A stretch of DNA of 64,000 bases from Amycolatopsis viridis (GTDB lineage Bacteria > Actinomycetota > Actinomycetes > Mycobacteriales > Pseudonocardiaceae), in assembly GCF_011758765.1 (NCBI RefSeq), contig NZ_JAANOU010000001.1:992001-1056000 (forward strand), written 5' to 3'. Of the stretch, positions 1 to 64,000 are shown piece after piece. Below the pieces are notes generated by a model that saw nothing but the letters and a program-made list of their open reading frames with translations, had not been told where the DNA came from and did not search any database. A program made the position numbers and the translations under genes. How positions within the stretch are numbered: position 1 is the first letter of the stretch; each line of letters begins with the position of its first letter.

Positions 1-957
1 AAGCGCATCGCCCACATCCCCGGCACCAGTCAGCTCGCTTACCAGCAGAACATCACCGCTGCCCTGAAGAAGACCGCGGCGCGGCTGGGCATCGAGTTCA
101 TCGACTTCTCGGTCAACGGCACCCCTGCGGACTGGGCGAAGGCACTGGACACCGCGATCACCCAGCGGCCCGACGTGATCCTCGTCGACAGCCCCGACCC
201 CGGCCTGCTCGTCCCGCAGCTCACCCGTGCCAAGGCGGCGGGTATCCAGGTGGTGAGCGGATTGCTGTACCAGAGTCAGGACACGGTACCGGAGAACGTG
301 CGCGGCCTGTTGTCCGCCGTCGTCACCAAGCCGTTCCGGCAGGCCGGTGCGCTGCAGGCGACGTATGCGTTCAGCCAGCTCGGGGACAAGCTCAAGCCAC
401 TCGTGCTGTCCACACCGGACTTCCTGGGTTCGCGGTTCGGTGAGCAGGGCATCACCGAATCGCTCGGCCAGCTCTGCCCCGGGGGCTGTCGCCCCACCTT
501 CATCCGGCTGCCCTCAACCCAGTGGGACAAATTCCGCACGGAGGTGCAGTCAGCGCTCAACCGGGATCCCTCGCTGAACTACATCTTGCCGCTCTACGAC
601 AACATGGCCCTGCCGGTGGTGAGCGGCCTGCTCGCGCAGGGCCGCACCGGCACGACGCCCATCGCGACGTACAACGGCACACCGGCCGCCCTGGACCTGG
701 TCCGGTCGGGCGGAATCGGGATGGACATCGGTGAGAGCCTCGACTGGTACGCGATGGCGATGTTCGACCAGTGCCTGCGCCTGCTCGTGGGCGCACAGCC
801 GGTCGCGAGCGGCGACGAGCGCACACCACTGCGAATCTTCACCAAGGACAACGTCGCCGAAACCGGTGTGCCGGCCACCCCGGCCAACGGGTACGGCACC
901 GGATACCTCGACGGTTACGCGAAACTGTGGTCCGTCCCGGCGGAGGCCCTGCGATGA
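1..957 (+). CDS. Sugar ABC transporter substrate-binding protein (5' truncated)
   Basis: The reading frame is open from the first base, so the start, signal peptide and lipobox lie outside the window; 318 residues are visible. The fold looks like a type I periplasmic binding protein of the ribose/xylose/inositol class (Peripla_BP_4): alternating segments such as RPDVILVDSPDPG and the hinge-like C-terminal stretch GTGYLDGYAKLW. It should capture a sugar or polyol outside the membrane and deliver it to the permease two genes downstream. Its stop overlaps the start of the ATPase gene by ATGA, so the genes are translationally coupled. The ligand cannot be read from the sequence. The binding-protein class is fairly sure because of the operon partners. 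Confidence 0.85.
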   Translation, partial: KRIAHIPGTSQLAYQQNITAALKKTAARLGIEFIDFSVNGTPADWAKALDTAITQRPDVILVDSPDPGLLVPQLTRAKAAGIQVVSGLLYQSQDTVPENVRGLLSAVVTKPFRQAGALQATYAFSQLGDKLKPLVLSTPDFLGSRFGEQGITESLGQLCPGGCRPTFIRLPSTQWDKFRTEVQSALNRDPSLNYILPLYDNMALPVVSGLLAQGRTGTTPIATYNGTPAALDLVRSGGIGMDIGESLDWYAMAMFDQCLRLLVGAQPVASGDERTPLRIFTKDNVAETGVPATPANGYGTGYLDGYAKLWSVPAEALR

Positions 958-2483
958 CCAGCGGCGCGCCGGTGCTGTCGCTGCGCCACGTGTCCCGCAG
1001 GTTCAACGGGGTGCCCGCGCTCGACGACGTGAGCCTCGACGTCCTGCCGGGTGAGGTGCACGGCTTGATCGGGGAAAACGGCTCCGGGAAGTCGACTCTG
1101 ATCAAGGTGCTGGCCGGCTACTACACGCCTGAGCCCGCGGCCGAGGTCCGGATCAATGGCGAGATCAGCTTCGTGCACCAGAACCTGGCCCTCATCGGCG
1201 ATCTCACCGTCGCGGAGAACCTGTGGATGCACGCGTTCACCCGCGCGCCACTGACCGCCCTCACCTCGGGCCGGCGGATGCGTGAGCGGGCGCGGACGAC
1301 CCTGCTGCGCTACGGCGTCGATCTCGATCCCGCCGCGACAGTGGGGTCGCTCAACCCGACTGACCGGGCGCGGCTGGCGATCGTCCGGGCGGGGGAGCAG
1401 ATCCGGCGCCTGGACGACGCCCCGGGGTTGCTGGTGCTCGACGAGCCCACGGTGTTCCTGCCCCGGGAAGGGGTGGAGGCGCTGTTCCAGCTCGTCAGCG
1501 AAGTCGTCGGCAGGGGCGCGAGCGTGCTGTTCGTCTCGCACGACCTGGACGAGGTGTGCAGCCTGACCGACCGGGTTACCGTCCTGCGTGACGGGCGCAA
1601 GCAGGCCACCGTCAGCACCCGGGACACCGGCAAACCCCGGCTGATCGAGCTCATCACCGGGCACACGCTCGATGCCGCGCCCCGCCGCGAAACCACCGCG
1701 GCGGGCGACGTCGCGGTCCGGGTCGAAGGGCTGTGCAGCGGACGACTGCGGGACGTGCACGTCAGTCTGCGGCGCGGTGAGATCGTGGGCTTCACCGGGT
1801 TGATCGGCAGCGGCGCGGAGGAGCTGCCGTACGCCCTGTTCGGCGCCACCGGACGGACCTCCGGCAAGATCGTCCTCAATGGACGGGGCCAGGCGCTCGA
1901 GCGGCTCACCCCGGCCGAGGCCGTACGCCGCGGCATCGGACTGATCCCCGCCGACCGCGCCGGCCAGGGCAGTGCCGGATCGCTGTCCGTGCTGGACAAC
2001 CTCCTGCTGCTCGCTCTGGACCGGTGCCGCAAGCGGGGGGTGCTGCACCCGCGGACCATGCGGGACAAGGCCCGGCGCCTGATCGACGCGTTCGACGTCC
2101 GGCCACGCGACCCGCTCGTGCCCTACCAGACACTCAGTGGCGGCAACCAGCAGAAGGTCCTGCTCGCCAAGTGGTTCGACGCCGATCCGGCGCTGCTGCT
2201 GCTCGACGAACCCACGCAGGGCGTCGACATCGGCGCGCGGGAGGAGATCTTCCGGCTGCTGCGCCGGCAGGCGCGCGCCGGTACGTGCGTCGTGCTCGCC
2301 ACGACCGACTACGAGCAGCTCGAACTCGTCGCCGACCGCGTGCTGATCGTCTCGGGCGGTCGTGTGGTGGCCGAGCTGACCGGTGACGAGATCACCAAGA
2401 CACGTATCGCGCACGAGGTGTACGTCTCCGGCGAGGGCGGCTCGCCCACCGCCGGGCAGCCGAGGCAAGGAGGCCAGCTGTGA
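954..2483 (+). CDS. Sugar ABC transporter double ATP-binding protein (RbsA/MglA type)
   Basis: 509 residues with two fused ABC ATPase domains, the normal length for RbsA/MglA/XylG proteins. It energises sugar import on the cytoplasmic side. Domain 1 has a canonical Walker A (GENGSGKST, about residues 40-48) and Walker B (LLVLDEPT) but SLNPTDRARLAIVRA where the LSGGQ signature belongs. Domain 2 has a degenerate Walker A (GLIGSGAEE, no GKS/T), normal for this family, but a good signature (LSGGNQQKV) and Walker B (LLLLDEPTQGVD). The ATG at 954 was chosen because it overlaps the preceding stop and directly precedes the first conserved strand (VLSLRHVSRRF). Its stop overlaps the permease start by four bases. 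Confidence 0.93.
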   Translation: MTSGAPVLSLRHVSRRFNGVPALDDVSLDVLPGEVHGLIGENGSGKSTLIKVLAGYYTPEPAAEVRINGEISFVHQNLALIGDLTVAENLWMHAFTRAPLTALTSGRRMRERARTTLLRYGVDLDPAATVGSLNPTDRARLAIVRAGEQIRRLDDAPGLLVLDEPTVFLPREGVEALFQLVSEVVGRGASVLFVSHDLDEVCSLTDRVTVLRDGRKQATVSTRDTGKPRLIELITGHTLDAAPRRETTAAGDVAVRVEGLCSGRLRDVHVSLRRGEIVGFTGLIGSGAEELPYALFGATGRTSGKIVLNGRGQALERLTPAEAVRRGIGLIPADRAGQGSAGSLSVLDNLLLLALDRCRKRGVLHPRTMRDKARRLIDAFDVRPRDPLVPYQTLSGGNQQKVLLAKWFDADPALLLLDEPTQGVDIGAREEIFRLLRRQARAGTCVVLATTDYEQLELVADRVLIVSGGRVVAELTGDEITKTRIAHEVYVSGEGGSPTAGQPRQGGQL

Positions 2484-3529
2484 GCGGAGTACAGGAGCGG
2501 GTGGAAGACGGCGTCGCCGCCACGGATTCCCAGGACGGCGGCGAACCGCGCGGCGCGCGGGCGCACCGCGCCCTCCGGCTGAGCGGTCTCGCGCTGCCGG
2601 CGGCGTGGCTGGCCATCGTGGTCGCGTTCAGCCTCTGGCAGACCGAGACGTTCGCGACCACGGCCAACTTCCAGACGATCTTCGGTTCGCAGGCGGTGCT
2701 CGTCGTGCTCGCGCTGGGGTTGCTCATCCCCATGTCGACCGGCGACTTCGACATCTCCGTGGCGCAGATGCTGTCCCTGTCCAGCATGCTGGTCGCGGTC
2801 CTCAACGGCGCGCACGGCTGGCCGCTGTGGCTCGCGGCGCTCGCCAGTCTGGGCGCGGCGATCGTGGTCGGTTCCGTCAACGCGCTGCTCGTCGTGGGGT
2901 TCGAGCTGAACTCGTTCATCGTGACGATCGGGATGAGCTCGGTGCTGACCGGGGTTGTGTACTCGATCAGTGGCGGCCGCACCATCAGCGGCGTCGATCC
3001 CACCCTGTCCCACCTCGTCGTGCTCGACACCTTCCTCGGGCTGGCACCGGCGTTCTGGTTCGGCGTGGTGCTGTGCGCCGCGATCTGGTTCCTGTTCGCG
3101 TACACACCGCTGGGGCGGCGGATCCTGTTCACCGGGCGCGGGCGCAACGTCGCCAGGCTGAGCGGCATCCGCGTCACGCGTGTCCGCGCCGGCGCTCTGG
3201 TCGCCTCCGCGATCATCGCGGCGCTGGCGGGTGTGTGCTACACCGGCACGCTCGGCGGCGCTGACCCCACCTCCGGCGACCAGTTCCTCTTCCCGGCCTT
3301 CGCTGCCGTGTTCCTCGGCTCCACCAGCATCCAGCCCGGCCGGTTCAACCCGTGGGGGACGCTCATCGCGGTGTACTTCCTGGTCACCGGCATCACCGGG
3401 TTGCAGCTCCTCGGCGCGCAGGGCTATGTCCAGTACCTCTTCTACGGGCTCGCCCTCATCGTCGCGGTCACCCTGTCCCAGCTGGTGCGCATCCGCAGCG
3501 CACGCGACGAAGCGAGCGCGGGCGCATGA
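2480..3529 (+). CDS. Sugar ABC transporter permease (RbsC type)
   Basis: 349 residues, highly hydrophobic with about nine or ten membrane segments after a charged N-terminus of about 35 residues. It belongs to the BPD_transp_2 family (RbsC/XylH/AraH), which forms the channel for sugar import. Family-like features include the stretch IPMSTGDFDISVAQML (the usual form is G.DLSVG) and a late LGSTSIQPGRFNPWGTL loop. The GTG start at 2480 lies just after a strong AGGAGG ribosome site and overlaps the ATPase stop. The GTG choice is supported by spacing. It works with the two upstream genes as one importer. Confidence 0.92.
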   Translation: MSGVQERVEDGVAATDSQDGGEPRGARAHRALRLSGLALPAAWLAIVVAFSLWQTETFATTANFQTIFGSQAVLVVLALGLLIPMSTGDFDISVAQMLSLSSMLVAVLNGAHGWPLWLAALASLGAAIVVGSVNALLVVGFELNSFIVTIGMSSVLTGVVYSISGGRTISGVDPTLSHLVVLDTFLGLAPAFWFGVVLCAAIWFLFAYTPLGRRILFTGRGRNVARLSGIRVTRVRAGALVASAIIAALAGVCYTGTLGGADPTSGDQFLFPAFAAVFLGSTSIQPGRFNPWGTLIAVYFLVTGITGLQLLGAQGYVQYLFYGLALIVAVTLSQLVRIRSARDEASAGA

Positions 3530-4602
3530 CCGGCATCGGCCTCGTGGGCTGCGGTGCCATCAGCGGCGCCTACCTGGAGACGATCAGCGTGCGGCCTGAG
3601 CTGACGCTGGTCGGCTGCACTGACCTGATCGCCGAGCGCGCGGAACGGGTCTCGGCCGCGCACGGCGTCCCGGCCCTGGACGGCGCCGAGCTGCTCGCGC
3701 ATCCAGACGTCGACATCGTCCTGAACCTCACCAATCCCGCCGCCCACGCCGAGGTTTCGCTCGCGGCGCTGGCCGCGGGCAAACACACCTACGTCGAGAA
3801 ACCGCTCGCGACCGACCGGGCCGAGGCCCGGTCGGTCCTCGACTCCGCCCGCGCGGCCGGGCTGCGGGTCGGTGTCGCACCGGACACCTTCCTCGGCCCG
3901 GGCATCCAGACCTGTCGCGACCTGATCGACCGCGGGGTCATCGGTGAACCAGTCGGCGCCACGGTCGCCTTCAGCTGCCCCGGTCACGAGCTGTGGCACC
4001 CGGACCCCGGCTTCTACTACCGCCGCGGAGCCGGGCCCCTGTACGACATGGGTCCCTACTACCTCACGGCGATCATCGTGCTGCTCGGGCCCGTGCGGGC
4101 GGTGCGGGCCGCCGACCGCACCACGCACGCCCGGCGCACCATCGCCACCGGTCCGCGTGCGGGCGGCGCGATCGACGTCGAGGTGCCCACCTACGTGACC
4201 GCCATCCTGGAACTGGCATCCGGGCCGCTCGTGTCCTGCCTGCTCACCTTCGACGTCACCGCGTCCCGGCTGCCGCACATCGAGATCCACGGAACCGACG
4301 CCACGCTCGAGGTTCCCGATCCTGACAAGTTCGACGGACCGGTCAGGCTCGGCACCGGTCCGACGGCGGTCTGGCGGACGGTGGCGCCGCTGGCGGGACT
4401 GCCGACCGGGAGAGGAACCGGCCTGGCGGACCTCGCCGACGCGATCGCTGCCGGACGTCCACATCGCACCGGGTCCGAGATGGCCTACCACGTTCTGGAC
4501 ATCATGTGCGGCATCGGAGAGGCCGCCCGCACCGGTAACCGGGTGGAATTGGCCAGCAGGTGCGCCAGGCCCGCGCCGGTCGCCGCCCGTGGCGGGTCCT
4601 GA
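3526..4602 (+). CDS. Gfo/Idh/MocA-family NAD(P)-dependent oxidoreductase
   Basis: 358 residues. An N-terminal Rossmann fold begins immediately (GLVGCGAIS, about residues 5-13), followed by the family's EKPLATD motif, whose lysine takes part in substrate binding. The C-terminal alpha/beta domain carries AGPLYDMGPYYL. Family members oxidise or epimerise sugars and inositols with a nicotinamide cofactor in the cytosol. The start overlaps the permease stop (ATGA), so the dehydrogenase is probably made with the importer and acts on the imported sugar. The exact substrate (inositol, glucose-type or an aldose) cannot be assigned. A strong hairpin terminator follows the stop codon. Confidence 0.92.
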   Translation: MTGIGLVGCGAISGAYLETISVRPELTLVGCTDLIAERAERVSAAHGVPALDGAELLAHPDVDIVLNLTNPAAHAEVSLAALAAGKHTYVEKPLATDRAEARSVLDSARAAGLRVGVAPDTFLGPGIQTCRDLIDRGVIGEPVGATVAFSCPGHELWHPDPGFYYRRGAGPLYDMGPYYLTAIIVLLGPVRAVRAADRTTHARRTIATGPRAGGAIDVEVPTYVTAILELASGPLVSCLLTFDVTASRLPHIEIHGTDATLEVPDPDKFDGPVRLGTGPTAVWRTVAPLAGLPTGRGTGLADLADAIAAGRPHRTGSEMAYHVLDIMCGIGEAARTGNRVELASRCARPAPVAARGGS

Positions 4603-4623
4603 CCCGGTTCCTTCTCCAGACAC

Positions 4624-4654
4624 AAGGCTCGCGCTCGGACGGAGCGCGAGCCTT
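4624..4654. terminator. Bidirectional hairpin terminator between convergent genes
   Basis: A perfect 13-bp inverted repeat (AAGGCTCGCGCTC and its complement) with a 5-base loop lies between the oxidoreductase stop and the end of the convergent CGNR gene. It is followed by a short TTTG run. The same stem, with one wobble, is reused at about 8307. Confidence 0.8.
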
Positions 4655-4656
4655 TG

Positions 4657-5259
4657 TCAACGGTGGGGGCCGGTGCTCCCCGTGCCGGTGGTCCGGGGTT
4701 CCCGGCGTCGCTGGTAGTGGCGGGACGCCTTGGCGCGGTTGCCGCAGCCCGCCATGGAGCACCAGCGCCGGGTGCCGTTCTTCGACACGTCGTAGAAGTG
4801 CAGCACGCAGTCCGGGTTCGCGCAGCGCCGGATGCGCGCCGGGGCCTCCTCCAGCAGGCGCAGGTAGTCGGCGGCGGCGAGCCAGGCCGGGAGATGACCG
4901 GGCGGGTTGGTGTCCACTTCGGACTCCGGGCCGCCGGGGCCGAGGGAGCGGCGGATCCAGCCGTGGCCCAGCGTCCGGTTGAGCGCCGCGCGTGCCTCGC
5001 CGGAGTCGTCTTCGCGCTCCGCCAGCGACCACAGCGCTTCCCGGACTTCCCGCAGCGCGTCCAGGGCTTCTGGGGTGGCGGCGACCCGGTCCGCCAAGCC
5101 CGAGGACCGCAGCCAGACGGCGAGTCCGTCGACCGACTCCAGCAGGTCGTAGCGAGTGCCCTGGTCGATCCACCGCGTGTTCAGCAGATCCAGGGAGAGC
5201 GGCTCGCCCGTCAGCGGACGCGGGTCCGCGGCGGCTTCCTGGCTTGGACGTCCCGACAC
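4657..5259 (-). CDS. CGNR zinc-finger transcriptional regulator (ABATE domain)
   Basis: 200 residues. The N-terminal two thirds fit the ABATE (putative stress-response ligand) domain. The C-terminus carries the zinc finger that names the family: RRCANPDCVLHFYD, then RRWCSMAGCGNRAKASRHY, giving two CxxxxC pairs with the CGNR tetrapeptide. Such proteins are DNA-binding repressors or activators of neighbouring catabolic genes. The GTG start is preceded at 8 bases by AAGGAGG. The gene is divergent from the VOC/flavoprotein operon. The shared 137-bp region contains three copies of TCTAACC, which I infer to be its operator. Confidence 0.9.
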   Translation of the reverse strand: MSGRPSQEAAADPRPLTGEPLSLDLLNTRWIDQGTRYDLLESVDGLAVWLRSSGLADRVAATPEALDALREVREALWSLAEREDDSGEARAALNRTLGHGWIRRSLGPGGPESEVDTNPPGHLPAWLAAADYLRLLEEAPARIRRCANPDCVLHFYDVSKNGTRRWCSMAGCGNRAKASRHYQRRREPRTTGTGSTGPHR

Positions 5260-5302
5260 GGTCCGGCCTCCTTCTCGGTGATCACCCGCGACAAGGTCCA
5301 GT

Positions 5303-5374
5303 CTAACCGGCCAAGACGATTACGGTGGTTGACACCATCGGGTCTAACCTTTAATCTTCCGATCACTGGTTAGA
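5303..5374 (+). promoter_or_regulatory. Promoter of the VOC operon with three TCTAACC operator-like sites
   Basis: TTGACA at 5329-5334 and TAATCT at 5352-5357 with a 17-base spacer make a near-consensus vegetative promoter pointing at the VOC gene. TCTAACC occurs at 5303-5309 and, inside the spacer, at 5343-5349. Its inverse GGTTAGA lies at 5368-5374, just after the predicted start of transcription. The two direct copies are exactly 40 bp apart. This is the layout expected of a repressor that blocks the promoter. The adjacent CGNR protein is the obvious candidate. Confidence 0.7.
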
Positions 5375-5396
5375 ACTGCGACTCAGGAGGAATGTG

Positions 5397-5861
5397 ATGG
5401 GACAGACCCCGGGCATCAAGGCGCTCCAGACGGGGCACGTCGGCCTCACCGTGACCGACATCGAGCGATCGCTGCCGTTCTACCTCGACGTGTTCGGATT
5501 CGAGGTGCTCGCCGAGGGCAAGGAGGAGGACCGGCGCTGGGCGTTCCTCGGGCGCGACGGGCAACTCCTGGTGACCCTGTGGCAGCAGGGCGACGCCGGC
5601 TTCGCGGCGTCTTCGGCCGGACTCCACCACCTGTCCTTCCAGGTGGAGACGATCGAGGAGGTCCAGGCCGCGGAGCGGGTCCTGCGCGAGCGGAACGCCG
5701 CCTTCCAGTACGACGGCGTCGTGCCGCACGGCGAGGGCGCGGCCTCCGGTGGCATCTTCTTCAGCGATCCGGACGGCATCCGCCTGGAGATCTACGCCCC
5801 GACCGGCGCGGACACCGCCCCGGCGCCGGCCGGAGCCGCGCCCACCTGCGGATTCTTCTGA
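5397..5861 (+). CDS. VOC-family (glyoxalase/dioxygenase superfamily) protein
   Basis: About 154 residues covering two VOC beta-alpha-beta modules. Likely metal ligands are the His in GHVGL near the N-terminus, a His in GLHHLSF and the Glu in IRLEIYAP near the end, the usual H-H-E arrangement of metal-dependent VOC enzymes. The ATG at 5397 lies 6 bases after AGGAGG; a GTG one codon earlier is too close. It is the first gene of an operon with a flavoprotein, ferredoxin and reductase, so an extradiol-type dioxygenase or isomerase role is as plausible as a glyoxalase. The substrate is unknown. Confidence 0.88.
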   Translation: MGQTPGIKALQTGHVGLTVTDIERSLPFYLDVFGFEVLAEGKEEDRRWAFLGRDGQLLVTLWQQGDAGFAASSAGLHHLSFQVETIEEVQAAERVLRERNAAFQYDGVVPHGEGAASGGIFFSDPDGIRLEIYAPTGADTAPAPAGAAPTCGFF

Positions 5862-5940
5862 TCGATCCGTCGGGCCGGTGCTCTGCTCCACGGGCAACCG
5901 GCCCGACTCCCGGATGCGCCAACGAAAAGGACACGTCGCC

Positions 5941-6879
5941 GTGACAGACGTCTACCACGAGGGTGAACGGGCCGTTCAGGCCCGAGCGGGTGTGCTCGAC
6001 CAAGCGGGTTTCTCCTCGGGCGCCATCCACGCCCGGATTCCGGACGTGGCCCGGGACTTCCTCCGGCAACAAGTCATGCTGGTGCTGGGCGCGACCGATC
6101 GGCAGGGGCGGGTGTGGGCTTCCCTCCTCACCGGAACGGCCGGTTTCCTCCGGGCCGATGGCGACCGGAGCCTGGTCGTCGATGCGCATCCCGCTGCCGG
6201 TGACCCGCTTCGGCCCCTGCTCGCGGATTCCGGCGAAGCCGTGCCGGTGGGCATGATCGCCATCGAGCCCGCCAGTCGTCGTCGCATGCGGATGAACGGC
6301 CGCGCCACCACGACCGGGGCCGGAATCCGCGTGGACCTCGACCAGGTGTACGCCAACTGCCCCAAGTACATCCAGAAACGGGCGCCGCGCCGGGATCCGG
6401 GTGACCCTGCCGCCCCGTTGCGCACCGACCGGCTCCAGGACAGCCACCTCGACCTGATCACCCGCGCCGACACCTTCTTCGTCGCGACCGCGGACCGGGA
6501 CGGCAACGCCGACGCCTCGCACCGCGGGGGCAATCCGGGCTTCGTCGAGGTGCTGTCGCCCACCGCGCTTCGCTGGCCGGACTACGTCGGCAACGCGATG
6601 TTCGGAACGCTCGGCAACATCGAGGTCAACCCCGTGGCGGGGCTGCTCTTCCCGGACTGGGACACCGGCGCCACCCTCCAGCTCACCGGAACCGCGCGGG
6701 TGGACTGGGACCCGGACCGGGCCGCAGCCGTCCCCGGCGCACAGCGCCTGGTCGAGTTCACGATCAGCGAGGTCGTCGAAATCCGCGGCTCCAGCCCGTT
6801 GCGCTGGAGCGCGCCGGTCTATTCACGCTTCAACCCGCAAGCCGTCCGGCCCGCGTCGCCCGGGCCGGCGAAACCATGA
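5941..6879 (+). CDS. Pyridoxamine 5'-phosphate oxidase-like flavoprotein
   Basis: 312 residues. The C-terminal half has a PNPOx-like split barrel: LDLITRADTFFVATADRDGNADASHRGGNPGF, then NAMFGTLGNIEVNPVAGLLFPDWDTG and a later RVDWDP segment. The N-terminal half (DFLRQQVMLVLGATDRQGRVWASLLTG) looks like a second, diverged barrel. Such proteins bind FMN or F420 and exchange electrons with small redox partners. The GTG start at 5941 is preceded by AAAAGGA. The next gene, a ferredoxin, starts 8 bases after its stop, followed by a ferredoxin reductase, suggesting an NAD(P)H to FAD to Fe-S to flavoprotein chain. It is unlikely to be a true vitamin B6 oxidase (PdxH), which is shorter and single-domain. 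Confidence 0.82.
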   Translation: MTDVYHEGERAVQARAGVLDQAGFSSGAIHARIPDVARDFLRQQVMLVLGATDRQGRVWASLLTGTAGFLRADGDRSLVVDAHPAAGDPLRPLLADSGEAVPVGMIAIEPASRRRMRMNGRATTTGAGIRVDLDQVYANCPKYIQKRAPRRDPGDPAAPLRTDRLQDSHLDLITRADTFFVATADRDGNADASHRGGNPGFVEVLSPTALRWPDYVGNAMFGTLGNIEVNPVAGLLFPDWDTGATLQLTGTARVDWDPDRAAAVPGAQRLVEFTISEVVEIRGSSPLRWSAPVYSRFNPQAVRPASPGPAKP

Positions 6880-6887
6880 GGACGGTC

Positions 6888-7097
6888 ATGAAAATCCAGG
6901 TGGACATGGATCTGTGCGAGAGCCACGGGCAGTGCGTCTTCGCCGCGCCCGCGATCTTTTCCTTCGACGACGACGACAACCTCGTCCACGCGGAAACCGC
7001 GGACGAAAGCCTGCGCGACGCCGTGGAGAAGGCAGCCGCGGCCTGCCCGGTTCGGGCCATCCGCATCGAAGCCGCCACCGGTGACGCAGCCGCATGA
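6888..7097 (+). CDS. Ferredoxin with a C-x2-H-x2-C cluster motif
   Basis: 69 residues of the Fer4 small ferredoxin family that serves P450s and related oxygenases. Only three cysteines are present (C10, C16, C53, the last followed by Pro). H13 occupies the position where a 4Fe-4S ferredoxin has the second cysteine, so a 3Fe-4S or His-ligated cluster is expected. The acidic patch FDDDDNLVH is typical for docking to a reductase. The ATG at 6888 was chosen because GAGGA lies 6 bases upstream; an ATG at 6876 overlaps the preceding stop but has no ribosome site. It overlaps the reductase gene by four bases. Confidence 0.9.
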   Translation: MKIQVDMDLCESHGQCVFAAPAIFSFDDDDNLVHAETADESLRDAVEKAAAACPVRAIRIEAATGDAAA

Positions 7098-8287
7098 GTG
7101 CTCGGTTCGACGAGCACGGCATCCTCGTCGTCGGGGCTTCGCTCGCCGGGCTGCGGGCGTGTGCGGCGCTGCGCAAGCACGGGTACGACGGCCGCCTGAC
7201 GGTCATCGGGGACGAACCACATCTCCCGTACGATCGCCCGCCGCTGTCCAAGGAGTTCCTCGCCGGCGGGACCGACGGTGCGGACCTGCCCTTGCCCGTC
7301 GCCGGCCTCGGCATCACCTGGCAGCTCGGCCGCCGGGCGACCCGGCTGCACCTCGCCGCGCGCACGGTCGAGGTCGACGACGGCACCCGCTTCCCGTTCG
7401 ACGGCCTCGTCATCGCCACCGGGTCCACGGCCCGGCCGTGGCCCGCAGCGCCTGCCGGTGTCCACACCCTGCGTGGCCTGGACGACGCCCGGAGCCTGCG
7501 GGCAGCACTGCGGCGGGACGGCAGGCTGCTGGTGATCGGGGCCGGGTTCGTCGGTAGCGAGGTCGCCGCGACCGCGCGAGGCGCCGGCGTCGACGTCACC
7601 GTGGTCGACCCGGCGCCGCAACCCCTGCATCGTGCCGTCGGCGAAGCGGCGGGTGAATTCGTCGCGGCACTCCACCGGCAGGCCGGGGTGGACCTGCGGA
7701 CCTCGACCAAGGTCGTGTCGCTGGAGGGCGTCCGCAAGCTCACCGGAGCCCGGCTCTCCGACGGCACGGAGGTGCCCGCGACCGCCGCGGTGGTTGCCCT
7801 GGGCTCGGCGCCCGCTACCGGCTGGCTGGCTGGTTCCGGGTTGGACATCACCGCCGGAGTCCGCTGCGACCGGCACGCCCGCGTACTCCGCCGGGACGGC
7901 ACTCCCGCCCCCGGCGTGGTCGCCGCCGGGGACGTCACCCGCTGGCCGCACCCCTGGGCGGACGCTCCGGGCGTCACCCTGGGGCACTGGAGCCACGCCG
8001 CGGAACAGGCGGAAACCGCCGCGCACTCACTGCTCTTCCCAGGAGCGCCCGCGAGCTACCGCCCGGTGCCCTCGTTCTGGTCGGACCAGTACGACGTCAA
8101 GTTCCGGTCGGTCGGGCTGCCCGCGCTCGCCGACTCGGCGGACGTGCGCGAGTACGACCTCGGCGCGCGCCGTCTGGATGTCGCCTACTTCCGGCAGGGC
8201 CGGCTGATCGGCGCGCTGACCGGCAACCGGGTGGCCCGCATCGCGGCTTATCGCGCGCAACTCGCCGCTGACCTCGAAGGACGGTGA
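7094..8287 (+). CDS. FAD-dependent NAD(P)H:ferredoxin reductase
   Basis: 397 residues, the usual size for this class (putidaredoxin reductase-like, Pyr_redox_2 plus reductase C-terminal domain). FAD-binding Rossmann fold at the N-terminus (ILVVGASLAGLRA), the conserved DRPPLSKEFL segment, a second nucleotide fold (LLVIGAGFVGSEVAA, around residue 145) and the GDVTRWPHPW FAD-ribityl motif are all visible. It should pass electrons from NADH to the preceding ferredoxin, with which it overlaps (ATGA). No cytochrome P450 or Rieske oxygenase is nearby, so the final acceptor is probably the PNPOx-like flavoprotein of the same operon. Confidence 0.93.
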   Translation: MSARFDEHGILVVGASLAGLRACAALRKHGYDGRLTVIGDEPHLPYDRPPLSKEFLAGGTDGADLPLPVAGLGITWQLGRRATRLHLAARTVEVDDGTRFPFDGLVIATGSTARPWPAAPAGVHTLRGLDDARSLRAALRRDGRLLVIGAGFVGSEVAATARGAGVDVTVVDPAPQPLHRAVGEAAGEFVAALHRQAGVDLRTSTKVVSLEGVRKLTGARLSDGTEVPATAAVVALGSAPATGWLAGSGLDITAGVRCDRHARVLRRDGTPAPGVVAAGDVTRWPHPWADAPGVTLGHWSHAAEQAETAAHSLLFPGAPASYRPVPSFWSDQYDVKFRSVGLPALADSADVREYDLGARRLDVAYFRQGRLIGALTGNRVARIAAYRAQLAADLEGR

Positions 8288-8306
8288 GCGCCGGGACGGT
8301 GGCTGA

Positions 8307-8337
8307 GGCTCGCGCTCGGTGGAGCGCGGGCCTTTTT
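8307..8337 (+). terminator. Intrinsic terminator after the ferredoxin reductase gene
   Basis: GGCTCGCGCTC and GAGCGCGGGCC form an 11-bp stem with one G-T pair, followed by TTTTT. It closes the VOC operon. The stem is nearly the same as the terminator at 4624. Confidence 0.85.
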
Positions 8338-8382
8338 CGTGTCAGCCTTGACCGGGCGTAGCTGCCGTCGGCTCGCGCAAAC

Positions 8383-8422
8383 TGGGCGATCGCTTGCTTT
8401 CTTTTGCGGCGGGAGCTAGCGT
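8383..8422 (+). promoter_or_regulatory. Permease promoter with TetR-type operator site 1
   Basis: TTGCTT at 8394-8399 and TAGCGT at 8417-8422 with a 17-base spacer form a plausible promoter. The 16-mer TGGGCGATCGCTTGCT (8383-8398) overlaps the -35 element and matches the operator motif found at four other promoters of this region. The remaining sequence up to the permease start (to 8615) shows no convincing gene and would be a long leader. Confidence 0.6.
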
Positions 8423-8615
8423 GCTGTGATGCAAGCCACCCGGGCCCGGCCGGGACGCCCGTGCAGGTTCGCGGCGGACGCCGGGCTCCCGCTCGGTCCG
8501 CCGGCATCCCCACCCCGGCGGCGAGCCCGGTCCGTCCCGCTCTCGTGCCCCACACCGGGAACGGCGCCGGGTGGCGGCTCGCAGGCCCGATCCGGAACCA
8601 GTCAGGAGGTCCGTG

Positions 8616-10025
8616 GTGTCAGAGTCGACATCAGCCAAGCCTTCGTCACCGCCCCGGGGCGAATGGCCACGAAGTGGCTCCCGCCGCGAGCGGCTGAAGA
8701 ACCGTCACGTCACCCTGCTGGCCATCGGCGGCTGCATCGGTGCCTCGCTGTTCGTGGGCATCGGCGAGGTGGTCCGCTCGGCGGGGGCCGGCGCCATCCT
8801 GTCCTACGTCATCGGCGGGGTCATCGTCTTCTTCGTCATGCGGATGCTCGGCGAGATGGCCACCGCGCGTCCCGATCTCGGGTCGTTCGTCGACTACGCC
8901 CGGGAGAGCCTCGGGGCCTGGGCCGGTTTCAGCGTCGGCTGGATGTACTGGTACTTCTTCGTCGGGGTGATCGCCTTCGAAGCGGTCGTCGCCGGGCAGA
9001 TCGTCGGCGGCTGGCTCGGCATCCCGAGCTGGATCTGCTCGCTCGTGATCATGGTCGTGTTCGTCGGGGTGAACACGTACTCGGCGCGCAGTTTCGGCGA
9101 GTCCGAGTTCTTCCTCGCCAGCGTCAAGGTCGGCACGATCGTCGTTCTCGTCGTCGGTGCGGTGCTGTTCGTGCTCGGCCTCCTGCCCGGCGCGCACTTC
9201 GTCGGCGTGTCCAACCTCGGGCACGCGCCGTTCCTGGTGAACGGGTTCGAGCCGGTTGTCCGCGGTGTGGTGACGGCGGTCCTGTCGTACTTCGGCACCG
9301 AGATCGCGGTGATCGCGTCGGCGGAGTCCGAGGATCCGGGGCGCGCGGTCGTGCGCACCACGCGCCTGGCCGCCTGGCGCATCGTGTTGTTCTTCGTCGG
9401 GTCGGTGGTGGCCCTCCTGCTCGTGCTCCCGTTCTCGGAGCTGCCCACGGATTCGAGTCCGTTCGCGGCCGCGTTCAGCCGGTTCGGCATTCCGTTCTCC
9501 GCCCAGATCGTCGATGTCGTGCTGCTCGTCGCGGTGCTGTCGATCGTCAATTCGTCGATCTACGCGTGTTCCCGGACGCTCTTCCGCCTGTCGGCGAACG
9601 GCTGGGCACCGGCCTCGGTCACCACCCGCAACCGGCGAGGTGTGCCCTGGCGGGCGGTGCTCCTGAGCGGGAGCGGCGGCGTCCTCGGCGCGGCCATCAA
9701 CTTCTTCGCCTCCGAGAAGGCGTTCGCCTTCATCCTCGACTCGGCGGGGGCGGTGGCGCTGATCGTCTACGCCTTCATCTGCCTGTCGCAGCTGCGGATG
9801 CGGGCGCGGTTGTCCGCGGACGAGGTGGCGCGGCTGCCCGTCCGGATGTGGTGCCACCCGTGGTTCGCCGCGCTCTGCGCGCTGGCGCTCGTGGCGACCG
9901 ACGTCGTCATGCTCGTGCACTCCGACACCCGCATCCAGGCCGCGCTGAGCCTGGTGGCGCTCGCCGTCGTGCTGTGCGCGTACGGAATCCTCGCCGCGGT
10001 GCGAAAGCGCGCACGCAACTCCTGA
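8616..10025 (+). CDS. AAT-family amino acid permease
   Basis: 469 residues with about twelve membrane segments. The APC/AAT family pattern is clear: GCIGASLFVGIGE in the first helix and FGTEIAVIASAESEDPGRAVVRTT in the mid-protein loop, close to the CycA/GabP/AroP subgroup. It imports an amino acid or amine by proton symport. The GTG at 8616 was chosen for its 6-base spacing from AGGAGG; an adjacent GTG at 8613 is the alternative. It carries the first copy of the shared TetR-type operator upstream, so I infer that it supplies a substrate to the catabolic genes that follow. The substrate is not predictable. Confidence 0.9.
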   Translation: MSESTSAKPSSPPRGEWPRSGSRRERLKNRHVTLLAIGGCIGASLFVGIGEVVRSAGAGAILSYVIGGVIVFFVMRMLGEMATARPDLGSFVDYARESLGAWAGFSVGWMYWYFFVGVIAFEAVVAGQIVGGWLGIPSWICSLVIMVVFVGVNTYSARSFGESEFFLASVKVGTIVVLVVGAVLFVLGLLPGAHFVGVSNLGHAPFLVNGFEPVVRGVVTAVLSYFGTEIAVIASAESEDPGRAVVRTTRLAAWRIVLFFVGSVVALLLVLPFSELPTDSSPFAAAFSRFGIPFSAQIVDVVLLVAVLSIVNSSIYACSRTLFRLSANGWAPASVTTRNRRGVPWRAVLLSGSGGVLGAAINFFASEKAFAFILDSAGAVALIVYAFICLSQLRMRARLSADEVARLPVRMWCHPWFAALCALALVATDVVMLVHSDTRIQAALSLVALAVVLCAYGILAAVRKRARNS

Positions 10026-10061
10026 GATCCACCGGAAAACCCTGACTGCGCCGGGAATGCG

Positions 10062-10111
10062 TTGACACCGGCCCGAAGGCCGTGCCATATTACAAAGCGA
10101 GCGTTCGCTTT
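10062..10111 (+). promoter_or_regulatory. Promoter and perfect palindromic TetR-type operator (site 2)
   Basis: TTGACA at 10062-10067 and CATATT at 10086-10091 (18-base spacer) form a good promoter. Directly after the -10 element is the perfect palindrome AAAGCGAGCGTTCGCTTT (10094-10111), where a bound repressor would block initiation. It is the most symmetrical of the five related sites. Confidence 0.75.
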
Positions 10112-10171
10112 GAATGCGACCCGCTGCGGATCCACTTGACGAAGGGGCGACCCGTCCCAGAGGGGAAGGAA

Positions 10172-11323
10172 ATGCCGGAGTTCTGCATCGCGGGCGTGGC
10201 GGAAAGCCCGCTCGGGCACGTCACCGACCAATCCGAACCATCCATGATCGCGCTCGCCGCCATGGCCGCGCTCGACGAGGCGGGCATCGCGCGCACCGAG
10301 GTCGACGGGTTGTTCGTCAACTACCTCGGCGAGGAAGGCTCGGTGCAGCTCGGCGAGTACCTCGGCATCGAGCCCAGCCACGCCGACTCCTCGGACCTGG
10401 GTGGCGGCTCGTGGGTGGGGTTCATCGGGCACGCCATGGCGGCGATCGCGGCCGGTCAGTGCGAGGTGGCACTGCTCGCGTACGCGTCCCGTCAGCGCAC
10501 CCTGCGGAAACGCTCCCGGGCGCACGTCCTCGCTCCGCCGCCACCCGAGTCGATCACCGCGCAGTTCGACCAGCCGGCCGGGGTGCCGGTCCCCATCGGT
10601 CACTTCGCTCTCGTCACGGCCCGGCACATGTACGAGTACGGCACCACCGAGGAACAGCTCGCCTCCGTCGCCGTCACCGGGCGCGAATGGGCCCGCCTCA
10701 ACCCGAAAGCCTGGCGCCGCGACCCGCTCACCGTTGCGGACGTCCTCGCCTCGGACCGCATCTGCGGCCCGATCAAAAAACTGGACTGCTGTCCCATCAC
10801 CGACGGGGGCGGCGCCATCGTCGTCACCACGGCCGAGCGCGCCCGCGCCGCGAAGCGCCCGCCGGTCGGCATCCGGGGCTGGGGGGAGAGCCACACCCAC
10901 TGGCATCCGCACCAGCGCCGGGACATCACCTCGACGGCCGCCGTCCGGTCCGGGCGCCAAGCCTACGAAATGGCGGGCATCGGGCCGGAGGACGTGGACA
11001 TCTTCCAGCCCTACGACGCGTTCACGATCACGCCGATCCTCCAGCTCGAGGATCTCGGCTTCTGCGAAAAAGGCGCCGGTGGGGAAATGTTCGCGCAGGG
11101 ACATCTGCGGCCCGGCGGAAAGCTGCCGGCCATGACGTCCGGCGGTGGTTTGTCTTACACGCACCCGGGGGCGTTCGGGATCTTCCTGGTCATCGAGGCC
11201 GTCCGGCAACTGCGTGGCGAAGCCGGTGACCGCCAGGTGAACCCCGCGCCGAAAACCGCGCTCGTCAACGGAATTGGTGGCTTGTGCTCGTACAGCTCGA
11301 CGGTGGTGCTCACGAATGACTGA
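10172..11323 (+). CDS. Thiolase-fold protein, Ltp2-like (probable acyl-CoA aldolase subunit)
   Basis: 383 residues with the thiolase fold. The nucleophilic cysteine expected in the first core domain is replaced: DLGGGSWVGFIGHA has Ser or Gly there. A C-terminal LSYTHPGAFG keeps the His-Pro-Gly motif, and FQPYDAFTI supplies a second tyrosine. This pattern is that of Ltp2-type proteins, which with a DUF35 partner carry out retro-aldol cleavage of beta-hydroxyacyl-CoAs rather than thiolysis. The next gene encodes exactly such a DUF35 protein and overlaps by 8 bases. The ATG at 10172 follows AGGGGAAGGA. It could alternatively be a non-catalytic lipid-transfer protein. Confidence 0.85.
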   Translation: MPEFCIAGVAESPLGHVTDQSEPSMIALAAMAALDEAGIARTEVDGLFVNYLGEEGSVQLGEYLGIEPSHADSSDLGGGSWVGFIGHAMAAIAAGQCEVALLAYASRQRTLRKRSRAHVLAPPPPESITAQFDQPAGVPVPIGHFALVTARHMYEYGTTEEQLASVAVTGREWARLNPKAWRRDPLTVADVLASDRICGPIKKLDCCPITDGGGAIVVTTAERARAAKRPPVGIRGWGESHTHWHPHQRRDITSTAAVRSGRQAYEMAGIGPEDVDIFQPYDAFTITPILQLEDLGFCEKGAGGEMFAQGHLRPGGKLPAMTSGGGLSYTHPGAFGIFLVIEAVRQLRGEAGDRQVNPAPKTALVNGIGGLCSYSSTVVLTND

Positions 11324-11732
11324 CAACGACGACATCCTCGATCCGACGACGGCGGCGTTCTGGACAGCGGCCGCCGACGGGAAACTGGTCGTGCAGCGCT
11401 GCGCGGCCTGCGGCCACAGCCAGCTGTACCCGCGGCCGTTCTGCCTGGCCTGCGACTCCACGGACCTGACCTGGGCCGAGACACCCGGCCTGGGCACGGT
11501 GTACTCGTGCGTGACGGTCCACCTGCCCGTGCGCGCCGACCTGCCCCCGCCGTACAGCGTCGGGCTGGTCGAACTGGACGAGGGCCCGCGGCTGCTCGCG
11601 GCCGTCCCCGACGACGCCGCCATCGGTGACCGGGTGGCAGCTCGCTGGCAGCCGGGCGACGGTGGCGCGCGCCCCGTCCTGTCCTTCGCCCCGGCCGGCA
11701 GCCTCGCCGACGCCGCTGAGGTGGTGTCATGA
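11316..11732 (+). CDS. DUF35 / OB-fold zinc-ribbon acyl-CoA partner protein
   Basis: 138 residues. A rubredoxin-like zinc ribbon is present near the N-terminus (CAACGHSQLYPRPFCLACDS, C-x2-C and C-x2-C), followed by an OB-fold segment (GTVYSCVTVH, then the PYSVGLVELDEGPRLLA strand pair). DUF35 proteins bind the CoA part of the substrate and form obligate complexes with Ltp2-like thiolase-fold proteins. It overlaps the preceding gene by 8 bases and the next by four, implying stoichiometric, coupled translation. Confidence 0.9.
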   Translation: MTDNDDILDPTTAAFWTAAADGKLVVQRCAACGHSQLYPRPFCLACDSTDLTWAETPGLGTVYSCVTVHLPVRADLPPPYSVGLVELDEGPRLLAAVPDDAAIGDRVAARWQPGDGGARPVLSFAPAGSLADAAEVVS

Positions 11733-12652
11733 AGCCGCTCGCCGGGCTGGCCGCGATCGTCACCGGTGCGGGCAGCGGCCTGGGCCGCAGCCATGCCCTG
11801 CACCTCGCGAGCCTGGGTGCCGCCGTGGTGGTGAACGACGTCGGGCGGGCCGGTACCGGATGGCGGGCCGACGACGTGGCCGGTGAAATCACCGCGCGGG
11901 GTGGCCGCGCCGTGAGCGACCACGGCGACATCTCCAGCTGGACCCACGCAAGCGACCTGGTGGACACCTGCGTGGACGCGTTCGGGCGGCTCGACATCCT
12001 GGTCAACAATGCGGGGATCGTGCGGGACCGGACAATGGCTCGCATGGCCGAATCCGAGTGGGACGACGTCGTCCGCGTGAACCTGAAGGGCCACGCCGCC
12101 CCGGCCGTCCACGCCATGGCCCACTGGCGGAAGCAGGCGAAGAGGACCGGAGCGCCGGCGCCGGGCGCGATCGTGCACACCAGCTCCATCGGCGGCCTGA
12201 TGGCCAACTTCGGCCAGGGCAACTACACCGCCACCAAGCTGGGCATCGTCGCGCTGTCCGCGGTCCTCGCGCTCGAGGGTGCACAGCTGGGGGTGCGGTC
12301 GAACGTCATCGCGCCCTCGGCGCGCACCGAGACGACCCTGAAAGCCATGCCCTCGGCCAAGCAGTTCCCCCCGATGGGCGGCGACGACTCCGACTTCTGG
12401 GACCCGGCCAACGTCTCCCCGGTGGTCGGGTGGCTCGCGTCCCCCCGCTGCCGGGTCACCGGTCAGGTCTTCCACGTCGTCGGCAACGAGGTGCGCCTCT
12501 TCGCGCCGCCCACCGTGCTCAAGCGGTTCACCACGAACGGCCGCTGGACGGCCGACGACCTGGAGCGGCAGATCGGCCCGGAACTGACCCGGTGGCCGAC
12601 GGCGATGGACTTCCTGGACACGGTCGAGAAGGAGGCGCGTGCCGATGGGTAG
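11729..12652 (+). CDS. Short-chain dehydrogenase/reductase
   Basis: 307 residues. Classical SDR motifs: TGAGSGLG cofactor glycine loop at the N-terminus, NNAG in strand 4, a catalytic Ser in VHTSSIGG and YTATK (the YxxxK pair). The size and the ending resemble the 17-beta-hydroxysteroid dehydrogenase type 4 / MFE-like subgroup found next to thiolases and acyl-CoA enzymes. It probably oxidises or reduces a hydroxyacyl-CoA or the aldehyde/ketone released by the aldolase pair. Starts with an ATGA overlap and ends 8 bases inside the next gene. Confidence 0.92.
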   Translation: MKPLAGLAAIVTGAGSGLGRSHALHLASLGAAVVVNDVGRAGTGWRADDVAGEITARGGRAVSDHGDISSWTHASDLVDTCVDAFGRLDILVNNAGIVRDRTMARMAESEWDDVVRVNLKGHAAPAVHAMAHWRKQAKRTGAPAPGAIVHTSSIGGLMANFGQGNYTATKLGIVALSAVLALEGAQLGVRSNVIAPSARTETTLKAMPSAKQFPPMGGDDSDFWDPANVSPVVGWLASPRCRVTGQVFHVVGNEVRLFAPPTVLKRFTTNGRWTADDLERQIGPELTRWPTAMDFLDTVEKEARADG

Positions 12653-13826
12653 CCCGGGAACCCCGCTGGTCCGTCCCGCCCGCCCCGACGACGAAGCGGT
12701 GATAGCGCGGCTACGGCACCAGAGCTTTTCCGCACCGGTGGACATGGCCCTGTGGTTGGAGTACGGCCACGTCCTCGAGCTCGACGGGAGCCCGGTGGCC
12801 GCGCTGCTGGCCCGGCCGTGCGGGCAGTGGTTCGGGGGCCGGCCCGTCCCGGGAGTCACGATCTCGTCGGTCATGGTCGACCTCACGCGCCGCGGCGGCG
12901 GGGTCATGGCGCACCTGCTCGGCCCCGTCCTCGCGCACCACGCCGGGGCCGGGGCCGCCATCGCCACCCTGACCCCGTCCGCCGTGGCGCCGTACCGCCG
13001 GGCCGGGTTCGAGGTCAGCGGCTTCCGGTACCGGCACCACGTGTCGCCCCGGGCTCTGCGGCCCGGCCAGGAGATGGACGACATCCGCTGGTTCACCGCG
13101 AGCGATGCGGACCGGCTCGCCGAGGTGTACGACGCGCTCGTCCGGCGCAGCAACGGTCCGATCCACCGGGATGCGGCCTGGTGGCGGAGCCACATCCTGC
13201 CCCGCGTGCACTCCGGCGAGACGTTCGCGGTGGTCGCCGTCCGACAGGACGCGGTGACCGGCTACGCGCTGTGGGACCAGGTGAGCGCACCGCTCGGCGA
13301 GTTCACCTTCCGGCACCGGGTCCGGGCGCGCGAGATCGTGTGGACGACGGTCCCGGCGGCCCGCGCCCTGCTGCACGCCCTCGCGCAGGCCGGGTCGCCG
13401 GGCGAGGAGATCTCCTGGTTCGGCGGTCCGTCGGACGGGCTGGCGACCTTCTTCGACGCCCCGGTGGCGATGGACTGGGTCCACCCGTGGATGACGAAGA
13501 TCCTCGACCACCCGGCCGCGCTCACCGCGCGCGGCTACCACACCACCCTGGACCTGACCCTCACGCTGGGCATCCAGCTCGAGACGGGTGCTCCCGCCCG
13601 CAGCCTGGGACTCGTAGTGCGGGACGGCCGGTGCCAGGTCGGGGAAGCCGGCACCGAGCCGGACGTGACGGTGGCGGCCCGCGCGTTCGCGGCCCTCTTC
13701 ACCGGCCGGTCGACCGCGCAGGAGGCACTGGCGATGGGGCAGCTCAAGGCGCGCTCCGCAGCGGCCGTGGACCATCTCGACGCCCTGTTCGCGGGCCCCA
13801 GTCCATGGCTGTTCGAGCACTTCTGA
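12645..13826 (+). CDS. Eis-like GNAT acetyltransferase with SCP2-like C-terminus
   Basis: 393 residues, the usual length for the Eis family. An N-terminal GNAT domain (VRPARPDDEAVIARL, then ISSVMVDLTRRGGGVMAHLL with the acetyl-CoA pyrophosphate loop) is followed by a second acetyltransferase-like domain. A C-terminal sterol-carrier-like fold carries LVVRDGRCQVGEAGTEPDVTV. Eis proteins acetylate amines on antibiotics or proteins; the SCP2-like tail may bind a hydrophobic ligand. The ATG at 12645 has AAGGAGG at 9 bases; a GTG at 12639 is too close. Why an Eis-like protein sits in an acyl-CoA operon is unclear. Confidence 0.82.
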   Translation: MGSPGTPLVRPARPDDEAVIARLRHQSFSAPVDMALWLEYGHVLELDGSPVAALLARPCGQWFGGRPVPGVTISSVMVDLTRRGGGVMAHLLGPVLAHHAGAGAAIATLTPSAVAPYRRAGFEVSGFRYRHHVSPRALRPGQEMDDIRWFTASDADRLAEVYDALVRRSNGPIHRDAAWWRSHILPRVHSGETFAVVAVRQDAVTGYALWDQVSAPLGEFTFRHRVRAREIVWTTVPAARALLHALAQAGSPGEEISWFGGPSDGLATFFDAPVAMDWVHPWMTKILDHPAALTARGYHTTLDLTLTLGIQLETGAPARSLGLVVRDGRCQVGEAGTEPDVTVAARAFAALFTGRSTAQEALAMGQLKARSAAAVDHLDALFAGPSPWLFEHF

Positions 13827-13843
13827 CGTGGCCCGCGTGGCGG

Positions 13844-14428
13844 TCAGGGGGCGAGGAACCCCTGGAGCATCTCGTCGGCCACCTTGCCGAACACCTCCCG
13901 GACCGACTGGCGGCCCTTCGGGTTGAACCACATGATCGCCCAGTTCCCGACCGACAGCGTGATCAGGCGCGCGGTGTGCGGGTCCATGTTCTTGCGGAAC
14001 ACCCCGGCGTCGATCGCTTCGCCGATGATGTCGTCCCAGAGCTGCTCGTACGCCCGCCGCTGGTCGAGCACGTCCTCGAGCTCCTGGCCGGTCAGGTGCC
14101 GCCACTCGGTCAGGAAGATCCGCGGGGCCGACGCCGCGCCCACCTCGAAGTTGGACGACACGTGCGCCAGGAAGGCGGCCCGGAACTTCGCCTCCGGTTC
14201 GAGGTCGCTCTCCTGGACCTCGACGACAGCGGCCCGCTGGCGCTTGTGCGTCTCGATCACGATGTGGTGCAGCAGCGCCTCTTTGGAGGGGAAGTGCGAG
14301 TAGAGCCCGCCCGACTGCATGCCGGCCGCCTCGGCGATCGCCCGCACCGACGTTCCCTGGAACCCCAGTTCGCTGAACAACTTCGTGGCGGCGGCGACGA
14401 TTTCGTGGACACGGGTCGGACGGGGCAC
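13844..14428 (-). CDS. TetR-family repressor
   Basis: 194 residues. N-terminal helix-turn-helix: VHEIVAAATKLFSELGFQGTSVRAIAEAAGMQSGGLYSHF is textbook TetR. The C-terminal half matches the TetR_C type found in regulators of fatty-acid or aromatic acyl-CoA genes (WFNPKGRQSVREVFGKVADEMLQGFL). It starts at a GTG and is divergent from the acyl-CoA ligase gene, with an operator-like site between them. I infer that it controls the five motif copies at 8383, 10095, 14452, 18467 and 18561, probably releasing DNA on binding an acyl-CoA or the pathway substrate. Confidence 0.92.
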   Translation of the reverse strand: MPRPTRVHEIVAAATKLFSELGFQGTSVRAIAEAAGMQSGGLYSHFPSKEALLHHIVIETHKRQRAAVVEVQESDLEPEAKFRAAFLAHVSSNFEVGAASAPRIFLTEWRHLTGQELEDVLDQRRAYEQLWDDIIGEAIDAGVFRKNMDPHTARLITLSVGNWAIMWFNPKGRQSVREVFGKVADEMLQGFLAP

Positions 14429-14451
14429 AACCGCATCGTACCAGCATCAAT

Positions 14452-14467
14452 AACAAGCGCTCGCTCA
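14452..14467 (-). promoter_or_regulatory. TetR-type operator site 3
   Basis: Read on the minus strand this is TGAGCGAGCGCTTGTT. It differs at only three of sixteen positions from the site at 18467. It lies between the divergent TetR and acyl-CoA ligase starts, so it could both autoregulate the repressor and control the ligase. GAGGAG at 14473-14478 is the ligase ribosome site. Confidence 0.65.
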
Positions 14468-14486
14468 CAGATGAGGAGAAGATCGC

Positions 14487-16007
14487 ATGACACCGCACCG
14501 CCTCGCGTTCGACCACTACGTCTCCTACGGCGAGCGCATCCGGCACCTGGCGACGTCCCGCCCGGACGACGTGGCGCTGACGTTCGTCACCCACCCGGAC
14601 GGCGCGGCTGTCGAACTGACGTGGCGGGAGCTGGACGCGCGCAGCGACTCCTTCGCCTCGGGCCTCGCGGCGCGGGGCGTCGGTCCGGACAGCCTGGTCG
14701 TGGTGAAACTGCGCAACTCGGTCGAGCACGTGCTGACCACCGTGGCCGTGTGGAAGCTCGGCGCCTGCGTGGTGCCGCTCCGCTCGGACATGCCGGCCCG
14801 GGAACGCGAGCAGATCCTGCGCCTGGCGAAACCCGACGTGGTCGTCTCGCTCGATCCGGTGCCCGGCTACGAGTGCCTCACCCCGGCGGAAATCGAGACC
14901 CGGCAGGACCCGGACTGGCAGCTCGCCGACGCCCGGCCGGGCAAGGCCGTGTGCTCCGGCGGCTCCACCGGCGTGCCCAAGCTCATCTTCGATCCCTTGC
15001 CATGGGGCAATCCCGGGGCCGTGGCGGGCACCGCTGACGGTCACGCGCTCGAACCGCTGGCCCGCACCATCGGGTTCCGGCACGACCAGACCCAGCTGGT
15101 CGCCGGCCCGCTGTACCACAACGCGCCCTTCGGCTGGGGGTACTGGGGGTTGTTCTTCGGCCACCACCTCGTCGTCCTGGAGCGGTTCACCCCGGAGATG
15201 GTCGTCGACTGCGTGGAACGGTACGGCGTGAACTTCATGTTCGCCGTCCCCACCATGATGATGCGGATCATGCGGCTGGACGGTGTCGCCGACCGCGACT
15301 GGTCCAGCATCGAGTCGCTGTTCCACGGCGCGGCGTCCTGCCCGCGGTGGCTGAAGAAGCAGTGGATGGACCTGCTCGGCCCGTCCCGGGTGCGCGAGCT
15401 CTACGGCGCCACCGAGGCCATCGGCGCCTCGGCGATCACCGGCGACGAGTGGCTCGCGCACGAAGGCAGCGTCGGCAAGCCGCTCGGGTGCGATCTGCGC
15501 ATCCTCGACGACGACCAGCGCGAGCTGCCGGCCGGCGAGGTGGGCATGATCTACATGCGACCGCACTACCCGGGCCCCACCTACGAGTACCGCGGCAGCG
15601 AGCCCGCTCCGTCCACCAGCGACGGTTTCATCACGGTGGGGGACTTCGGCCGCGTCGACGACGAGGGGTACCTCTACATCGCCGACCGGCGGGTGGATCT
15701 GATCATTTCCGGCGGTGCCAACATCTTCCCCGCGGAGGTGGAGGAGGCGCTGCTGGAACACCCCGAGGTGGCCGACGCCGCTGTCATCGGCCTGCCGCAC
15801 CCGGAGTGGGGTCAGACGGTGCACGCGGTGGTGCAGCCCGCCGACGGCTCGTCCCTGACGGCCGAGGCGCTGAGCGAGTTCATGCGCGGCCAGCTGGCGG
15901 CCTACAAGCTGCCGAAGACCTACGAGCTCATCGCCCGGGTCCCGCGCGACGAAGCCGGGAAGCTGCGCCGGTCCGCCCTCCTCGCGGAACGCACGGGTTC
16001 CGCCTGA
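14487..16007 (+). CDS. Acyl-CoA ligase (AMP-binding, ANL superfamily)
   Basis: 506 residues. ANL motifs: the P-loop-like CSGGSTGVPKLI (A3), YGATEAIG (A5), GDFGRVDDEGYLYIADRRVDLIISGGANIFPAEVE (A7-A8) and the terminal catalytic Lys region DEAGKLRRSALL (A10). It activates a carboxylic acid with ATP and CoA in the cytosol. The closest family I recognise is the bile-acid / cyclohexanecarboxylate-type CoA ligase group, but the substrate cannot be fixed. The ATG at 14487 follows GAGGAGAAG. It is the natural entry step for the aldolase/SDR operon upstream. Confidence 0.92.
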   Translation: MTPHRLAFDHYVSYGERIRHLATSRPDDVALTFVTHPDGAAVELTWRELDARSDSFASGLAARGVGPDSLVVVKLRNSVEHVLTTVAVWKLGACVVPLRSDMPAREREQILRLAKPDVVVSLDPVPGYECLTPAEIETRQDPDWQLADARPGKAVCSGGSTGVPKLIFDPLPWGNPGAVAGTADGHALEPLARTIGFRHDQTQLVAGPLYHNAPFGWGYWGLFFGHHLVVLERFTPEMVVDCVERYGVNFMFAVPTMMMRIMRLDGVADRDWSSIESLFHGAASCPRWLKKQWMDLLGPSRVRELYGATEAIGASAITGDEWLAHEGSVGKPLGCDLRILDDDQRELPAGEVGMIYMRPHYPGPTYEYRGSEPAPSTSDGFITVGDFGRVDDEGYLYIADRRVDLIISGGANIFPAEVEEALLEHPEVADAAVIGLPHPEWGQTVHAVVQPADGSSLTAEALSEFMRGQLAAYKLPKTYELIARVPRDEAGKLRRSALLAERTGSA

Positions 16008-16024
16008 TCCGCCCGCCCGCACGC

Positions 16025-16061
16025 CTCAGCGGCCCGGAGGAACCTCCTCCGGGCCGCTGAG
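16025..16061. terminator. Bidirectional hairpin terminator between convergent genes
   Basis: A perfect 17-bp inverted repeat (CTCAGCGGCCCGGAGGA and complement) with a 3-base loop lies between the ligase stop and the end of the convergent M20 gene. No T-run is present, as is common in actinomycetes. Confidence 0.8.
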
Positions 16062-16079
16062 CGGTGCGCCCTGGGCGGA

Positions 16080-17294
16080 TCAGGCCGCGCGGGCCAGCTG
16101 CTGGATCGCCAGTTCCGCGTAGACCGCGGCGGCACCGGGCAGGACGCCGGGATCGAAGTCGGCGTGCGGGCTGTGGTTGTTCGGCGCGGATTCCGGGTCC
16201 AGGCCGGGCGGCGTGGCACCCAGGGCGAGGAACGCGCCCGGAACTTTCGCCAGCACGCGCGAGAAGTCCTCGGACGCGGCGATGGGATTGGCCAGTGGCC
16301 GGTACCGGTCCTCGCCGAGCAGGGACTGCGCGACCTCGGCCGCCAGCCGGACCTCCCGCTCCGTGTTGATCGTGAGCAGGGTTTCCTCCTCGAAGACGAT
16401 GTCCGCACCGACCCCGTGCGCCGCCGCGACGCCGTGCAGGGTCTCTTCCAGACGCGACAGGATCACGCCGGACGTGTGGCCGGAGAAGGTCCGGACGGTC
16501 GCTTCGAAGGTGGCGTCGTCGGGAATGACGTTGTGTTTCGTACCGGCCGCGAGGTATCCGACCGTCACCACCACCGGGTCGAAGATGTCGAAGCGCCGCG
16601 TCACCATGGCTTGCAGCGCCGTGACCATTTCCGCGGCCGCGATCACCGGGTCCTTCGCGCGGTGCGGCATCGATCCGTGGCCTCCGGCGCCGTTCACCCG
16701 CACCCGTAGCCGGTGGGAGGCCGACATGACCGGTCCGGTGCGGCTGCTGAGCACGCCGCGGGGAATCCCGGCCGAGAACACGTGCAGGGCGAAGGCGGCG
16801 TCGGCCCGGTAGCCGGCCGCGTCCAGCACCCCGTCGTTCACCATGATGCCCGCGCCGTCGTAGCCCTCTTCGCCCGGCTGGAACATGAACACCACGTCCC
16901 CGGCGATCCGGTCGCGGTGCTGGTGCAGCAGCCGCGCGGCGCCGATCAGGGACGTGGTGTGCAGGTCGTGCCCGCAGGCGTGCATCGCACCGTTGGTGGC
17001 CGCGAAGGCGAGACCGGTGCGCTCGCGGACGGGCAGCGCGTCCATGTCCGCGCGCAGGACGACCGCGTGCGGGTCCTGCTCGTCCCGTGCGCCGCCGCGC
17101 AGCACGCCGACCACCGAAGAGGTCGTCTTCCCGGTGGTGATCTCCAGCCCCAGGGGATCGAGCTCCCGCAACACGCGCTCCTGGGTTCGCGGCAGGTCGA
17201 GACCCACCTCGGGTTCGGAGTGCAGCAGGCTCCGGAGGTGGGCCAGGTCGTCCTGCATGCCACGGGCGTCGTCGAGGATGTCCATCCCGGTCAC
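16080..17294 (-). CDS. M20-family amidohydrolase (hippurate hydrolase-like)
   Basis: 404 residues. Metal-binding motifs of the M20D peptidase/amidohydrolase family are intact: VVLRADMDALPV, MHACGHDLHTTSLIGAA, FMFQPGEEGYDGAGIMV and the late ASEDFSRVL. These enzymes cleave N-acyl amino acids (hippurate, indole-acetyl conjugates) in the cytosol. The GTG at 17294 overlaps the stop of the preceding cyclase-family gene by four bases; an ATG at 17285 is the alternative, and neither has a strong ribosome site. In this context it may free an acid or amine from a conjugate before CoA activation. Confidence 0.9.
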   Translation of the reverse strand: MTGMDILDDARGMQDDLAHLRSLLHSEPEVGLDLPRTQERVLRELDPLGLEITTGKTTSSVVGVLRGGARDEQDPHAVVLRADMDALPVRERTGLAFAATNGAMHACGHDLHTTSLIGAARLLHQHRDRIAGDVVFMFQPGEEGYDGAGIMVNDGVLDAAGYRADAAFALHVFSAGIPRGVLSSRTGPVMSASHRLRVRVNGAGGHGSMPHRAKDPVIAAAEMVTALQAMVTRRFDIFDPVVVTVGYLAAGTKHNVIPDDATFEATVRTFSGHTSGVILSRLEETLHGVAAAHGVGADIVFEEETLLTINTEREVRLAAEVAQSLLGEDRYRPLANPIAASEDFSRVLAKVPGAFLALGATPPGLDPESAPNNHSPHADFDPGVLPGAAAVYAELAIQQLARAA

Positions 17295-18295
17295 CGCACC
17301 GCGACGGCGTTCGCGGGTGACCCGGTCCCGCCGGTCAGGTTCAGCGGTGTGGACACGATGAGGCAGTCCCAGCGGCCGTCGCGGGCGCAGCGCTCCGCGA
17401 GGCCGTCCAGGTCCCACAGCTCACCGAGCGGGAACCCGAGCAGTGCGATCAGGACGTTGTGCATGACGCCGGCGTAGGCGCGCGGCACCTCACCGCGGCG
17501 TTCGGCTTCCGTGATGAACGGTGAGTCGTCCGGCGCCGGATACGCCTCCACGCCGAAGTTGTCCACGGCGATCATGGCGAACTGGTGGTCCCAGAGCCAT
17601 TCCACGGTTTCCTCGCTCGCCAGCAGCCCCGATACGTGGATCGGGCTCTTTTCGTCGTGGCGCTGCTGCGGAGTCAGTTCGTGGAGGTGGCGGTGCACCC
17701 AGCCGGTCCGGATGAGCAGGATGTCGCCGGGCCGGAATTCGACGCCCTGGTCCGCTGCCGCGTCGGCGACGTCGCCGATCGGGATGCCTTCGGCCCCGGC
17801 GTGGTCGATGGGGCGGCCCTGCGCCCGGCGGTAGCGGTCCACATCGACCAGTACGCCGCGGCCGACGATGCCGCGTTCGGTGAAGCGGTTGATCCCGAGG
17901 AACGGGTCGCCCGGCTGGAAGCGTTCCGGATCGGCGCCGTTGTAGAAGCCGAACACCGGGTGGCCGATGTGCCGGAACCCGTCGATCTGGGTGCTCGCCT
18001 GCGGGTAGAAGCTGTCCAGGTACTCGTCGCGGTGGTACCCGTAGTTCGCGTACATGTTGTGCTGGAGGCTCTTGCGGTACGGGCTCATCGGCGGGTCGAA
18101 CGCCTCGAGCGGCAGGTTCAGGTTGACGACCTCCCCGGTGCGCACCGCCGCGGCCGCCGCCCGGACCCGCTCGGGGGTGAGGTGGTTCAGGGTGCCCAGC
18201 TCGTCGTCGGGTCCGAAGACGCCCCAGGCCGAACCCGCCGGCGCGTCGGTGCGCTTTCGTAGTTCCGCGTAGGTCGGAACGTGCTTCTCGTCCAT
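17291..18295 (-). CDS. Cyclase-family hydrolase (kynurenine formamidase-like fold)
   Basis: 334 residues of the Cyclase family (PF04199). The signature region STQIDGFRHIGH supplies the metal-binding Asp and His. LIRTGWVHRH, then VDNFGVEAYPAPD near the C-terminus, and PLNLTGGTGSPANAVAV are also family-typical. Members hydrolyse formamides, lactones or cyclic amides. The ATG is preceded by AGGGAGG. First gene of a two-gene operon with the M20 amidohydrolase, so the pair probably hydrolyses an amide or lactone substrate. It is divergent from the ABC importer across a 442-bp region holding two operator copies. Confidence 0.9.
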   Translation of the reverse strand: MDEKHVPTYAELRKRTDAPAGSAWGVFGPDDELGTLNHLTPERVRAAAAAVRTGEVVNLNLPLEAFDPPMSPYRKSLQHNMYANYGYHRDEYLDSFYPQASTQIDGFRHIGHPVFGFYNGADPERFQPGDPFLGINRFTERGIVGRGVLVDVDRYRRAQGRPIDHAGAEGIPIGDVADAAADQGVEFRPGDILLIRTGWVHRHLHELTPQQRHDEKSPIHVSGLLASEETVEWLWDHQFAMIAVDNFGVEAYPAPDDSPFITEAERRGEVPRAYAGVMHNVLIALLGFPLGELWDLDGLAERCARDGRWDCLIVSTPLNLTGGTGSPANAVAVR

Positions 18296-18466
18296 TTACC
18301 CTCCCTGGTAGCCGATTCACGAGTCCCGGCGTGTCTGGTGTGGATGGTTGACGCGCGTGGCCGACGAGGCCGGTGATGGTGCGGAGCAGGCGCGCGCGGA
18401 CTTGCCGCCGCGCGGAGGACGGTGCGGCCGCCACCGCCCATGAAGCTACTCCGGCGCCGCACACAT

Positions 18467-18482
18467 AGCAATCGATCGCTCA
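18467..18482 (-). promoter_or_regulatory. TetR-type operator site 4 (toward the hydrolase genes)
   Basis: Minus-strand TGAGCGATCGATTGCT, within the 442-bp divergent region 18296-18737. It lies on the side facing the cyclase/M20 operon. I see no gene in this divergent region. Confidence 0.6.
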
Positions 18483-18524
18483 GTTTTAGTGGTATCCTGG
18501 AGCCGCGGCCGACCTCTTTCGTCC

Positions 18525-18576
18525 TTGACACGGGTCGCGAGCCCCTTCTATCGTCAAACAAAGCGATCGTTCACTT
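18525..18576 (+). promoter_or_regulatory. ABC importer promoter with TetR-type operator site 5
   Basis: TTGACA at 18525-18530 and TATCGT at 18549-18554 (18-base spacer) form a promoter toward the Liv-type importer. AAGCGATCGTTCACTT (18561-18576) lies at the predicted start of transcription, as at 10094. The leader to the first gene is about 170 bases. Confidence 0.65.
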
Positions 18577-18737
18577 CGTTGCCGCTTCCATCGCAGCAGA
18601 TACCCCTGAAGACGCCACACGGCACAACGCAATGCAGGTCAAGGACGACCGGCCCAGCCGTGGGGTCGGCGTGCTCCGCGAATGGCTGCCGGGCTACCCC
18701 GGATTCAGCGACTCATGAGAGAAGGGTGTAGCGGATC

Positions 18738-19895
18738 ATGAAGAAACGAAGCAGCCTCGTGCTCGTACTTCTCGCACTGCTCGGTCCAGGAGGTGTGGCG
18801 GCCTGCGGATCCGCGGACTCCGGATCATCCGGCGACGGCTACGTGCTCGGCGCCGCGCTGCCGCTGAGCGGGGCGGCCGCCTCGTTCGGAACGGCCTACC
18901 AGCGCGGGATCGACGGCTGCGTGAACCTGGTCAACGAGCGGCACGACCTGCCCAAGCCGGTCACCGTGAAGTACGTGGACACCGGCGCCGGCGAGACCTC
19001 GAAGGGGATCGCGGCGTTCACCCAGCTCACCACGGTCGACCACGCCACGACCGTGTTCAGCGCGTACAGCTCGATCACCACCGCGCTCGCCCCGCTCGCC
19101 CAGCGCACCCGCGTGCCCGTGTTGAACGGCGGTTCGCTCAGCCCTTCCCTGGCGAACCAGCCGTGGGTGTGGAACACCGTTCCGTTCCTCAGCTCCGAAC
19201 TGTCGGCCAGCGTGCCCTACGTGAAGGAACGCATGCCGGACCGCAAGAAGGCGATGCTGATCTACCAGGACGACGTGGTGGGCAAGGACGCCGTGGGCCT
19301 GGTCCGCCAGGCGTGGGAAGGCGACGGCCGCACGCTCGACACGCTGCCGGTGGCCGTGCAACTGGCCTCGTTCTCCGCGCAGGTCGACAAGGTCAAGGCG
19401 CAGGACCCCGATGTCATCTTCCTGGTGCACTCCGGCGACCCGCAGGCGGTGCTCATCCAGCAGTTGCGGAGTGCGGGCGTGACCGCCCAGATCGTCGGCG
19501 CCTCACCGTTCCCGACCCCGGCGGTCCTCAAGCTCAAGGAGGCCGAGGGGTCGCTGTTCACCCTGCAGGCGGTGGACTTCTCGGCCAAGGACCCGACCAC
19601 GACCGGGTTCCTGCGGCTGACCGGCGCGAAACCCGGCGAAGGCGCGATCGTGGGCGAGGCGGACTACTGCAACGGCGTCCTGATGTGGGCGCAGGCCGCG
19701 AAGCGGCTGGTGGCCGAGGGTAAGGACGTCACCGGCGCGAACCTCAACGACAAGTTCGGCAGCCAGGGCCGCATCGACGCCGTCGGCGGGACCCTCGAGC
19801 TCCTGCCCGATCACACCCTCAAGTCGCCCATCGCCATCAACCAGGTCAAGGACGGGGCGTTCACCACGGTGGCCACCGTTCCCGCGGCCGGCTGA
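18738..19895 (+). CDS. Liv-type ABC transporter substrate-binding lipoprotein
   Basis: 385 residues. An N-terminal signal peptide (MKKRSSLVLVLLALLGPGG) ends in the lipobox GVAAC, so the mature protein is anchored outside the membrane by lipidated Cys23. The rest is a Peripla_BP_6 / LivK fold (GAALPLSGAAASFGTAYQRGIDGC; KKAMLIYQDDVVGKDAVGLV). The family binds branched-chain amino acids, but many members bind aromatic acids, amides or urea. Its promoter carries the local TetR-type operator, so I infer the substrate belongs to the acyl-CoA pathway rather than to general amino-acid uptake. Confidence 0.92.
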   Translation: MKKRSSLVLVLLALLGPGGVAACGSADSGSSGDGYVLGAALPLSGAAASFGTAYQRGIDGCVNLVNERHDLPKPVTVKYVDTGAGETSKGIAAFTQLTTVDHATTVFSAYSSITTALAPLAQRTRVPVLNGGSLSPSLANQPWVWNTVPFLSSELSASVPYVKERMPDRKKAMLIYQDDVVGKDAVGLVRQAWEGDGRTLDTLPVAVQLASFSAQVDKVKAQDPDVIFLVHSGDPQAVLIQQLRSAGVTAQIVGASPFPTPAVLKLKEAEGSLFTLQAVDFSAKDPTTTGFLRLTGAKPGEGAIVGEADYCNGVLMWAQAAKRLVAEGKDVTGANLNDKFGSQGRIDAVGGTLELLPDHTLKSPIAINQVKDGAFTTVATVPAAG

Positions 19896-19918
19896 CCGAC
19901 ACCGGAGGTCGTCCCGAG

Positions 19919-20809
19919 ATGCACGAGCTAGTTCAACTGGCGGTCGGCGGGTTGTTCCTGGGCGGGATCTACGTCCTGATCGCGATCGGCATGTCCACCA
20001 TTCTCAGCGTCACCGGCATTCTGCACATCGCGCACGGCGCGAACCTCAGCCTGTGCGCCCTGACCTTTTCCGCACTGGCATCGACGAACATCCTGATCGC
20101 GGTGCTCGCCACGACCGCCGTGTCGCTGGCGTTCACCATGGCCAGTTACGAGTTCCTGTACCGGCCGATCGGCCACCGGCAGACGACGTTGTTCCCGCTG
20201 TTCCTGGTTTCGTTCGGGTTGTGGATCGTCGGCAGTTCGGTCCTGACCCTGATCTTCTCGGCCACCGCGTCCCACCCGCGCACCTCGCTCAACTCCACAA
20301 TGGACATCGGTTGGCTGCACCTGCTGAAGATCAACCTCCTGGCGTTCGGGGTCGCGATCGCCTGTTACGCCGCGACGCGGTTGTTCCTGGCGAAAACCAT
20401 GACCGGTTCGCTGATGCGGGCCGTGGCGTGCAACCGCGACATGGCAGACGTGTGGGGGACGCCGCGCCGGCGCGCGGAACGCGTCGCGTTCGCCATGGCT
20501 GCGCTGCTCGCGGTGCCGGCCGGGATATTCGTCGCGTACACCCTCGGTGCCTACCCGACGGTCGGGGACACGCCGTTGCTGATCGCGTTCTCGACCGTCA
20601 TCCTCGGCGGCGTCGGGAGCATCGCGGGCGCCGCGGGTGCCGCGCTGCTCTTCGGGGTCATCCAGGGCGTCGCGGTGTGGAAGCTCCCGGCGACCTGGCA
20701 GGACGGCGTGGTGTTCGGGGTCTTCCTGCTGCTGATCCTCGTCAGTCCCCGTGGCCTCGCCACGCTCCGCACGCGGCGTCCGGCCGGGACGAGGAGTGCG
20801 TCGAAGTGA
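19919..20809 (+). CDS. livH: Liv-type ABC transporter permease (LivH-like)
   Basis: 296 residues, eight or so membrane helices, LivH/BPD_transp_2 family (GGIYVLIAIGMSTILSVTGILHIAHGANL at the N-terminus; GGVGSIAGAAGAALLFGVIQG near the end). Forms half of the import channel with the next protein. GGAGG lies upstream of the ATG, and the stop overlaps the GTG of the LivM-like gene by four bases. The symbol reflects family, not proven substrate. Confidence 0.92.
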   Translation: MHELVQLAVGGLFLGGIYVLIAIGMSTILSVTGILHIAHGANLSLCALTFSALASTNILIAVLATTAVSLAFTMASYEFLYRPIGHRQTTLFPLFLVSFGLWIVGSSVLTLIFSATASHPRTSLNSTMDIGWLHLLKINLLAFGVAIACYAATRLFLAKTMTGSLMRAVACNRDMADVWGTPRRRAERVAFAMAALLAVPAGIFVAYTLGAYPTVGDTPLLIAFSTVILGGVGSIAGAAGAALLFGVIQGVAVWKLPATWQDGVVFGVFLLLILVSPRGLATLRTRRPAGTRSASK

Positions 20810-21750
20810 TCGAGTACCTGACGACCGTGGGAACCCTCACGGGGATCTTCGCCATCGCCGGGGCCGGCCTGAACATCACGCTCGGCTACGCGGGCGTCTT
20901 CTCGGCCGCCCAGGCGGTCTTCGTCGGCATCGGCGCGTACACGACCGCGCTGCTCGGGCCGCGCGTGGACGGCTCCTTCCTCGTCTGCGCGCTCGTGGGC
21001 ACCGGGCTGGCGATGGTCGCCGCGATCGCACTGGCGTCCACCGGATTGCGGGTGAGCGACGAATACTTCATCGTCGCCTCGCTGGCCTTCCAGATCATCA
21101 TCTCGACCGTCTTCGCGAGCTGGTACTCGGTGACGAAAGGGGCCGACGGGATATCCGGTGTGCCCTACCCCCAGGTGTTCGGGATCGAGCTGGGGACACA
21201 CGGCGCGGGATCGGCGCTGGTGTGGACGATCGCGATCCTCGTCGTCGCCCTGACCGCGGTGCTGCGCCGGGGCGCGGCCGGCCGGTTGTTCTTCGCGATC
21301 CGCGAAGACCCGGTCGCGACGGAGACGCTGGGGCGCAGCCCGGTCGTCGGCAAGTACGCCGCGATCGTCCTGGGGGCCGGCGTGTCCGCGCTCGGCGGCG
21401 TGCTCTACGCCTTCTACACCGGCTTCGTGAACGCGCCGACGTTCGGCTACTCGCTGTCGATCGAACTGGTCGCGATCGTGGTCGTCGGTGGCATCGGCCT
21501 GTCCATCGGCCCGATCATCGGCGGCGCGATCATCGTCGCCGCCATCCCGCTGATCAGCCTGCTCGACCTGCCGTCCACGGTCGTCGGGCCGCTCCAGCAA
21601 TTGGTCTACGGAGCGCTGATCATCGCCGTGGTCGTGCTGCGCGGCTATTTCTCCGCCGGCAGCGCCCTGCGCGGCCGGATGGTGCGGCGGCTCAAGGAAA
21701 TGCGCCCGGAGCCCTCGGGGCCGGCGAGTGGCGGGAAGGTGACGTCATGA
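20806..21750 (+). CDS. livM: Liv-type ABC transporter permease (LivM-like)
   Basis: 314 residues and about eight to ten membrane helices; LivM signatures GLNITLGYAGVFSAAQAVFVGIGAYTTALL and the cytoplasmic REDPVATETLG loop (EAA-like contact with the ATPase). The GTG start at 20806 was chosen because it overlaps the LivH stop; the open frame upstream of it is antisense-like noise. Ends with an ATGA overlap into the ATPase gene. Confidence 0.92.
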   Translation: MIEYLTTVGTLTGIFAIAGAGLNITLGYAGVFSAAQAVFVGIGAYTTALLGPRVDGSFLVCALVGTGLAMVAAIALASTGLRVSDEYFIVASLAFQIIISTVFASWYSVTKGADGISGVPYPQVFGIELGTHGAGSALVWTIAILVVALTAVLRRGAAGRLFFAIREDPVATETLGRSPVVGKYAAIVLGAGVSALGGVLYAFYTGFVNAPTFGYSLSIELVAIVVVGGIGLSIGPIIGGAIIVAAIPLISLLDLPSTVVGPLQQLVYGALIIAVVVLRGYFSAGSALRGRMVRRLKEMRPEPSGPASGGKVTS

Positions 21751-22472
21751 CCCTGCAGGTGAACGATGTCCGCGTGGCGTTCGGCGGGCTGGTTGCGCTG
21801 GACGGTGTCTCGCTGACCGCCGAACCGGGAGCCGTCACCGCTCTGATCGGTCCGAACGGAGCCGGCAAGACGACGTTGTTCAACGTCATCTCGGGCCTCA
21901 TCGAACCGGAGAGCGGGAGCATCCGCCTGGACGACGCCGAACTGCTCCGGCGTTCGGCCCGCCGGCGCGCGCGGATGGGCATCGTGCGCTCGTTCCAGGA
22001 ATTGCGGCTCTTCGGGGGCGTCTCGGTGCAGGAGCAGACGGTGTTCGCGGCCGAGCGGACCGTTTTCACCCGCTCCCACCACACGCGAGTGCGCGCCACG
22101 CAGATCCTGGACCGCCTCGGGTTGTCCGGGGCCCGGCGCGACCTCGCCGCCAACCTCAGCTACGGGCAGCAGAAGGCGGTGTCGATCGCCCGCATGCTGG
22201 CCATGAACGGCCGGGCGTGGCTGCTCGACGAGCAGGCCGCCGGACTCGCCCCGCGGGAGTACGACCTGTTCTGCGAAGTGGTGACCGAGGCCAAGGAACG
22301 CGGCCTGATCATCCTGTTGATCGAACACAACCTCCAGCTGGTCCGGGACCTGGCCGATGTGGTCGTGTTCCTCGACCGGGGACGGGAACTCGCCACCGGC
22401 ACGGCGGACGAGGTGTTCTCCGACGAGGTGGTGCGGGCGCTCTACTTCGGCAAGCGAGACCAGGAGGTCTGA
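21747..22472 (+). CDS. livG: Liv-type ABC transporter ATPase (LivG-like)
   Basis: 241 residues. Walker A GPNGAGKTT, Q-loop in VRSFQELRLFGG, signature LSYGQQ (Tyr in place of the second usual residue), Walker B AWLLDEQAAGLAP with Gln after the catalytic Glu where most family members have Pro, and the H-loop in LLIEHNLQLV. It is somewhat shorter than typical LivG (about 255). Couples ATP hydrolysis to import in the cytosol. Stop and next start share the bases TGATG. Confidence 0.92.
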   Translation: MTLQVNDVRVAFGGLVALDGVSLTAEPGAVTALIGPNGAGKTTLFNVISGLIEPESGSIRLDDAELLRRSARRRARMGIVRSFQELRLFGGVSVQEQTVFAAERTVFTRSHHTRVRATQILDRLGLSGARRDLAANLSYGQQKAVSIARMLAMNGRAWLLDEQAAGLAPREYDLFCEVVTEAKERGLIILLIEHNLQLVRDLADVVVFLDRGRELATGTADEVFSDEVVRALYFGKRDQEV

Positions 22473-23182
22473 TGCTCACCATCGACTCGCTGACCGTCCG
22501 CCTCGGGCACCGCACCGTGGTCGACGCCTTGAGCGCCGCCCTGCCGCCCGGCGAGATCAGCTTGATCCTGGGGCACAACGGCGCCGGCAAATCGACGTTG
22601 TTGCGCACCATCGCGGGACTTCTCCGCCCGGCGGGGGGCAGCATCGCCCTCGACGGCGCCGACATCGCCCGGCGCTCCCCGGTGGAGGTGGCCCGGTCCG
22701 GTGTCGTCCTGGTTCCGCAGGGCCGTGGTGTCTTCGCCGACCTGAGCGTCGCGGAGAACATCAAGCTCGGCATGTGGAACGCCCGGCGGCTCGGCCGCAG
22801 CACCACCGACACCGAGCGCGCCCGGCTCGACGACGCCCGCGAACTCTTCCCGGTCCTGGACGAACAATGGCACTCACGCGCGGGCTCGCTCTCCGGCGGC
22901 CAGCAACAACAGGTCGCGATCGCCCGGGCCTTCCTGGCCAACCCGAAGGTCCTCCTGCTGGACGAACCGTCGGTCGGTCTGTCGCCGAAGCTGGCGGACG
23001 TCGTGCTGACCACGGTCGCCTCGCTGCGCCGCGAGGACCGCATCATCGTGCTGGTGGAGCAGAACGTTCACCAGGCGCTCGCGGTGGCCGACTCCGTCGC
23101 GGTCATGCGTGCCGGCGCGGTGGAACAGCACGGCCTCGCTCCGTCCGACATCGCCCAGCAGGACCTCGCCGCGATCTTCTAG
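22472..23182 (+). CDS. livF: Liv-type ABC transporter ATPase (LivF-like)
   Basis: 236 residues. Walker A GHNGAGKST, signature LSGGQQQQVAIARA, Walker B VLLLDEPSVGLSP and the family's VEQNVHQAL H-loop region are intact. AGGAGG lies just upstream of the ATG. It pairs with the LivG-like protein. Its last four bases overlap, on the opposite strand, the stop codon of the Lrp regulator. Confidence 0.93.
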   Translation: MLTIDSLTVRLGHRTVVDALSAALPPGEISLILGHNGAGKSTLLRTIAGLLRPAGGSIALDGADIARRSPVEVARSGVVLVPQGRGVFADLSVAENIKLGMWNARRLGRSTTDTERARLDDARELFPVLDEQWHSRAGSLSGGQQQQVAIARAFLANPKVLLLDEPSVGLSPKLADVVLTTVASLRREDRIIVLVEQNVHQALAVADSVAVMRAGAVEQHGLAPSDIAQQDLAAIF

Positions 23183-23613
23183 GTCAGCCGGGACCAGGAA
23201 CCGAGCACCACCAGTGTCTTCGTTCCGGTGACCTGGCCGTTGGTGCGCAACAGGTTGACCACGCGCTGCAGGTCGTCGGTGTTCGTGGCGTGCACGCGGA
23301 CCAGGGCGTCCGGATCGCCGGCCAGGGTCAGGACCTCGGTGACTTCCGGGATGTTCTCGGCGAAGGACAGGATCGTGTCGAGCTCCAGGTTGCCGACCAC
23401 CCGGAGCTCGACCACGGCCTCCAGCTCACCGTCCACTTTGGTCGTGTCGATGCGGGCGGTGTAACCGTTGATCACACCGGTTTCCTCGAGACGATCGATG
23501 CGCCTTTTGGTCGGCGCGACGGTCAGCCCGATCTGGCCGGCGATGTCCCGGACGGTCCGGCGGCCGTCCTGGCGCAGGAGCTGGAGGATCTCCCGGTCGA
23601 TCTCGTCGAGCAT
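23179..23613 (-). CDS. Lrp/AsnC-family regulator, probable BkdR type
   Basis: 144 residues. N-terminal winged helix (LDEIDREILQLLRQDGRRTVRDIAGQIGLTVAPTKRRIDRLEETGVI) and C-terminal RAM ligand-sensing domain (LEAVVELRVVGNLELDTILSFA; DALVRVHATNTDDLQRVVNLL). Such octameric proteins sense amino acids. It is divergent from the branched-chain ketoacid dehydrogenase genes, the usual position of a bkd regulator. It overlaps the livF stop by four bases, convergently, with no terminator visible. Confidence 0.92.
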   Translation of the reverse strand: MLDEIDREILQLLRQDGRRTVRDIAGQIGLTVAPTKRRIDRLEETGVINGYTARIDTTKVDGELEAVVELRVVGNLELDTILSFAENIPEVTEVLTLAGDPDALVRVHATNTDDLQRVVNLLRTNGQVTGTKTLVVLGSWSRLT

Positions 23614-23632
23614 GTCGTAAGGATGCAGCTTA

Positions 23633-23648
23633 TTGCTCTACAGCGCAA
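23633..23648. promoter_or_regulatory. Lrp-type inverted repeat in the bkd divergent region
   Basis: TTGC-N8-GCAA, 20 bases upstream of the Lrp gene's start and about 125 bases upstream of the ACT-domain gene. Lrp/BkdR proteins bind AT-richer imperfect repeats of this kind; this is the least GC-rich part of the 158-bp divergent region. Assignment is tentative. Confidence 0.4.
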
Positions 23649-23771
23649 CATTCTGCGAGCTGGTACCGCCGATCGCAGCTACTTACCCGCTTTTTGGTGC
23701 GCGTTGTGTGCGTGGACGTTGCGCCGCGCCACACGCCACCCCGACGATGTCCGTGAATACCGGAGGTGATC

Positions 23772-24299
23772 GTGGTGCAAGAGCATCTGCTTGCCGTCGT
23801 CGCAGGACCGGGGTGCGACGTGCCCGCACGGGTCGCCGGTCTGCTGCTGCCCTCCGATGTGGACATCGTCGGCATGCAGTTCAGCCATCCGCCGGATTCG
23901 GACCTGTGGTGGATCCAGCTGGCGGTGCGGGTCCCGTCCCAGGACCGGCTGGAACTGCTCACGAAGCGGCTGAACCGGCTCGTGGCCGTGCTCCGGGTCG
24001 TGACGCTCGAACCCGGCGCGCACCGCAGGCAGTCGGTCTACGTCAAGCTGCGGCCGGACACCGCCGACCTCGGTCAGGTCGGGGAGCTGGCCCGGTGGTT
24101 CCACGCCGAGACCCTCGAACTCAGCGCCGCGGCGGTGGTCCTGCACTTGACCGCGGCACCCGACCAGTGCGCGGCCTTCGTCGCGATGCTCCGTCCACAC
24201 GGGATCGCCGAGGTCGTCACCAGCGCGGTGTCGGGTGTGCGCACCGGTGCCCGCCTGACCCACCGTGTTCCGCGATCGGCGACGCGCACGCACTCCTAG
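23772..24299 (+). CDS. Acetolactate synthase small-subunit-like ACT protein (orphan IlvN)
   Basis: 175 residues. An N-terminal ACT domain (HLLAVVAGPGCDVPARVAGLL, then a hydrophobic strand, then LELLTKRLNRLVAVLRVVTLE) and the ALS_ss_C-like second domain (SVYVKLRPDTADLGQVGELARWFHAETLELSAAAVVLHLTAAPDQCAAFVAMLRPHGIAEVV) match IlvN in order and length. No catalytic IlvB is nearby. ACT domains of IlvN bind valine as feedback signal. As the first gene of the branched-chain ketoacid operon it could sense Val/Leu/Ile for the degradative enzymes. The GTG at 23772 lies 5 bases after GGAGG; GTG at 23775 is equally possible. Confidence 0.78.
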   Translation: MVQEHLLAVVAGPGCDVPARVAGLLLPSDVDIVGMQFSHPPDSDLWWIQLAVRVPSQDRLELLTKRLNRLVAVLRVVTLEPGAHRRQSVYVKLRPDTADLGQVGELARWFHAETLELSAAAVVLHLTAAPDQCAAFVAMLRPHGIAEVVTSAVSGVRTGARLTHRVPRSATRTHS

Positions 24300-24332
24300 C
24301 CACGGCAACCCCATCCGCACAGAAGGGCCGTC

Positions 24333-25451
24333 ATGACGGACTTGACCGACGTACCGAAGACACCGGCCGACCTCGGTGTCGCGCCCGAGCCGCCGATGCG
24401 CCTGCTCGGCGAGGACGGCGAGCTGCTGGCAGGTGCCGCGGACGCCGGCATCACCGCCGAGCTCACCCGGGGCCTGTACCGCGACATGGTGCTCGCGCGC
24501 CAGTTCGACCAGGATGCGTTCAACCTCCAGCGCCAGGGCGAGCTCGGGTTGTGGTTGTCCTGCCGCGGGCAGGAGGCGGCCCAGGTCGGCAGCATCCGGG
24601 CCGTCCGCGCGAGCGATCACGTGTTCCCGTCCTACCGGGAACACGCGGCCGCGTTGTGCCGCGGCCTGGAACCCGCGGAACTGCTGACGCAGTGGCGCGG
24701 CACCGCCCACGGGGGCTGGGACCCCAGCGGGTACCGCTTCCACCTCTATTCGCTGGTCTTGTCCACCCAGCTGCTGCACGCCACCGGCTACGCACTGGGC
24801 GTGGCCGCCGACCGGCGCCGGGAGCCCGGCGTGGACGAGATCGTGCTGTGCTACTTCGGTGACGGTGCGGCGAGCCAGGGCGACGCGAACGAGGCCCTGA
24901 ACTGGGCGGCGGTGACCGGCGCGCCGCTGGTGTTCTTCTGCCAGAACAACCAGTGGGCGATCTCGACCCCGTCCGCCGCGCAGAGCCGGACCCCGTTGCA
25001 CGTGCGGGCGGCCGGTTTCGGCCTGACCGCCACGGTCGTCGACGGCAACGACGTGCTCGCCGTGCACGCGGCGACCGCGGCGGCGGCCGCACGGGTTCGC
25101 GCCGGCGGGCCGCCCGAGTTCATCGAGGCGATCACCTACCGGATGGCGGGGCACTCCACTTCGGACGATCCCACCCGGTACCGGGACGCCGAGGAGGTGC
25201 GGCGCTGGGAGGAGCGGGACCCGGTCACGCGCGTGCGGCGGCTGCTCGACGCCCGCGGCTGGGCCGGCGAGGAGTTCCACACCGCGCTGAAGGAGGAGGC
25301 AACGGCGCTGTCCGAAGCGACTCGTGCCGCCTGCCGGGCCCTGGCGCCGCCGCCGCTGGAGGACACCTTCCGCCACACCCTGGTCGAGGAGACCGCGGCG
25401 CTGCGTGCGGAACGTGAGCGGTACACCGCGTGGCGGGAGTCCTTCGCATGA
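24333..25451 (+). CDS. bkdA: Branched-chain 2-oxoacid dehydrogenase E1 alpha
   Basis: 372 residues. Thiamine diphosphate-binding motif GDGAASQGDANEALNWAAV...NN is present, as are the E1alpha segment RDMVLARQFDQDAFNLQRQGELGLW and the C-terminal TYRMAGHSTSDDPTRYR (phosphorylation-loop equivalent). With E1beta it decarboxylates the ketoacids from Val, Leu and Ile. The wide context (E1beta, E2 and an amino acid dehydrogenase in a row) supports branched-chain rather than pyruvate specificity. It overlaps the E1beta start by four bases. Confidence 0.92.
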   Translation: MTDLTDVPKTPADLGVAPEPPMRLLGEDGELLAGAADAGITAELTRGLYRDMVLARQFDQDAFNLQRQGELGLWLSCRGQEAAQVGSIRAVRASDHVFPSYREHAAALCRGLEPAELLTQWRGTAHGGWDPSGYRFHLYSLVLSTQLLHATGYALGVAADRRREPGVDEIVLCYFGDGAASQGDANEALNWAAVTGAPLVFFCQNNQWAISTPSAAQSRTPLHVRAAGFGLTATVVDGNDVLAVHAATAAAAARVRAGGPPEFIEAITYRMAGHSTSDDPTRYRDAEEVRRWEERDPVTRVRRLLDARGWAGEEFHTALKEEATALSEATRAACRALAPPPLEDTFRHTLVEETAALRAERERYTAWRESFA

Positions 25452-26455
25452 GCACGACAGCAGAAGTGCCCGCCGGGGAACTCACGCTGGGAGCCGCGCT
25501 CAACGCCGGTCTCCGGCAGGCCATGGCCGACGACGAGTCGGTGATCCTCGTCGGCGAGGACATCGGCGCGCTCGGCGGGGTGTTCCGCGTGACCGATGGC
25601 TTGCGCGCCGAGTTCGGCGACCACCGGGTGATCGATTCGCTGCTCGCCGAATCCGGCATCGTCGGCACCGCGATCGGCCTGGCGCTGCGCGGGTACCGGC
25701 CGGTCTGCGAGATCCAGTTCGACGGCTTCGTCTACCCGGCGTTCGACCAGATCGTCTCGCAGCTGGCCAAGCTGCGTGCCCGCTCCGGGGGACGGCTCCG
25801 CATCCCGGTGACGATCCGGATCCCGTGCGGTGGCGGGATCGGTGCGGTCGAGCACCACAGCGAGTCCAACGAAGCCTATTTCTGCCACACCGCCGGCCTC
25901 CGGGTCGTCGCGTGCGCCAGCCCCGCCGACGCGCACTGGATGATCCAGCAAGCCATCGCCTGCGACGACCCGGTGATCTTCTACGAACCGAAACGCCGGT
26001 ACTGGGACAAGGCGCCCGTCGAACCGGGCCCGGTGCCGGCCGATGCGCCCGCCCTCGATCAGGCGCGCATCGCGCGGGCCGGTGCGGACGTCACGGTGAT
26101 CGCGTACGGCCCGGCGGTCCGCGTCGCACTGGACGCGGCGACCGTCGCCGAATCCGAGGGCCGGTCGCTGGAGGTGATCGACCTGCGTTCGCTGTCGCCG
26201 CTGGACTTCGGCACGCTCACCGCCTCCGTGCGCAAGACCGGCCGTGTGGTGGTCGTGCACGAGGCGCCCACGTTCTGCGGGCTCGGCGCCGAGATCGCCG
26301 CGGAGATCACCGAACGGTGCTTCCACCTGCTCGAAGCCCCGGTGCAGCGGGTCGGTGGCTGGAACACCCCGTACCCACCGGCCCGGACCGAAGAGCACTA
26401 CCTGCCCGACCTCGACCGCGTGCTGGATGCGGTCGACGGCACCTACCAGTACTGA
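25448..26455 (+). CDS. bkdB: Branched-chain 2-oxoacid dehydrogenase E1 beta
   Basis: 335 residues, normal length. Transketolase pyrimidine-binding domain (LGAALNAGLRQAMADDESVILVGEDIGALGGVFRVTDGL) and C-terminal transketolase domain (DVTVIAYGPAVRVALDAATVAESEGRSLEVIDLRSLSPLD). The EHHSESNEAYFCHTAGLRVV segment is characteristic of E1beta. Forms the alpha2beta2 E1 component with the preceding product. ATG at 25448 overlaps the E1alpha stop. Confidence 0.93.
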   Translation: MSTTAEVPAGELTLGAALNAGLRQAMADDESVILVGEDIGALGGVFRVTDGLRAEFGDHRVIDSLLAESGIVGTAIGLALRGYRPVCEIQFDGFVYPAFDQIVSQLAKLRARSGGRLRIPVTIRIPCGGGIGAVEHHSESNEAYFCHTAGLRVVACASPADAHWMIQQAIACDDPVIFYEPKRRYWDKAPVEPGPVPADAPALDQARIARAGADVTVIAYGPAVRVALDAATVAESEGRSLEVIDLRSLSPLDFGTLTASVRKTGRVVVVHEAPTFCGLGAEIAAEITERCFHLLEAPVQRVGGWNTPYPPARTEEHYLPDLDRVLDAVDGTYQY

Positions 26456-26486
26456 CCGCCCGCGCCAGTCTTCCCGAAGGACCCAG

Positions 26487-27737
26487 ATGGCCGAAGCACA
26501 CCAGTTCACCCTGCCCGACGTGGGCGAAGGACTCACCGAAGCCGAGATCGTCGCCTGGCGCGTCCGGCCCGGCGACGCGGTGGAGGTGAACGACATCCTG
26601 GTCGAGGTCGAAACCGCGAAGTCCCTCGTCGAACTGCCGTCGCCGTACGCCGGGGTGATCAGCGACCTGCACGCGGCCGAGGGGGACACCGTCGAGGTCG
26701 GTTCCGTCATCGTCAGCTTCGGTGCGGCCGGTGCCCGCCCGGCCGAGCCGGAGCCCGAGCCGGCGCCCGAGCCGGAGGAAGAACGGCGGCCGGTGCTGGT
26801 GGGTTACGGGCCGAGCCGCCGGAAGGTGGCGCGCCGCGCCCGCAAACCCGGCTACCGGCCCGTCCCGAACCCGCCGCAGCAGACAGCTCCCGGCAAGCCG
26901 CACGCCACCCCACCGGTCCGCCTGCTCGCCCGCGAACTCGGTGTCGACCTGACCGCGGTGCGTCCGACGGGACCGTGGGAACGGATCACCCGATCCGACG
27001 TGCGGGCCGCCGCGGAGCGGACGGCGGGCAGCGGCGAACCGGCGGAGACCCGGATCCCGGTCAGGGGGGTGCGCAAGGCGACGGCGGAGGCGATGGTCTC
27101 CTCGGCCTTCACCGCCCCGCACGTCACGGAGTGGGTGACCGCCGACGTCACCGAGTCGCTGGCGCTGCTGGACCAGCTCCGCGCCGACCCCGCGTTCCGC
27201 GGAGCCCGGCTCACCCCGCTCGTGCTGATCGTGCGGGCGGTGCTGTCCGCGCTGCGCGCGCACCCCGCCATCAACGCGAAGTGGGACGGCGGCGCGGGCG
27301 AAATCGTGCAGTACCGCGATGTGAACCTCGGGATCGCGGTGGCCGCCCCGCGCGGCCTGCTCGTGCCCACCATCAAGTCGGCGCAGCAGCTCGGCACGCG
27401 CGAGCTCTGCGACGCCCTCGACGAGCTGATCGTCCAGGCGCGGGACGGGAAGACGCCGCCGGAGGCGATGACCGGCGGCACGTTCACCATCACCAACATC
27501 GGGGTCTTCGGCGTCGACGGCGGCACCCCGATCCTGAACCCCGGCGAGGCCGGCATCCTCTGCGTCGGCCAGATCGTGCGCAGGCCGTGGGAACACCGGG
27601 GCGCGATCGAGCTCCGCAGCGTCTGCACGCTGTCGCTGTCCTTCGACCACCGGCTCGTCGACGGGCAGCTGGGCAGCGCGGTACTCGCGCACATCGCGCA
27701 GTTGCTCACCCAGCCGTCACTCGCGCTCGTCCGATGA
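26487..27737 (+). CDS. bkdC: Branched-chain 2-oxoacid dehydrogenase E2 (dihydrolipoyl acyltransferase)
   Basis: 416 residues. One lipoyl domain (FTLPDVGEGLTEAEIVAW; lipoyl-Lys in VETAKSLVELPSP, about residue 45), a flexible Pro/Glu-rich linker, a peripheral subunit-binding domain (PPVRLLARELGVDLTAVRPTGPWERITRSDV) and a catalytic domain ending in SLSFDHRLVDGQLG with the active-site His and Asp. Transfers the acyl group to CoA. CGAAGGA precedes the ATG. No E3 (lipoamide dehydrogenase) gene is in the window, so E3 must be shared from elsewhere. Confidence 0.93.
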   Translation: MAEAHQFTLPDVGEGLTEAEIVAWRVRPGDAVEVNDILVEVETAKSLVELPSPYAGVISDLHAAEGDTVEVGSVIVSFGAAGARPAEPEPEPAPEPEEERRPVLVGYGPSRRKVARRARKPGYRPVPNPPQQTAPGKPHATPPVRLLARELGVDLTAVRPTGPWERITRSDVRAAAERTAGSGEPAETRIPVRGVRKATAEAMVSSAFTAPHVTEWVTADVTESLALLDQLRADPAFRGARLTPLVLIVRAVLSALRAHPAINAKWDGGAGEIVQYRDVNLGIAVAAPRGLLVPTIKSAQQLGTRELCDALDELIVQARDGKTPPEAMTGGTFTITNIGVFGVDGGTPILNPGEAGILCVGQIVRRPWEHRGAIELRSVCTLSLSFDHRLVDGQLGSAVLAHIAQLLTQPSLALVR

Positions 27738-27769
27738 GCGCTGTTCCGGTTCACCTGAAAGGAAATCTC

Positions 27770-28822
27770 ATGCCGATCAGCCTCGGAGACGCCGTGCCCG
27801 ACGATGCCGAATTCGAGCAGATCCTGCACTGCTCGGACGACCACAGCGGGCTGTCCTCGGTGATCGCCATCCACGACACCACACTCGGGCCGTCCCTGGG
27901 CGGCATCCGCATGCGGCGCTACCCCGACCAGGCGGCCGCCGCCGCGGACGCGAAGCGGCTCGCCGAGGCGATGACGTACAAGTCCGCGCTGGCGGGTCTC
28001 GACCTCGGTGGTGGCAAGAGCGTGATCAACGCCGATCCGGCCGCGCCGGACCGGAACGAGTTGCTGCTCGCGCACGCCCGGCACATCCAGTCTCTGGGCG
28101 GCCGCTACATCCCCGCGGTCGACATGGGAACGACCGTCGCGGACCTGCGTCTCGTCGGAACCGTCGTGTCGACGGTGTCGAGCAGCCGCCGTGACCCGTC
28201 GGACTTCACCGCGCGTGGCGTCGTCGCGGCCATCCGGGGTGCGGTGCAGGCGACCGAAGGCCGCGGCCTGAGCGGGTTGCGGGTCGGCATCCAGGGCCTC
28301 GGGCACGTCGGCAGGCAGATCGCCGACCTGCTCGCGGACGAGGGCGCGAAGCTCGTCGTCGCGGACATCGACGATCGCCGGGCGCGGGAGGTGCGGGCCC
28401 GGACCGGTGCGGTCGTGGTCCCGCCGTCGGACATCCTGCTCGCCGATGTCGACGTGCTGTGCCCGTGCGCCGCGGGCGGTGTGGTCGATGCGGAGCTGGC
28501 GAAGACGCTCACCGCGCGCTACGTCATCGGCGCGGCGAACAACGTGCTCGCCGATCCGGCGCTCGCCGCCACGTTGCGCGCGCGGGACATCGTGCACGTC
28601 CCGGACTTCGTCGCCAACGCCGGCGGTCTCATCGCCTGCGCCGCGGAGGTCCGCGGTGACGATTCCGATTTGCTGCACCGGGTGGAGGCCATCGGCGACA
28701 CCACCGAGAACCTCCTCCGGACGGCCGGCCGGCGCGGGCAGGACACCGTGTCGGTCGCGATGCAGCTCGCGGAGGACCGCATCGCCGGGGCACGGGCGGC
28801 CGGGAAAACCGTTCCCCGGTAA
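27770..28822 (+). CDS. Leucine/valine dehydrogenase (Glu/Leu/Phe/Val dehydrogenase family)
   Basis: 350 residues, typical of leucine or valine dehydrogenases. The catalytic Lys lies in LDLGGGKSVINAD, a second Lys in AMTYKSALAG, and the NAD-binding fold in GIQGLGHVGRQIADLLADEGA. It deaminates branched-chain amino acids to the ketoacids used by the dehydrogenase complex encoded just upstream. The ATG at 27770 has GAAAGGA at 6 bases; an upstream ATG at 27734 overlaps the E2 stop but lacks a ribosome site. Val versus Leu preference cannot be read. Confidence 0.92.
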   Translation: MPISLGDAVPDDAEFEQILHCSDDHSGLSSVIAIHDTTLGPSLGGIRMRRYPDQAAAAADAKRLAEAMTYKSALAGLDLGGGKSVINADPAAPDRNELLLAHARHIQSLGGRYIPAVDMGTTVADLRLVGTVVSTVSSSRRDPSDFTARGVVAAIRGAVQATEGRGLSGLRVGIQGLGHVGRQIADLLADEGAKLVVADIDDRRAREVRARTGAVVVPPSDILLADVDVLCPCAAGGVVDAELAKTLTARYVIGAANNVLADPALAATLRARDIVHVPDFVANAGGLIACAAEVRGDDSDLLHRVEAIGDTTENLLRTAGRRGQDTVSVAMQLAEDRIAGARAAGKTVPR

Positions 28823-28842
28823 CCGGTTCGCGCCACAGCGGC

Positions 28843-29754
28843 TCAGTGGTGCACGGCTTCGTCCAGGAGATGGGCCAGGGCGGTCAGCTGCGGGCTGGTG
28901 TGCTCGGTGCGCCAGACGAGGCCGAGCTGGCTGGTGGCTTCGAGTCCTCGGACGGGGATGACGTCGAGGTCACCGCGGCTGCTGTGCTCGATGAGGGGCC
29001 GGCAGACCAGCATGCCGTGCCGCCCGGTCGCGGCGAGGGCGAGTCCCTGCTGGATGGTGGTGATCCCGGTGGTGGACAGGATCGGCGTCCCGGATGGCGT
29101 GGTCAGCGGGGTGCGGGCGGTTTTCCAGTAGTCCGGCGCATCGCCCTCGCGGTGGAGCAGGTCGATCTCGGCCAGTTCCTCCGCGGTGAGGTTCTCCCGT
29201 TCGGTGAGCGGGTGGCCGCGAGCGAGGACGAGGAACTGGTCCTGGGCCGGGAAGCGGAAGCCGACGGTCAGGTCGGGTTCGTGCACCGGCAGCTCGATGA
29301 TCGCCGCGTCCAGCTCGCCCGCGGTGAGGGCGGTGAAGGGCGAGCCCAGGGGCAGGTCGTGGGTGTGCACGGTGACCCCGTGCTGCTCGTACAGCGCGCG
29401 GAAGGTGCGGGTGATCTCTTCGTAGACCATACCGGTGAACCCGATCCGCAGCTCCTCCAGCGCGCCGCGCATGGCGCGCTCCCGGGCGTGGGCGAAGGCC
29501 GTGGCGAGGTTCTGGTAGGCGGGCCGGACCTCCCGGACGAACTGCTCACCGAGCCGGGTCAGCGCGACCCGGCGGCTGGTGCGCTGCACCAGGCGGGCAC
29601 CGACGCGGTGTTCCAGGGAGGCGATGAGCTGGCTGGCCCGGGATTGCGAGTAGCCCAGGCGTTCGGCGGTGCGCCCGAAGTGCAGCTCGTCGGCCAGGGT
29701 CAGCAGGCACTCGATCTGCTGGAGATGGACCTGGTTCATCGTCGGGACCCGCAC
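28843..29754 (-). CDS. LysR-family regulator
   Basis: 303 residues (298 if the ATG at 29739 is used). N-terminal winged HTH (LQQIECLLTLADELHFGRTAERLGYSQSRASQLIASLEHRVGARL) and a LysR substrate-binding domain (ELRIGFTGMVYEEITRTFRALY; LVLARGHPLTERENL). Divergent from an MFS exporter gene. The start codon borders a perfect palindrome that is probably its own binding site. Likely controls the transporter and itself. Confidence 0.92.
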   Translation of the reverse strand: MRVPTMNQVHLQQIECLLTLADELHFGRTAERLGYSQSRASQLIASLEHRVGARLVQRTSRRVALTRLGEQFVREVRPAYQNLATAFAHARERAMRGALEELRIGFTGMVYEEITRTFRALYEQHGVTVHTHDLPLGSPFTALTAGELDAAIIELPVHEPDLTVGFRFPAQDQFLVLARGHPLTERENLTAEELAEIDLLHREGDAPDYWKTARTPLTTPSGTPILSTTGITTIQQGLALAATGRHGMLVCRPLIEHSSRGDLDVIPVRGLEATSQLGLVWRTEHTSPQLTALAHLLDEAVHH

Positions 29755-29777
29755 ATCGATGAGTCTAGCTCATCGAT
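29755..29777. promoter_or_regulatory. 23-bp palindromic LysR operator
   Basis: Perfect inverted repeat ATCGATGAG / CTCATCGAT with a TCTAG centre, immediately upstream of the LysR start and about 50 bases before the MFS start. The position between divergent genes is typical of LysR autoregulation. Confidence 0.7.
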
Positions 29778-29829
29778 CGGTGAGGAGATCGGCGTTGTTC
29801 CCCGCGTGGAGCTCGGGTGGACTGGCGGC

Positions 29830-31053
29830 ATGCCCGCTGCTGATCCCTTCCCCACCACGCCCGCGCGCACGGAGCCCGCGGAGCGCACCAGCCCCGGCCA
29901 GTGGGTCGCGGTGGCGATGGTGACGTTGAGCACCTTCCTGGTGGTGACCTCGGAAATGCTGCCGGTCGGGGTGCTCACTCCGATGGCCGACGGGCTGGGC
30001 ATCTCGTCCGGGGTGGCCGGGTCGAGCCTGACGATCACCGGGCTGGTCGCCGCGGTGACCGCGCCGGTGGTGCCGCGGCTGCTGGGGAACGCGGACCGCC
30101 GCCACGTGCTGGCGGTCGCGGTGCTGGCCCTGACGGTGGGGAACGTGCTCACCGCGGTCTCCACCGGTTTCGGGATGCTGGTGGCGTCCCGGACCGTGCT
30201 CGGTCTCGGCATGGGCACGGTGTGGGGACTCGCGGCCGCGGTCGCCGCCCGCCTGGTGGCTCCGCGGAGTGCTGCCCTGGCGGTGTCCATCGCCGTGTCC
30301 GGAGTCGCCTCCGCCTCGGTGTTCGGTGTCCCGCTGGGAACCCTGATCGGCAACGCCTTCGGCTGGCGCACGGCCTTCGCCGCGCTCGCCGGTCTCGGGG
30401 TCGTGCTCGCGGCCGGACTGCTGGCCGCGTTGCCCCGGCTGCGCCGGCCACAGACCACCGAGGCAGGCGACGAAGCGCCGCGCCGCTCGCTGGTGCGCCC
30501 GGCGGTGGTGATCGGTTTGCTCGTCGTGGTCTTCCTGGTCACCGCCCACTTCGCCGCCTACACCTACGTCCGTCCCGCCCTGGAGCAGCTGCCGCGGCTC
30601 GCGCCGGATGCCGTGGCCCTGCTGTTGCTGATCTACGGCGTGTTCGGGCTGGCCGGGAACTTCCTCGCGGGCGCCGCCGCCGCCCGTCGGGCCAAGGCCA
30701 CGGTGCTCGCGCTGGCCGCCGGGATCGCCGCCGCGATCGCCGCACTGGCGTTGTTCGGCAGCGGTGCGCTGGCGGCGGGGCTGGCGATCGCGTTGTGGGG
30801 GATCGCCTACGGCGGGCTGTCGGTGGGTGGCCAGCTCTGGATGACGCAGGCGGCACCGGACCGGGTGGAGCACGTCACCGGGATCTACGTCGGCTTCTTC
30901 ACCGCCGCCATCGCCGCCGGGGCGTTCCTCGGCGGGGTGGTGATCGAGACCGCGGGCATCGTCACCCTGCTGTGGGCGACCGCCGGACTCGCCGCCCTGT
31001 CCCTGGTGATCGGGCTCGCGGCGCGAGGTCCCCGGGTGACCGCCGCCGGCTAG
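29830..31053 (+). CDS. MFS transporter (DHA1 drug/sugar efflux type)
   Basis: 407 residues, twelve predicted membrane helices. FLVVTSEMLPVGVLTPMADGLGISSGVAG is the first-helix pattern of the AraJ/YdhP/Cml-type DHA1 efflux subfamily. Motif C-like GVASASVFGVPLGTLIGNAFGWR is present in helix 5. Probably exports a sugar, arabinose-like compound or drug. The ATG at 29830 was chosen as the first in-frame start after the operator; the much longer open frame upstream is antisense to the LysR gene. Confidence 0.9.
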   Translation: MPAADPFPTTPARTEPAERTSPGQWVAVAMVTLSTFLVVTSEMLPVGVLTPMADGLGISSGVAGSSLTITGLVAAVTAPVVPRLLGNADRRHVLAVAVLALTVGNVLTAVSTGFGMLVASRTVLGLGMGTVWGLAAAVAARLVAPRSAALAVSIAVSGVASASVFGVPLGTLIGNAFGWRTAFAALAGLGVVLAAGLLAALPRLRRPQTTEAGDEAPRRSLVRPAVVIGLLVVVFLVTAHFAAYTYVRPALEQLPRLAPDAVALLLLIYGVFGLAGNFLAGAAAARRAKATVLALAAGIAAAIAALALFGSGALAAGLAIALWGIAYGGLSVGGQLWMTQAAPDRVEHVTGIYVGFFTAAIAAGAFLGGVVIETAGIVTLLWATAGLAALSLVIGLAARGPRVTAAG

Positions 31054-31074
31054 CGTTCCGGCCGGACCCGGCCG

Positions 31075-31413
31075 CACCGGTGAGGCGTGCCGGACGACGA
31101 TGTCGCCGCCGTGGCTGCGCAGGCGCACCGGGACGGGCCGGCCGGCCGGTCCGGCTCCCGCGAACTCGTTGCGCACCCGGCCGGCCGAGGTGTGCGCGTC
31201 CAGCGCGACCGCGAGACCACTGGGAATCCCGACCTGGACGGTGCCGGTGGCGGCGGACGGGGCGGCCGGGCCGCCGAGCTCGCCGATGCGGATGCTGCAG
31301 CTCCACCAGCACCTCGACCGTGGTGTCGGCGCGGTCACCGGCGACGAACCGATGTCGCCGAACACGATGTCGACGGTCGCGGAAATCGGGGCGGGGGTCT
31401 CGAACTTCTGCAC
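31075..31413 (-). pseudogene. Decayed DUF4097 beta-strand-repeat protein gene
   Basis: A good ribosome site (GGGGAGG) and GTG start a frame reading VQKFETPAPISATVDIVFGDI, the usual beginning of DUF4097 proteins. The homology then jumps frame (RFVAGDRADTTVEV) and reappears in the first frame as IRIGELGGPA, then LAVALDAHTSAGRVRNEF and GDIVVRHA. Intact relatives are about 220 residues; here only about 113 codons remain, so there is a one-base deletion near 31350 plus an internal loss of roughly 90 codons. No proper stop is retained. It is a dead gene beside the exporter operon. Confidence 0.65.
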
Positions 31414-31531
31414 GGTGTGCCTCCCCGGGCTCGTTGCGGTGTCCCCGTCCGCCGGGGACCTGATCACGATCGCCCGGCGCTGACACGTCACCGCCACCGC
31501 GCCTGACCCGGCGGGACACCGGCTCCCGGGC

Positions 31532-31576
31532 GTGTCAGAGCCGTGTCAGGGCAGTGTCAGAGCGACCGTCGACAGT
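31532..31576 (+). promoter_or_regulatory. SARP-type triple heptad and promoter of the DrrAB operon
   Basis: GTGTCAG occurs at 31532, 31543 and 31554, exactly 11 bases apart with 4-base spacers. This is the arrangement that SARP/AfsR activators recognise upstream of a -10 element. A -10-like GACAGT lies at 31571-31576. Transcription would then begin at or next to the ATG at 31584, making a leaderless message, in line with the absence of a ribosome site. The matching regulator gene lies at the end of this operon. Confidence 0.72.
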
Positions 31577-31583
31577 GGTCGCC

Positions 31584-32528
31584 ATGACGAACTCCGCGAT
31601 CACGGCCTCCGGGCTACGGAAGGCCTACCAGGACAAAGTCGTGCTCGACGGCGTCGACCTGGACGTGCGCACGGGCACCGTGTTCTCCCTGCTCGGCCCG
31701 AACGGGGCCGGCAAGACCACCACCGTCAACGTCCTCACCACACTGCTGAAGGCCGACAGCGGCACCGTCCGCGTCGCCGGGCACGACGTCGCCACCGAAA
31801 CCAAGGCGGTGCGCTCGGCGATCGGGGTCACCGGCCAGTTCGCGGCCGTGGACGAGCTGCTGACCGGCGAGGAGAACCTCCAGCTGATGGCCGATCTGCG
31901 GCACCTGGGCACCCGGGAGAGCAAGCGGGTCGTCGAGGATCTGCTGCACCGGTTCGACCTGACCGAGTCGGCGCGCAAGACCGCGGCCACCTACTCCGGG
32001 GGCATGCGGCGGAAGCTGGACCTGGCGATGACCCTGGTCGGGCGGCCCCGCATCATCTTCCTGGACGAGCCGACCACCGGGCTGGACCCGCGCAGCCGCC
32101 GGACGATGTGGACGATCGTGCGGGACCTGGTGGCCGAGGGCATCACCATCTTCCTCACCACCCAGTACCTCGAGGAGGCCGACCAGCTCGCCGACCGGAT
32201 CGCGGTGCTGGACCGGGGCAAGCTGGTGGCCGAGGGCACCCCCGGCGAGCTGAAGCGGATGATCCCCGGCGGTCACGTGCGGTTCCGCTTCCCCGACGCC
32301 GAGCGGCTCGCCGCGGCCACCCGGGTGCTGCCGGACGGCACGCCGGACGAGGAGAACCTGACCCTGCGGTTGCCCAGCGACGGTGGCGTGAAGTCGCTGC
32401 GGACGGTGCTGGACCGCCTCGACGACTACGCGATCGAGGTCGAGGAGTTCTCCGTGCACACGCCGGACCTCGACGACGTTTTCCTCGCCCTGACCGGACA
32501 CTCGCACACGGAGGCCGACGCCCGATGA
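31584..32528 (+). CDS. DrrA-type ABC exporter ATPase
   Basis: 314 residues. Walker A GPNGAGKTTT, signature YSGGMRRKLDLAM, Walker B IIFLDEPTTGLDP and the DrrA C-terminal extension (residues about 225-314, ending VHTPDLDDVFLALTGH). Powers efflux of a drug-like or lipid compound. The ATG at 31584 is preferred; GTG at 31554 would lie inside the third heptad. Overlaps the permease gene by ATGA. Confidence 0.93.
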   Translation: MTNSAITASGLRKAYQDKVVLDGVDLDVRTGTVFSLLGPNGAGKTTTVNVLTTLLKADSGTVRVAGHDVATETKAVRSAIGVTGQFAAVDELLTGEENLQLMADLRHLGTRESKRVVEDLLHRFDLTESARKTAATYSGGMRRKLDLAMTLVGRPRIIFLDEPTTGLDPRSRRTMWTIVRDLVAEGITIFLTTQYLEEADQLADRIAVLDRGKLVAEGTPGELKRMIPGGHVRFRFPDAERLAAATRVLPDGTPDEENLTLRLPSDGGVKSLRTVLDRLDDYAIEVEEFSVHTPDLDDVFLALTGHSHTEADAR

Positions 32529-33292
32529 GCACCACCACTGCAGCCGCACCCCTGACCGACGCCGCGATCATGCTGCGGCGCAACTTCAAGCACACCCTGC
32601 GGAACCCGGTCGCGTTGTTCAACTCGATCCTGATGCCGCTCATCATGATGCTGATCTTCGTGTACGTGTTCGGCGACGCCTTCGACGTCGGTGTCGACTA
32701 CATCGACTACGCGGTGCCCGGCATGCTCATGATGACGGTCAGCTACGGTCTGAGCGCCACCTCGGCCGCCGTCAGCTCGGACATGGCGAAGGGCATCATC
32801 AACCGCTTCAAGGTCATGGACGTCTCCCGGGGCGCGGTCCTGACCGCTCATGTCGTGGCGACGATGGTGCGCACCCTGCTGGCCCTCGCGGTCGTCCTCG
32901 GCGTGGGTCTGCTGCTCGGGTTCAGCCCGGCCGCGACCTTCCCGCAGTGGCTCGGCGTCGCCGGCATCCTGGTGCTGACGGTGTTCGCGGTCAGCTGGCT
33001 CACCGTCGCGCTCGGACTCGCCGCGAAGACACCGGAGTCGGCCGGGTTCGCCACGGTTCCGCTGATCATGTTGCCGTTCCTGAGCAGCGCGATCGTGCCG
33101 GCGGAGAAGATGGGCCCGGGGATCCGGGAGTTCGCGGAGTACCAGCCGTTCACGCCGATCATCGAAACCGTGCGCGGGCTGTTCACCGGCGCCCCGTCGG
33201 CCGGCAGCGTGATCGCCGCCGTGGCCTGGTGCGCGGGGATCGCGATCGCCGGCTACGTGTGGGCGCGCGCGAAGTTCAGCAAGCGAGCGTGA
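32525..33292 (+). CDS. DrrB-type ABC-2 exporter permease
   Basis: 255 residues, six membrane helices, ABC2_membrane family (LRRNFKHTLRNPVALFNSILMPLIMMLIFVYVFG; IINRFKVMDVSRGAVLTAHV; FLSSAIVPAEKMGPGIREFAEYQPFTPIIETVRGL, the DrrB signature). Forms the exporter with the preceding ATPase. Its 3' end overlaps the convergent SARP/AfsR-like gene by 17 bases. Confidence 0.93.
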   Translation: MSTTTAAAPLTDAAIMLRRNFKHTLRNPVALFNSILMPLIMMLIFVYVFGDAFDVGVDYIDYAVPGMLMMTVSYGLSATSAAVSSDMAKGIINRFKVMDVSRGAVLTAHVVATMVRTLLALAVVLGVGLLLGFSPAATFPQWLGVAGILVLTVFAVSWLTVALGLAAKTPESAGFATVPLIMLPFLSSAIVPAEKMGPGIREFAEYQPFTPIIETVRGLFTGAPSAGSVIAAVAWCAGIAIAGYVWARAKFSKRA

Positions 33293-36200
33293 CCTCGGCC
33301 AGTTCGCGCCAGCTCGCCCGTGCCCCCTCGGCGGCCGCCTCGGTGTACTTCTCCGCACCGAGGCGGTCGCGCGCTGCCTGCTCGATCCGGGTCGCGTCCG
33401 GCTGCGACCGGTCCGGCGTGCCGCGGATCGCGGTGCTCGCCGCGAGCAGCCGCGCCGCCTGCTCGTACTGGCCGGCGTGCAGGGCCAGGTCGGCGAGGCC
33501 GACCAGGGCGGCCGCGATCAGGAGCGGGTGCCCCGATTCGGTGGCTGCCCGCAGGGCCGCGGCATGGTGTTCGCGGGCCGCGCCCGGATCGCCGGCGAGA
33601 TAGCCGAGCATGAGGTGCCGCATCGCGCGGACGTTCGGCCGCTCCGCGTCCTCGCCCAGCAGCGTGATCGCCTGCTCGAGTTGACGCCGGGCCTGGTCGG
33701 TCTCGCCGCGCCAGCGCGCGAGCTCCGCCTTGCTCAGGGCCAGATCGGCCAGCATGCTCGGCCAGGCGACCCGGTCGGCGGACCGCTGCGCCTCGGCCAT
33801 CGCGGCCGCGCTGGCGGCCGCGTCGCCCGCCAGCCAGTACAGCTGGGCCTGCCGCGACCGCATCTGCACGACGTCCTCGACGGCACCGGCTTCGGTGACC
33901 ACCGCGACCGCCTGTTCGAAGTGCTCGATCGCGTCGTGGAATTCACCGCGCGTGGCCATCCGGTTCGCCAGCTCCGTCAGGGCGAACGAGATCCCCCACC
34001 GCTCGCCGAGCGCGCGGAACTCGGCGAGCGCCGTCTCCAGGTGCGTGTCCACATCCGGGCTGTCCTGGCCGAGCACGATCCGCATCTTCCCGAGTTGCAG
34101 CCGGGCGAGCGCGCGGACCCAGGGGTCGTCGTCGGCGAGGAGCGGTTCGAACGCCGGCCCGAACTCCTCCGGTGCCTGCACCAGCCGTTCCAGCGCGCCG
34201 GCGAACCGCAGCGCGGGGTGCGGGTCGGTCACCCGCTTGCTGATTTCGTAGCCGCGGCGGATCCACTGGTCCGCCCGGTACTGGTCGGCCTGCTGCCCGG
34301 CGGTCAGGAAGGCCGCCACGAACACCAGCACCACGCCGGAGAACTCGTCGGGCACCGGGCCGGGCAGGGCGGCCGCCGCGACGAGCAGCTCGTGGCCCTC
34401 CGCCTTGTGCCCGCCGAGCCACCAGTACCAGCCGCTGGCGGCGGCGAGGCGCATCGCCCCGGCCGCCTCCCCGGCCGCGAGCGCACCGCGCATCGCGGCG
34501 GTCAGGTTGTCGTGCTCGGCTTCGAGCACGGCCAGCCACTCCAGCTGCTCGGCACGGCGGAGATGCGGTTCCGCGGTTTCGGCGAGTTCGGTGAAGTAGG
34601 CCAGGTGCGCACGGCGGGCGAGTTCCGCCTCGCCCGCCTCGGCGAGCCGGTCGGCGGCGTACTCCTTGATGGTGCCGAGCATCCGGTACCGCGGCGCCCG
34701 GTCCCCGGCGGTGACCACCAGCGACTTCTCCGACAGTGCGGTGAGCAGTTCGAGCACCTGCCACTCCGGCACCCCGTCACCCGAGCAGACCCGTTCGGCC
34801 GCCTCCAGGCTCGCGCCACCGGCGAACACCGACAGCCTGCGCAGCACCACGCGTTCGGCGTCGCTGAGCAGGTCCCAGCTCCAGTCGATCACGGCGCGCA
34901 GCGTGCGGTGACGCGGCAGCGCGGTGCGGCTGCCACCGGTCAGCAAGCGGAACCGGTCGTCGAGCCGGTTGGCGAGCTGTTCGAGGGACATGGTGCGCAA
35001 CCGCGCCGCGGCGAGTTCGATCGCCAGCGGCATCCCGTCCAGCGCCCGGCAGACGCGGGCCATGGCCGGCAACGCGGCGGCGTCGGTGGTGAGGTCCTGG
35101 CGCACCGCGGCGGCCCGGTCCCGCAGCAGCCGCACCGCGGACGACGATGCGATCTCGGCCGGGCCGGCGTCCTCGGCAGGCAGGCTCAGCGGCGCGACCG
35201 GCCACAGCGCCTCCCCGGTGATGCCGAGCGGCTCCCGGCTCGTGGTGAGGACACGCAGGTGCCGGCACTCGCCGAGGACCCGGTCGGCGAACTTCGCCGC
35301 GGACTCGACGACGTGCTCGCAGTTGTCCAGGATCAGCAGCATCGCCCGGTCCCGGACGGCGGCGACGACGCGGTCGATCGGCTCGGCCTCCGGCGCGTCG
35401 GCGAGCAGCGCGTCCCGCAGGCCCAGGGCGGCGAGCACGGCCTGTGCCACGTCACCGTCGGTGCCCAGTGGTGCGAGCTCGACGAACCAGGCGCCGTCCG
35501 GCACGTCGCCGAGCACGGCGCGCGCGGTTTCGGTGGCCAGCCTGGTCTTGCCGGAACCGCCGGGGCCGATCAAGGTGGTGAGCCGGTGCTCGCTCACCAG
35601 TTCGCGGACCGCGGCGACGTCGTCGTCCTTGCCGACGTAACTGGTCAGCTCCGCCCGCAGGTTGGTCTTGCGGGTCTCCTCCCGCCGTCCCAGCTCACCC
35701 CGCAGCAGGGCGACGTGCAGTTCGGACAGTTCCGGGGCGGGGTCGACGCCGAGCGTGTCGGCCAGCGCCTCACGGGTGCGCTCGAACAGCAGCAACGCCT
35801 CGGTGTCCCGGCCGGTGGCGACCAGCGCGCGCATCAGGGCGGCGACGAGCCGCTCCCGCAGGGGATGGGCGGCCACGAGGTCGGTCAGTTCGGACACCAG
35901 TTCCGCGCCGTGACCGAGGCTGATCTCGGCGTCGAACCGGTCCTCCATGGCGGTCAGCCGCAGCCCGTCGAGCCGGGTGGCCGCCGCGTCGAACGCCCCG
36001 CTGTCGGTCAGACCGACGTCCTGCATCGCCGCGCCGCGCCACAACCCGAGGGCCTCGCGCAGCAGCCGCAACCGCCGCGGCTCCTCCGCGCCGCGAGCCT
36101 CGCCGAGCAGGCGCTCGAACCGCACCGCGTCCACCGCGCCGGGTTCCACCCGCAACCGGTAGCCGTCCGTCAGCCCCTCGACGGTCCCCTGCGGCAGGAT

Positions 36201-36416
36201 CTTCCGCAGCCGGGAAACCAGGCGCTGCAAGGCGTTCGCCGCTTCGGCCGGCGGGTGTTCACCCCAGATCCAGTCGACGAGCGCTGCCTTCGGGACCACC
36301 CGGCCCGCCTCCAGCGCGAGGGCGATCAGCAGCGCGCGCAACCGGGCGCCCGGCACGTCCGCGACGGCGCCGTCGTCCGTGCGGACCTCGAACGGCCCGA
36401 GCATCCCGATCTGCAC
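33276..36416 (-). CDS. SARP/AfsR-like regulator (BTAD + NB-ARC ATPase)
   Basis: 1046 residues. An OmpR-type winged helix (about 1-90, QIGMLGPFEVRTDDG), then a bacterial transcriptional activation domain BTAD (about 95-240), then a STAND-type ATPase with P-loop LIGPGGSGKTRLA and Walker B AMLLILDNCEHV, then about 450 residues of helical TPR-like repeats. Large AfsR-like regulators act as ligand- or phosphorylation-gated activators through direct heptad repeats. The GTG at 36416 gives a start directly before the winged helix and has a CAAAAT -10-like element 8 bases upstream, so a leaderless start is possible. It is convergent with the exporter operon that carries the heptads. Confidence 0.93.
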   Translation of the reverse strand: MQIGMLGPFEVRTDDGAVADVPGARLRALLIALALEAGRVVPKAALVDWIWGEHPPAEAANALQRLVSRLRKILPQGTVEGLTDGYRLRVEPGAVDAVRFERLLGEARGAEEPRRLRLLREALGLWRGAAMQDVGLTDSGAFDAAATRLDGLRLTAMEDRFDAEISLGHGAELVSELTDLVAAHPLRERLVAALMRALVATGRDTEALLLFERTREALADTLGVDPAPELSELHVALLRGELGRREETRKTNLRAELTSYVGKDDDVAAVRELVSEHRLTTLIGPGGSGKTRLATETARAVLGDVPDGAWFVELAPLGTDGDVAQAVLAALGLRDALLADAPEAEPIDRVVAAVRDRAMLLILDNCEHVVESAAKFADRVLGECRHLRVLTTSREPLGITGEALWPVAPLSLPAEDAGPAEIASSSAVRLLRDRAAAVRQDLTTDAAALPAMARVCRALDGMPLAIELAAARLRTMSLEQLANRLDDRFRLLTGGSRTALPRHRTLRAVIDWSWDLLSDAERVVLRRLSVFAGGASLEAAERVCSGDGVPEWQVLELLTALSEKSLVVTAGDRAPRYRMLGTIKEYAADRLAEAGEAELARRAHLAYFTELAETAEPHLRRAEQLEWLAVLEAEHDNLTAAMRGALAAGEAAGAMRLAAASGWYWWLGGHKAEGHELLVAAAALPGPVPDEFSGVVLVFVAAFLTAGQQADQYRADQWIRRGYEISKRVTDPHPALRFAGALERLVQAPEEFGPAFEPLLADDDPWVRALARLQLGKMRIVLGQDSPDVDTHLETALAEFRALGERWGISFALTELANRMATRGEFHDAIEHFEQAVAVVTEAGAVEDVVQMRSRQAQLYWLAGDAAASAAAMAEAQRSADRVAWPSMLADLALSKAELARWRGETDQARRQLEQAITLLGEDAERPNVRAMRHLMLGYLAGDPGAAREHHAAALRAATESGHPLLIAAALVGLADLALHAGQYEQAARLLAASTAIRGTPDRSQPDATRIEQAARDRLGAEKYTEAAAEGARASWRELAEVTLAC

Positions 36417-36528
36417 CCGGCCGATTTTGCCATGACCAGCGGCGGGGTGGCGCCGGCCACGGTGGCGGGCAGCCCCCGCCCGGTGCGGGGTGGCCTGCCA
36501 CGTTCCACTGTGGATTCCGGTTTGCCGC

Positions 36529-37602
36529 TCAGGCGGCGGAGTCGGTGCGGTCCGCGCGCGCATCGCGGGTGGTGTTGTCCCCGGTGGACCGGCCGCGGGC
36601 CCGGATGGGCAGCACGTACCAGGCGGCGAGGACCGCCAGCACGCTGCCGGCGGCGATGCCGATCAACCGGTGCGCCAGCACCTCGGTCCCACCCTGCCCG
36701 AAGAAGCCGTAGAGGAACGCCAGCGCGCCGGTGACACCCCCGGCCCAGAACACGTAACCGAACGGGCGCAGCCCGGCGGCGAGCGCGAGTAGCCCGAAGA
36801 CGGCGACGACGGCGAGGTTGTCGCCGGGGGCGAGGCTGCTCGTCGCCCAGGTCGCCAGTGCCGTGCCGCCGAGCGCACCGGCCATCCGCTGCGCCCCTTT
36901 CCGCAGCACGTCGGCGCGGCCGCGGTTGCCGCTGCTCACCAGCAGTACGGTCAGGACCGGCCACACCAGGTGGTCCGGATCGAGGAGTTCCCCGGCCACG
37001 AACGCCCCGGCCAGCGCCCCGAGCAGCTGCACGGCCTGCCGCGTGCTCGGTGCGAGGCGCTGCCGGGAACGCCGCGCCGGTGCCTTGGTCGCGGCGGGGG
37101 AGGTGAGTGCGAGCGTCCAGCACACCGCCACCACCCCGCCCACGGACATCCAGCCCAGGACCGGCCAGGTCCGGTCCAGGGGGAGCGGGTGGACCAGGAC
37201 CGCGGTGAACGGCACACCGGCGGTGATGCTCGCGGTGCGCCACGCGGCGCCGAACCGGCGCAACCACACCGCGGCCGAGGCGGTGACCGCGAATGCCGCC
37301 GCGCCGAGCAGCACCTGGGCGGTGGTGCCGGACAGGAGCATGCCGCAGCCGGTGGCGATGACGACGCCGGCGAGCGCGCCGGCCGCCGCGACCGGCAGGT
37401 GATCGCGGGGCACGGCCTGGATCGCGCGGGGCAGGCCGAGGGCCAGCATGACGGCGAAGACCACGGCGTCCACCGGGGGCGACCACCACGTCGTCAGCTG
37501 GCCCATGGACCAGAACACCGGCAGCACCACGGTCATCAGAGCGACCGCCTGGGCAATTGCTAAGCGTCCGCTGACCAATATGTCTCGCGGTCTGGGTGTC
37601 AC
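36529..37602 (-). CDS. FUSC-family membrane protein (putative exporter)
   Basis: About 357 residues with ten or so membrane helices in two blocks, the layout of FUSC/aromatic-acid-exporter-like proteins (LLGALAGAFVAGELLDPDHLVWPVLTVLLVSSGNRGRADVLRKGAQRMAGALGGTALATW is the typical second-block motif). The highly charged C-terminus is cytoplasmic. Start at GTG 37602, with TAGTAT 8 bases upstream and no ribosome site, suggesting leaderless translation. Divergent from a MarR regulator by 31 bases, so MarR probably controls it. The substrate is unknown. Confidence 0.82.
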   Translation of the reverse strand: MTPRPRDILVSGRLAIAQAVALMTVVLPVFWSMGQLTTWWSPPVDAVVFAVMLALGLPRAIQAVPRDHLPVAAAGALAGVVIATGCGMLLSGTTAQVLLGAAAFAVTASAAVWLRRFGAAWRTASITAGVPFTAVLVHPLPLDRTWPVLGWMSVGGVVAVCWTLALTSPAATKAPARRSRQRLAPSTRQAVQLLGALAGAFVAGELLDPDHLVWPVLTVLLVSSGNRGRADVLRKGAQRMAGALGGTALATWATSSLAPGDNLAVVAVFGLLALAAGLRPFGYVFWAGGVTGALAFLYGFFGQGGTEVLAHRLIGIAAGSVLAVLAAWYVLPIRARGRSTGDNTTRDARADRTDSAA

Positions 37603-37633
37603 GACGACAGATACTACGTGATAACTTACTAAA

Positions 37634-38056
37634 ATGAGCAGTGAAATCGAACGGTGCGCCCCGCTGGTCCGGTCCGCCGTCCTGCGCCTGGCGCGGCGCC
37701 TGCGGGTCGAACGCGACCAGTCGGCGCTGTCCAACAACAAGGTCGCCGTGCTGAGCCACCTCGCGCGCACCGGGTCGAGCACGCCGTCCCGCATCGCGCG
37801 AGACGAACGGCAGCATCCCCAGTCCCTCACCCGGGTCTTCGCCGAGCTCGAGGCCGACGGGCTCATCCGTCGGCACCCCGGGGCGGACGACGCGCGTCAA
37901 GTGCTGCTCACCCTCACCGCCGCGGGGGAGGAGGCGCTGGCCGCCGACATGGCGTTGCGGGACCGCTGGCTCGTGTCCGCGATGCGCGACCTCAGCAGCA
38001 CCGAGCTCGGCGTGCTCCGGTTAGCCGCGGAGATCCTGGACGGCCTCGGCGACTGA
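37634..38056 (+). CDS. MarR-family regulator
   Basis: 140 residues. Winged helix with LSHLARTGSSTPSRIARDERQHPQSLTRVFAELEADGLIRRHPGADDARQVLLTLTAAGEEAL, including the MarR wing motif DxR. The ATG has no ribosome site. The 31-bp gap to the FUSC-like gene contains repeated TACTA boxes and must hold both promoters. Its 3' end overlaps a convergent membrane protein gene by 36 bases. Confidence 0.92.
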   Translation: MSSEIERCAPLVRSAVLRLARRLRVERDQSALSNNKVAVLSHLARTGSSTPSRIARDERQHPQSLTRVFAELEADGLIRRHPGADDARQVLLTLTAAGEEALAADMALRDRWLVSAMRDLSSTELGVLRLAAEILDGLGD

Positions 38057-39526
38057 CCGCTCCCGGACCAGGAACGGCTCCAGCAGCCCGGGTTCGGCGG
38101 CGTCGGCGAGCGCGACGGCCTCCGCGGCCGGGATGTCGATACCCGTGTAGTGCTGACGGCCCGCCGCCGTGGTCGCGGTCAGCGAGAGCAACCCGGCCCG
38201 CCGCTGGAAGAACGACCGGTGGAACACCCAGCCGATCACGCCCTCGGTGGACAGCACCTGCCGTCGCCGCACCAGGCTGCCCTGCCGGACCACCAGCTTC
38301 CCGCCGATCAGCGTGTGGCCCAGGTTGCGGTAGCGGTCCTCGGCGAGCAGCGCGCCTGCCGGGAACAACGCCAGCGCCACCTGCCACGTCCACGCCGGCC
38401 AGTCCGCCAGCCACCACAACAGGACGAACAGCCCGGTCACCGCCGCCGCGACCAGCGCTGCCCGCGTGTGCCGGCGCAGGTGCGCACGCGACCCGTGCCC
38501 GATCAGCTCCGCGGACGCCGCGACGGGGTCCGCCAGCACGTCACCGGCCACCCGGTCCGCCACCACGCGGGGCGCCGGCGGCAGCAGCACGGAGCTGCTG
38601 TGCTCGCCGTGCAGCCCCGTCGTGATAGCCGAGCAGCGGGCACCTCCCGCGGCCCGCAGCAGGAGCGGTTCGCTGATCTCGGTGCCGCGCAGGCGGCGCA
38701 GTTCGATCGTCGTCTGCCGGGTGGTCAGCAGGCCGCGGGTCACCCGCAGCGTGCCTTCGCCGCGCGCCAGCCGGAAGTTCCAGAACGCCAGCACGTACGC
38801 GACGATCGACAGCACCGACACCAGCACCACGGTCAGCACCGCCAGCCCGGTCACGAGGACCCACACCGGCGCCGACGCGATCTGCCCGATCCACGACTGC
38901 ACCGCACCGAAGTCGGTCCGGTCGACGGCGATCTCGTTGAACAGGTTCACCAGGGACCCGACGACCACGCCGATCGCGGCGATCCCGGACAGCGTGAACG
39001 GCGCGAACCGCACCCACGGCGGCCGGAGCTCGGCCAGCACGTCGACCAGGGCTCCGGCCTCCGCGGGGTGCGCGGCGCGCTTGTGCAGCAGTTCCTCGCG
39101 CAACCGCGCCGCGTCCACGGTTGCGAGCGCGTCGAGCGTGACGGTCCCGCCGCCGTGCCCACCGCGTCCACTGTGTCCACCGTGCCCGGTGCCGATCACG
39201 ACCCGGCTCAGCCCGAGGACCCGTTGCAGTGGACGGGAAGTCAGGTCGACCGTGCGGATCCGGTCCCGCGGCACGGACAGTTCCTTACGGCTGAACAGCC
39301 CGCGCCGCACCCGCACGTGCTCCGGGGTGATCTGGTAGGTCGTGGTGAACCAGCGGAGCAGCCCGGTCCCGACCGCCAGGCACAGGCCGACGAGGCTCCA
39401 GATCTGCCCCTGGCCGCCGCGCCCGACGAACAGCACACCGATCAGCACCGGCAGCAGCCGGACGACCTCCTGCACCGGGTGGACGGCGAGCATCCGCGCG
39501 CTCAGCCGGTGCCAGTCGGTGCTCAC
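38021..39526 (-). CDS. Membrane protein with two bPH2 (YdbT-like) domains
   Basis: 501 residues. bPH2/DUF304 modules follow membrane hairpins: TYQITPEHVRVRRGLFSRKELSVPRDRIRTVDLTSRPLQRVLGLSRVVIGT in the first third, ARGEGTLRVTRGLLTTRQTTIELRRLRGTEISEPLLLRAAGG in the middle, and a diverged copy near the end (GKLVVRQGSLVRRRQVLSTEGVIGWVFHRSFFQRR). Function in the family is unknown (membrane or stress related; YdbS/YdbT confer resistance to amylolysin-like agents in Bacillus). GTG start overlaps the partner's stop by four bases. Confidence 0.9.
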   Translation of the reverse strand: MSTDWHRLSARMLAVHPVQEVVRLLPVLIGVLFVGRGGQGQIWSLVGLCLAVGTGLLRWFTTTYQITPEHVRVRRGLFSRKELSVPRDRIRTVDLTSRPLQRVLGLSRVVIGTGHGGHSGRGGHGGGTVTLDALATVDAARLREELLHKRAAHPAEAGALVDVLAELRPPWVRFAPFTLSGIAAIGVVVGSLVNLFNEIAVDRTDFGAVQSWIGQIASAPVWVLVTGLAVLTVVLVSVLSIVAYVLAFWNFRLARGEGTLRVTRGLLTTRQTTIELRRLRGTEISEPLLLRAAGGARCSAITTGLHGEHSSSVLLPPAPRVVADRVAGDVLADPVAASAELIGHGSRAHLRRHTRAALVAAAVTGLFVLLWWLADWPAWTWQVALALFPAGALLAEDRYRNLGHTLIGGKLVVRQGSLVRRRQVLSTEGVIGWVFHRSFFQRRAGLLSLTATTAAGRQHYTGIDIPAAEAVALADAAEPGLLEPFLVRERSVAEAVQDLRG

Positions 39527-40014
39527 GTCGCGTCCCCGGGCGTGGCCTGGGTGCGGGTGGCGAGTTCCTGGGTCAGGCGTTGCGCCACGTCGTGGTCCAG
39601 ACCGTGGATGTGCACCGGCCCGCGTGCGGATGCCGTGGTCACCGTCAGGTTCGCCAGCCCGAACAGCCGCTCCAGCGGGCCGCGCTCGGTGTCGACGGTC
39701 TGGATGCGGGACACCGGCGCGATGCGCCGCTCCTGGTTGATCCAGCCGGACTGCGTGTAGACGACCTGCGGCGTGGTTTCCCAGCGGTGCACCCGGAACC
39801 GCCACTGCGGCATCACGGCGAGGTGCGCGATCGCCACCACCGCGGTCAGGGCCAGCACGACGACGAGCGGGAACCAGCCGGTCAGCCCGAGCCACACCCC
39901 TTCGCCGGTGAGCACGACGACCCAGCCGATCGCCGCTCGCGTCGCCCAGAAGAGCACCGCCTTGCGGCTCACCAGGTTCGCGGGCGGGCGCAGATCCACC
40001 ACGGGACTTGTCAC
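39523..40014 (-). CDS. Membrane protein with one bPH2 domain (YdbS-like)
   Basis: 163 residues: two membrane helices (about 22-68) and one bPH2 domain (FRVHRWETTPQVVYTQSGWINQERRIAPVSRIQTVDTERGPLERLFGLANLTVTTASARG). It forms a two-gene operon with the larger bPH2 protein, the same pairing as YdbS/YdbT. GTG start. Faces the 3' end of the nmtR-like gene with a 16-base gap. Confidence 0.9.
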   Translation of the reverse strand: MTSPVVDLRPPANLVSRKAVLFWATRAAIGWVVVLTGEGVWLGLTGWFPLVVVLALTAVVAIAHLAVMPQWRFRVHRWETTPQVVYTQSGWINQERRIAPVSRIQTVDTERGPLERLFGLANLTVTTASARGPVHIHGLDHDVAQRLTQELATRTQATPGDAT

Positions 40015-40030
40015 GTCACCACTGTGCCAG

Positions 40031-40387
40031 TCACGCGGTCGAGCTGTCCGGAACTCCGAGGCGGAGGTGTTCGATGTGGTAGACGGCCTCGTCGAGGAGC
40101 TGGGCGACGTGGTTGTCGTAGAGGCTGTAGACGATGCTGCGGCCGGAGCGCTGACCGGTGACCAGGCCGAGGTTGCGCAGCAGCCGGAGCTGGTGGCTCA
40201 CCGCGGACTGCTCCATCCCGACCGCCTCGGCCAGCTCGCCGACCGCGCACGGCCCTTGACGCAGCCGGGTGAGCATGAGCAGGCGGCTCGGGGTGGCCAG
40301 CGCCTGCAAGGTCGCGGCGACCGTTGCCGCGCTCTGCGCGTCCAGCGACGCTGCCGGCCTGTCCTTGCCGTCGACTCCGTGACCCAC
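40031..40387 (-). CDS. nmtR: NmtR-like Ni(II)/Co(II)-sensing ArsR repressor
   Basis: 118 residues. The sequence closely follows mycobacterial NmtR: N-terminus MGHGVDG, HTH CAVGELAEAVGMEQSAVSHQLRLLRNLGLV and C-terminal helix YDNHVAQLLDEAVYHIEHL. Metal ligands known for NmtR are in register: Gly2 amine, His3, Asp91, His93, His104 and His107. The later His109 is Arg here and His116 is absent. The GTG at 40387 is required to place Gly2/His3 at the N-terminus; a longer frame from ATG 40429 would run through the operator and bury them. TAGAAT (40396-40401, minus strand) sits 8 bases upstream, so the message is probably leaderless. Confidence 0.92.
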   Translation of the reverse strand: MGHGVDGKDRPAASLDAQSAATVAATLQALATPSRLLMLTRLRQGPCAVGELAEAVGMEQSAVSHQLRLLRNLGLVTGQRSGRSIVYSLYDNHVAQLLDEAVYHIEHLRLGVPDSSTA

Positions 40388-40395
40388 GGGAAGGG

Positions 40396-40444
40396 ATTCT
40401 AGTCGAAGAACACATGTAGAGGTCTTCATGTGTTCGGGTATGCT
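40396..40444. promoter_or_regulatory. NmtR operator with divergent leaderless promoters
   Basis: GAACACATG and CATGTGTTC, perfect 9-bp arms separated by 10 bases (40408-40435), form an ArsR-type operator. On one side TAGAAT (minus strand, 40401 to 40396) leads to the nmtR GTG at 40387. On the other TATGCT (40439-40444) leads 7 bases later to the ATPase GTG at 40452. One bound dimer would cover the -35 regions of both. Confidence 0.8.
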
Positions 40445-40451
40445 GCGGCAC

Positions 40452-42275
40452 GTGGTTCAGGTGATCGAACGAGCAACCCCCGCGCGCCCCGCGCGCCGGC
40501 TGCTGCTGCCCGAGGTCCGCTGGGCGCTGGCCGCCCTGGCGCTGTTCCTGGCCGGCCTCGCGGCCGATCTGGCCGGGAGCCCGGGATGGCTGTCCTGGGT
40601 GCTCTACCTGGCCTGTTATGGCGCGGGCGGCTGGGAGCCGCTGCTGGCCGGACTGCGCGCACTGCGCGAGCGCACACTGGACGTCGACCTGTTGATGGTG
40701 GTCGCGGCCGTCGGCGCCGCGGCCATCGGGCAGGTCTTCGACGGCGGGCTGCTGATCGTCATCTTCGCGACCTCCGGCGCGTTGGAGGCGGTCGCGACCC
40801 GGCGGACCGCCGATTCCGTGCGCGGTCTGCTCGACCTGACCGCCGAGACCGGCGGCTACGAGATCGGCGACGAGTTCGTCACCCGGCCCGGACAGCGCAT
40901 CGGCGGGGACGGCATCGTGCTCGACGGGGCGAGCGAGGTGGACCAGTCGTCGGTCACCGGCGAGTCGATGCCGGTGCCGAAGGCGCCCGGCGACGAGGTG
41001 TTCGCCGGCACGCTGAACGGGACCGGGATGCTGCGGGTGCGGGTCACGCGCGATCCGTCCGACACGGTGCTGGCGCGGATCGTGGCGATGGTCGAGGAGG
41101 CGTCCGCGACCAAGGCGAGGACCCAGCTGTTCATCGAAAAGATCGAGCAGCGGTACTCCGCCGGAGTGGTGGTGGCGACACTGGCGTTGTTCCTGGTTCC
41201 GCTGGCGTTCGGAGCCGGGCTGCAGGACACGCTGCTGCGCGCGATGACGTTCATGATCGTCGCGTCACCGTGCGCGGTGGTGCTGGCGACCATGCCGCCG
41301 CTGTTGTCGGCGATCGCGAACGCCGGGCGGCATGGCGTGCTGGTCAAGTCGGCCGTGGTGCTGGAGCGGCTGGGCACGACCGAGCGGGTGGCGTTCGACA
41401 AGACCGGCACGCTGACCGAGGGCACCCCGCGCGTCGTCGAGGTCCGTCCACTCGGCATGTCCGAACCGGACGTTCTGCGGTACGCCGCCGGTGCGGAGCA
41501 GTCGAGCGAGCACCCGCTGGGGCGCGCGATCGTCGCAGCCGCGGACCGGGTACCGGTGGCGGGGGACTTCCGGGCCGAGCCGGGCCGGGGGGTGCACGCG
41601 GTGGTGGACGGCCGGCGTGTGTTCGTCGGCCGGGGCGACGGCGACCCGGTGCGCGAGGTCGAAGCCGCGGGCCGGACCGCGGTGCTGGTGCGGGTCGACG
41701 GCGAGCCCGCGGGCGTCCTCGGTCTGGCCGACCGGGTGCGCCCGGACGCCCGCGCGGCGGTGGGCCTGCTGGCCGGGGCTTCGCCGGTACTGCTGACCGG
41801 TGACAACGAGCGCGTCGCCGCTCGCGTGGCGGACGAGGTGGGGATCACCGACGTGCGGGCCGGGCTGCTGCCGCAGGACAAGGTCACCGCGGTGCGCGAA
41901 CTCGGCGAGCGGGTCCTGGTGGTCGGCGACGGGATCAACGACGCACCCGCGCTCGCCGCGGCGCACACCGGCATCGCCATGGGACGCGCCGGGTCCGACC
42001 TGGCGCTGGAGACCGCGGACGCGGTGGTCGTGCGGGACGAGCTGACCGCGATCCCCGCGGTGGTCGCGCTGGCCCGGCGCGCCCGGCGGCTGGTGCTGGC
42101 GAACCTCGTGATCGCGAGTGCGTTCATCGCCGGGCTCGTGCTGTGGGACCTGTTCGGCGAGCTGCCACTGCCGCTTGGCGTGGCCGGGCACGAGGGCTCC
42201 ACGGTGCTGGTGGCGCTCAACGGCCTGCGGCTGCTCGGGGAGCGGGCTTGGCGGACGGCTCAGGGGCGCAGGTAG
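40452..42275 (+). CDS. ctpJ: P1B-4 metal-efflux ATPase (CtpJ/CoaT type)
   Basis: 607 residues. P-type ATPase landmarks: TGES actuator loop (SSVTGESMPV), DKTGTLTEGTP phosphorylation site, GDGINDAPALAAAHTGIAMG hinge. Instead of CPC it has the ion-site motif SPC (IVASPCAVVL), and the last helices carry AGHEGSTVL. SPC plus HEGxT defines the P1B-4 class, which exports Co(II), Ni(II) or Fe(II). No N-terminal metal-binding domain. Divergent from nmtR, which pairs with ctpJ in mycobacteria. The GTG at 40452 is the codon nearest the predicted transcription start. Overlaps the convergent TetR gene by 16 bases at the 3' end. Confidence 0.92.
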   Translation: MVQVIERATPARPARRLLLPEVRWALAALALFLAGLAADLAGSPGWLSWVLYLACYGAGGWEPLLAGLRALRERTLDVDLLMVVAAVGAAAIGQVFDGGLLIVIFATSGALEAVATRRTADSVRGLLDLTAETGGYEIGDEFVTRPGQRIGGDGIVLDGASEVDQSSVTGESMPVPKAPGDEVFAGTLNGTGMLRVRVTRDPSDTVLARIVAMVEEASATKARTQLFIEKIEQRYSAGVVVATLALFLVPLAFGAGLQDTLLRAMTFMIVASPCAVVLATMPPLLSAIANAGRHGVLVKSAVVLERLGTTERVAFDKTGTLTEGTPRVVEVRPLGMSEPDVLRYAAGAEQSSEHPLGRAIVAAADRVPVAGDFRAEPGRGVHAVVDGRRVFVGRGDGDPVREVEAAGRTAVLVRVDGEPAGVLGLADRVRPDARAAVGLLAGASPVLLTGDNERVAARVADEVGITDVRAGLLPQDKVTAVRELGERVLVVGDGINDAPALAAAHTGIAMGRAGSDLALETADAVVVRDELTAIPAVVALARRARRLVLANLVIASAFIAGLVLWDLFGELPLPLGVAGHEGSTVLVALNGLRLLGERAWRTAQGRR

Positions 42276-42826
42276 GTGTTGAGCGTGACGGCGAGCGTGT
42301 GCTCCACGTCGGCGGATTCGGCGGCGGACGGCAGCCCGCCGCGCAGCCACAACGCGGCGAGGCCGTGCAGCGCCGCCCACAGCGACGCGGCCAGCGGGCG
42401 GGACGCGGTACCCCGGCGCCAGCCACCGGCCTGCGCACTCGTCACGAGGTCCAGGAACTGCTCGAACACGGCATTGCTCAGCCGCGCCAGCTCGGGTTCG
42501 CGCACGTCGATCAGGTCGGGCCGGAACATCAGCTCGAACATCGCGGGGTTCTCCAGCGCGAAGTCGAGGTACCGGCGGCACGCCGTCAGCAACCGTTGCT
42601 GCGGGTTTCCCCCGGGCAGGTCCGCGGCCTGCCGGTGCAGTTCGGCGAATCCGGATGCGGCGACGGCGGCGAGCAGTTCGGCGCGTCCGGTGAAGTGCCG
42701 CAGCGGCGCGCCGTGCGAGACGCCGGCCTCCCGCGCGATCCGGCGCAGGGTGACGGCCTCGACACCCTCGCTCGTCAGGACGGCGACGGCGCTGCGGATC
42801 AGGCGTTGCCGGGGATCGTCGTCCAC
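42260..42826 (-). CDS. TetR-family regulator
   Basis: 188 residues. HTH region: RLIRSAVAVLTSEGVEAVTLRRIAREAGVSHGAPLRHFTGRAELLAAVAASGF. C-terminal TetR_C_13/33-like helices ending WAALHGLAALWLRGGLP. The GTG at 42826 starts 28 bases inside the preceding SGNH hydrolase gene on the same strand, so the two are coupled. The twin palindromes upstream of the hydrolase gene are its likely target. Confidence 0.9.
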   Translation of the reverse strand: MDDDPRQRLIRSAVAVLTSEGVEAVTLRRIAREAGVSHGAPLRHFTGRAELLAAVAASGFAELHRQAADLPGGNPQQRLLTACRRYLDFALENPAMFELMFRPDLIDVREPELARLSNAVFEQFLDLVTSAQAGGWRRGTASRPLAASLWAALHGLAALWLRGGLPSAAESADVEHTLAVTLNTYLRP

Positions 42827-43608
42827 GAGGCCAACTCGTCTGCGATGACGGGCAGCAGGTCCGGGCGTTTGGGGGCGAAACCGTCGCCGGGGGACCGGCC
42901 GGTGAACCAGTTGCGGGTCCGCGTGACCATCACCGGCAGGACCTCCCGCCACACCCAGTCGGCGTGCGCGCGCAGGCCCGGCCGCACCGGGTCGCCGGGC
43001 AGCGGCTCGAGCCAGGCGGGGTCGTAGCCGACGCCGAGCCGGGTCAGCAGGTACGCGGCGAGGCGGCGGTGACCGTGCTCGGACAGGTGCAGCCGGTCCG
43101 GGCCGAAGTACCGCAGGTCGTGCACGGCCTCCTCGTCCCACAGGTCGACGACCTGCGCGCCGTACCGGGCCGCGGACGTGCGGATCGCGTCGTTGAGCGC
43201 TTCCAGCCGGCCGCGGATCCGCAGCAGCCCCGGCACGCGGCTGGACACGTCGCTGAGCGTGAAGACGACGACGGTCGGGGCGGCGCGGGTGAGCATGCGG
43301 ATCGCGGCGTCCACCCGCTTGGCCACGACTTCCGCCCGGTAGCTGCGGGTCAGCACGTCGTTGGCGCCGCCGAACAGGGCGACGAGATCGGGGCGGAGGT
43401 CCAGCGCGGCCGGGATCTGCTCGACGATGATCTGGTCGAGACGGCGGCCGCGGACGGCCAGGTTGGCGTACCGGAACGACGGGTCGTGCCGCGCCAGCGC
43501 GGCGGCGGCCAGGTCGGCCCAGCCGCGGTAGACGTCGGTCCCCGGGTAGGGGTCGTGCAGACCCTCGGCGCAGCTGTCCCCCAGTACGACGAACCTCTGG
43601 TAGCCCAT
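42799..43608 (-). CDS. SGNH/GDSL-family hydrolase
   Basis: 269 residues. Block I FVVLGDSCAEGL with the catalytic Ser, block II Gly in NLAVRGRRLDQI, block III LFGGANDVL and block V FGPDRLHLSEHGHRRLAAYL with the Asp-x-x-His pair are all present. No signal peptide, so cytoplasmic; typical of actinomycete GDSL esterases of about 260 residues. The ATG at 43608 has GGAG at 6 bases; an ATG at 43623 lacks one. Precedes and overlaps its probable TetR regulator. Natural ester substrate unknown. Confidence 0.92.
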   Translation of the reverse strand: MGYQRFVVLGDSCAEGLHDPYPGTDVYRGWADLAAAALARHDPSFRYANLAVRGRRLDQIIVEQIPAALDLRPDLVALFGGANDVLTRSYRAEVVAKRVDAAIRMLTRAAPTVVVFTLSDVSSRVPGLLRIRGRLEALNDAIRTSAARYGAQVVDLWDEEAVHDLRYFGPDRLHLSEHGHRRLAAYLLTRLGVGYDPAWLEPLPGDPVRPGLRAHADWVWREVLPVMVTRTRNWFTGRSPGDGFAPKRPDLLPVIADELASWTTIPGNA

Positions 43609-43638
43609 TCGGCGCTCCGACATGCGGTGTTCATTTGG

Positions 43639-43675
43639 TAGACACTGTCTATCAAGGTTTGTAGACGGTGTCTAC
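43639..43675. promoter_or_regulatory. Twin palindromic TetR operators
   Basis: TAGACA-C-TGTCTA (43639-43651) and GTAGAC-GGT-GTCTAC (43661-43675) are two perfect palindromes with related half-sites (TAGAC/GTCTA), centres 23 bases apart. They lie 31 bases upstream of the SGNH start. TetR is the only regulator in the operon. Confidence 0.75.
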
Positions 43676-43708
43676 GTCCGATGCCGCGGCCGCCCGGGCG
43701 TTCTCGTT

Positions 43709-43748
43709 CGAGGTGGGCCCGCCGCCCCCTCACGACGGGCCCACCTCG
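43709..43748. terminator. Hairpin after the GH20 gene
   Basis: Perfect 13-bp arms (CGAGGTGGGCCCG and complement), 14-base loop, 16 bases downstream of the hexosaminidase stop. No T-run. Confidence 0.6.
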
Positions 43749-43763
43749 ATGCCGGCTGGCGAG

Positions 43764-45353
43764 CTACTGCCAGTCGACCTGCGGGGAACGGTAGAAGTCG
43801 ATCCCCTGGACCGCCCAGCGCGGCGCCTGCTGCGCGAGCCGCACCCGGTAACCGGCCCAGTCGTGCGCCGCCCTCGGCGACCAGCCGATCTCCGCGATGC
43901 CGGGCAGGCGCGGGAAGGCCATGAACTCGATGGCGTCGCTGTCGGTCAGGGTCTCCGACCACAGTGGCGCCTCGATACCGAGAACGGAAGCCTCGCCCAC
44001 ACCCTGGACGGCGGTGGCCGGATCCCAGTCGTAGGAGTCGGCGACCTCGACGTACCCGGCCCAGTGCAGGCCGAGCGGGCTGTTCGCGGTGTACTGCATG
44101 TCCAGGTACGCCTTGTTGGCCGGGGACATCAGCACCTTGTTGCCCGCGGCCGCGGCCGCGGCGGTGGCGGCGTCCACGCCGTCGGTGTCCCAGAACTGCG
44201 GCACCGCCGACACCGGCGGATGGGCCTGCGCGATCTCGTGCCAGCCCTGCGCCAGCTTGCCGTGCTTCGCGACGATCGGCAGCACCTCGCCCATGAACTT
44301 CTGGTAGTCCCCGGGCGGCGTCGCGTGCGCCTCGTCGCCCCCGATGTCCAGGTACCGGCCGGGTGTCAGGGCGGCCAACTCGCCGATCACGTCGTCCAGG
44401 AACCGGTACGTGACGTCCTTGCCGACGCACAGCGAGCTGAACCCGACTTCGATGCCGGTGTAGAGCGGCGGGGCGACGCCGTCGCAGTTCAGCTCCGGGT
44501 AGGAGGCCAGTGCGGCGTTCGTGTGGCCCGGCATGTCGATCTCCGGGATCACCGTGATGTGCCGGGACGCGGCGTAGGCCACCAGCTCCCGGTACTGGTC
44601 CTGCGTGTAGTAGCCGCCCGGACCGCCGCCGACCTCGGTGCTGCCGCCGTAGGTCGCCAGGCGGGGCCGGCTCTTGATCTCGATCCGCCAGCCCTGGTCG
44701 TCCGCCAGGTGCAGGTGCAGCCGGTTGATCTTGTACTGCGCGATCTGGTCGATGTAGCGCTCGACCTCACCGACGGAGAAGAAGTGCCGGGCCACGTCGA
44801 GCATCGCGCCGCGGTAGGCGAACCGCGGGTGGTCCACGATCCGGCCGCCCGGCACGACCCACGGGCCGCGGGCGACCGTGCGCGACTCGACCCGTGCGGG
44901 CAGCAGCTGGCGCAGCGTCTGCACACCGGCGAACAGGCCGTCGTCGCTGTTCGCGCGGATGGTGACGCCGCGCCGCGTCACGGTGAGCTGGTAGCCCTGG
45001 TCACCGGCCTCCGCGGTCGGGCCGAGCTCGAGCGCGATCGACGGTGCCGACGGTGCCGACGGCGCCGACGGTGCCGACGGCGTCACGGTGCGCTCCACGA
45101 CCGGCAGCGGAAACCCGGTGGACGGGCGGAGCAGGCCGGCCAGGTAGGCGGCCACCTGGCGGGCGCCGCCGCCTGCCTCGATCGCGGTGGCCGGCGTGAG
45201 CCGGAAGTCGTTCCGCGGATCGGCTTTCGCGGATACCGGAACGGGAATCACGTCCGCCAGGGCGTGGGTGGCCGGCTGGCTCGCGGTGGCGGGCTGGGTG
45301 AGGGCCAGGGTCAGCGCGGTGGCGCCGAGCAGTGCGGCCAGGGATCTGAGCAT
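43764..45353 (-). CDS. Secreted beta-N-acetylhexosaminidase (GH20)
   Basis: 529 residues. A signal peptide (MLRSLAALLGATALTLALTQPATA) indicates secretion. An N-terminal GH20b domain is followed by the catalytic barrel, with DVARHFFSVGEVERYIDQIAQYKINRLHLHLADDQGWRIEI and the catalytic pair D340-E341 in YLDIGGDEAHA; substrate-binding Trp in EAPLWSET. It releases GlcNAc from chitin oligosaccharides or peptidoglycan fragments outside the cell. A (SAP)4 insert at about residues 93-105 comes from a 9-base tandem repeat. A DasR-like site lies upstream, consistent with control by GlcNAc metabolism. Confidence 0.95.
   Translation of the reverse strand: MLRSLAALLGATALTLALTQPATASQPATHALADVIPVPVSAKADPRNDFRLTPATAIEAGGGARQVAAYLAGLLRPSTGFPLPVVERTVTPSAPSAPSAPSAPSIALELGPTAEAGDQGYQLTVTRRGVTIRANSDDGLFAGVQTLRQLLPARVESRTVARGPWVVPGGRIVDHPRFAYRGAMLDVARHFFSVGEVERYIDQIAQYKINRLHLHLADDQGWRIEIKSRPRLATYGGSTEVGGGPGGYYTQDQYRELVAYAASRHITVIPEIDMPGHTNAALASYPELNCDGVAPPLYTGIEVGFSSLCVGKDVTYRFLDDVIGELAALTPGRYLDIGGDEAHATPPGDYQKFMGEVLPIVAKHGKLAQGWHEIAQAHPPVSAVPQFWDTDGVDAATAAAAAAGNKVLMSPANKAYLDMQYTANSPLGLHWAGYVEVADSYDWDPATAVQGVGEASVLGIEAPLWSETLTDSDAIEFMAFPRLPGIAEIGWSPRAAHDWAGYRVRLAQQAPRWAVQGIDFYRSPQVDWQ
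45046..45084 (-). repeat. 9-base tandem repeat encoding Ser-Ala-Pro units
   Basis: GGTGCCGAC/GGCGCCGAC units repeated about four times inside the hexosaminidase gene, giving a low-complexity SAPSAPSAPSAP loop. Likely length-variable. Confidence 0.7.
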
Positions 45354-45387
45354 GGATCACTCTCCGGGTCTCGGGAGCGGGTCACCT

Positions 45388-45403
45388 AAAGGTATAGACC
45401 AGT
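45388..45403 (-). promoter_or_regulatory. DasR-like operator upstream of the GH20 gene
   Basis: Minus-strand ACTGGTCTATACCTTT, 34 bases upstream of the hexosaminidase ATG. The known DasR element is A(C/G)TGGTCTAGACCA(C/G)T; the left half matches completely and the right half keeps TACC. This is the expected regulator for a GlcNAc-releasing enzyme. Confidence 0.6.
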
Positions 45404-45525
45404 GCTCCCGGCCCGCGCAATGCTCCACCTGGCGGCCGCCTGCTCCGGCCGGGTGAATCGGCCCGTTCGACTCGATCGGGTGGCGATCTTCCGGCCGGAG
45501 CACGGTTTTCGTCGGCGGTCGCGGC

Positions 45526-45606
45526 TAGCGTGCCGGTATGAACTTCGAGAGCACGTTCATCCATCTCAAATGGACACTCGGCGTCGTCGTCCGGCGCGCC
45601 CGCGGG
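45526..45606 (+). other. Orphan leaderless promoter and truncated start
   Basis: TAGCGT at 45526-45531, six bases, then ATG at 45538 opens MNFESTFIHLKWTLGVVVRR before running antisense into the 3' end of the propionyl-CoA synthetase gene. The codon use is less GC-biased than the surroundings. It looks like the surviving 5' end of a lost gene, but a short real peptide cannot be excluded. Confidence 0.3.
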
Positions 45607-47484
45607 TCAGGAGTCCTGCAGGATCGTGCGCAGGTTGTCGAGCACCGAGGGGTCCTCGATCGTCGACGGCACGGGCTCGTCGCGGCCTTCCGCGAGTCCG
45701 CGCATGGTCTTGCGGAGGATCTTGCCCGAGCGCGTCTTCGGCAACGCGTCCACAACAGACACCTGGCGGAACGCGGCCACCGGGCCGATGTCCCGCCGGA
45801 CGGCGGCGACCAGTTCGGACTTGAGCTCCTCCTCGTCGACGTCCACACCGGACTTCAGCACCACCAGCCCACGCGGCACCTGTCCCTTCAGCGCGTCCCG
45901 CACGCCGATCACCGCGCACTCGGCCACGGCGGGGTGCGCCGCCAGCACGGCCTCCATCGATCCGGTCGAGAGCCGGTGCCCGGCGACGTTGATGACGTCG
46001 TCGGTGCGGCCCATCACGAACAGGTACCCGTCCTCGTCGAAGTACCCGGAGTCACCGGTGAGGTAGTAGCCCGGGTACCGGGACAGGTACGCCTCGACGT
46101 ACCGCTCGTCGTCGCCCCACAGCGTGGGCAGGGTGCCCGGTGGCATCGGCAGCTTGAGGCAGATCGCGCCCTCCTGCCCGGCCGGCAGCGGCTCACCGGA
46201 CTGGTCGAGGATCCGCACGTCGTAACCCGGCACCGGGACGGTCGCCGACCCCGGCTTGACCGGCATCGGCTCCACCCCGCGCGGGTTCGCGGCGATCGGC
46301 CAGCCGGTCTCGGTCTGCCACCAGTGGTCGATCACCGGCACGCCGAGCTTGTCGGAGGCCCAGTGCAGGGTCTCCGGGTCGAGCCGCTCGCCGGCCATGA
46401 ACAGGGTCGAAAACGACGACAGGTCGTACTTCGCGAGTTCCGTGCCCTCCGGGTCGACCCGCTTGATGGCCCGCAGCGCGGTGGGGGCGGTGAACAACGC
46501 CTTCGCCCGGTGCTCGCTGATGACGCGCCAGAACGCGCCCGCGTCCGGCGTGCCCACCGGTTTGCCCTCGTACATCACCGTCGTCGCGCCGATCAGCAGC
46601 GGCGCGTACACGATGTAGGAGTGGCCGACCACCCAGCCGACATCGGAAGCGGTCCACCAGATGTCGCCGGGCTGGATGTCGTAGATCGCGGTCATCGAGT
46701 AGGCCAGCGCGACCGCGTGCCCGCCGGTGTCCCGCACGACGCCTTTCGGTTTCCCGGTCGTGCCGGAGGTGTAGAGGATGTAGAGCGGGTCCGTTGCCGC
46801 GACCGGCACCGGGCCCACCGGGGTGGCGTCCGCGACCAGGTCCTGCCAGTCGACGTCCCGTTCGCCGAGCGTCGCCCGGGCCGCGTCGCGTTGCAGCACC
46901 ACGACCTTGTCCGGCTGGTGCGTGGTGCCGGCGAGTGCCTCGTCGATGATCGGCTTGTACTCGACCACCCGGCTCGGTTCGATGCCGCACGAAGCGGCGA
47001 CGATCACCTTCGGTTTCGCGTCCTCGATGCGCGCGGCCAGCTCCTTGGGGGCGAACCCGCCGAACACCACCGAGTGCACGGCGCCGATGCGGGCGCAGGC
47101 CAGCATCGCCACCACCGCCTCGGGCACCATCGGCAGGTAGACGATCACCCGGTCGCCCTTGCCGACGCCGAGCGACCGCAGGGCCCCGGCGAACCGGGCG
47201 ACCTCGTCGCGCAGCTGGGTGTAGGTGTAGGTGCGTTTGCCGCCGGTCACCGGCGAGTCCCAGATCAACGCGGCCTGCTCGCCCCGGCCGTGTTCCACGT
47301 GCCGGTCCAGCGCGTTGTAGGCGGTGTTCAGCTCGCCGTCCGGGAACCACCGGTACAGCGGGGCCTGCGACGAGTCGAGCGCTCTGGACGGCTCGCGCGT
47401 CCAGTCGATCGCCTTGGCGGCGGCCAGCCAGAACCCCTCCGGATCGGTCAGGCTGCGCTGGTATTCCTCCGCGTGACGGCCCAT
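45607..47484 (-). CDS. prpE: Propionyl-CoA synthetase (PrpE-type)
   Basis: 625 residues, the length of PrpE. N-terminal ACAS_N-like region (YNALDRHVEHGRGEQAALIWDSPVTG), AMP-binding YTSGTTGKPKGVV, HWWQTETGWPIAAN (Trp-Pro-Ile after TETG marks propionyl- rather than acetyl-CoA synthetases), GRTDDVINVAGHRLSTGSMEAVL, and the acetylatable catalytic Lys in LPKTRSGKILRKTMR. Makes propionyl-CoA from propionate in the cytosol. The ATG at 47484 has GAGGAGG at 8 bases. The adjoining 448 bases (47485-47932) show nothing convincing besides its presumed promoter. Confidence 0.93.
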   Translation of the reverse strand: MGRHAEEYQRSLTDPEGFWLAAAKAIDWTREPSRALDSSQAPLYRWFPDGELNTAYNALDRHVEHGRGEQAALIWDSPVTGGKRTYTYTQLRDEVARFAGALRSLGVGKGDRVIVYLPMVPEAVVAMLACARIGAVHSVVFGGFAPKELAARIEDAKPKVIVAASCGIEPSRVVEYKPIIDEALAGTTHQPDKVVVLQRDAARATLGERDVDWQDLVADATPVGPVPVAATDPLYILYTSGTTGKPKGVVRDTGGHAVALAYSMTAIYDIQPGDIWWTASDVGWVVGHSYIVYAPLLIGATTVMYEGKPVGTPDAGAFWRVISEHRAKALFTAPTALRAIKRVDPEGTELAKYDLSSFSTLFMAGERLDPETLHWASDKLGVPVIDHWWQTETGWPIAANPRGVEPMPVKPGSATVPVPGYDVRILDQSGEPLPAGQEGAICLKLPMPPGTLPTLWGDDERYVEAYLSRYPGYYLTGDSGYFDEDGYLFVMGRTDDVINVAGHRLSTGSMEAVLAAHPAVAECAVIGVRDALKGQVPRGLVVLKSGVDVDEEELKSELVAAVRRDIGPVAAFRQVSVVDALPKTRSGKILRKTMRGLAEGRDEPVPSTIEDPSVLDNLRTILQDS

Positions 47485-47932
47485 GGGACAGACCTCCTCG
47501 TCGTCGAGCTCGTGCCCCACATCATGGCCCAGAAAACGGCGGCGAGCAGCGGTCCTGCCCGCACCGATCCAGCCGCCCGCCCAGTGCGCTCGGACCACCC
47601 CGGCGCCCCAGCCCGCTTCGACGCGTCCGCACGGCCGGCCCCGCTCGCTCCGGCGACCGCGGTGCACGAATCCTCACTCGATCCGCAGCGCTGCCCCGCT
47701 CGCCTGTGCCGCCCCCGGTGCACGGGTCCGCCTCGGCTCCGCCGCAGGCTGTGCCCCGTGGTTTCCGGCTGCGCACGCCCCGGGCCCGCCTCGATGGGCG
47801 CGCGGGGATTGTGTCCCGCTGGCTTGAGCTACTGGCCCACAGGGCCGGTCCCCTTCAGGGAGCAGCTCCGCGAGGGCGCCGGGCTGGTGAGGGTGGTTCG
47901 TCACACGCGGCAGCACTTGGCCGGGAGGGCCG

Positions 47933-48829
47933 TCACTGACCGTAGAACGTTGCCGGGTGATCAGGAGCCGCTGAACAGACGAACACGCCTCCATGGGAAG
48001 CCCGGCCGATGCTCGCGCCGGTCGGCTCACAGGCTTGCTGGTACTCCGCAGTGTGCGCGACCAGGTGGCGTTCTTCGAGCGGCTGCCACCGCGAGACACG
48101 GTGGGGGTCCCACTCGAGGTGGGGGCACCATTCGTGGGTGTCGAGCTGGAGCAGGAGTACGGACGGTGCCTGGCACGTGGGGCACACGAGCTCCTCCGGC
48201 ATGTCGGTCGTCCACCAGCCCATACTGCCGCCGACCTTGAAGCCGGGCGCCGTCGCGACCTCGTCGTACAGCGGCGGATACCACTCCTCGTCCGGGTACG
48301 GGGTCTCCCAGGCCCGCAGCCGCTCGAGCAGATCGTCGGGAAGCTCTTCGTACCACGGGTACTCGACAACGCGCTCCGGATCGAGGACACACGGACGCGG
48401 AACGAGTCTCTGCGCGGACAACTCCGGCGCGGGGGTGGGCTGCTCGGCCAGCGCCTGCCTCACGTCGGCGGCCCGGCGCCAGAACACCCGGACCGGCTCG
48501 GCCCCCTCGGGCGCCCCGTGGTAGCCACCGCACCACAACACCTGCACCAGATCCGCCCCGTCCGGGAAGGCGATCTCGGGAAAATCCGCGGCGGTCAACT
48601 GGGCGACCACGATCATCGGATCGTCCGGACCCAGCGCGCAGTACGGGGATTGCCCACAGCGCGGCCACGGTTCCGAGGCCGGCCACAGCAATGGGCCACC
48701 GATGTGGCTGTCCCGAAGGCCGGGGCGGCCCGGCCGGGGGTGAAGTCGTACCGCGTGGCGAACGTGTGCCTCGATGCCAGGAACAACCTGCGCGAGGTCA
48801 ACCGGCGGCGCATCCGAAGTGCGAGTCAC
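47933..48829 (-). CDS. DUF1963-family protein (YwqG-like)
   Basis: 298 residues matching DUF1963: an N-terminal segment with SHIGGPLLWPASEPWPRC, MIVVAQLTAADFPEI and LVQVLWCGGYHG, and a C-terminal KVGGSMGWWTTDMPEELVCPTCQAPSVLLLQLDTHEW. No enzymatic role is known; family members are often tied to toxin-immunity or polymorphic-toxin islands. Isolated here. Start is GTG with only a weak ribosome site. No membrane segments or signal peptide. Confidence 0.85.
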   Translation of the reverse strand: MTRTSDAPPVDLAQVVPGIEAHVRHAVRLHPRPGRPGLRDSHIGGPLLWPASEPWPRCGQSPYCALGPDDPMIVVAQLTAADFPEIAFPDGADLVQVLWCGGYHGAPEGAEPVRVFWRRAADVRQALAEQPTPAPELSAQRLVPRPCVLDPERVVEYPWYEELPDDLLERLRAWETPYPDEEWYPPLYDEVATAPGFKVGGSMGWWTTDMPEELVCPTCQAPSVLLLQLDTHEWCPHLEWDPHRVSRWQPLEERHLVAHTAEYQQACEPTGASIGRASHGGVFVCSAAPDHPATFYGQ

Positions 48830-49626
48830 CGCGTCATCCTGCCTGACTACCTGCCGCGAGAGACCTCGAACTCACCAAGCTCGCGCACCAGCCCGGAACG
48901 CGTGCCATCCCGTGCGGGTGAACCGAACCGACTCAGGTCCGCCCGTAACCGGCCGGACCTCCCGCAGCCCAGGCCGCACGGCGACCGCTGCGGCGTCGGT
49001 GGTGCTGATCATCTCGTCACCGGCGACCTCGGCCAGGAATCCGCGCCGCTGGACCAGCGAAGACGACGATCAGGCTGTGCGCGCCGAGCGTGCTGTCGGG
49101 CATGCCCACCGTGGTGCACGCGCCGGCTCCCACCGATCCGCAGGGCTGCTCGTCCGGTTCGGCTACACCGCGCACGAGACCCCGCGCACCAGACCGCGCG
49201 CACCAGACCGCGCGCACCAGACCGGGCCGGCAAGCCCCAGTGTCTCGCCGTCCGGGCCTGCCGGCCCGGCATCCACCGTCGATGCACCCTGGCCGGGCGA
49301 CCACCAGGACGCGAGTCCGGACGGGCGTCACCCGGAGGCCGCCGCTCCGAGCCGCGCAACTCGCGAGCCACCGTCCCGGCCACGGCCCGGCACCCACGAC
49401 CCACGCCGATCCGCGGTCCGTGCACGCTCACCCGCTGTCCCTGCGCCGGGACGCGAACCGGCAGCCGTGCGTGTCCGATGGCCCTCGCGGGAGGGGCATC
49501 CACCAGGTGCTTTCACTCGTCCGGGTGGGCTGGAACGCGACCGCAACCCGCCCGCGCCCTGGCGCGTCCATGGTGCGAATAGGGTGAGAGGCCAGAAGAA
49601 GACCCCGACCACGAAGGGACCCGGCG
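48830..49626. other. Gene-poor stretch with a possible DUF397-like remnant
   Basis: No intact gene is convincing in these 797 bases. On the minus strand, roughly 49012 down to 48847, two frames read VRFTRTGWHAFRAGAR and then LGEFEVSRGR, which together resemble the end of a DUF397 protein interrupted by one frameshift. Weak evidence. A 14-base tandem repeat lies inside the stretch. Confidence 0.3.
49183..49224. repeat. Perfect 14-base tandem repeat, three copies
   Basis: CGCGCACCAGACCG repeated exactly three times head to tail. Sits in the non-coding stretch; no function suggested. Confidence 0.85.
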
Positions 49627-51351
49627 GTGAACGCGTTCGCGGACTGGCTGCTGTCCCTCGCGCATACCCTGCTCAGCCCAGGTCTCTGCCCCGGCGACTG
49701 GGTCTGGTCCACGGTGGCCGCCGGTGCGCTGACCGCGCTGTTCCCGGTGGCCGGCGCGGTCCTCGTCGCGCTGATGCGGAAGTTCACCGGCAACCGCTAC
49801 GACACCGGCACGATCTCGGCGATCAGTGTGATCGCGTTCGTGTTCACGTTCGGGTTGCCGTGGCTGGCCTTCAACGGCATCTCGAGCACCTACCGCGCCG
49901 TCCGCCAGGGCACGGCCTCCCTGCCGGGCGCCGACAGCGGGACGATATTCCGCGAGTACTGCTCGCTCATCGGCGTCCAGAGCGACTATCTCGGCGGTGG
50001 CCAGAACATCTTCGAGACGATCTTCTACTCGTCGGGCAACGTCCTCTCCTACGGCTACTACCTGGGTGGGCTCGTCGGGTTGCCGCTGGTCGCGCTGCTG
50101 TTCATGATCTTGCAGGCGCGCACCGCGATGCGCCGCGGACCGAAGTGGCCGGGCCGCCTGCTGTGGGTCGGGTTCGTGCTGTTCGTCGCGTTCTCGGTCG
50201 GTGTCTCGGCCAACACCGCAGTGTTCCTGTGGCTCGGCTTCCTGCCGGTCGCGATGCTCGGGATCATCCCGATCGCACTGGTCGGACCGCCCGCGTGGGT
50301 CGTGATCAACCGCCCCGAGCGGGAGCGCCCGGAGCCGCGGCCCGAGCCCCCGCCACCGGTGGAGCCGCCGGCCCCGCCGCCGCAGCAGCAGCCGAAGCAG
50401 TACACCCCCACCGCCGTCGCGCCGGCGGCGCAGCAGCTGGCCGCGGCGCCCGGCCCGATCCCGATGCCGCCGGGTTCGACGGCCAACGGCGGCGGCCGGT
50501 ACCGGCGGATCAAACGCCTCGGTCACGGCGGGTTCGGCACGGTCTGGCAGGCGGTGGACAACCAGCTCGGCCGCACGGTCGCGTTGAAGATCGCGCACGC
50601 GCCCGACCGGGACACCGAGGAGCGCATGCGCCGCGAGGCCCGGGCGCTGGCGATGGTCAACCACCCGAACTGCGTGCGGGTGTACGACCTGGTGGAGGAG
50701 CCGGACGGGCTCGCCCTGGTCATGGAGTACCTGGAAGGGCAGTCGCTCGCCACCGCGGTCGACACCATTGGCCCGCTCGACGACATCGCCGCGGGCCGCC
50801 TGTGGGCCACGATGGCCGGGGCGCTCGCCGCGGCCCACGAGAAGGGCGTGCTGCACCGCGACGTGAAGCCATCGAACGTGATCCTGGACCCGCAGGGCAT
50901 CCCGCACCTGATCGACTTCGGCATCGCACGCAGCCGCGGCGACTCGACGATGACCGCCACCGGGATGATGATCGGCACGCCGGACTTCGTCGCACCCGAG
51001 CAGGCGGCCGGCGCGCCGGCTTCCCCGGCCTCGGACGCGTGGCAACTGGCGGCGACGGTCAGCTACGCGCTGTCCGGCTACCCGCCGCGGGGCACCCGCG
51101 AGACGCCCATGGCCGCCCTGATGGCGGCGGCACGCGCGGAGCCGGTGTCCCGGCTGCCGCAGCGCTCCGTGCACGCCCGGCTGTTGATCGCCTCGCTCGA
51201 CAACGAACCCCGCCGCCGTCCGACGCTGCACACGGTCGTGCGCGAGGTGGAGGGTTTCCTGGCGCGGTCGGGCAAGTCGGCGGACGGCCCGGTCACGCGC
51301 ATCGTGCCGCCCGTCGGCGGAACAACGAGGGCGATGCCGCCGCGCCGCTGA
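49627..51351 (+). CDS. Membrane serine/threonine kinase with N-terminal helices and C-terminal kinase
   Basis: 574 residues. Residues 30-50, 64-82, 141-162, 176-196 and 198-225 are membrane segments. A Pro/Gln-rich linker (about 230-285) joins them to a Hanks kinase domain (about 291-545) with GHGGFGTVW, invariant Lys321, catalytic D412 (HRDVKPSNVIL), DFG D430 and APEQ. The order is the reverse of PknB, where the kinase precedes the single membrane helix. No PASTA or other sensor domain is seen, so the helical bundle itself may sense. GTG start preceded by GAAGGGA. Stands alone. Confidence 0.9.
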   Translation: MNAFADWLLSLAHTLLSPGLCPGDWVWSTVAAGALTALFPVAGAVLVALMRKFTGNRYDTGTISAISVIAFVFTFGLPWLAFNGISSTYRAVRQGTASLPGADSGTIFREYCSLIGVQSDYLGGGQNIFETIFYSSGNVLSYGYYLGGLVGLPLVALLFMILQARTAMRRGPKWPGRLLWVGFVLFVAFSVGVSANTAVFLWLGFLPVAMLGIIPIALVGPPAWVVINRPERERPEPRPEPPPPVEPPAPPPQQQPKQYTPTAVAPAAQQLAAAPGPIPMPPGSTANGGGRYRRIKRLGHGGFGTVWQAVDNQLGRTVALKIAHAPDRDTEERMRREARALAMVNHPNCVRVYDLVEEPDGLALVMEYLEGQSLATAVDTIGPLDDIAAGRLWATMAGALAAAHEKGVLHRDVKPSNVILDPQGIPHLIDFGIARSRGDSTMTATGMMIGTPDFVAPEQAAGAPASPASDAWQLAATVSYALSGYPPRGTRETPMAALMAAARAEPVSRLPQRSVHARLLIASLDNEPRRRPTLHTVVREVEGFLARSGKSADGPVTRIVPPVGGTTRAMPPRR

Positions 51352-51377
51352 CGCCGCGTCCGGGGGTGGCGTCAGAC

Positions 51378-52025
51378 CTACCGATGTGGCAGGGCAGAAC
51401 GCCGGGTGGTGCGCTTCCGGCCGAGCAGGATCGCCTGCGGGTGCTTCGCGCCGTCCAGTTCGACCCGCGCGACGATGTCGAAACCAGCCCGTTTCAGCAG
51501 TCTCGCGACGTGGTCGGGCGGCAGCAGGTAAGCGTCGTAGTCCACCGGACGGCCATAGGCCTGCTCGGGCTGCAACTGGGCGTTGCCGGCGTGGAAGCCG
51601 ATCAGCACGTGACCCGCGGGCGTCAGCGCGCGGGCGAAGCCGGTGAACACCGCGGGCAGGACTGCGGGCGGCACGTGGAAGATCGACCACCACGCGACGA
51701 TCCCGCCCAGCTGACCCGCGGGCAGGTCGAGCGCCGTCATGGTGCCCACGTCGAACCGCAGGTACGGGTACGTGCGCCGGGCAACCGCGATCATCTTGGG
51801 GGACAAGTCGACACCGAAGGCGTCCACGCCGAGGCCGGCCAGGTGCGCCGTCACCTGGCCCGGGCCGCAGCCCACGTCGGCCACCGGCCCGGTCACCAGC
51901 TCGGCGAAGGCGCCCAGCACGCCGCGGCCGACCGCATCGGCCGCGAACCGCGGGCGGACGAACTCGGCGTAGTCCTCCGCGACCCGGTCGTACGACTCCC
52001 GCGCGCGGTCGAGGTACCCGGTCAT
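51378..52025 (-). CDS. Class I SAM-dependent methyltransferase
   Basis: 215 residues. Motif I ADVGCGPGQVTAHLAGLG, post-I FGVDLSPKMIAVARR, and IVAWWSIFHVPPAVLP as motif II. Small-molecule methyltransferase (Methyltransf_11/25 type); substrate unknown. Its ATG overlaps the stop of the mannosyltransferase gene by four bases, so it is the second gene of that operon. Confidence 0.9.
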   Translation of the reverse strand: MTGYLDRARESYDRVAEDYAEFVRPRFAADAVGRGVLGAFAELVTGPVADVGCGPGQVTAHLAGLGVDAFGVDLSPKMIAVARRTYPYLRFDVGTMTALDLPAGQLGGIVAWWSIFHVPPAVLPAVFTGFARALTPAGHVLIGFHAGNAQLQPEQAYGRPVDYDAYLLPPDHVARLLKRAGFDIVARVELDGAKHPQAILLGRKRTTRRSALPHR

Positions 52026-53569
52026 CGCCAGGACGGCAGCCACAGCTCCGCCTGCCAGCGGGCGCTGCTGATCGGGTCGCCGTTCAGGATCGGCCACAGC
52101 CAGGCGAAGTTCGCCACCACCAGGCCGACGTACAGCGCCACCACCAGCAGCCCGGTGCCGCGCCGTTCGAACCCGCGCCTCGCGCTGCCCAGGATCTGGC
52201 CCAGCGCCAGCGTCAGGCCCAGTGCCAGGAACGGCGCCATCGGCGTGGCGTAGAAGAAGTACATCTGCCGGTCGATGTTGGTGAACCAGGGCAGCAACCC
52301 GGCGAGGTAGCCGACCAGGACGGCCGCGTACCGCCAGTCGAACCGGAACAGCCACCGCCACAGGCCCCAGCCGAGCATCGGCAGCGCCAGCCACCACGTC
52401 GCGGGCGTGCCGATCAGCATCGTTGCCTGAACGCAGTCCGAGCCGCCGCACGTGCCGTTGCCGGACTCGTAGTAGTAGAGCATCGGCCGCAGCCCCATCG
52501 GCCACGTCCACGGCTTCGACTCCCACGGGTGCGGGTCGTTCTTCGGCGTGACCAGGGTTTCGTGGAAGTGCAGCACGTTCATCGAGTAGTCGCCCAGCGA
52601 CCGCAGCGCCGGCGGCACCCAGCTCCAGAACCCGGGCGCGATGCCCTGGATCTCGACGTAGTGCCGGTCGGTGGCGGACTCGCTCGCGAACCAGGCCCAC
52701 CAGCTCGCCAGGTACATCAGCACGGGGATGGCGAGGAGCGCCCACAGCGCGGGCAGCACGTCCCGGCGCAACGTCCCGAGCCACGGTCGCGGCACGCCCG
52801 CGGCGCGCCGCGCGGCGACGTCGAAGCCGACGCACAGCAGCCCGAAGAACGCCATGTAGTACAGGCCCGACCACTTCACCGCGAAGGTCAGCCCGAGGCA
52901 CACCCCGGCCGCGAACCGCCACCACCGGAAACCCAGCCGCGGTCCCCACGGCGACTCGTCCGCCCAGCCCTGCGCCACCGCGACGGCCAGGCGCTGCCGC
53001 ACCTGGTCGCGGTCGCACACCAGGCAGGCGAACGCGGCCAGCGCGAACAGGGCGATGAAGATGTCCAGCATCCCCATCCGCGCCTGCAGGAACAGCACCC
53101 CGTCGCAGATCACGAGGATCCCGGCGATGCCGCCGAGCAGCGTCGACCGGGTGAGCCGGCGCGCGAGGCGGATCGTCAGCAGCACGATGAGCGTCCCGGC
53201 GAGCGCGGCGCTGAACCGCCAGCCCCAGCCGTCGTAGCCGAACGCCCACTCGCCCAGCGCGATGAGCTGTTTCGCCAGCGGCGGGTGCACCACGAGCTCG
53301 TAGCCCGCGTTGTCCTCGAACCAGCCGTTGCGCAACATCTGCCACGCCTGCGGCACGTAGTGCTTCTCGTCGAAGACCGGGGTGCCCTTGTCGGTGGGGA
53401 AGCCGAGGTTCTGGAACCGGGTGACCGCCGCGACGAGCGTCAGGACGATCGTGACCACCCAGCCGCGCAACCGGTCGTCCGGCATCGGCCGTCCGAGCAG
53501 GGTCGCGGCACGGTCCGTCGGCGGGCGGAGCGGGTCCACCTGGTCCGGGCGCGTCAGCAGAGCGGTCAC
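52022..53569 (-). CDS. pmt: Polyprenyl-phosphate-mannose--protein mannosyltransferase (Pmt)
   Basis: 515 residues, the usual size in actinomycetes. The PMT N-terminal segment FPTDKGTPVFDEKHYVPQAW holds the essential Asp-Glu pair. HPPLAKQLIALGEWAFGY and the long luminal loop (PHPWESKPWTWPMGLRPMLYY) are also typical. About eleven membrane helices. It O-mannosylates exported proteins using polyprenyl-phospho-mannose. The divergent rsmI neighbour is the conserved arrangement seen in Mycobacterium (Rv1002c/Rv1003). GTG 53569 fits the family N-terminus. Confidence 0.93.
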   Translation of the reverse strand: MTALLTRPDQVDPLRPPTDRAATLLGRPMPDDRLRGWVVTIVLTLVAAVTRFQNLGFPTDKGTPVFDEKHYVPQAWQMLRNGWFEDNAGYELVVHPPLAKQLIALGEWAFGYDGWGWRFSAALAGTLIVLLTIRLARRLTRSTLLGGIAGILVICDGVLFLQARMGMLDIFIALFALAAFACLVCDRDQVRQRLAVAVAQGWADESPWGPRLGFRWWRFAAGVCLGLTFAVKWSGLYYMAFFGLLCVGFDVAARRAAGVPRPWLGTLRRDVLPALWALLAIPVLMYLASWWAWFASESATDRHYVEIQGIAPGFWSWVPPALRSLGDYSMNVLHFHETLVTPKNDPHPWESKPWTWPMGLRPMLYYYESGNGTCGGSDCVQATMLIGTPATWWLALPMLGWGLWRWLFRFDWRYAAVLVGYLAGLLPWFTNIDRQMYFFYATPMAPFLALGLTLALGQILGSARRGFERRGTGLLVVALYVGLVVANFAWLWPILNGDPISSARWQAELWLPSWR

Positions 53570-53633
53570 GCGCCTGATCCTAGGTTCCCACGGGTGAGCT
53601 CGGGATGCCCGCGCGGCTAATAGGGTGAGGGCC

Positions 53634-54461
53634 ATGCCGCTCGTCCTCGCCGCGACCCCGCTCGGTGACTCCCGGGACGCCTCGCCCCGCCTGGTCACCG
53701 CTCTCGCCGAGGCGGACGTGATCGCCGCCGAGGACACCCGGCGGCTGCGGTCGCTGGCCACCGCGCTGGACGTGACACCGCGCGGGCGGGTGGTCAGCTT
53801 CTACGAGGACGTCGAGACGGCGCGGCTGCCGAAGCTGCTGGAGGCACTGCGCGCCGGGGAGACTGTCGTGCTGGTCACCGACGCCGGCATGCCCAGCGTG
53901 TCGGATCCGGGATATCGGCTGGTCACCGCGTGCGTCGAGGAGGACCTGCCGGTCACCTGCCTGCCCGGCCCGTCGGCGGTGACGACGGCGCTGGCGCTGT
54001 CCGGCCTGCCCAGCGACCGGTTCTGCTTCGAGGGGTTCGCGCCGCGCAAGCCGGGTGAGAAGGGGCGCTGGTTCCGGGAGCTGGCGCACGAGCCGCGGAC
54101 GGTCGTGTTCTTCGAGTCGCCGCACCGGCTGGCCGCGACGCTGACCGAGGCCGCCGACGCGCTGGGCGGCGAGCGGCGGGCGGCGGTGTGCCGGGAGCTG
54201 ACGAAGACGTACGAGGAGGTCCGGCGCGGGACGCTGCCCGAGCTCGCCGAGTGGGCAGCCGAGGGTGTGCGCGGCGAGATCACCGTGGTGCTGGAGGGCG
54301 CCCGGCCGCGGGCGGTGTCGCTGACGGACCTGGTGGCGGAGGTGTCGGCGCGGGTGGCGGCCGGCGAGCGGCTGAAGGCCGCGGCGGGGGAGGTCGCCGA
54401 GGCGGCCGGGGTGTCGAAGAAGGAGCTCTACGACGCGGTGCTGGCGGCGCGGCGCGCGTGA
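53634..54461 (+). CDS. rsmI: 16S rRNA 2'-O-ribose C1402 methyltransferase
   Basis: 275 residues. RsmI/TP_methylase family: LVLAATPLGDSRDASPRLV, ADVIAAEDTRRLRSL, VTDAGMPSVSDPGYRLV and LPGPSAVTTALALSGLPSDRFCFEGFAPRK are textbook. Methylates the ribosomal decoding centre. The ATG at 53634 is preferred over GTG at 53625 because it gives the standard N-terminus; TAATAG just upstream may be the -10 element. Divergent from pmt. Confidence 0.96.
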   Translation: MPLVLAATPLGDSRDASPRLVTALAEADVIAAEDTRRLRSLATALDVTPRGRVVSFYEDVETARLPKLLEALRAGETVVLVTDAGMPSVSDPGYRLVTACVEEDLPVTCLPGPSAVTTALALSGLPSDRFCFEGFAPRKPGEKGRWFRELAHEPRTVVFFESPHRLAATLTEAADALGGERRAAVCRELTKTYEEVRRGTLPELAEWAAEGVRGEITVVLEGARPRAVSLTDLVAEVSARVAAGERLKAAAGEVAEAAGVSKKELYDAVLAARRA

Positions 54462-54810
54462 CTGGTGGTGCCGGGCGGCTGAGTGCGTCTGGGGCATGCG
54501 GTTGCGGGTGAGTGGTGCCGTGCGGCGGGGTGCGGCTCCGCGTGAGCCGGTGGTGCGGGGCGCGCGGTGTGCGGCCTGGGTGCGCGCCGCGCTTGACAGG
54601 CTGGATTCCGGGGTTGGGCGTCTGGGGTGTGCGGCCACGGATGAGCGGTGGGTGCGGGGCGGGCGGGTCCGCGTCCAGGGTCTGCCGCCGGGGTGCGCGG
54701 CGCGTTTGAGTAGTGGTGTCGGGCGGCTGAGTTCGCGGCTGGAGTGCGGCTGCGCCTGAGAAGTGGTGCTGGACGAGCGGGGTACGCGGCGCGCGTGACT
54801 GGTGGTGCCG
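54451..54810. repeat. Degenerate interspersed repeats after rsmI
   Basis: A 33-base unit beginning GGCGCGCGTGACTGGTGGTG, which includes the rsmI stop codon, recurs at 54699-54731 (28 of 33 identical) and its first 23 bases recur exactly at 54788-54810. Weaker versions of GTGA-N-TGGTG are scattered between. The 550 bases from the rsmI stop to the next gene contain no credible gene apart from the promoter at 54945. Confidence 0.6.
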
Positions 54811-54944
54811 CGGCCCGTTCGCGGCCACCCAGCGCGGCGCGGCGTCGATGGGCGCCGGGGGAAGGTGTGACCCGCTCCCGCCGAACTCCGTCCCCGCCTG
54901 AGCAGCGCTGATCGGGATGGCCCCGTGAACTGGCACCGGACCTG

Positions 54945-54997
54945 TTGACCTAACCCCGACGTTTGGGTAAGGATGCTGTCAACACCTACCCAAACGT
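54945..54997 (+). promoter_or_regulatory. Promoter with 11-bp-arm inverted repeat
   Basis: TTGACC (54945-54950) and TAAGGA (54968-54973), 17-base spacer. ACGTTTGGGTA (54959-54969) and TACCCAAACGT (54987-54997) are perfect inverted arms 17 bases apart bracketing the -10 element. The regulator is not encoded nearby. Confidence 0.65.
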
Positions 54998-55011
54998 TTG
55001 TGGAGGCTCTG

Positions 55012-55611
55012 ATGGACCTTGCAGCGCGCTCCGGCATCGCGCTTCGGCTCTCGGCGGGGGAGCACCTCGTGGTGACGAACACGCACGGCCAGCAGGTGGT
55101 CGACACCTGGGCGTTGTCGGCGCAGGAACCGTCGCGGTTCCTGTCGGCATCCCACACCTGGATGCACACCGGCCGTCTCGTGGTCCGGGCCGGTGACGAC
55201 CTGGTGGACAACACCCGGCGGCCGCTGTTGTCGTTGTCGGAGGACACCAGCCTGGGCGACCACGATCTGCTCATCCCGAGCTGTGATCTGCCCCGCTACC
55301 GGCAGCTCGGGGTGCGGGAGTACCACGACAACTGCCACGACAACTTCTACGCGGCTCTGGCGGCGCTCGGCGTCCCGGCTCCGCAGTTCGTCCCGCAGCC
55401 GTTGAACCTGTTCATGCGGGTGCCGATCGCCGCCGACGGGGCGATCTCGATCGAGTCGCCGCGCGCTCGCGCGGGTGACCGGGTCCGGCTCACCGCGGTC
55501 GAGGACGTCGTCGTGGTGCTCTCCGCCTGCCCGCAGGACCTGGCGGCCACGAACGGCGTGGGACGCACCCCGACCGGTGTCGCCTACGACATCGTCGGGG
55601 CCACCGTGTGA
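55012..55611 (+). CDS. DUF1989 / urea carboxylase-associated family protein
   Basis: 199 residues. DUF1989 landmarks: NTHGQQVVDTWAL at about residue 27, a central REYHDNCHDNF with likely metal-binding His/Cys residues and PQPLNLFMRVPIAADG. Family members accompany urea carboxylase and aminomethyl-transfer-type catabolism, but no such enzyme is here. GGAGG 5 bases before the ATG. First gene of an operon with a flavin reductase and an MFS importer, under the inverted-repeat promoter above. Confidence 0.88.
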   Translation: MDLAARSGIALRLSAGEHLVVTNTHGQQVVDTWALSAQEPSRFLSASHTWMHTGRLVVRAGDDLVDNTRRPLLSLSEDTSLGDHDLLIPSCDLPRYRQLGVREYHDNCHDNFYAALAALGVPAPQFVPQPLNLFMRVPIAADGAISIESPRARAGDRVRLTAVEDVVVVLSACPQDLAATNGVGRTPTGVAYDIVGATV

Positions 55612-56219
55612 TGCCGATGATTCCCCTCGATCACCTCGATCCGGCGGAGCTCTTCGCGATGGTGTCGTGGACCATCGCACCCCGGCCGATCGCCTGGGTC
55701 ACGTCGGTGAGCCCGGCCGGCGACCACAACCTCGCCCCGTTCAGCTTCTTCACCATCGCCTCGACCGATCCGCTCATCCTCATGATCGCCATCGAGCCGC
55801 GCGAGGACGGCAGCGTCAAGGACACGCTCGGCAACGTCCTGTCGACCCGGCAGTTCGTCGTGCATATCGCCGAGCTCGACCGCCTCCCCGAGGTCGCCCG
55901 GAGCGGCGACCCCAGCCCACCCGACTTCGACGAGCTGGCGGACCTGGCTCTGCCGACCAGCGCGGCCACGGTGGTGCGGCCGCCGGTCATCGACGGTTGC
56001 GCCGCGGTGTTCGAATGCGAGCTGCTGACCACCCACCGCCCGGGACTGGAGACCCTGGTCTTCGGGAGAGTCGTCGCCGCGCGGGTCGCCGAACACCTGA
56101 TCACCGGGTGCGGTCGCGTCGACGTCGCGGCCCTGCGTCCCCTCGGCCGCATCGGCAACGTCTTCACCGCGAGCACCCTCCTCGAGCGGCCCGATCGCCC
56201 CGTCGGGACCGCGTGCTGA
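55611..56219 (+). CDS. Flavin reductase-like FMN-binding protein
   Basis: 202 residues. FMN-binding split barrel of the flavoredoxin/flavin-reductase group: PRPIAWVTSVSPAGDHNLAPFSFFTIASTDPLILMIAIEPREDGSVKDTLGNVLSTRQFVVHI. Supplies reduced flavin or acts on a nitrogenous substrate. Shares bases with the DUF1989 stop (TGATG). A decayed partial copy of this gene exists at 58705-58960. Confidence 0.9.
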   Translation: MPMIPLDHLDPAELFAMVSWTIAPRPIAWVTSVSPAGDHNLAPFSFFTIASTDPLILMIAIEPREDGSVKDTLGNVLSTRQFVVHIAELDRLPEVARSGDPSPPDFDELADLALPTSAATVVRPPVIDGCAAVFECELLTTHRPGLETLVFGRVVAARVAEHLITGCGRVDVAALRPLGRIGNVFTASTLLERPDRPVGTAC

Positions 56220-56257
56220 CCCCGTCACCCCCCGCCCCTCAACGGAGAGGAACGCTC

Positions 56258-57607
56258 ATGGCCGGCCATGATGCCCAGTCCTTCATCGACCGCGCTCCGC
56301 TCACCCGGTTCCACCTGAAACTGACCCTGTTCTCGGCCGGTGGCCCCTTGCTCGACGGCTACGCGGTCACCATCATCGGGCTCGCACTGCTGACGCTGGC
56401 CCCCGCGCTGCACCTCGACGCCACCCAGACCGGTCTCACCGCGGCCGCGGCCCTCGCCGGAATCCTCATCGGCGGGCTGGTGTTCGGGCGCCTGACCGAC
56501 CGCATCGGCCGCAAGGTCATGTACATCGCGAACCTCGTCGCGCTCAGCGCTGTCTCGATCCTCTGCGCGTTCGTCGTCGACGCCTGGCAACTGATCGCGC
56601 TGCGGTTCGTGCTCGGCATCATGATCGGCGCCGACTACCCCATCGCGAGCTCCCTGCTCGCGGAGTTCGTGCCCAGCCGGCACCGCGGCCGTCTTCTCGG
56701 GGCGCTGTTCGCCGCGTTCGGCGTCGGGGCCGCACTCGCCGCCGGGACGGGCTGGGCGCTGTCGGCGCTCGGGCCGGATGCCTGGCGGTGGATGCTCGCC
56801 TCGCCCGCCGTCATCGGCGTGGTCACACTCGTCCTGCGCCTGAACGCACCGGAATCACCGCGCTGGCTGCTCAACCACGGGCGGCGCGACGATGCCGAAC
56901 GCGTTGTCCGGAAGATCTGGGGTCCGGACGCGCAGGTGGACGAACTGCGCGAGCCCGAAACCGCTCCCGCGACGGCGCTGCTGAACCGGCGCTCGGTGCG
57001 GCGCATGGCGTTCGTCAGCGCGTTCTTCATCGCCCACGTCGTCCCGCTCTTCGCTGTCTACAGCTTCGGGCCGACGCTGCTGCACCGGCTCGGCATCGGG
57101 ACCGATTCGCCCTATCTGCCCGAGGTGATCATCGCGTTGCTGTTCGTGGTGGGCAGCGTGCCCGGGCTGTGGCTGGTGGACCGGATCGGGCGCATCCCGC
57201 TGCTGGTCGGCACGTTCGCGATCATGGTCGTCGTCTTCGCGTTCATCGCCTTGGCCCCGACCGCTCCGCCCGGCTTGCTCTTCGCCGCGCTGGCGTTGTT
57301 CGCGATCGCCTCGGGCGCGTCGAACTTCATCGAGATCATCGTTCCCAACGAACTGTTCCCGACCTCGGTCCGGGCCACGGCCACCGGAATCGTCGTGGCG
57401 GTCAGCCGCATCGGCGCGGCCATCAGCACGTTCCTGCTCCCGACCGTGCTCGCCGGATTGGGCACCACCGCGGTCATGTGGTTCCTGGCGGCCGTCAACG
57501 CGGTGGGCCTGCTGGGCACGGTCGTGCTCGGGGAGGAGACGATGGGGCGTCCGCTCAGTGCGCTCCCGGCCGGTGCGCGACTTCCCGCGCGCGGCGGACG
57601 GGGGTAG
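56258..57607 (+). CDS. MFS transporter, sugar-porter (SP)-like
   Basis: 449 residues, twelve helices. SP-family motifs: GLVFGRLTDRIGRKVMY between helices 2 and 3, PESPRWLLNHGRRDDA after helix 6 and the late NELFPTSVRATATGIVVAVSRIGA (the sugar-porter PESPRxL and FPTxxR motifs). Imports an organic substrate by proton symport. GGAGAGGA precedes the ATG. The ribosome site and first five codons are duplicated at 58982-59007. Confidence 0.9.
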   Translation: MAGHDAQSFIDRAPLTRFHLKLTLFSAGGPLLDGYAVTIIGLALLTLAPALHLDATQTGLTAAAALAGILIGGLVFGRLTDRIGRKVMYIANLVALSAVSILCAFVVDAWQLIALRFVLGIMIGADYPIASSLLAEFVPSRHRGRLLGALFAAFGVGAALAAGTGWALSALGPDAWRWMLASPAVIGVVTLVLRLNAPESPRWLLNHGRRDDAERVVRKIWGPDAQVDELREPETAPATALLNRRSVRRMAFVSAFFIAHVVPLFAVYSFGPTLLHRLGIGTDSPYLPEVIIALLFVVGSVPGLWLVDRIGRIPLLVGTFAIMVVVFAFIALAPTAPPGLLFAALALFAIASGASNFIEIIVPNELFPTSVRATATGIVVAVSRIGAAISTFLLPTVLAGLGTTAVMWFLAAVNAVGLLGTVVLGEETMGRPLSALPAGARLPARGGRG

Positions 57608-57911
57608 CCGGTCAGCCGAGCAACGCCTCCAGCGGCGCGGCCTTGTGCAGGCATTCCTGCCATTCGGCGTCGGCGGCGGAATCCGCGGTGATGCCGCCGC
57701 CCACGCCGAGCGCGATGCGGTCGCCGTGCAGTTCGAAGGTGCGGATCGCGACGTTGAGTTCGAGCCCGGCCACCGGCGAAGCGAGGCCGATCGCCCCGGT
57801 GTACACCCCGCGCGGGCGGGGTTCCAGCTCGGCGATCAGCTCCAGTGCCCGGATCTTCGGCGCACCGGTGACCGATCCGGGCGGGAACGTGGCGGCCAGC
57901 AGGTCGGCGTC
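57592..57911. repeat. Near-identical copy of the pabB 3' end (tract A)
   Basis: These 320 bases match 59073-59392 with only two differences (57616 and 57863). After 57911 similarity drops abruptly to a diverged match that ends near 57975. Confidence 0.9.
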
Positions 57912-57980
57912 CGTGCCGGACAGGCGGCCTTCGACCGTGGACTCCACGTGCCACACCCCGGGCGCCGGCCGGACGCGGCG
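57612..57980 (-). pseudogene. Truncated pabB remnant (C-terminal 120 codons)
   Basis: Encodes VRPAPGVWHVESTVEGRLSGTDADLLAATFPPGSVTGAPK and onward to the stop, the C-terminal quarter of aminodeoxychorismate synthase, with the active-site region but no N-terminal three quarters. The open frame continues upstream as unrelated low-quality sequence. Duplicate of the intact gene at 59093; see the repeat entries. Confidence 0.88.
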
Positions 57981-58021
57981 AGGCTGCGGATATTTACCCA
58001 ACGCGGCGGTGGTCCAGGCGG

Positions 58022-58393
58022 TCAGGCCGGTTCGAACGTCAGGGGCTTGCTCAGGGTGGAGCGCACCGGTGAGCACTCGATGCGCTTCACGACCGCGGGA
58101 CGGAAAGCCTCCAGCGCCGACGGCAGGACGAGCTCGTACCGGAACCTCGTCGTCGACTCCTCGCGCTCCAGGTGCACCCGGACGGTCACGTCCGCGTCGG
58201 CGACGCCGGCCTCGGCCAGTGCCATTCGCGCCGAGATGGTCATGCACGTGGCCAGCGACGCCTCCAGAAGTTCATGCGGCCGCATCCCCGTCGAACCGCC
58301 GACGCCCTCCTTGAGCGTGTCCGCGAGGCCGTCATTGCCGCCCGCCCGGAACTTGACCTGCCAGGGTGTCGGAAGCGCCACGGCTTCCACCAT
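58022..58393 (-). CDS. OsmC-family peroxiredoxin
   Basis: 123 residues. OsmC/Ohr redox cysteines: LLEASLATCMTISARM and RIECSPVRSTLS. GMRPHELLEASLA is the family's typical pre-Cys helix. Reduces organic hydroperoxides in the cytosol. Slightly short for the family (about 135). It lies between the two halves of the duplicated region, so it was probably carried in or left behind by the rearrangement. Confidence 0.9.
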   Translation of the reverse strand: MVEAVALPTPWQVKFRAGGNDGLADTLKEGVGGSTGMRPHELLEASLATCMTISARMALAEAGVADADVTVRVHLEREESTTRFRYELVLPSALEAFRPAVVKRIECSPVRSTLSKPLTFEPA

Positions 58394-58469
58394 CGTTCTC
58401 GCCTCCCCGATGTTGGCCGACTCGCCGGAAGTCTAGCGGGAAGCCCACAAGATGGGAATTCCAGTCCAC

Positions 58470-58700
58470 TTAATGGGACATAGGTCTGGACAACTGGTGC
58501 GCGCCACCATCCGGTTCCACGATCAGGGCAATCAGGGCCGGATTGCCGGGCCACACCGGTGAGCGCGCGGGCATCGAGGACGTCGAACCCCGGTGTCGCG
58601 CCAGCTGTCGAGGAAGCGGGCGCGGACCCGGCGGAGGGCGTCGGGGACAGGCCGGTGATGAAGCCGCGCATCGCCGAGCCGAGGTAGACCGTCCGGGTGC
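58470..58700 (-). pseudogene. Decayed gene end, methyltransferase-like
   Basis: Three frames on the minus strand join to read VYLGSAMRGFITGLS, DALRRVRARFLDSWRDTG, FDVLDARALTGVARQSG and ALIALIVEPDGGAHQLSRPMSH then stop. Resembles the C-terminus of a SAM methyltransferase; at least two frameshifts. Family assignment is weak. Confidence 0.35.
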
Positions 58701-58704
58701 AGCG

Positions 58705-58960
58705 GCTGCAAAGAGCGGCGCCCGGGCTTCGACGAACTGGCGGACCTGCGGTTGCCGACGAGCACGGCGTCGGTGGTGCAGCCGCCGGTCATCGACGGCT
58801 GCGCTGCGGTGTTCGAATGCGAGCGTGTTGCCGAACCCCTGCTCAGCGGAGGCGGTCGCGTCGACACCAAGGCCCTCCGTCCACTCGGCCGCATCGGCCT
58901 CGCCTTCACCGCAAGCAACCTGCGAACCGGCCCGATCTCCCCGTCACGAGGACGTGCCCC
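58705..58960 (+). pseudogene. Flavin reductase remnant (second copy)
   Basis: FDELADLRLPTSTASVVQPPVIDGCAAVFECE then RVAEPLLSGGGRVDTKALRPLGRIG align with the end of the intact flavin reductase, with about 22 codons deleted between them and the front two thirds missing. Confidence 0.85.
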
Positions 58961-58992
58961 GTCCGCCCACCCCTCAACGGAGAGGAACGTCC

Positions 58993-59061
58993 ATGGCCGG
59001 CCACGGGTTGGGCTCCAGTGCGGTCATGTGGTTCCTCGCGGCCGTCAAGGGGCGGGCCTGA
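58993..59061 (+). pseudogene. MFS transporter micro-remnant
   Basis: Retains the ribosome site (GGAGAGGA), ATG and first codons (MAGHG), then jumps to AVMWFLAAV from near the end of the intact transporter and stops: 22 codons left of about 450. An internal deletion of about 1.2 kb removed the rest. Confidence 0.88.
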
Positions 59062-59072
59062 CTTTCCGGGCT

Positions 59073-59392
59073 CGGCGGACGGGGGTAGCCGGTCAGGCGA
59101 GCAACGCCTCCAGCGGCGCGGCCTTGTGCAGGCATTCCTGCCATTCGGCGTCGGCGGCGGAATCCGCGGTGATGCCGCCGCCCACGCCGAGCGCGATGCG
59201 GTCGCCGTGCAGTTCGAAGGTGCGGATCGCGACGTTGAGTTCGAGCCCGGCCACCGGCGAAGCGAGGCCGATCGCCCCGGTGTACACCCCGCGCGGGCGG
59301 GGTTCCAGCTCGGCGATCAGCTCCAGTGCCCGGATCTTCGGCGCTCCGGTGACCGATCCGGGCGGGAACGTGGCGGCCAGCAGGTCGGCGTC
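59073..59392. repeat. pabB 3' end (tract B, intact gene)
   Basis: Partner of the tract at 57592-57911, offset by 1481 bases, same orientation, two mismatches in about 320 bases. Confidence 0.9.
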
Positions 59393-60331
59393 GGAGGTGA
59401 CCACCCGCCCCTCCACCGTCGACTCCAGGTGCCACACCCCGGGCGCCGGCCGGACGCGCAGCAGCTCGGGCACCCGCACGCTGCCCACCGCGCACACCCG
59501 GCCCAGGTCGTTGCGGACGAGGTCGGTGATCATCACGTTCTCCGCGACGTCCTTGACCGACTCGCGCAGCTGCCGGGCCAGCACGTCGTCCGCCGGGCCG
59601 CGCCGGGGGAGCGTCCCCTTGATCGGCGTGGACCGGACCCGGTCGCCGTGCCGGGCGAGGAACAGCTCCGGCGACAACGACACCACGCTGCCCCACCCGC
59701 CGGTGAGGAACGCCGCCCGGCGCGGTTGCAGGCGCCGCACCCCGGCCGCGAACAACGCCGCCGGGGAACCGGCGAACGAGCCCTCGAACCGGGTGCAGAT
59801 GTTGGCCTGGAACAGTTCTCCCGCCTCGATCGCGTGCACGCACGCCTTGACCGCGTCGGCGTGCTCGGCCGGCAGGGGCCGGTGCAACGGCCCCGCCCGC
59901 CAGGTCACGGACGGCGCCGGCCGCGTCAGCAGCTCGGCGAACTCCGCCGCCCGGTCGTCGCCGAGCGATTCGAACCACCACCAGCCGTCGGCGTCCAGCC
60001 GGAGTACGTGGTCGGCCCATCCCCACACCGCGGCCGGCAGCGGGGTGCGCCGCCCGGACGGGTCGGTCAGGTCGTAGGACAGGTAGCCGAACCACCCGCC
60101 GCCGACCGTGCCCGGCGGCGCGTCGACCGGGGGACAGCGGTCCGGTACCGAGAACGCGTCGGACGACGGCTCCAAGCAGACCTCCGGCGCCAGGACGGCC
60201 CGCGAGCCGAACCAGTCGCCGCACAGCCCGGCCGCCGTGCCCAGACCGCGGAGGCGGGCCCGCTCCTCGAGCAGCAGCAGCACCTCGTCCGGTGTTCTGC
60301 CCCGGCCCAGTCTCGTCCGCGTGACCTGCAC
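59093..60331 (-). CDS. pabB: Aminodeoxychorismate synthase component I
   Basis: 412 residues. Chorismate-binding fold with STPIKGTLPRRG: the Lys in PIKGT forms the covalent intermediate specific to PabB (anthranilate synthases have PIAGT). Also ENVMITDLVRNDLGRVCAVGSV, PPGSVTGAPKIRALELI and GVGGGITADSA. Makes 4-amino-4-deoxychorismate for folate with a separate glutaminase (PabA), which is not in the window. The GTG start is the first in a frame with good homology; the N-terminus is a shortened form found in stand-alone actinomycete PabB. Confidence 0.93.
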   Translation of the reverse strand: MQVTRTRLGRGRTPDEVLLLLEERARLRGLGTAAGLCGDWFGSRAVLAPEVCLEPSSDAFSVPDRCPPVDAPPGTVGGGWFGYLSYDLTDPSGRRTPLPAAVWGWADHVLRLDADGWWWFESLGDDRAAEFAELLTRPAPSVTWRAGPLHRPLPAEHADAVKACVHAIEAGELFQANICTRFEGSFAGSPAALFAAGVRRLQPRRAAFLTGGWGSVVSLSPELFLARHGDRVRSTPIKGTLPRRGPADDVLARQLRESVKDVAENVMITDLVRNDLGRVCAVGSVRVPELLRVRPAPGVWHLESTVEGRVVTSDADLLAATFPPGSVTGAPKIRALELIAELEPRPRGVYTGAIGLASPVAGLELNVAIRTFELHGDRIALGVGGGITADSAADAEWQECLHKAAPLEALLA

Positions 60332-60347
60332 CGGGACATTGTCGGTG

Positions 60348-61013
60348 TCAGTGCCGGGTCACCGTGAACGCGGTGCCGTCGGCGGAGATGGCGCTGGGCG
60401 ACCAGGTGTAGGTCCCGCGGTCGTCCGCCTCGAGCCTGGTGGGGCCGGTGTCGGCGAGGTCGGTGCCGTTGAACCGGACGCCGGTGAACTGCACCCCGCC
60501 CGGGATGGCGGGGTAGGAGTCGGTGGGGGACTCGATGACCGCCTCGGCGGACGAGTGCTGCGAGCTGAGCGTCCTGGTGGCCGTCTGCGTCCAGCCACGT
60601 GTGGTGTCGCTGAGGTCGAGGCGGTAGGTGTTCGCGCCGGTGCGGGTCACGGTGGCGGTGATGTGGTCACCGGCGGAGACCGGGTTGGCGAAGTAGACCG
60701 GGGGCGCCGGGTACATCTCGTACCAGGCCCGGTAGACGGGCCGGCCGCTGGAACAGTCGGTCGACACGCCGGTCTGCTCCACGGTCGGCGAGCCGTCCCC
60801 GTCGATGCCGACCCACGGCGCGAAGAGGTCCTTGGTGGAGGTGCAGGTCACCGACGGCTCGACCCAGCCGGCGGTGGCCGAGGTGAAGCTGCCGACGCTG
60901 ACGTAACCACCCCAGTTGCCGCCCGGGAAGTCCAGGGCGCCGAACGTGGGTGCGGTCGCCGCGGGAGCGGTGACGGCGGAGAGGACGAGGACGGCGACGA
61001 GGGCGCATTTCAT
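60348..61013 (-). CDS. Secreted G1-family glutamic endopeptidase (eqolisin)
   Basis: 221 residues. A signal peptide (MKCALVAVLVLSAVTAPAATA) leads to the jelly-roll of peptidase family G1: NWGGYVS, GWVEPSVTC, WVGIDGDGSPTVEQTGV and SSAEAVIESPTD. The catalytic pair is Q80 (VEQTG) and E161 (VIESP). Acid-active protease expected outside the cell. No propeptide longer than a few residues is visible. GATACT six bases upstream of the ATG suggests a leaderless message. Confidence 0.9.
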   Translation of the reverse strand: MKCALVAVLVLSAVTAPAATAPTFGALDFPGGNWGGYVSVGSFTSATAGWVEPSVTCTSTKDLFAPWVGIDGDGSPTVEQTGVSTDCSSGRPVYRAWYEMYPAPPVYFANPVSAGDHITATVTRTGANTYRLDLSDTTRGWTQTATRTLSSQHSSAEAVIESPTDSYPAIPGGVQFTGVRFNGTDLADTGPTRLEADDRGTYTWSPSAISADGTAFTVTRH

Positions 61014-61112
61014 GGTTCGAGTATCGGAGGTGGGAAATTCGCGCACCAGCTGCTTCCGCCGCAAAGGGGTCGCCCAAGGTGGTGGCAAGCTGCGGTGACG
61101 CCGTGTCGCACC

Positions 61113-61124
61113 TAGCGTCGGGGC
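61113..61124 (+). promoter_or_regulatory. Leaderless -10 element of the DUF4185 gene
   Basis: TAGCGT at 61113-61118, six bases, then ATG. Same arrangement as at 45526; no ribosome site precedes the ATG. Confidence 0.5.
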
Positions 61125-62120
61125 ATGGTTCGGGTCATCGGGACGGAGCGGATCGCCAAGATCACCGGCGCGGATTCGATCAACCGCACGGATCGGTTCG
61201 CCATTCACGGCACCGACCTCGGCATCCTGTGGGACGGCGGGGACGGCCGCGTGTTCGTGTTGTTCGGGGACACCTTCGGCGAGGGCTGGGGCGGCGACGG
61301 TGGCGGCCCGGACAGCGCGGACTGGCGCAGCAACGTCCTCGCGTTCTCGACCACGACGGACCTGGCGTCCGGCCTGACGCTGGACGGTGTGGTCGCCCGG
61401 CCGGACGGCACCGCGGCCCAGGTCATCGCCCGTGACGACCGGCCGGACGAGGTCGGCGAGGTCACCGTCATCCCGAACTCGGGCCTGGCGGTCGGCGGGC
61501 TGCAGGTCGCGCATTACATGTCGGTGCGGCAGTGGGGTCCGCCGGGGAAGTGGACCACGAACTACTCGGGACTGGCGGTCTCCGACGACGGCGGCCGCAC
61601 CTGGGCGAAACCGTGGAGTGCGCGCTGGATCAACCGCGCCGAGCGGGACGACCCGTTCCAGATGGGCGCACTGGCCCGCGAGGGTGACCACGTCTACCTC
61701 TTCGGCACCACCAACGGCCGGCACGGTCCCGCGTACCTCGCCCGCACCGCGATCCCGTACCTGCTCGACGCGTCCTCCTACGAGTACTTCGACGGCCGTG
61801 GCTGGATTCGCGACGAGTTCGCCGCCGCGCCCGTCCTGCCCGGGCCGGTCGGGGAGCTCTCCGTCGCCTACGACGGCCACCTCGGACAGTGGCTCGCTCT
61901 GCACCTGGACGACCCGGGCGGTGCGATCCTGCTGCACTCCGCCGACCGCCTGACGGGGCCCTGGTCGCCGGGCGTGGTCGCGGTGCCCGGGCACCAGTAC
62001 CCCGGGCTCTACGGCGGGTACCTGCACCCGTGGGCGCTGGACGGACCGGACATCTACTACCTGATGTCGCAGTGGGGCCCGTACAACGTGTTCCTCATGC
62101 GCAGCCGGCTAGAGCAGTAG
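61125..62120 (+). CDS. DUF4185 protein (GH183-like, possible D-arabinanase)
   Basis: 331 residues matching DUF4185, a five-bladed propeller-like family: IHGTDLGILWDGGDGRVFVLFGDTFGEGW, WRSNVLAFSTTTDLASGLTLDG, NYSGLAVSDDGGRTWAKP, FQMGALAREGDHVYLFGTTNGRHG. Members of this family include endo-D-arabinanases (GH183) that act on arabinogalactan. No signal peptide is seen, which is unusual for a wall enzyme. It overlaps the convergent GH25-like gene by 12 bases. Confidence 0.85.
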   Translation: MVRVIGTERIAKITGADSINRTDRFAIHGTDLGILWDGGDGRVFVLFGDTFGEGWGGDGGGPDSADWRSNVLAFSTTTDLASGLTLDGVVARPDGTAAQVIARDDRPDEVGEVTVIPNSGLAVGGLQVAHYMSVRQWGPPGKWTTNYSGLAVSDDGGRTWAKPWSARWINRAERDDPFQMGALAREGDHVYLFGTTNGRHGPAYLARTAIPYLLDASSYEYFDGRGWIRDEFAAAPVLPGPVGELSVAYDGHLGQWLALHLDDPGGAILLHSADRLTGPWSPGVVAVPGHQYPGLYGGYLHPWALDGPDIYYLMSQWGPYNVFLMRSRLEQ

Positions 62121-62723
62121 GTCGGCGAGGGTGAACGGGTAGACGAGGGCGTCCATCCCGATGGGGCCGGCCACGCCGGGCATCGGCGGCACCGAGCTGT
62201 GCTCGTGCAGCGCCAGGCGCGGGTGGAACCAGCCGGGCCGGCCGGGGATGTCGTTGTGCCGCGCCACCCACAGCACGACCTCGCGATCGGCCCATTTCTC
62301 CGGGTGCAGCCGGCGCAGCCAGAGCCCGTAGTCGGCGTACACGACGACCCGCTCGATACCGGCGGTCTGCCGCACGGTCTTGATCCACGCCCGCACGAAC
62401 CGGTCGTCGACGCCTTCCGCCTCGACCTCCAGCGTGGGCGCGAGCGAACCCGGTCCGAACACGCCGAGCCCGCGTCCGGCCCGGACGCACAGCTCCGCCT
62501 GGTCGTGCGGCGCGCCCGGCCGCGCGTAGTGCCGGATGCCGGTGCGGATACCCGCCTGCTGCGCGGCCTCGATCTGCTTGCCCGCGCCGTGGTCGAGCCA
62601 GTTCGTGTTCTCGGTGACGGTGATGGAGGCGAACGAGACGGCGCCGGCGCGGACTGCGTCCCAGTCCGCCACCGTCGCGTGCAGCGCGAGGTTGATCCCG
62701 CGCTCGGTGCTGCCCTCGGTCAC
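62109..62723 (-). CDS. GH25-like (lysozyme-family) protein
   Basis: 204 residues shaped like a GH25 muramidase: GINLALHATVADWDAVRAGAVSFASITVTENTNW, the QIEAAQQAGIRTGIRHYARPG strand, and WIKTVRQTAGIERVVVYADYGLWLRRL. At the catalytic D-x-E site it has LEVEAEG, with Glu where Asp is usual, so activity is uncertain. No signal peptide. GTG at 62723 preferred; a TTG at 62753 would lengthen it by ten residues. Confidence 0.75.
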   Translation of the reverse strand: MTEGSTERGINLALHATVADWDAVRAGAVSFASITVTENTNWLDHGAGKQIEAAQQAGIRTGIRHYARPGAPHDQAELCVRAGRGLGVFGPGSLAPTLEVEAEGVDDRFVRAWIKTVRQTAGIERVVVYADYGLWLRRLHPEKWADREVVLWVARHNDIPGRPGWFHPRLALHEHSSVPPMPGVAGPIGMDALVYPFTLADLLL

Positions 62724-62899
62724 GCCGCCGCCCTGTTCCCGAACTCTTCGCAAGAAACCGTGTGGTCACCATAAGCGCGAAGAGCCCCGGTCGCCGTGTC
62801 GACGCACCACCCGAAAGCGGTGTGACCCACGCCAACCGCACCCGCCGCCCGCGGCGGTGACGACGCGGGCGGCGGACGGGGTCCAGTCCACTGTGGAGG

Positions 62900-63667
62900 T
62901 CAGGCGTTCTCCTTCTGGAAGGTGCGGGTGCCCCAGAAGACCGCGAGCGCGGCCATCACCACCAGGATGATGGATCCGGTCGCGAGCGCGTCGATCGTGA
63001 GGTCACCGCGGAACGCGGCCCGTTCGGCGTCGACGACGTGGGTGAACGGATTGATCCGGGAAATGGTGAACAGCCAGTTCGGGGCCAGGATGCTGGTGAT
63101 CGGCAGCAGGATGCCGGACAGCAGCAGCACCGGCATCAGCACGGCGTTGAGCAGGGCCGGGAACGCCTGCTCGCTCTTCAGCGTCAGCGCCACCGCGTAC
63201 GAGGCGGATGCGAGCGTGGCCGCGACCAGCCCGACGATCACCAGGCTCAGCAGCACCCCGCCCAGCGGTGCGTCCAGTCCGAACGCGACGTAGGCCAGCA
63301 CCGTGATCAGCGCGGCCTGGAAGACCGCCTGGATCACGTTGTTCGCGACCTTGCCCAGCAGCAGCCCGGCCCGGCTGGCCGGTGTGACCCGCAACCGCTC
63401 CAGCACCCCGCTGCGGAAGTCCATGAGCAGCGAGAACCCGGCGAACGAGGAGCTGAACAGCGCCAGCTGGACGATCAGCGCCGGGGTCAGGATGGTCCAG
63501 CTGCTGCCCGGCGGGAACCCCGGCGTGCTGCTGACCACCTTCTCCATCAGCGGACCGAACAGCACCAGGTAGAGCACCGGCTGCATGATGCCGATCATGA
63601 CCCAGGCGGGGTTGCGCATGGACAGCGTCCAGTCCCGCTTGAAGATCAGCCAGGTGTCACGCAACAT
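62900..63667 (-). CDS. DrrB-like ABC-2 exporter permease
   Basis: 255 residues, six membrane helices (FKRDWTLSMRNPAWVMIGIMQPVLYLVLFGPLM; FRSGVLERLRVTPASRAGLLLGKVANNVIQ; LPITSILAPNWLFTISRINPFTHVVDAERAAF). Partner of the ATPase cut by the window edge, whose stop lies 11 bases inside this gene. Probable drug or lipid exporter. Confidence 0.93.
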   Translation of the reverse strand: MLRDTWLIFKRDWTLSMRNPAWVMIGIMQPVLYLVLFGPLMEKVVSSTPGFPPGSSWTILTPALIVQLALFSSSFAGFSLLMDFRSGVLERLRVTPASRAGLLLGKVANNVIQAVFQAALITVLAYVAFGLDAPLGGVLLSLVIVGLVAATLASASYAVALTLKSEQAFPALLNAVLMPVLLLSGILLPITSILAPNWLFTISRINPFTHVVDAERAAFRGDLTIDALATGSIILVVMAALAVFWGTRTFQKENA

Positions 63668-64000
63668 GGGCGGCCTCCGGGTGTGACTGGGTCTGCTCGG
63701 CGTCCCGCAGGGACCGGCCGGTGAGCGTGAGGAACACGTCGTCCAGCGTCGGCCGGTGCACCTGCATCGAGGTCATCGCGATGCCGTCGGCGTCCAGCCG
63801 GCGCAGCAGCTCCGGAAGCACGGTGTCCCCGCGCGGCACGCGGAAGCGCACCACGCCCTCGCCGGTGGTCACCTCGTGCGCGCCGTCGAGGCGCCCGGCG
63901 ACCTCCGCCGCGGCCACCACGAACTCCGGGGCGACGCCGATCGTGACGCCGTCCCCGGACACGCGCGCCTTGAGCGAGTCCGGTGACCCCTCGGCCACGA
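63657..64000 (-). CDS. ABC exporter ATPase, C-terminal part (DrrA-like, truncated by window)
   Basis: The last 113 or so residues of a DrrA-type ATPase: AEGSPDSLKARV (the 'P.eLK' junction), then a small domain ending HRPTLDDVFLTLTGRSLRDAEQ. The ATP-binding core lies beyond the window. The 11-base overlap with the permease gene indicates coupling. Confidence 0.92.
   Translation of the reverse strand, partial: VAEGSPDSLKARVSGDGVTIGVAPEFVVAAAEVAGRLDGAHEVTTGEGVVRFRVPRGDTVLPELLRRLDADGIAMTSMQVHRPTLDDVFLTLTGRSLRDAEQTQSHPEAAHVA

What the first reader, a model, noticed from the sequence alone, without database searches (positions are those of the whole stretch)
8383..18576. Five copies of one TetR-type operator define a candidate catabolic regulon
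The motif RGCGAKCGNTYRYT occurs at 8383-8398, 10095-10110, 14452-14467, 18467-18482 and 18561-18576. Each lies in a promoter region of an AAT permease, an Ltp2-like/DUF35/SDR/Eis operon, the TetR/acyl-CoA ligase pair, an M20-cyclase hydrolase operon or a Liv-type importer. In three cases it overlaps a recognisable -35/-10 pair. The regulator is presumably the TetR at 13844. Together these genes look like uptake, amide/lactone hydrolysis, CoA activation and retro-aldol cleavage of an unidentified acid or amide.
Basis: partly seen in the sequence, partly recalled or inferred. Interest (0 to 1): 0.75.

Follow-up and report, generated by a model that had tools for sequence, protein, structure and literature searches.

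The report
Self-regulated TetR catabolic gene module
Five copies of one short DNA switch sit at the promoters of a 15-kb set of uptake and breakdown genes, and the same switches recur at the same promoters in distantly related soil actinobacteria, so this is very probably one self-controlled pathway for a still unknown nutrient.

Summary
The motif occurs five times in the window (0.09 expected) and nine times in the 5.68-Mb genome; five of the nine lie within 10.2 kb, each in a promoter region of this cluster. The decisive evidence is comparative. The cluster recurs in a sister genome (TetR 98% identical), another Pseudonocardiaceae genome (74%), Amycolatopsis jejuensis (73%) and, in another order, Sphaerisporangium rufum (76%). 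A matrix trained only on the five window sites finds an operator at 13 of 13 orthologous promoters in the three divergent loci, as the top-scoring positions. Operators either follow the -10 box (ltp2-like operon, importer) or cover an inferred -35 region (permease, cyclase, tetR), which fits repression by occlusion. The motif is a relative of the KstR2 operator; a true KstR2 with its own sites lies 2.35 Mb away. The enzymes suggest import of an N-acyl-amino-acid-like compound, amide hydrolysis, CoA activation and C-C cleavage by a thiolase-fold enzyme without a nucleophilic cysteine. The substrate is unknown and nothing was tested at the bench. New member of a known kind: a clean, rare KstR2-style regulon for a pathway I did not find described.

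The parts
8385..8398 (+). operator O1, permease promoter; its 3' end lies in the inferred -35 (TTGCTT 8394-8399, spacer 17, TAGCGT 8417-8422)
   Evidence: TTGCTT-17-TAGCGT also in L013, L016, L018
8613..10025 (+). APC amino-acid permease (AA_permease; GABA-permease-like, below the equivalog cut-off)
10062..10091 (+). sigma-70-type promoter TTGACA-18-CATATT of the ltp2-like operon
10096..10109 (+). operator O2, 4 nt after the second hexamer
10172..11323 (+). thiolase-fold, Ltp2-like putative C-C lyase (YDAF, THPG, no cysteine in the nucleophile stretch)
11316..11732 (+). DUF35 partner (zf-ChsH2 + OB_ChsH2_C)
   Evidence: (ORF from 11274), for the start
11729..12652 (+). SDR, (3R)-hydroxyacyl-CoA dehydrogenase-like
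12639..13826 (+). Eis-like GNAT acetyltransferase with SCP2-type domain (start uncertain)
13844..14428 (-). TetR-family regulator (TetR_N + TetR_C_24); inferred leaderless -10 TACGAT 14440-14435, 6 nt before the GTG
14452..14465 (-). operator O3, shared by divergent tetR and acyl-CoA ligase
14487..16007 (+). acyl-CoA ligase, nearest solved relative bile acid-CoA ligase
16080..17294 (-). M20 amidohydrolase (TIGR01891); overlaps the cyclase stop by 4 nt
   Evidence: scanned as the longer ORF to 17417
17291..18295 (-). PF04199 cyclase-family hydrolase
18467..18480 (-). operator O4, cyclase-M20 promoter; covers inferred -35 (TTGCTA, spacer 17, TAGCTT 18448-18443)
18525..18554 (+). sigma-70-type promoter TTGACA-18-TATCGT of the importer operon
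18562..18575 (+). operator O5, 7 nt after the second hexamer
18738..19895 (+). periplasmic binding protein (Peripla_BP_6)
19919..20809 (+). LivH/UrtB-type permease
20806..21750 (+). LivM-type permease by position (gene call only, not scanned alone)
21747..22472 (+). LivG-type ATPase
   Evidence: (within 20751-22472)
22472..23182 (+). LivF-type ATPase by position (ABC_tran domain)
   Evidence: (within 22217-23182)
8305..8334 (+). terminator-like hairpin (13 pairs) after the ferredoxin-reductase gene: likely upstream border

Best explanation
A local, autoregulated TetR repressor (13844-14428) controls five promoter regions through a 14-bp palindrome, AGCRANCGNTYGCT. Shown by sequence: the sites, their placement, and their conservation with the genes in three divergent loci. 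Inferred: without substrate the repressor occupies all five sites and blocks RNA polymerase, either by covering the -35 region (permease, cyclase-M20, tetR) or by sitting directly after the -10 (ltp2-like operon, importer). When substrate enters, it is hydrolysed by the M20 and cyclase enzymes; the freed acid is joined to CoA by the ligase divergent from tetR; that acyl-CoA or a later one releases the repressor. The thiolase-fold enzyme with its DUF35 partner then cleaves a C-C bond, probably by retro-aldol chemistry, with the SDR acting before or after it. Substrate guess: an N-acyl amino acid or similar amide whose acyl part carries a beta-hydroxyl.
For: Sites far above chance and concentrated here. 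The cluster recurs in four other genomes, save that in A. jejuensis the contig ends before the importer and in the S. rufum stretch no permease was matched. With a matrix trained on the window's five sites only, 13 of 13 orthologous promoters in L015/L016 (5), L017 (4) and L018 (4) carry a site scoring 13.8-21.7; apart from a register-shifted overlap of one site (L015 15376, 15.0) the best other position scores 11.8, and 0.19-0.32 sites of 13.8 or more are expected per locus in first-order Markov sequence. Operators stand out in promoter alignments. The two consensus promoters found in 10.5 kb abut operators. Closest folds to the TetR model include PfmR, KstR2, AibR (entries with isovaleryl-CoA) and FadR (entry with stearoyl-CoA). 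The thiolase-fold protein keeps the Tyr of the YDxF motif that is the catalytic base in Ltp2 and Sal (PMC12329534, passages), where true thiolases have HDAF, and has no cysteine in the nucleophile stretch in 4 of 4 orthologues.
Against: No binding, expression or growth data. The inducer class rests on fold neighbours, which also include DarR (c-di-AMP); Arg162 of KstR2, which I recall as a ligand contact, has no evident counterpart (by eye). The enzyme's YDAF lacks the His of Ltp2's YDHF and the Cys of Sal's YDCY, and it keeps a thiolase-like HPxG His, so retro-aldol activity is unproven; absence of the C-terminal thiolase Cys does not discriminate, since the aligned archaeal thiolase and BbsB lack it too. 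No acyl-CoA dehydrogenase or hydratase was recognised among the cluster genes scanned. The ligase promoter has no clear -10. The permease site of A. jejuensis is weak (13.8 against 11.8 for the next position).
Confidence: 0.85

Rival explanations
1. The sites belong to another TetR, notably the genome's KstR2, and the cluster is an outlying part of the cholesterol regulon.
For: Operators are related in design: KstR2 motif AnCAAGnnCTTGnT (PMC3068626, passages); the genome has a KstR2 orthologue (188 bits to 4w97) with about nine such sites at 3.34-3.37 Mb, one a hybrid (AGCGATCGCTTGGT). The two site sets overlap slightly: one G036 site of this regulon scores 19.7 with the KstR2-like matrix, whose own weakest site scores 19.0.
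Against: The five window sites reach 2.6-17.6 with a matrix from the nine KstR2-like sites, against 19.0-24.9 for those nine (each matrix scored on its own training sites). The window's TetR gene lies with the sites in each locus found and has one at its own promoter.
Confidence: 0.05
2. The motif is a chance GC-rich palindrome; the clustering is accidental.
For: With 2 mismatches the motif is no commoner than in shuffles.
Against: Exact density and cross-genome conservation.
Confidence: 0.01
3. The regulon is real but serves detoxification of a bioactive amide (for example a signal, phytohormone conjugate or antibiotic) rather than nutrition; the Eis-like acetyltransferase inactivates an amine.
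For: Eis-like GNAT in the operon; M20 protein close to a plant IAA-amino acid hydrolase homologue and to N-alpha-acyl-glutamine aminoacylase; rare occurrence.
Against: Two importers and a CoA-ligase/C-C lyase branch look assimilatory; no efflux pump recognised among the regulon genes scanned.
Confidence: 0.15

Closest known systems
KstR2 regulon (cholesterol ring catabolism)
   Same: TetR repressor, 14-bp palindrome of the same layout in several divergent promoter regions beside the regulator gene, including its own (PMC3068626, passages)
   Different: distinct half-site (AGCRA against ACCAAG/AGCAAG); 59 bits to KstR2 against 188 for the orthologue in this genome; different enzymes
PfmR / AibR / FadR repressors (acyl-CoA response of PfmR recalled; AibR and FadR have acyl-CoA entries)
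   Same: among the closest folds to the TetR model
   Different: 19-31% identity; ligand untested here
Ltp2-ChsH2(DUF35) and Sal-Shy(DUF35) steroid side-chain aldolases
   Same: thiolase fold with a DUF35 gene beside it; YDxF Tyr kept; no nucleophilic cysteine
   Different: third motif residue Ala, HPxG His retained; nearest solved relative is 4u4e, named only 'Thiolase'
BbsAB benzoylsuccinyl-CoA thiolase
   Same: thiolase-like plus DUF35 pair (SDR partners recalled)
   Different: BbsB has HDAF where this has YDAF; NCBIfam cut-offs not met
qsd operon of Rhodococcus (TetR QsdR, lactonase QsdA, acyl-CoA ligase QsdC)
   Same: TetR repressor beside a hydrolase and a CoA ligase (PMC6262395, passages)
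   Different: smaller gene set; homology not tested here

Membership tests
TetR family | TetR_N domain above gathering score | tested here: met
   63.0 bits against 24
KstR2 orthologues | full-length orthology to KstR2 | tested here: not met
   59 bits to 4w97; the genome's other TetR scores 188
KstR2 orthologues | operator AnCAAGnnCTTGnT | tested here: not met
   window sites score 2.6-17.6 with a KstR2-like matrix, its own sites 19.0-24.9; one of the 13 sites in relatives reaches 19.7
ScbR-type autoregulator receptors | NCBIfam NF041196 cut-off 150 bits | tested here: not met
   62 bits
acyl-CoA-responsive TetR repressors | release from DNA by an acyl-CoA | not testable with these tools
   only fold neighbours
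Claisen thiolases | nucleophilic Cys near residue 90 | tested here: not met
   no Cys in the stretch LGIEP...AAIAAG in 4 of 4 orthologues nor in three plasmid relatives; place of the nucleophile recalled from family knowledge
Claisen thiolases | His of the HPxG motif | tested here: met
   HPGAF in 4 of 4; motif recalled
Ltp2/Sal aldolases | Tyr of the YDxF motif | tested here: met
   YDAF in 4 of 4; motif from PMC12329534
Ltp2/Sal aldolases | second catalytic residue: Tyr344 (Ltp2) or Cys of YDCY (Sal) | tested here: not met
   Ala in YDAF; Tyr344 aligns with the His of THPG
Ltp2/Sal aldolases | retro-aldol activity on a beta-hydroxyacyl-CoA | not testable with these tools
   needs enzyme assay
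M20 amidohydrolase TIGR01891 | curated cut-off 153.75 bits | tested here: met
   282.8 bits
bile acid-CoA ligase BaiB | NF038344 cut-off 650 bits | tested here: not met
   418.4 bits
GABA permease | TIGR01773 cut-off 678.1 bits | tested here: not met
   416.5 bits

The most novel reading that the evidence does not exclude
A horizontally spread, self-contained module (import, hydrolysis, activation, cleavage, switch) that consumes a specific N-acyl-amino-acid-type signal or hormone conjugate, using a representative of a widespread but uncharacterised class of thiolase-fold lyase (YD[AS]F plus HPG, no nucleophilic cysteine, DUF35 gene beside it) that is neither a thiolase nor a known steroid aldolase.
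Probability: 0.12. Interest if true: 0.65.

Novelty: new member of a known kind. Interest (0 to 1): 0.42.

Why it matters
It gives a sharply bounded set of 14 genes in about six transcription units under five operators, and a short list of assays that would identify an unknown catabolic pathway. A TetR that reports on the ligase product would also be a ready biosensor. The thiolase-fold enzyme would extend DUF35-linked lyases beyond steroids if its activity is confirmed.

Tried and rejected
Considered and rejected: chance palindrome; KstR2 control; membership in the KstR2, ScbR, BaiB or GABA-permease families (membership table); the near-match at 5460 (score 16.8) as a sixth site, because it encodes the IERSLPFY stretch of a glyoxalase-family ORF (by eye; family).

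Led nowhere: the looser pattern RGYRANCGNTYRYY is only about twice its control genome-wide (92 against 43 in G000, both strands). The binding-protein model has mean pLDDT 58 and was not searched; its sequence alignments gave me no ligand clue. Papers joining these gene terms, or the operator words, were not found (0 listed each; open-licence library only). Plasmid relatives of the thiolase-like protein are all below 60% identity (140 records); I opened 3 of the 140 neighbourhoods. A DUF35-like (OB-fold or 'nucleic-acid-binding') gene lies beside it in 2 of 3, SDR or ligase genes are near in 2 of 3, and no M20 or cyclase gene is annotated in any of the 3 stretches.

Errors and dropped rows: the Eis row from L016 was read in a wrong frame (my coordinates) and is disregarded. 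Of ten KstR2-like regex matches one (L036 10993) was left out of the nine used.
Full report
Observation. The motif gives five exact matches in the window against 0.09 expected and nine in the whole 5.68-Mb genome. Five of those nine lie in 10.2 kb. The four outside are single, and three of them lie inside ORFs that look coding by eye. The two operators at 18467 and 18562 serve the divergent cyclase-M20 operon and importer.

Occurrence. The TetR orthologue is rare: 3 of 200 genomes of the family, 3 of 397 of the order, 1 of 394 of the class, each count including the window's own genome and each search scoring only the best 8-16 candidates per genome. The thiolase-like protein at high similarity is in 4 of 390 of the family and 1 of 396 of the phylum. 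A scan of named genomes gave four loci, of which two are true relatives (74-77% over the whole protein): Sphaerisporangium rufum (Streptosporangiales) and Amycolatopsis jejuensis (Pseudonocardiaceae); the other two match only a segment at 35-38%. G640 is the A. jejuensis genome: a 400-base piece of its locus L033 lies in L018. The cluster genes lie together in all of these, with two gaps: in L018 the contig ends before the importer, and in the L017 stretch no permease gene was matched.

Identities. Window-to-relative identities of six proteins range over 69-90%. S. rufum proteins are about as close to the window as those of G036 from its own family (for example TetR 76 and 74%), while A. jejuensis is closest for four of the six. 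Together with the patchy occurrence this suggests horizontal transfer, but no tree was built.

Operator conservation. A matrix from the five window sites alone finds sites at the 13 orthologous promoters that exist in L015/L016 (5), L017 (4) and L018 (4), with scores 13.8-21.7. In each locus these are the highest-scoring positions, apart from a register-shifted overlap of one site. G092 carries all five, but at 98% TetR identity this adds little. The 18-site consensus is AGCRANCGNTYGCT with an invariant central CG. Alignments show the operators as conserved blocks in largely divergent promoter DNA.

Promoter anatomy. The scan finds two sigma-70-type promoters in 8300-18800, at 10062-10091 and 18525-18554, and an operator follows each after 4 or 7 nt. 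At the permease, TTGCTT-17-TAGCGT begins inside the operator and is kept in the four sequences that have this promoter. At the cyclase, TTGCTA-17-TAGCTT does the same in the window and G092, with similar arrangements in L017 and L018 but no clear -10 in L015. For tetR, a TAYNAT hexamer lies 6-7 nt before the start codon, the usual look of a leaderless actinobacterial transcript (recalled), and the operator covers the -35 place (read by eye). The ligase promoter has no clear hexamers. A 13-pair hairpin with T-rich tail at 8305-8334 separates the regulon from the upstream ferredoxin-reductase gene.

Which regulator. The operator resembles that of KstR2. The genome holds a separate KstR2 orthologue near 3.355 Mb (188 bits to the solved protein) with its own ACCAAGCGCTTGGT-type sites. 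By matrix score the window's five sites are clear of the KstR2 set, although over all 18 sites the two sets overlap slightly: 19.7 for one G036 site against 19.0 for the weakest KstR2-like site. The window's TetR is a cousin, not KstR2 (59 bits). Its predicted fold (mean pLDDT 84.7) is nearest to PfmR, KstR2 and AibR. Several of these sense acyl-CoAs, hence the inferred inducer, though DarR (c-di-AMP) is also in the list. The ligase gene shares an operator with tetR, so its product is the first candidate.

Chemistry. The M20 protein passes the amidohydrolase model TIGR01891 and is near the solved IAA-amino acid hydrolase homologue and N-alpha-acyl-glutamine aminoacylase. The ligase is nearest to the solved bile acid-CoA ligase but below the BaiB cut-off. 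The SDR is nearest to a (3R)-hydroxyacyl-CoA dehydrogenase. The thiolase-like protein has YDAF and an HPG His and no cysteine in the nucleophile stretch in 4 of 4 orthologues. Three plasmid relatives at 45-50% share these features (YDAF or YDSF), so this is a widespread group rather than a private invention of the cluster. In Ltp2 and Sal the Tyr of this motif is the catalytic base (PMC12329534, passages), but their second catalytic residue is not conserved here. Retro-aldol cleavage is therefore the best guess, not a finding. The substrate is not identified.

Verdict. A real, autoregulated, conserved TetR regulon, by sequence evidence, over a catabolic module that I did not find described in the papers searched. 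The kind is well known; this member and its pathway are the news.

Noticed in passing
G000:C1 3.339-3.370 Mb (L035, L036): KstR2 orthologue (L035:19305-19862) with about nine KstR2-type operators; one site at L035 14132 (AGCGATCGCTTGGT) is a hybrid of the KstR2 motif and this regulon's motif.
   Followed up: partly
window 23179-24299; L018 11552-12657: An Lrp-like regulator (by eye) divergent from an ACT-domain, acetolactate-synthase-small-subunit-like gene lies beside the cluster both here and in A. jejuensis (69% and 45% identity), without this operator; not matched in the G036 and S. rufum stretches.
   Followed up: partly
window 24333-27737: Genes resembling E1-alpha, E1-beta and E2 of a 2-oxo-acid dehydrogenase complex follow the ACT gene.
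   Followed up: no
window 6888-8287: Small ORF that looks like a ferredoxin (by eye) followed by a ferredoxin-reductase-like gene; no partner oxygenase was looked for.
   Followed up: no
window 5460-5473: One-mismatch copy of the operator inside the coding sequence of a glyoxalase-family gene; also in the sister genome, probably because the protein is conserved.
   Followed up: partly
L018 2448-4270: Two extra ORFs (375 and 192 aa by gene call) between the M20 and ligase genes in A. jejuensis.
   Followed up: no
L037, L038, L039 (plasmid loci): Plasmid relatives of the thiolase-like protein at 45-50% identity share YD[AS]F, HPG and the missing cysteine in otherwise different catabolic gene sets: an uncharacterised group worth an enzymologist's look.
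   Followed up: partly
PDB 4mxm / 4mo7: A TetR-fold relative of this regulator is named transcriptional regulator I2 in one listing and superantigen PfiT in the entry title.
   Followed up: no
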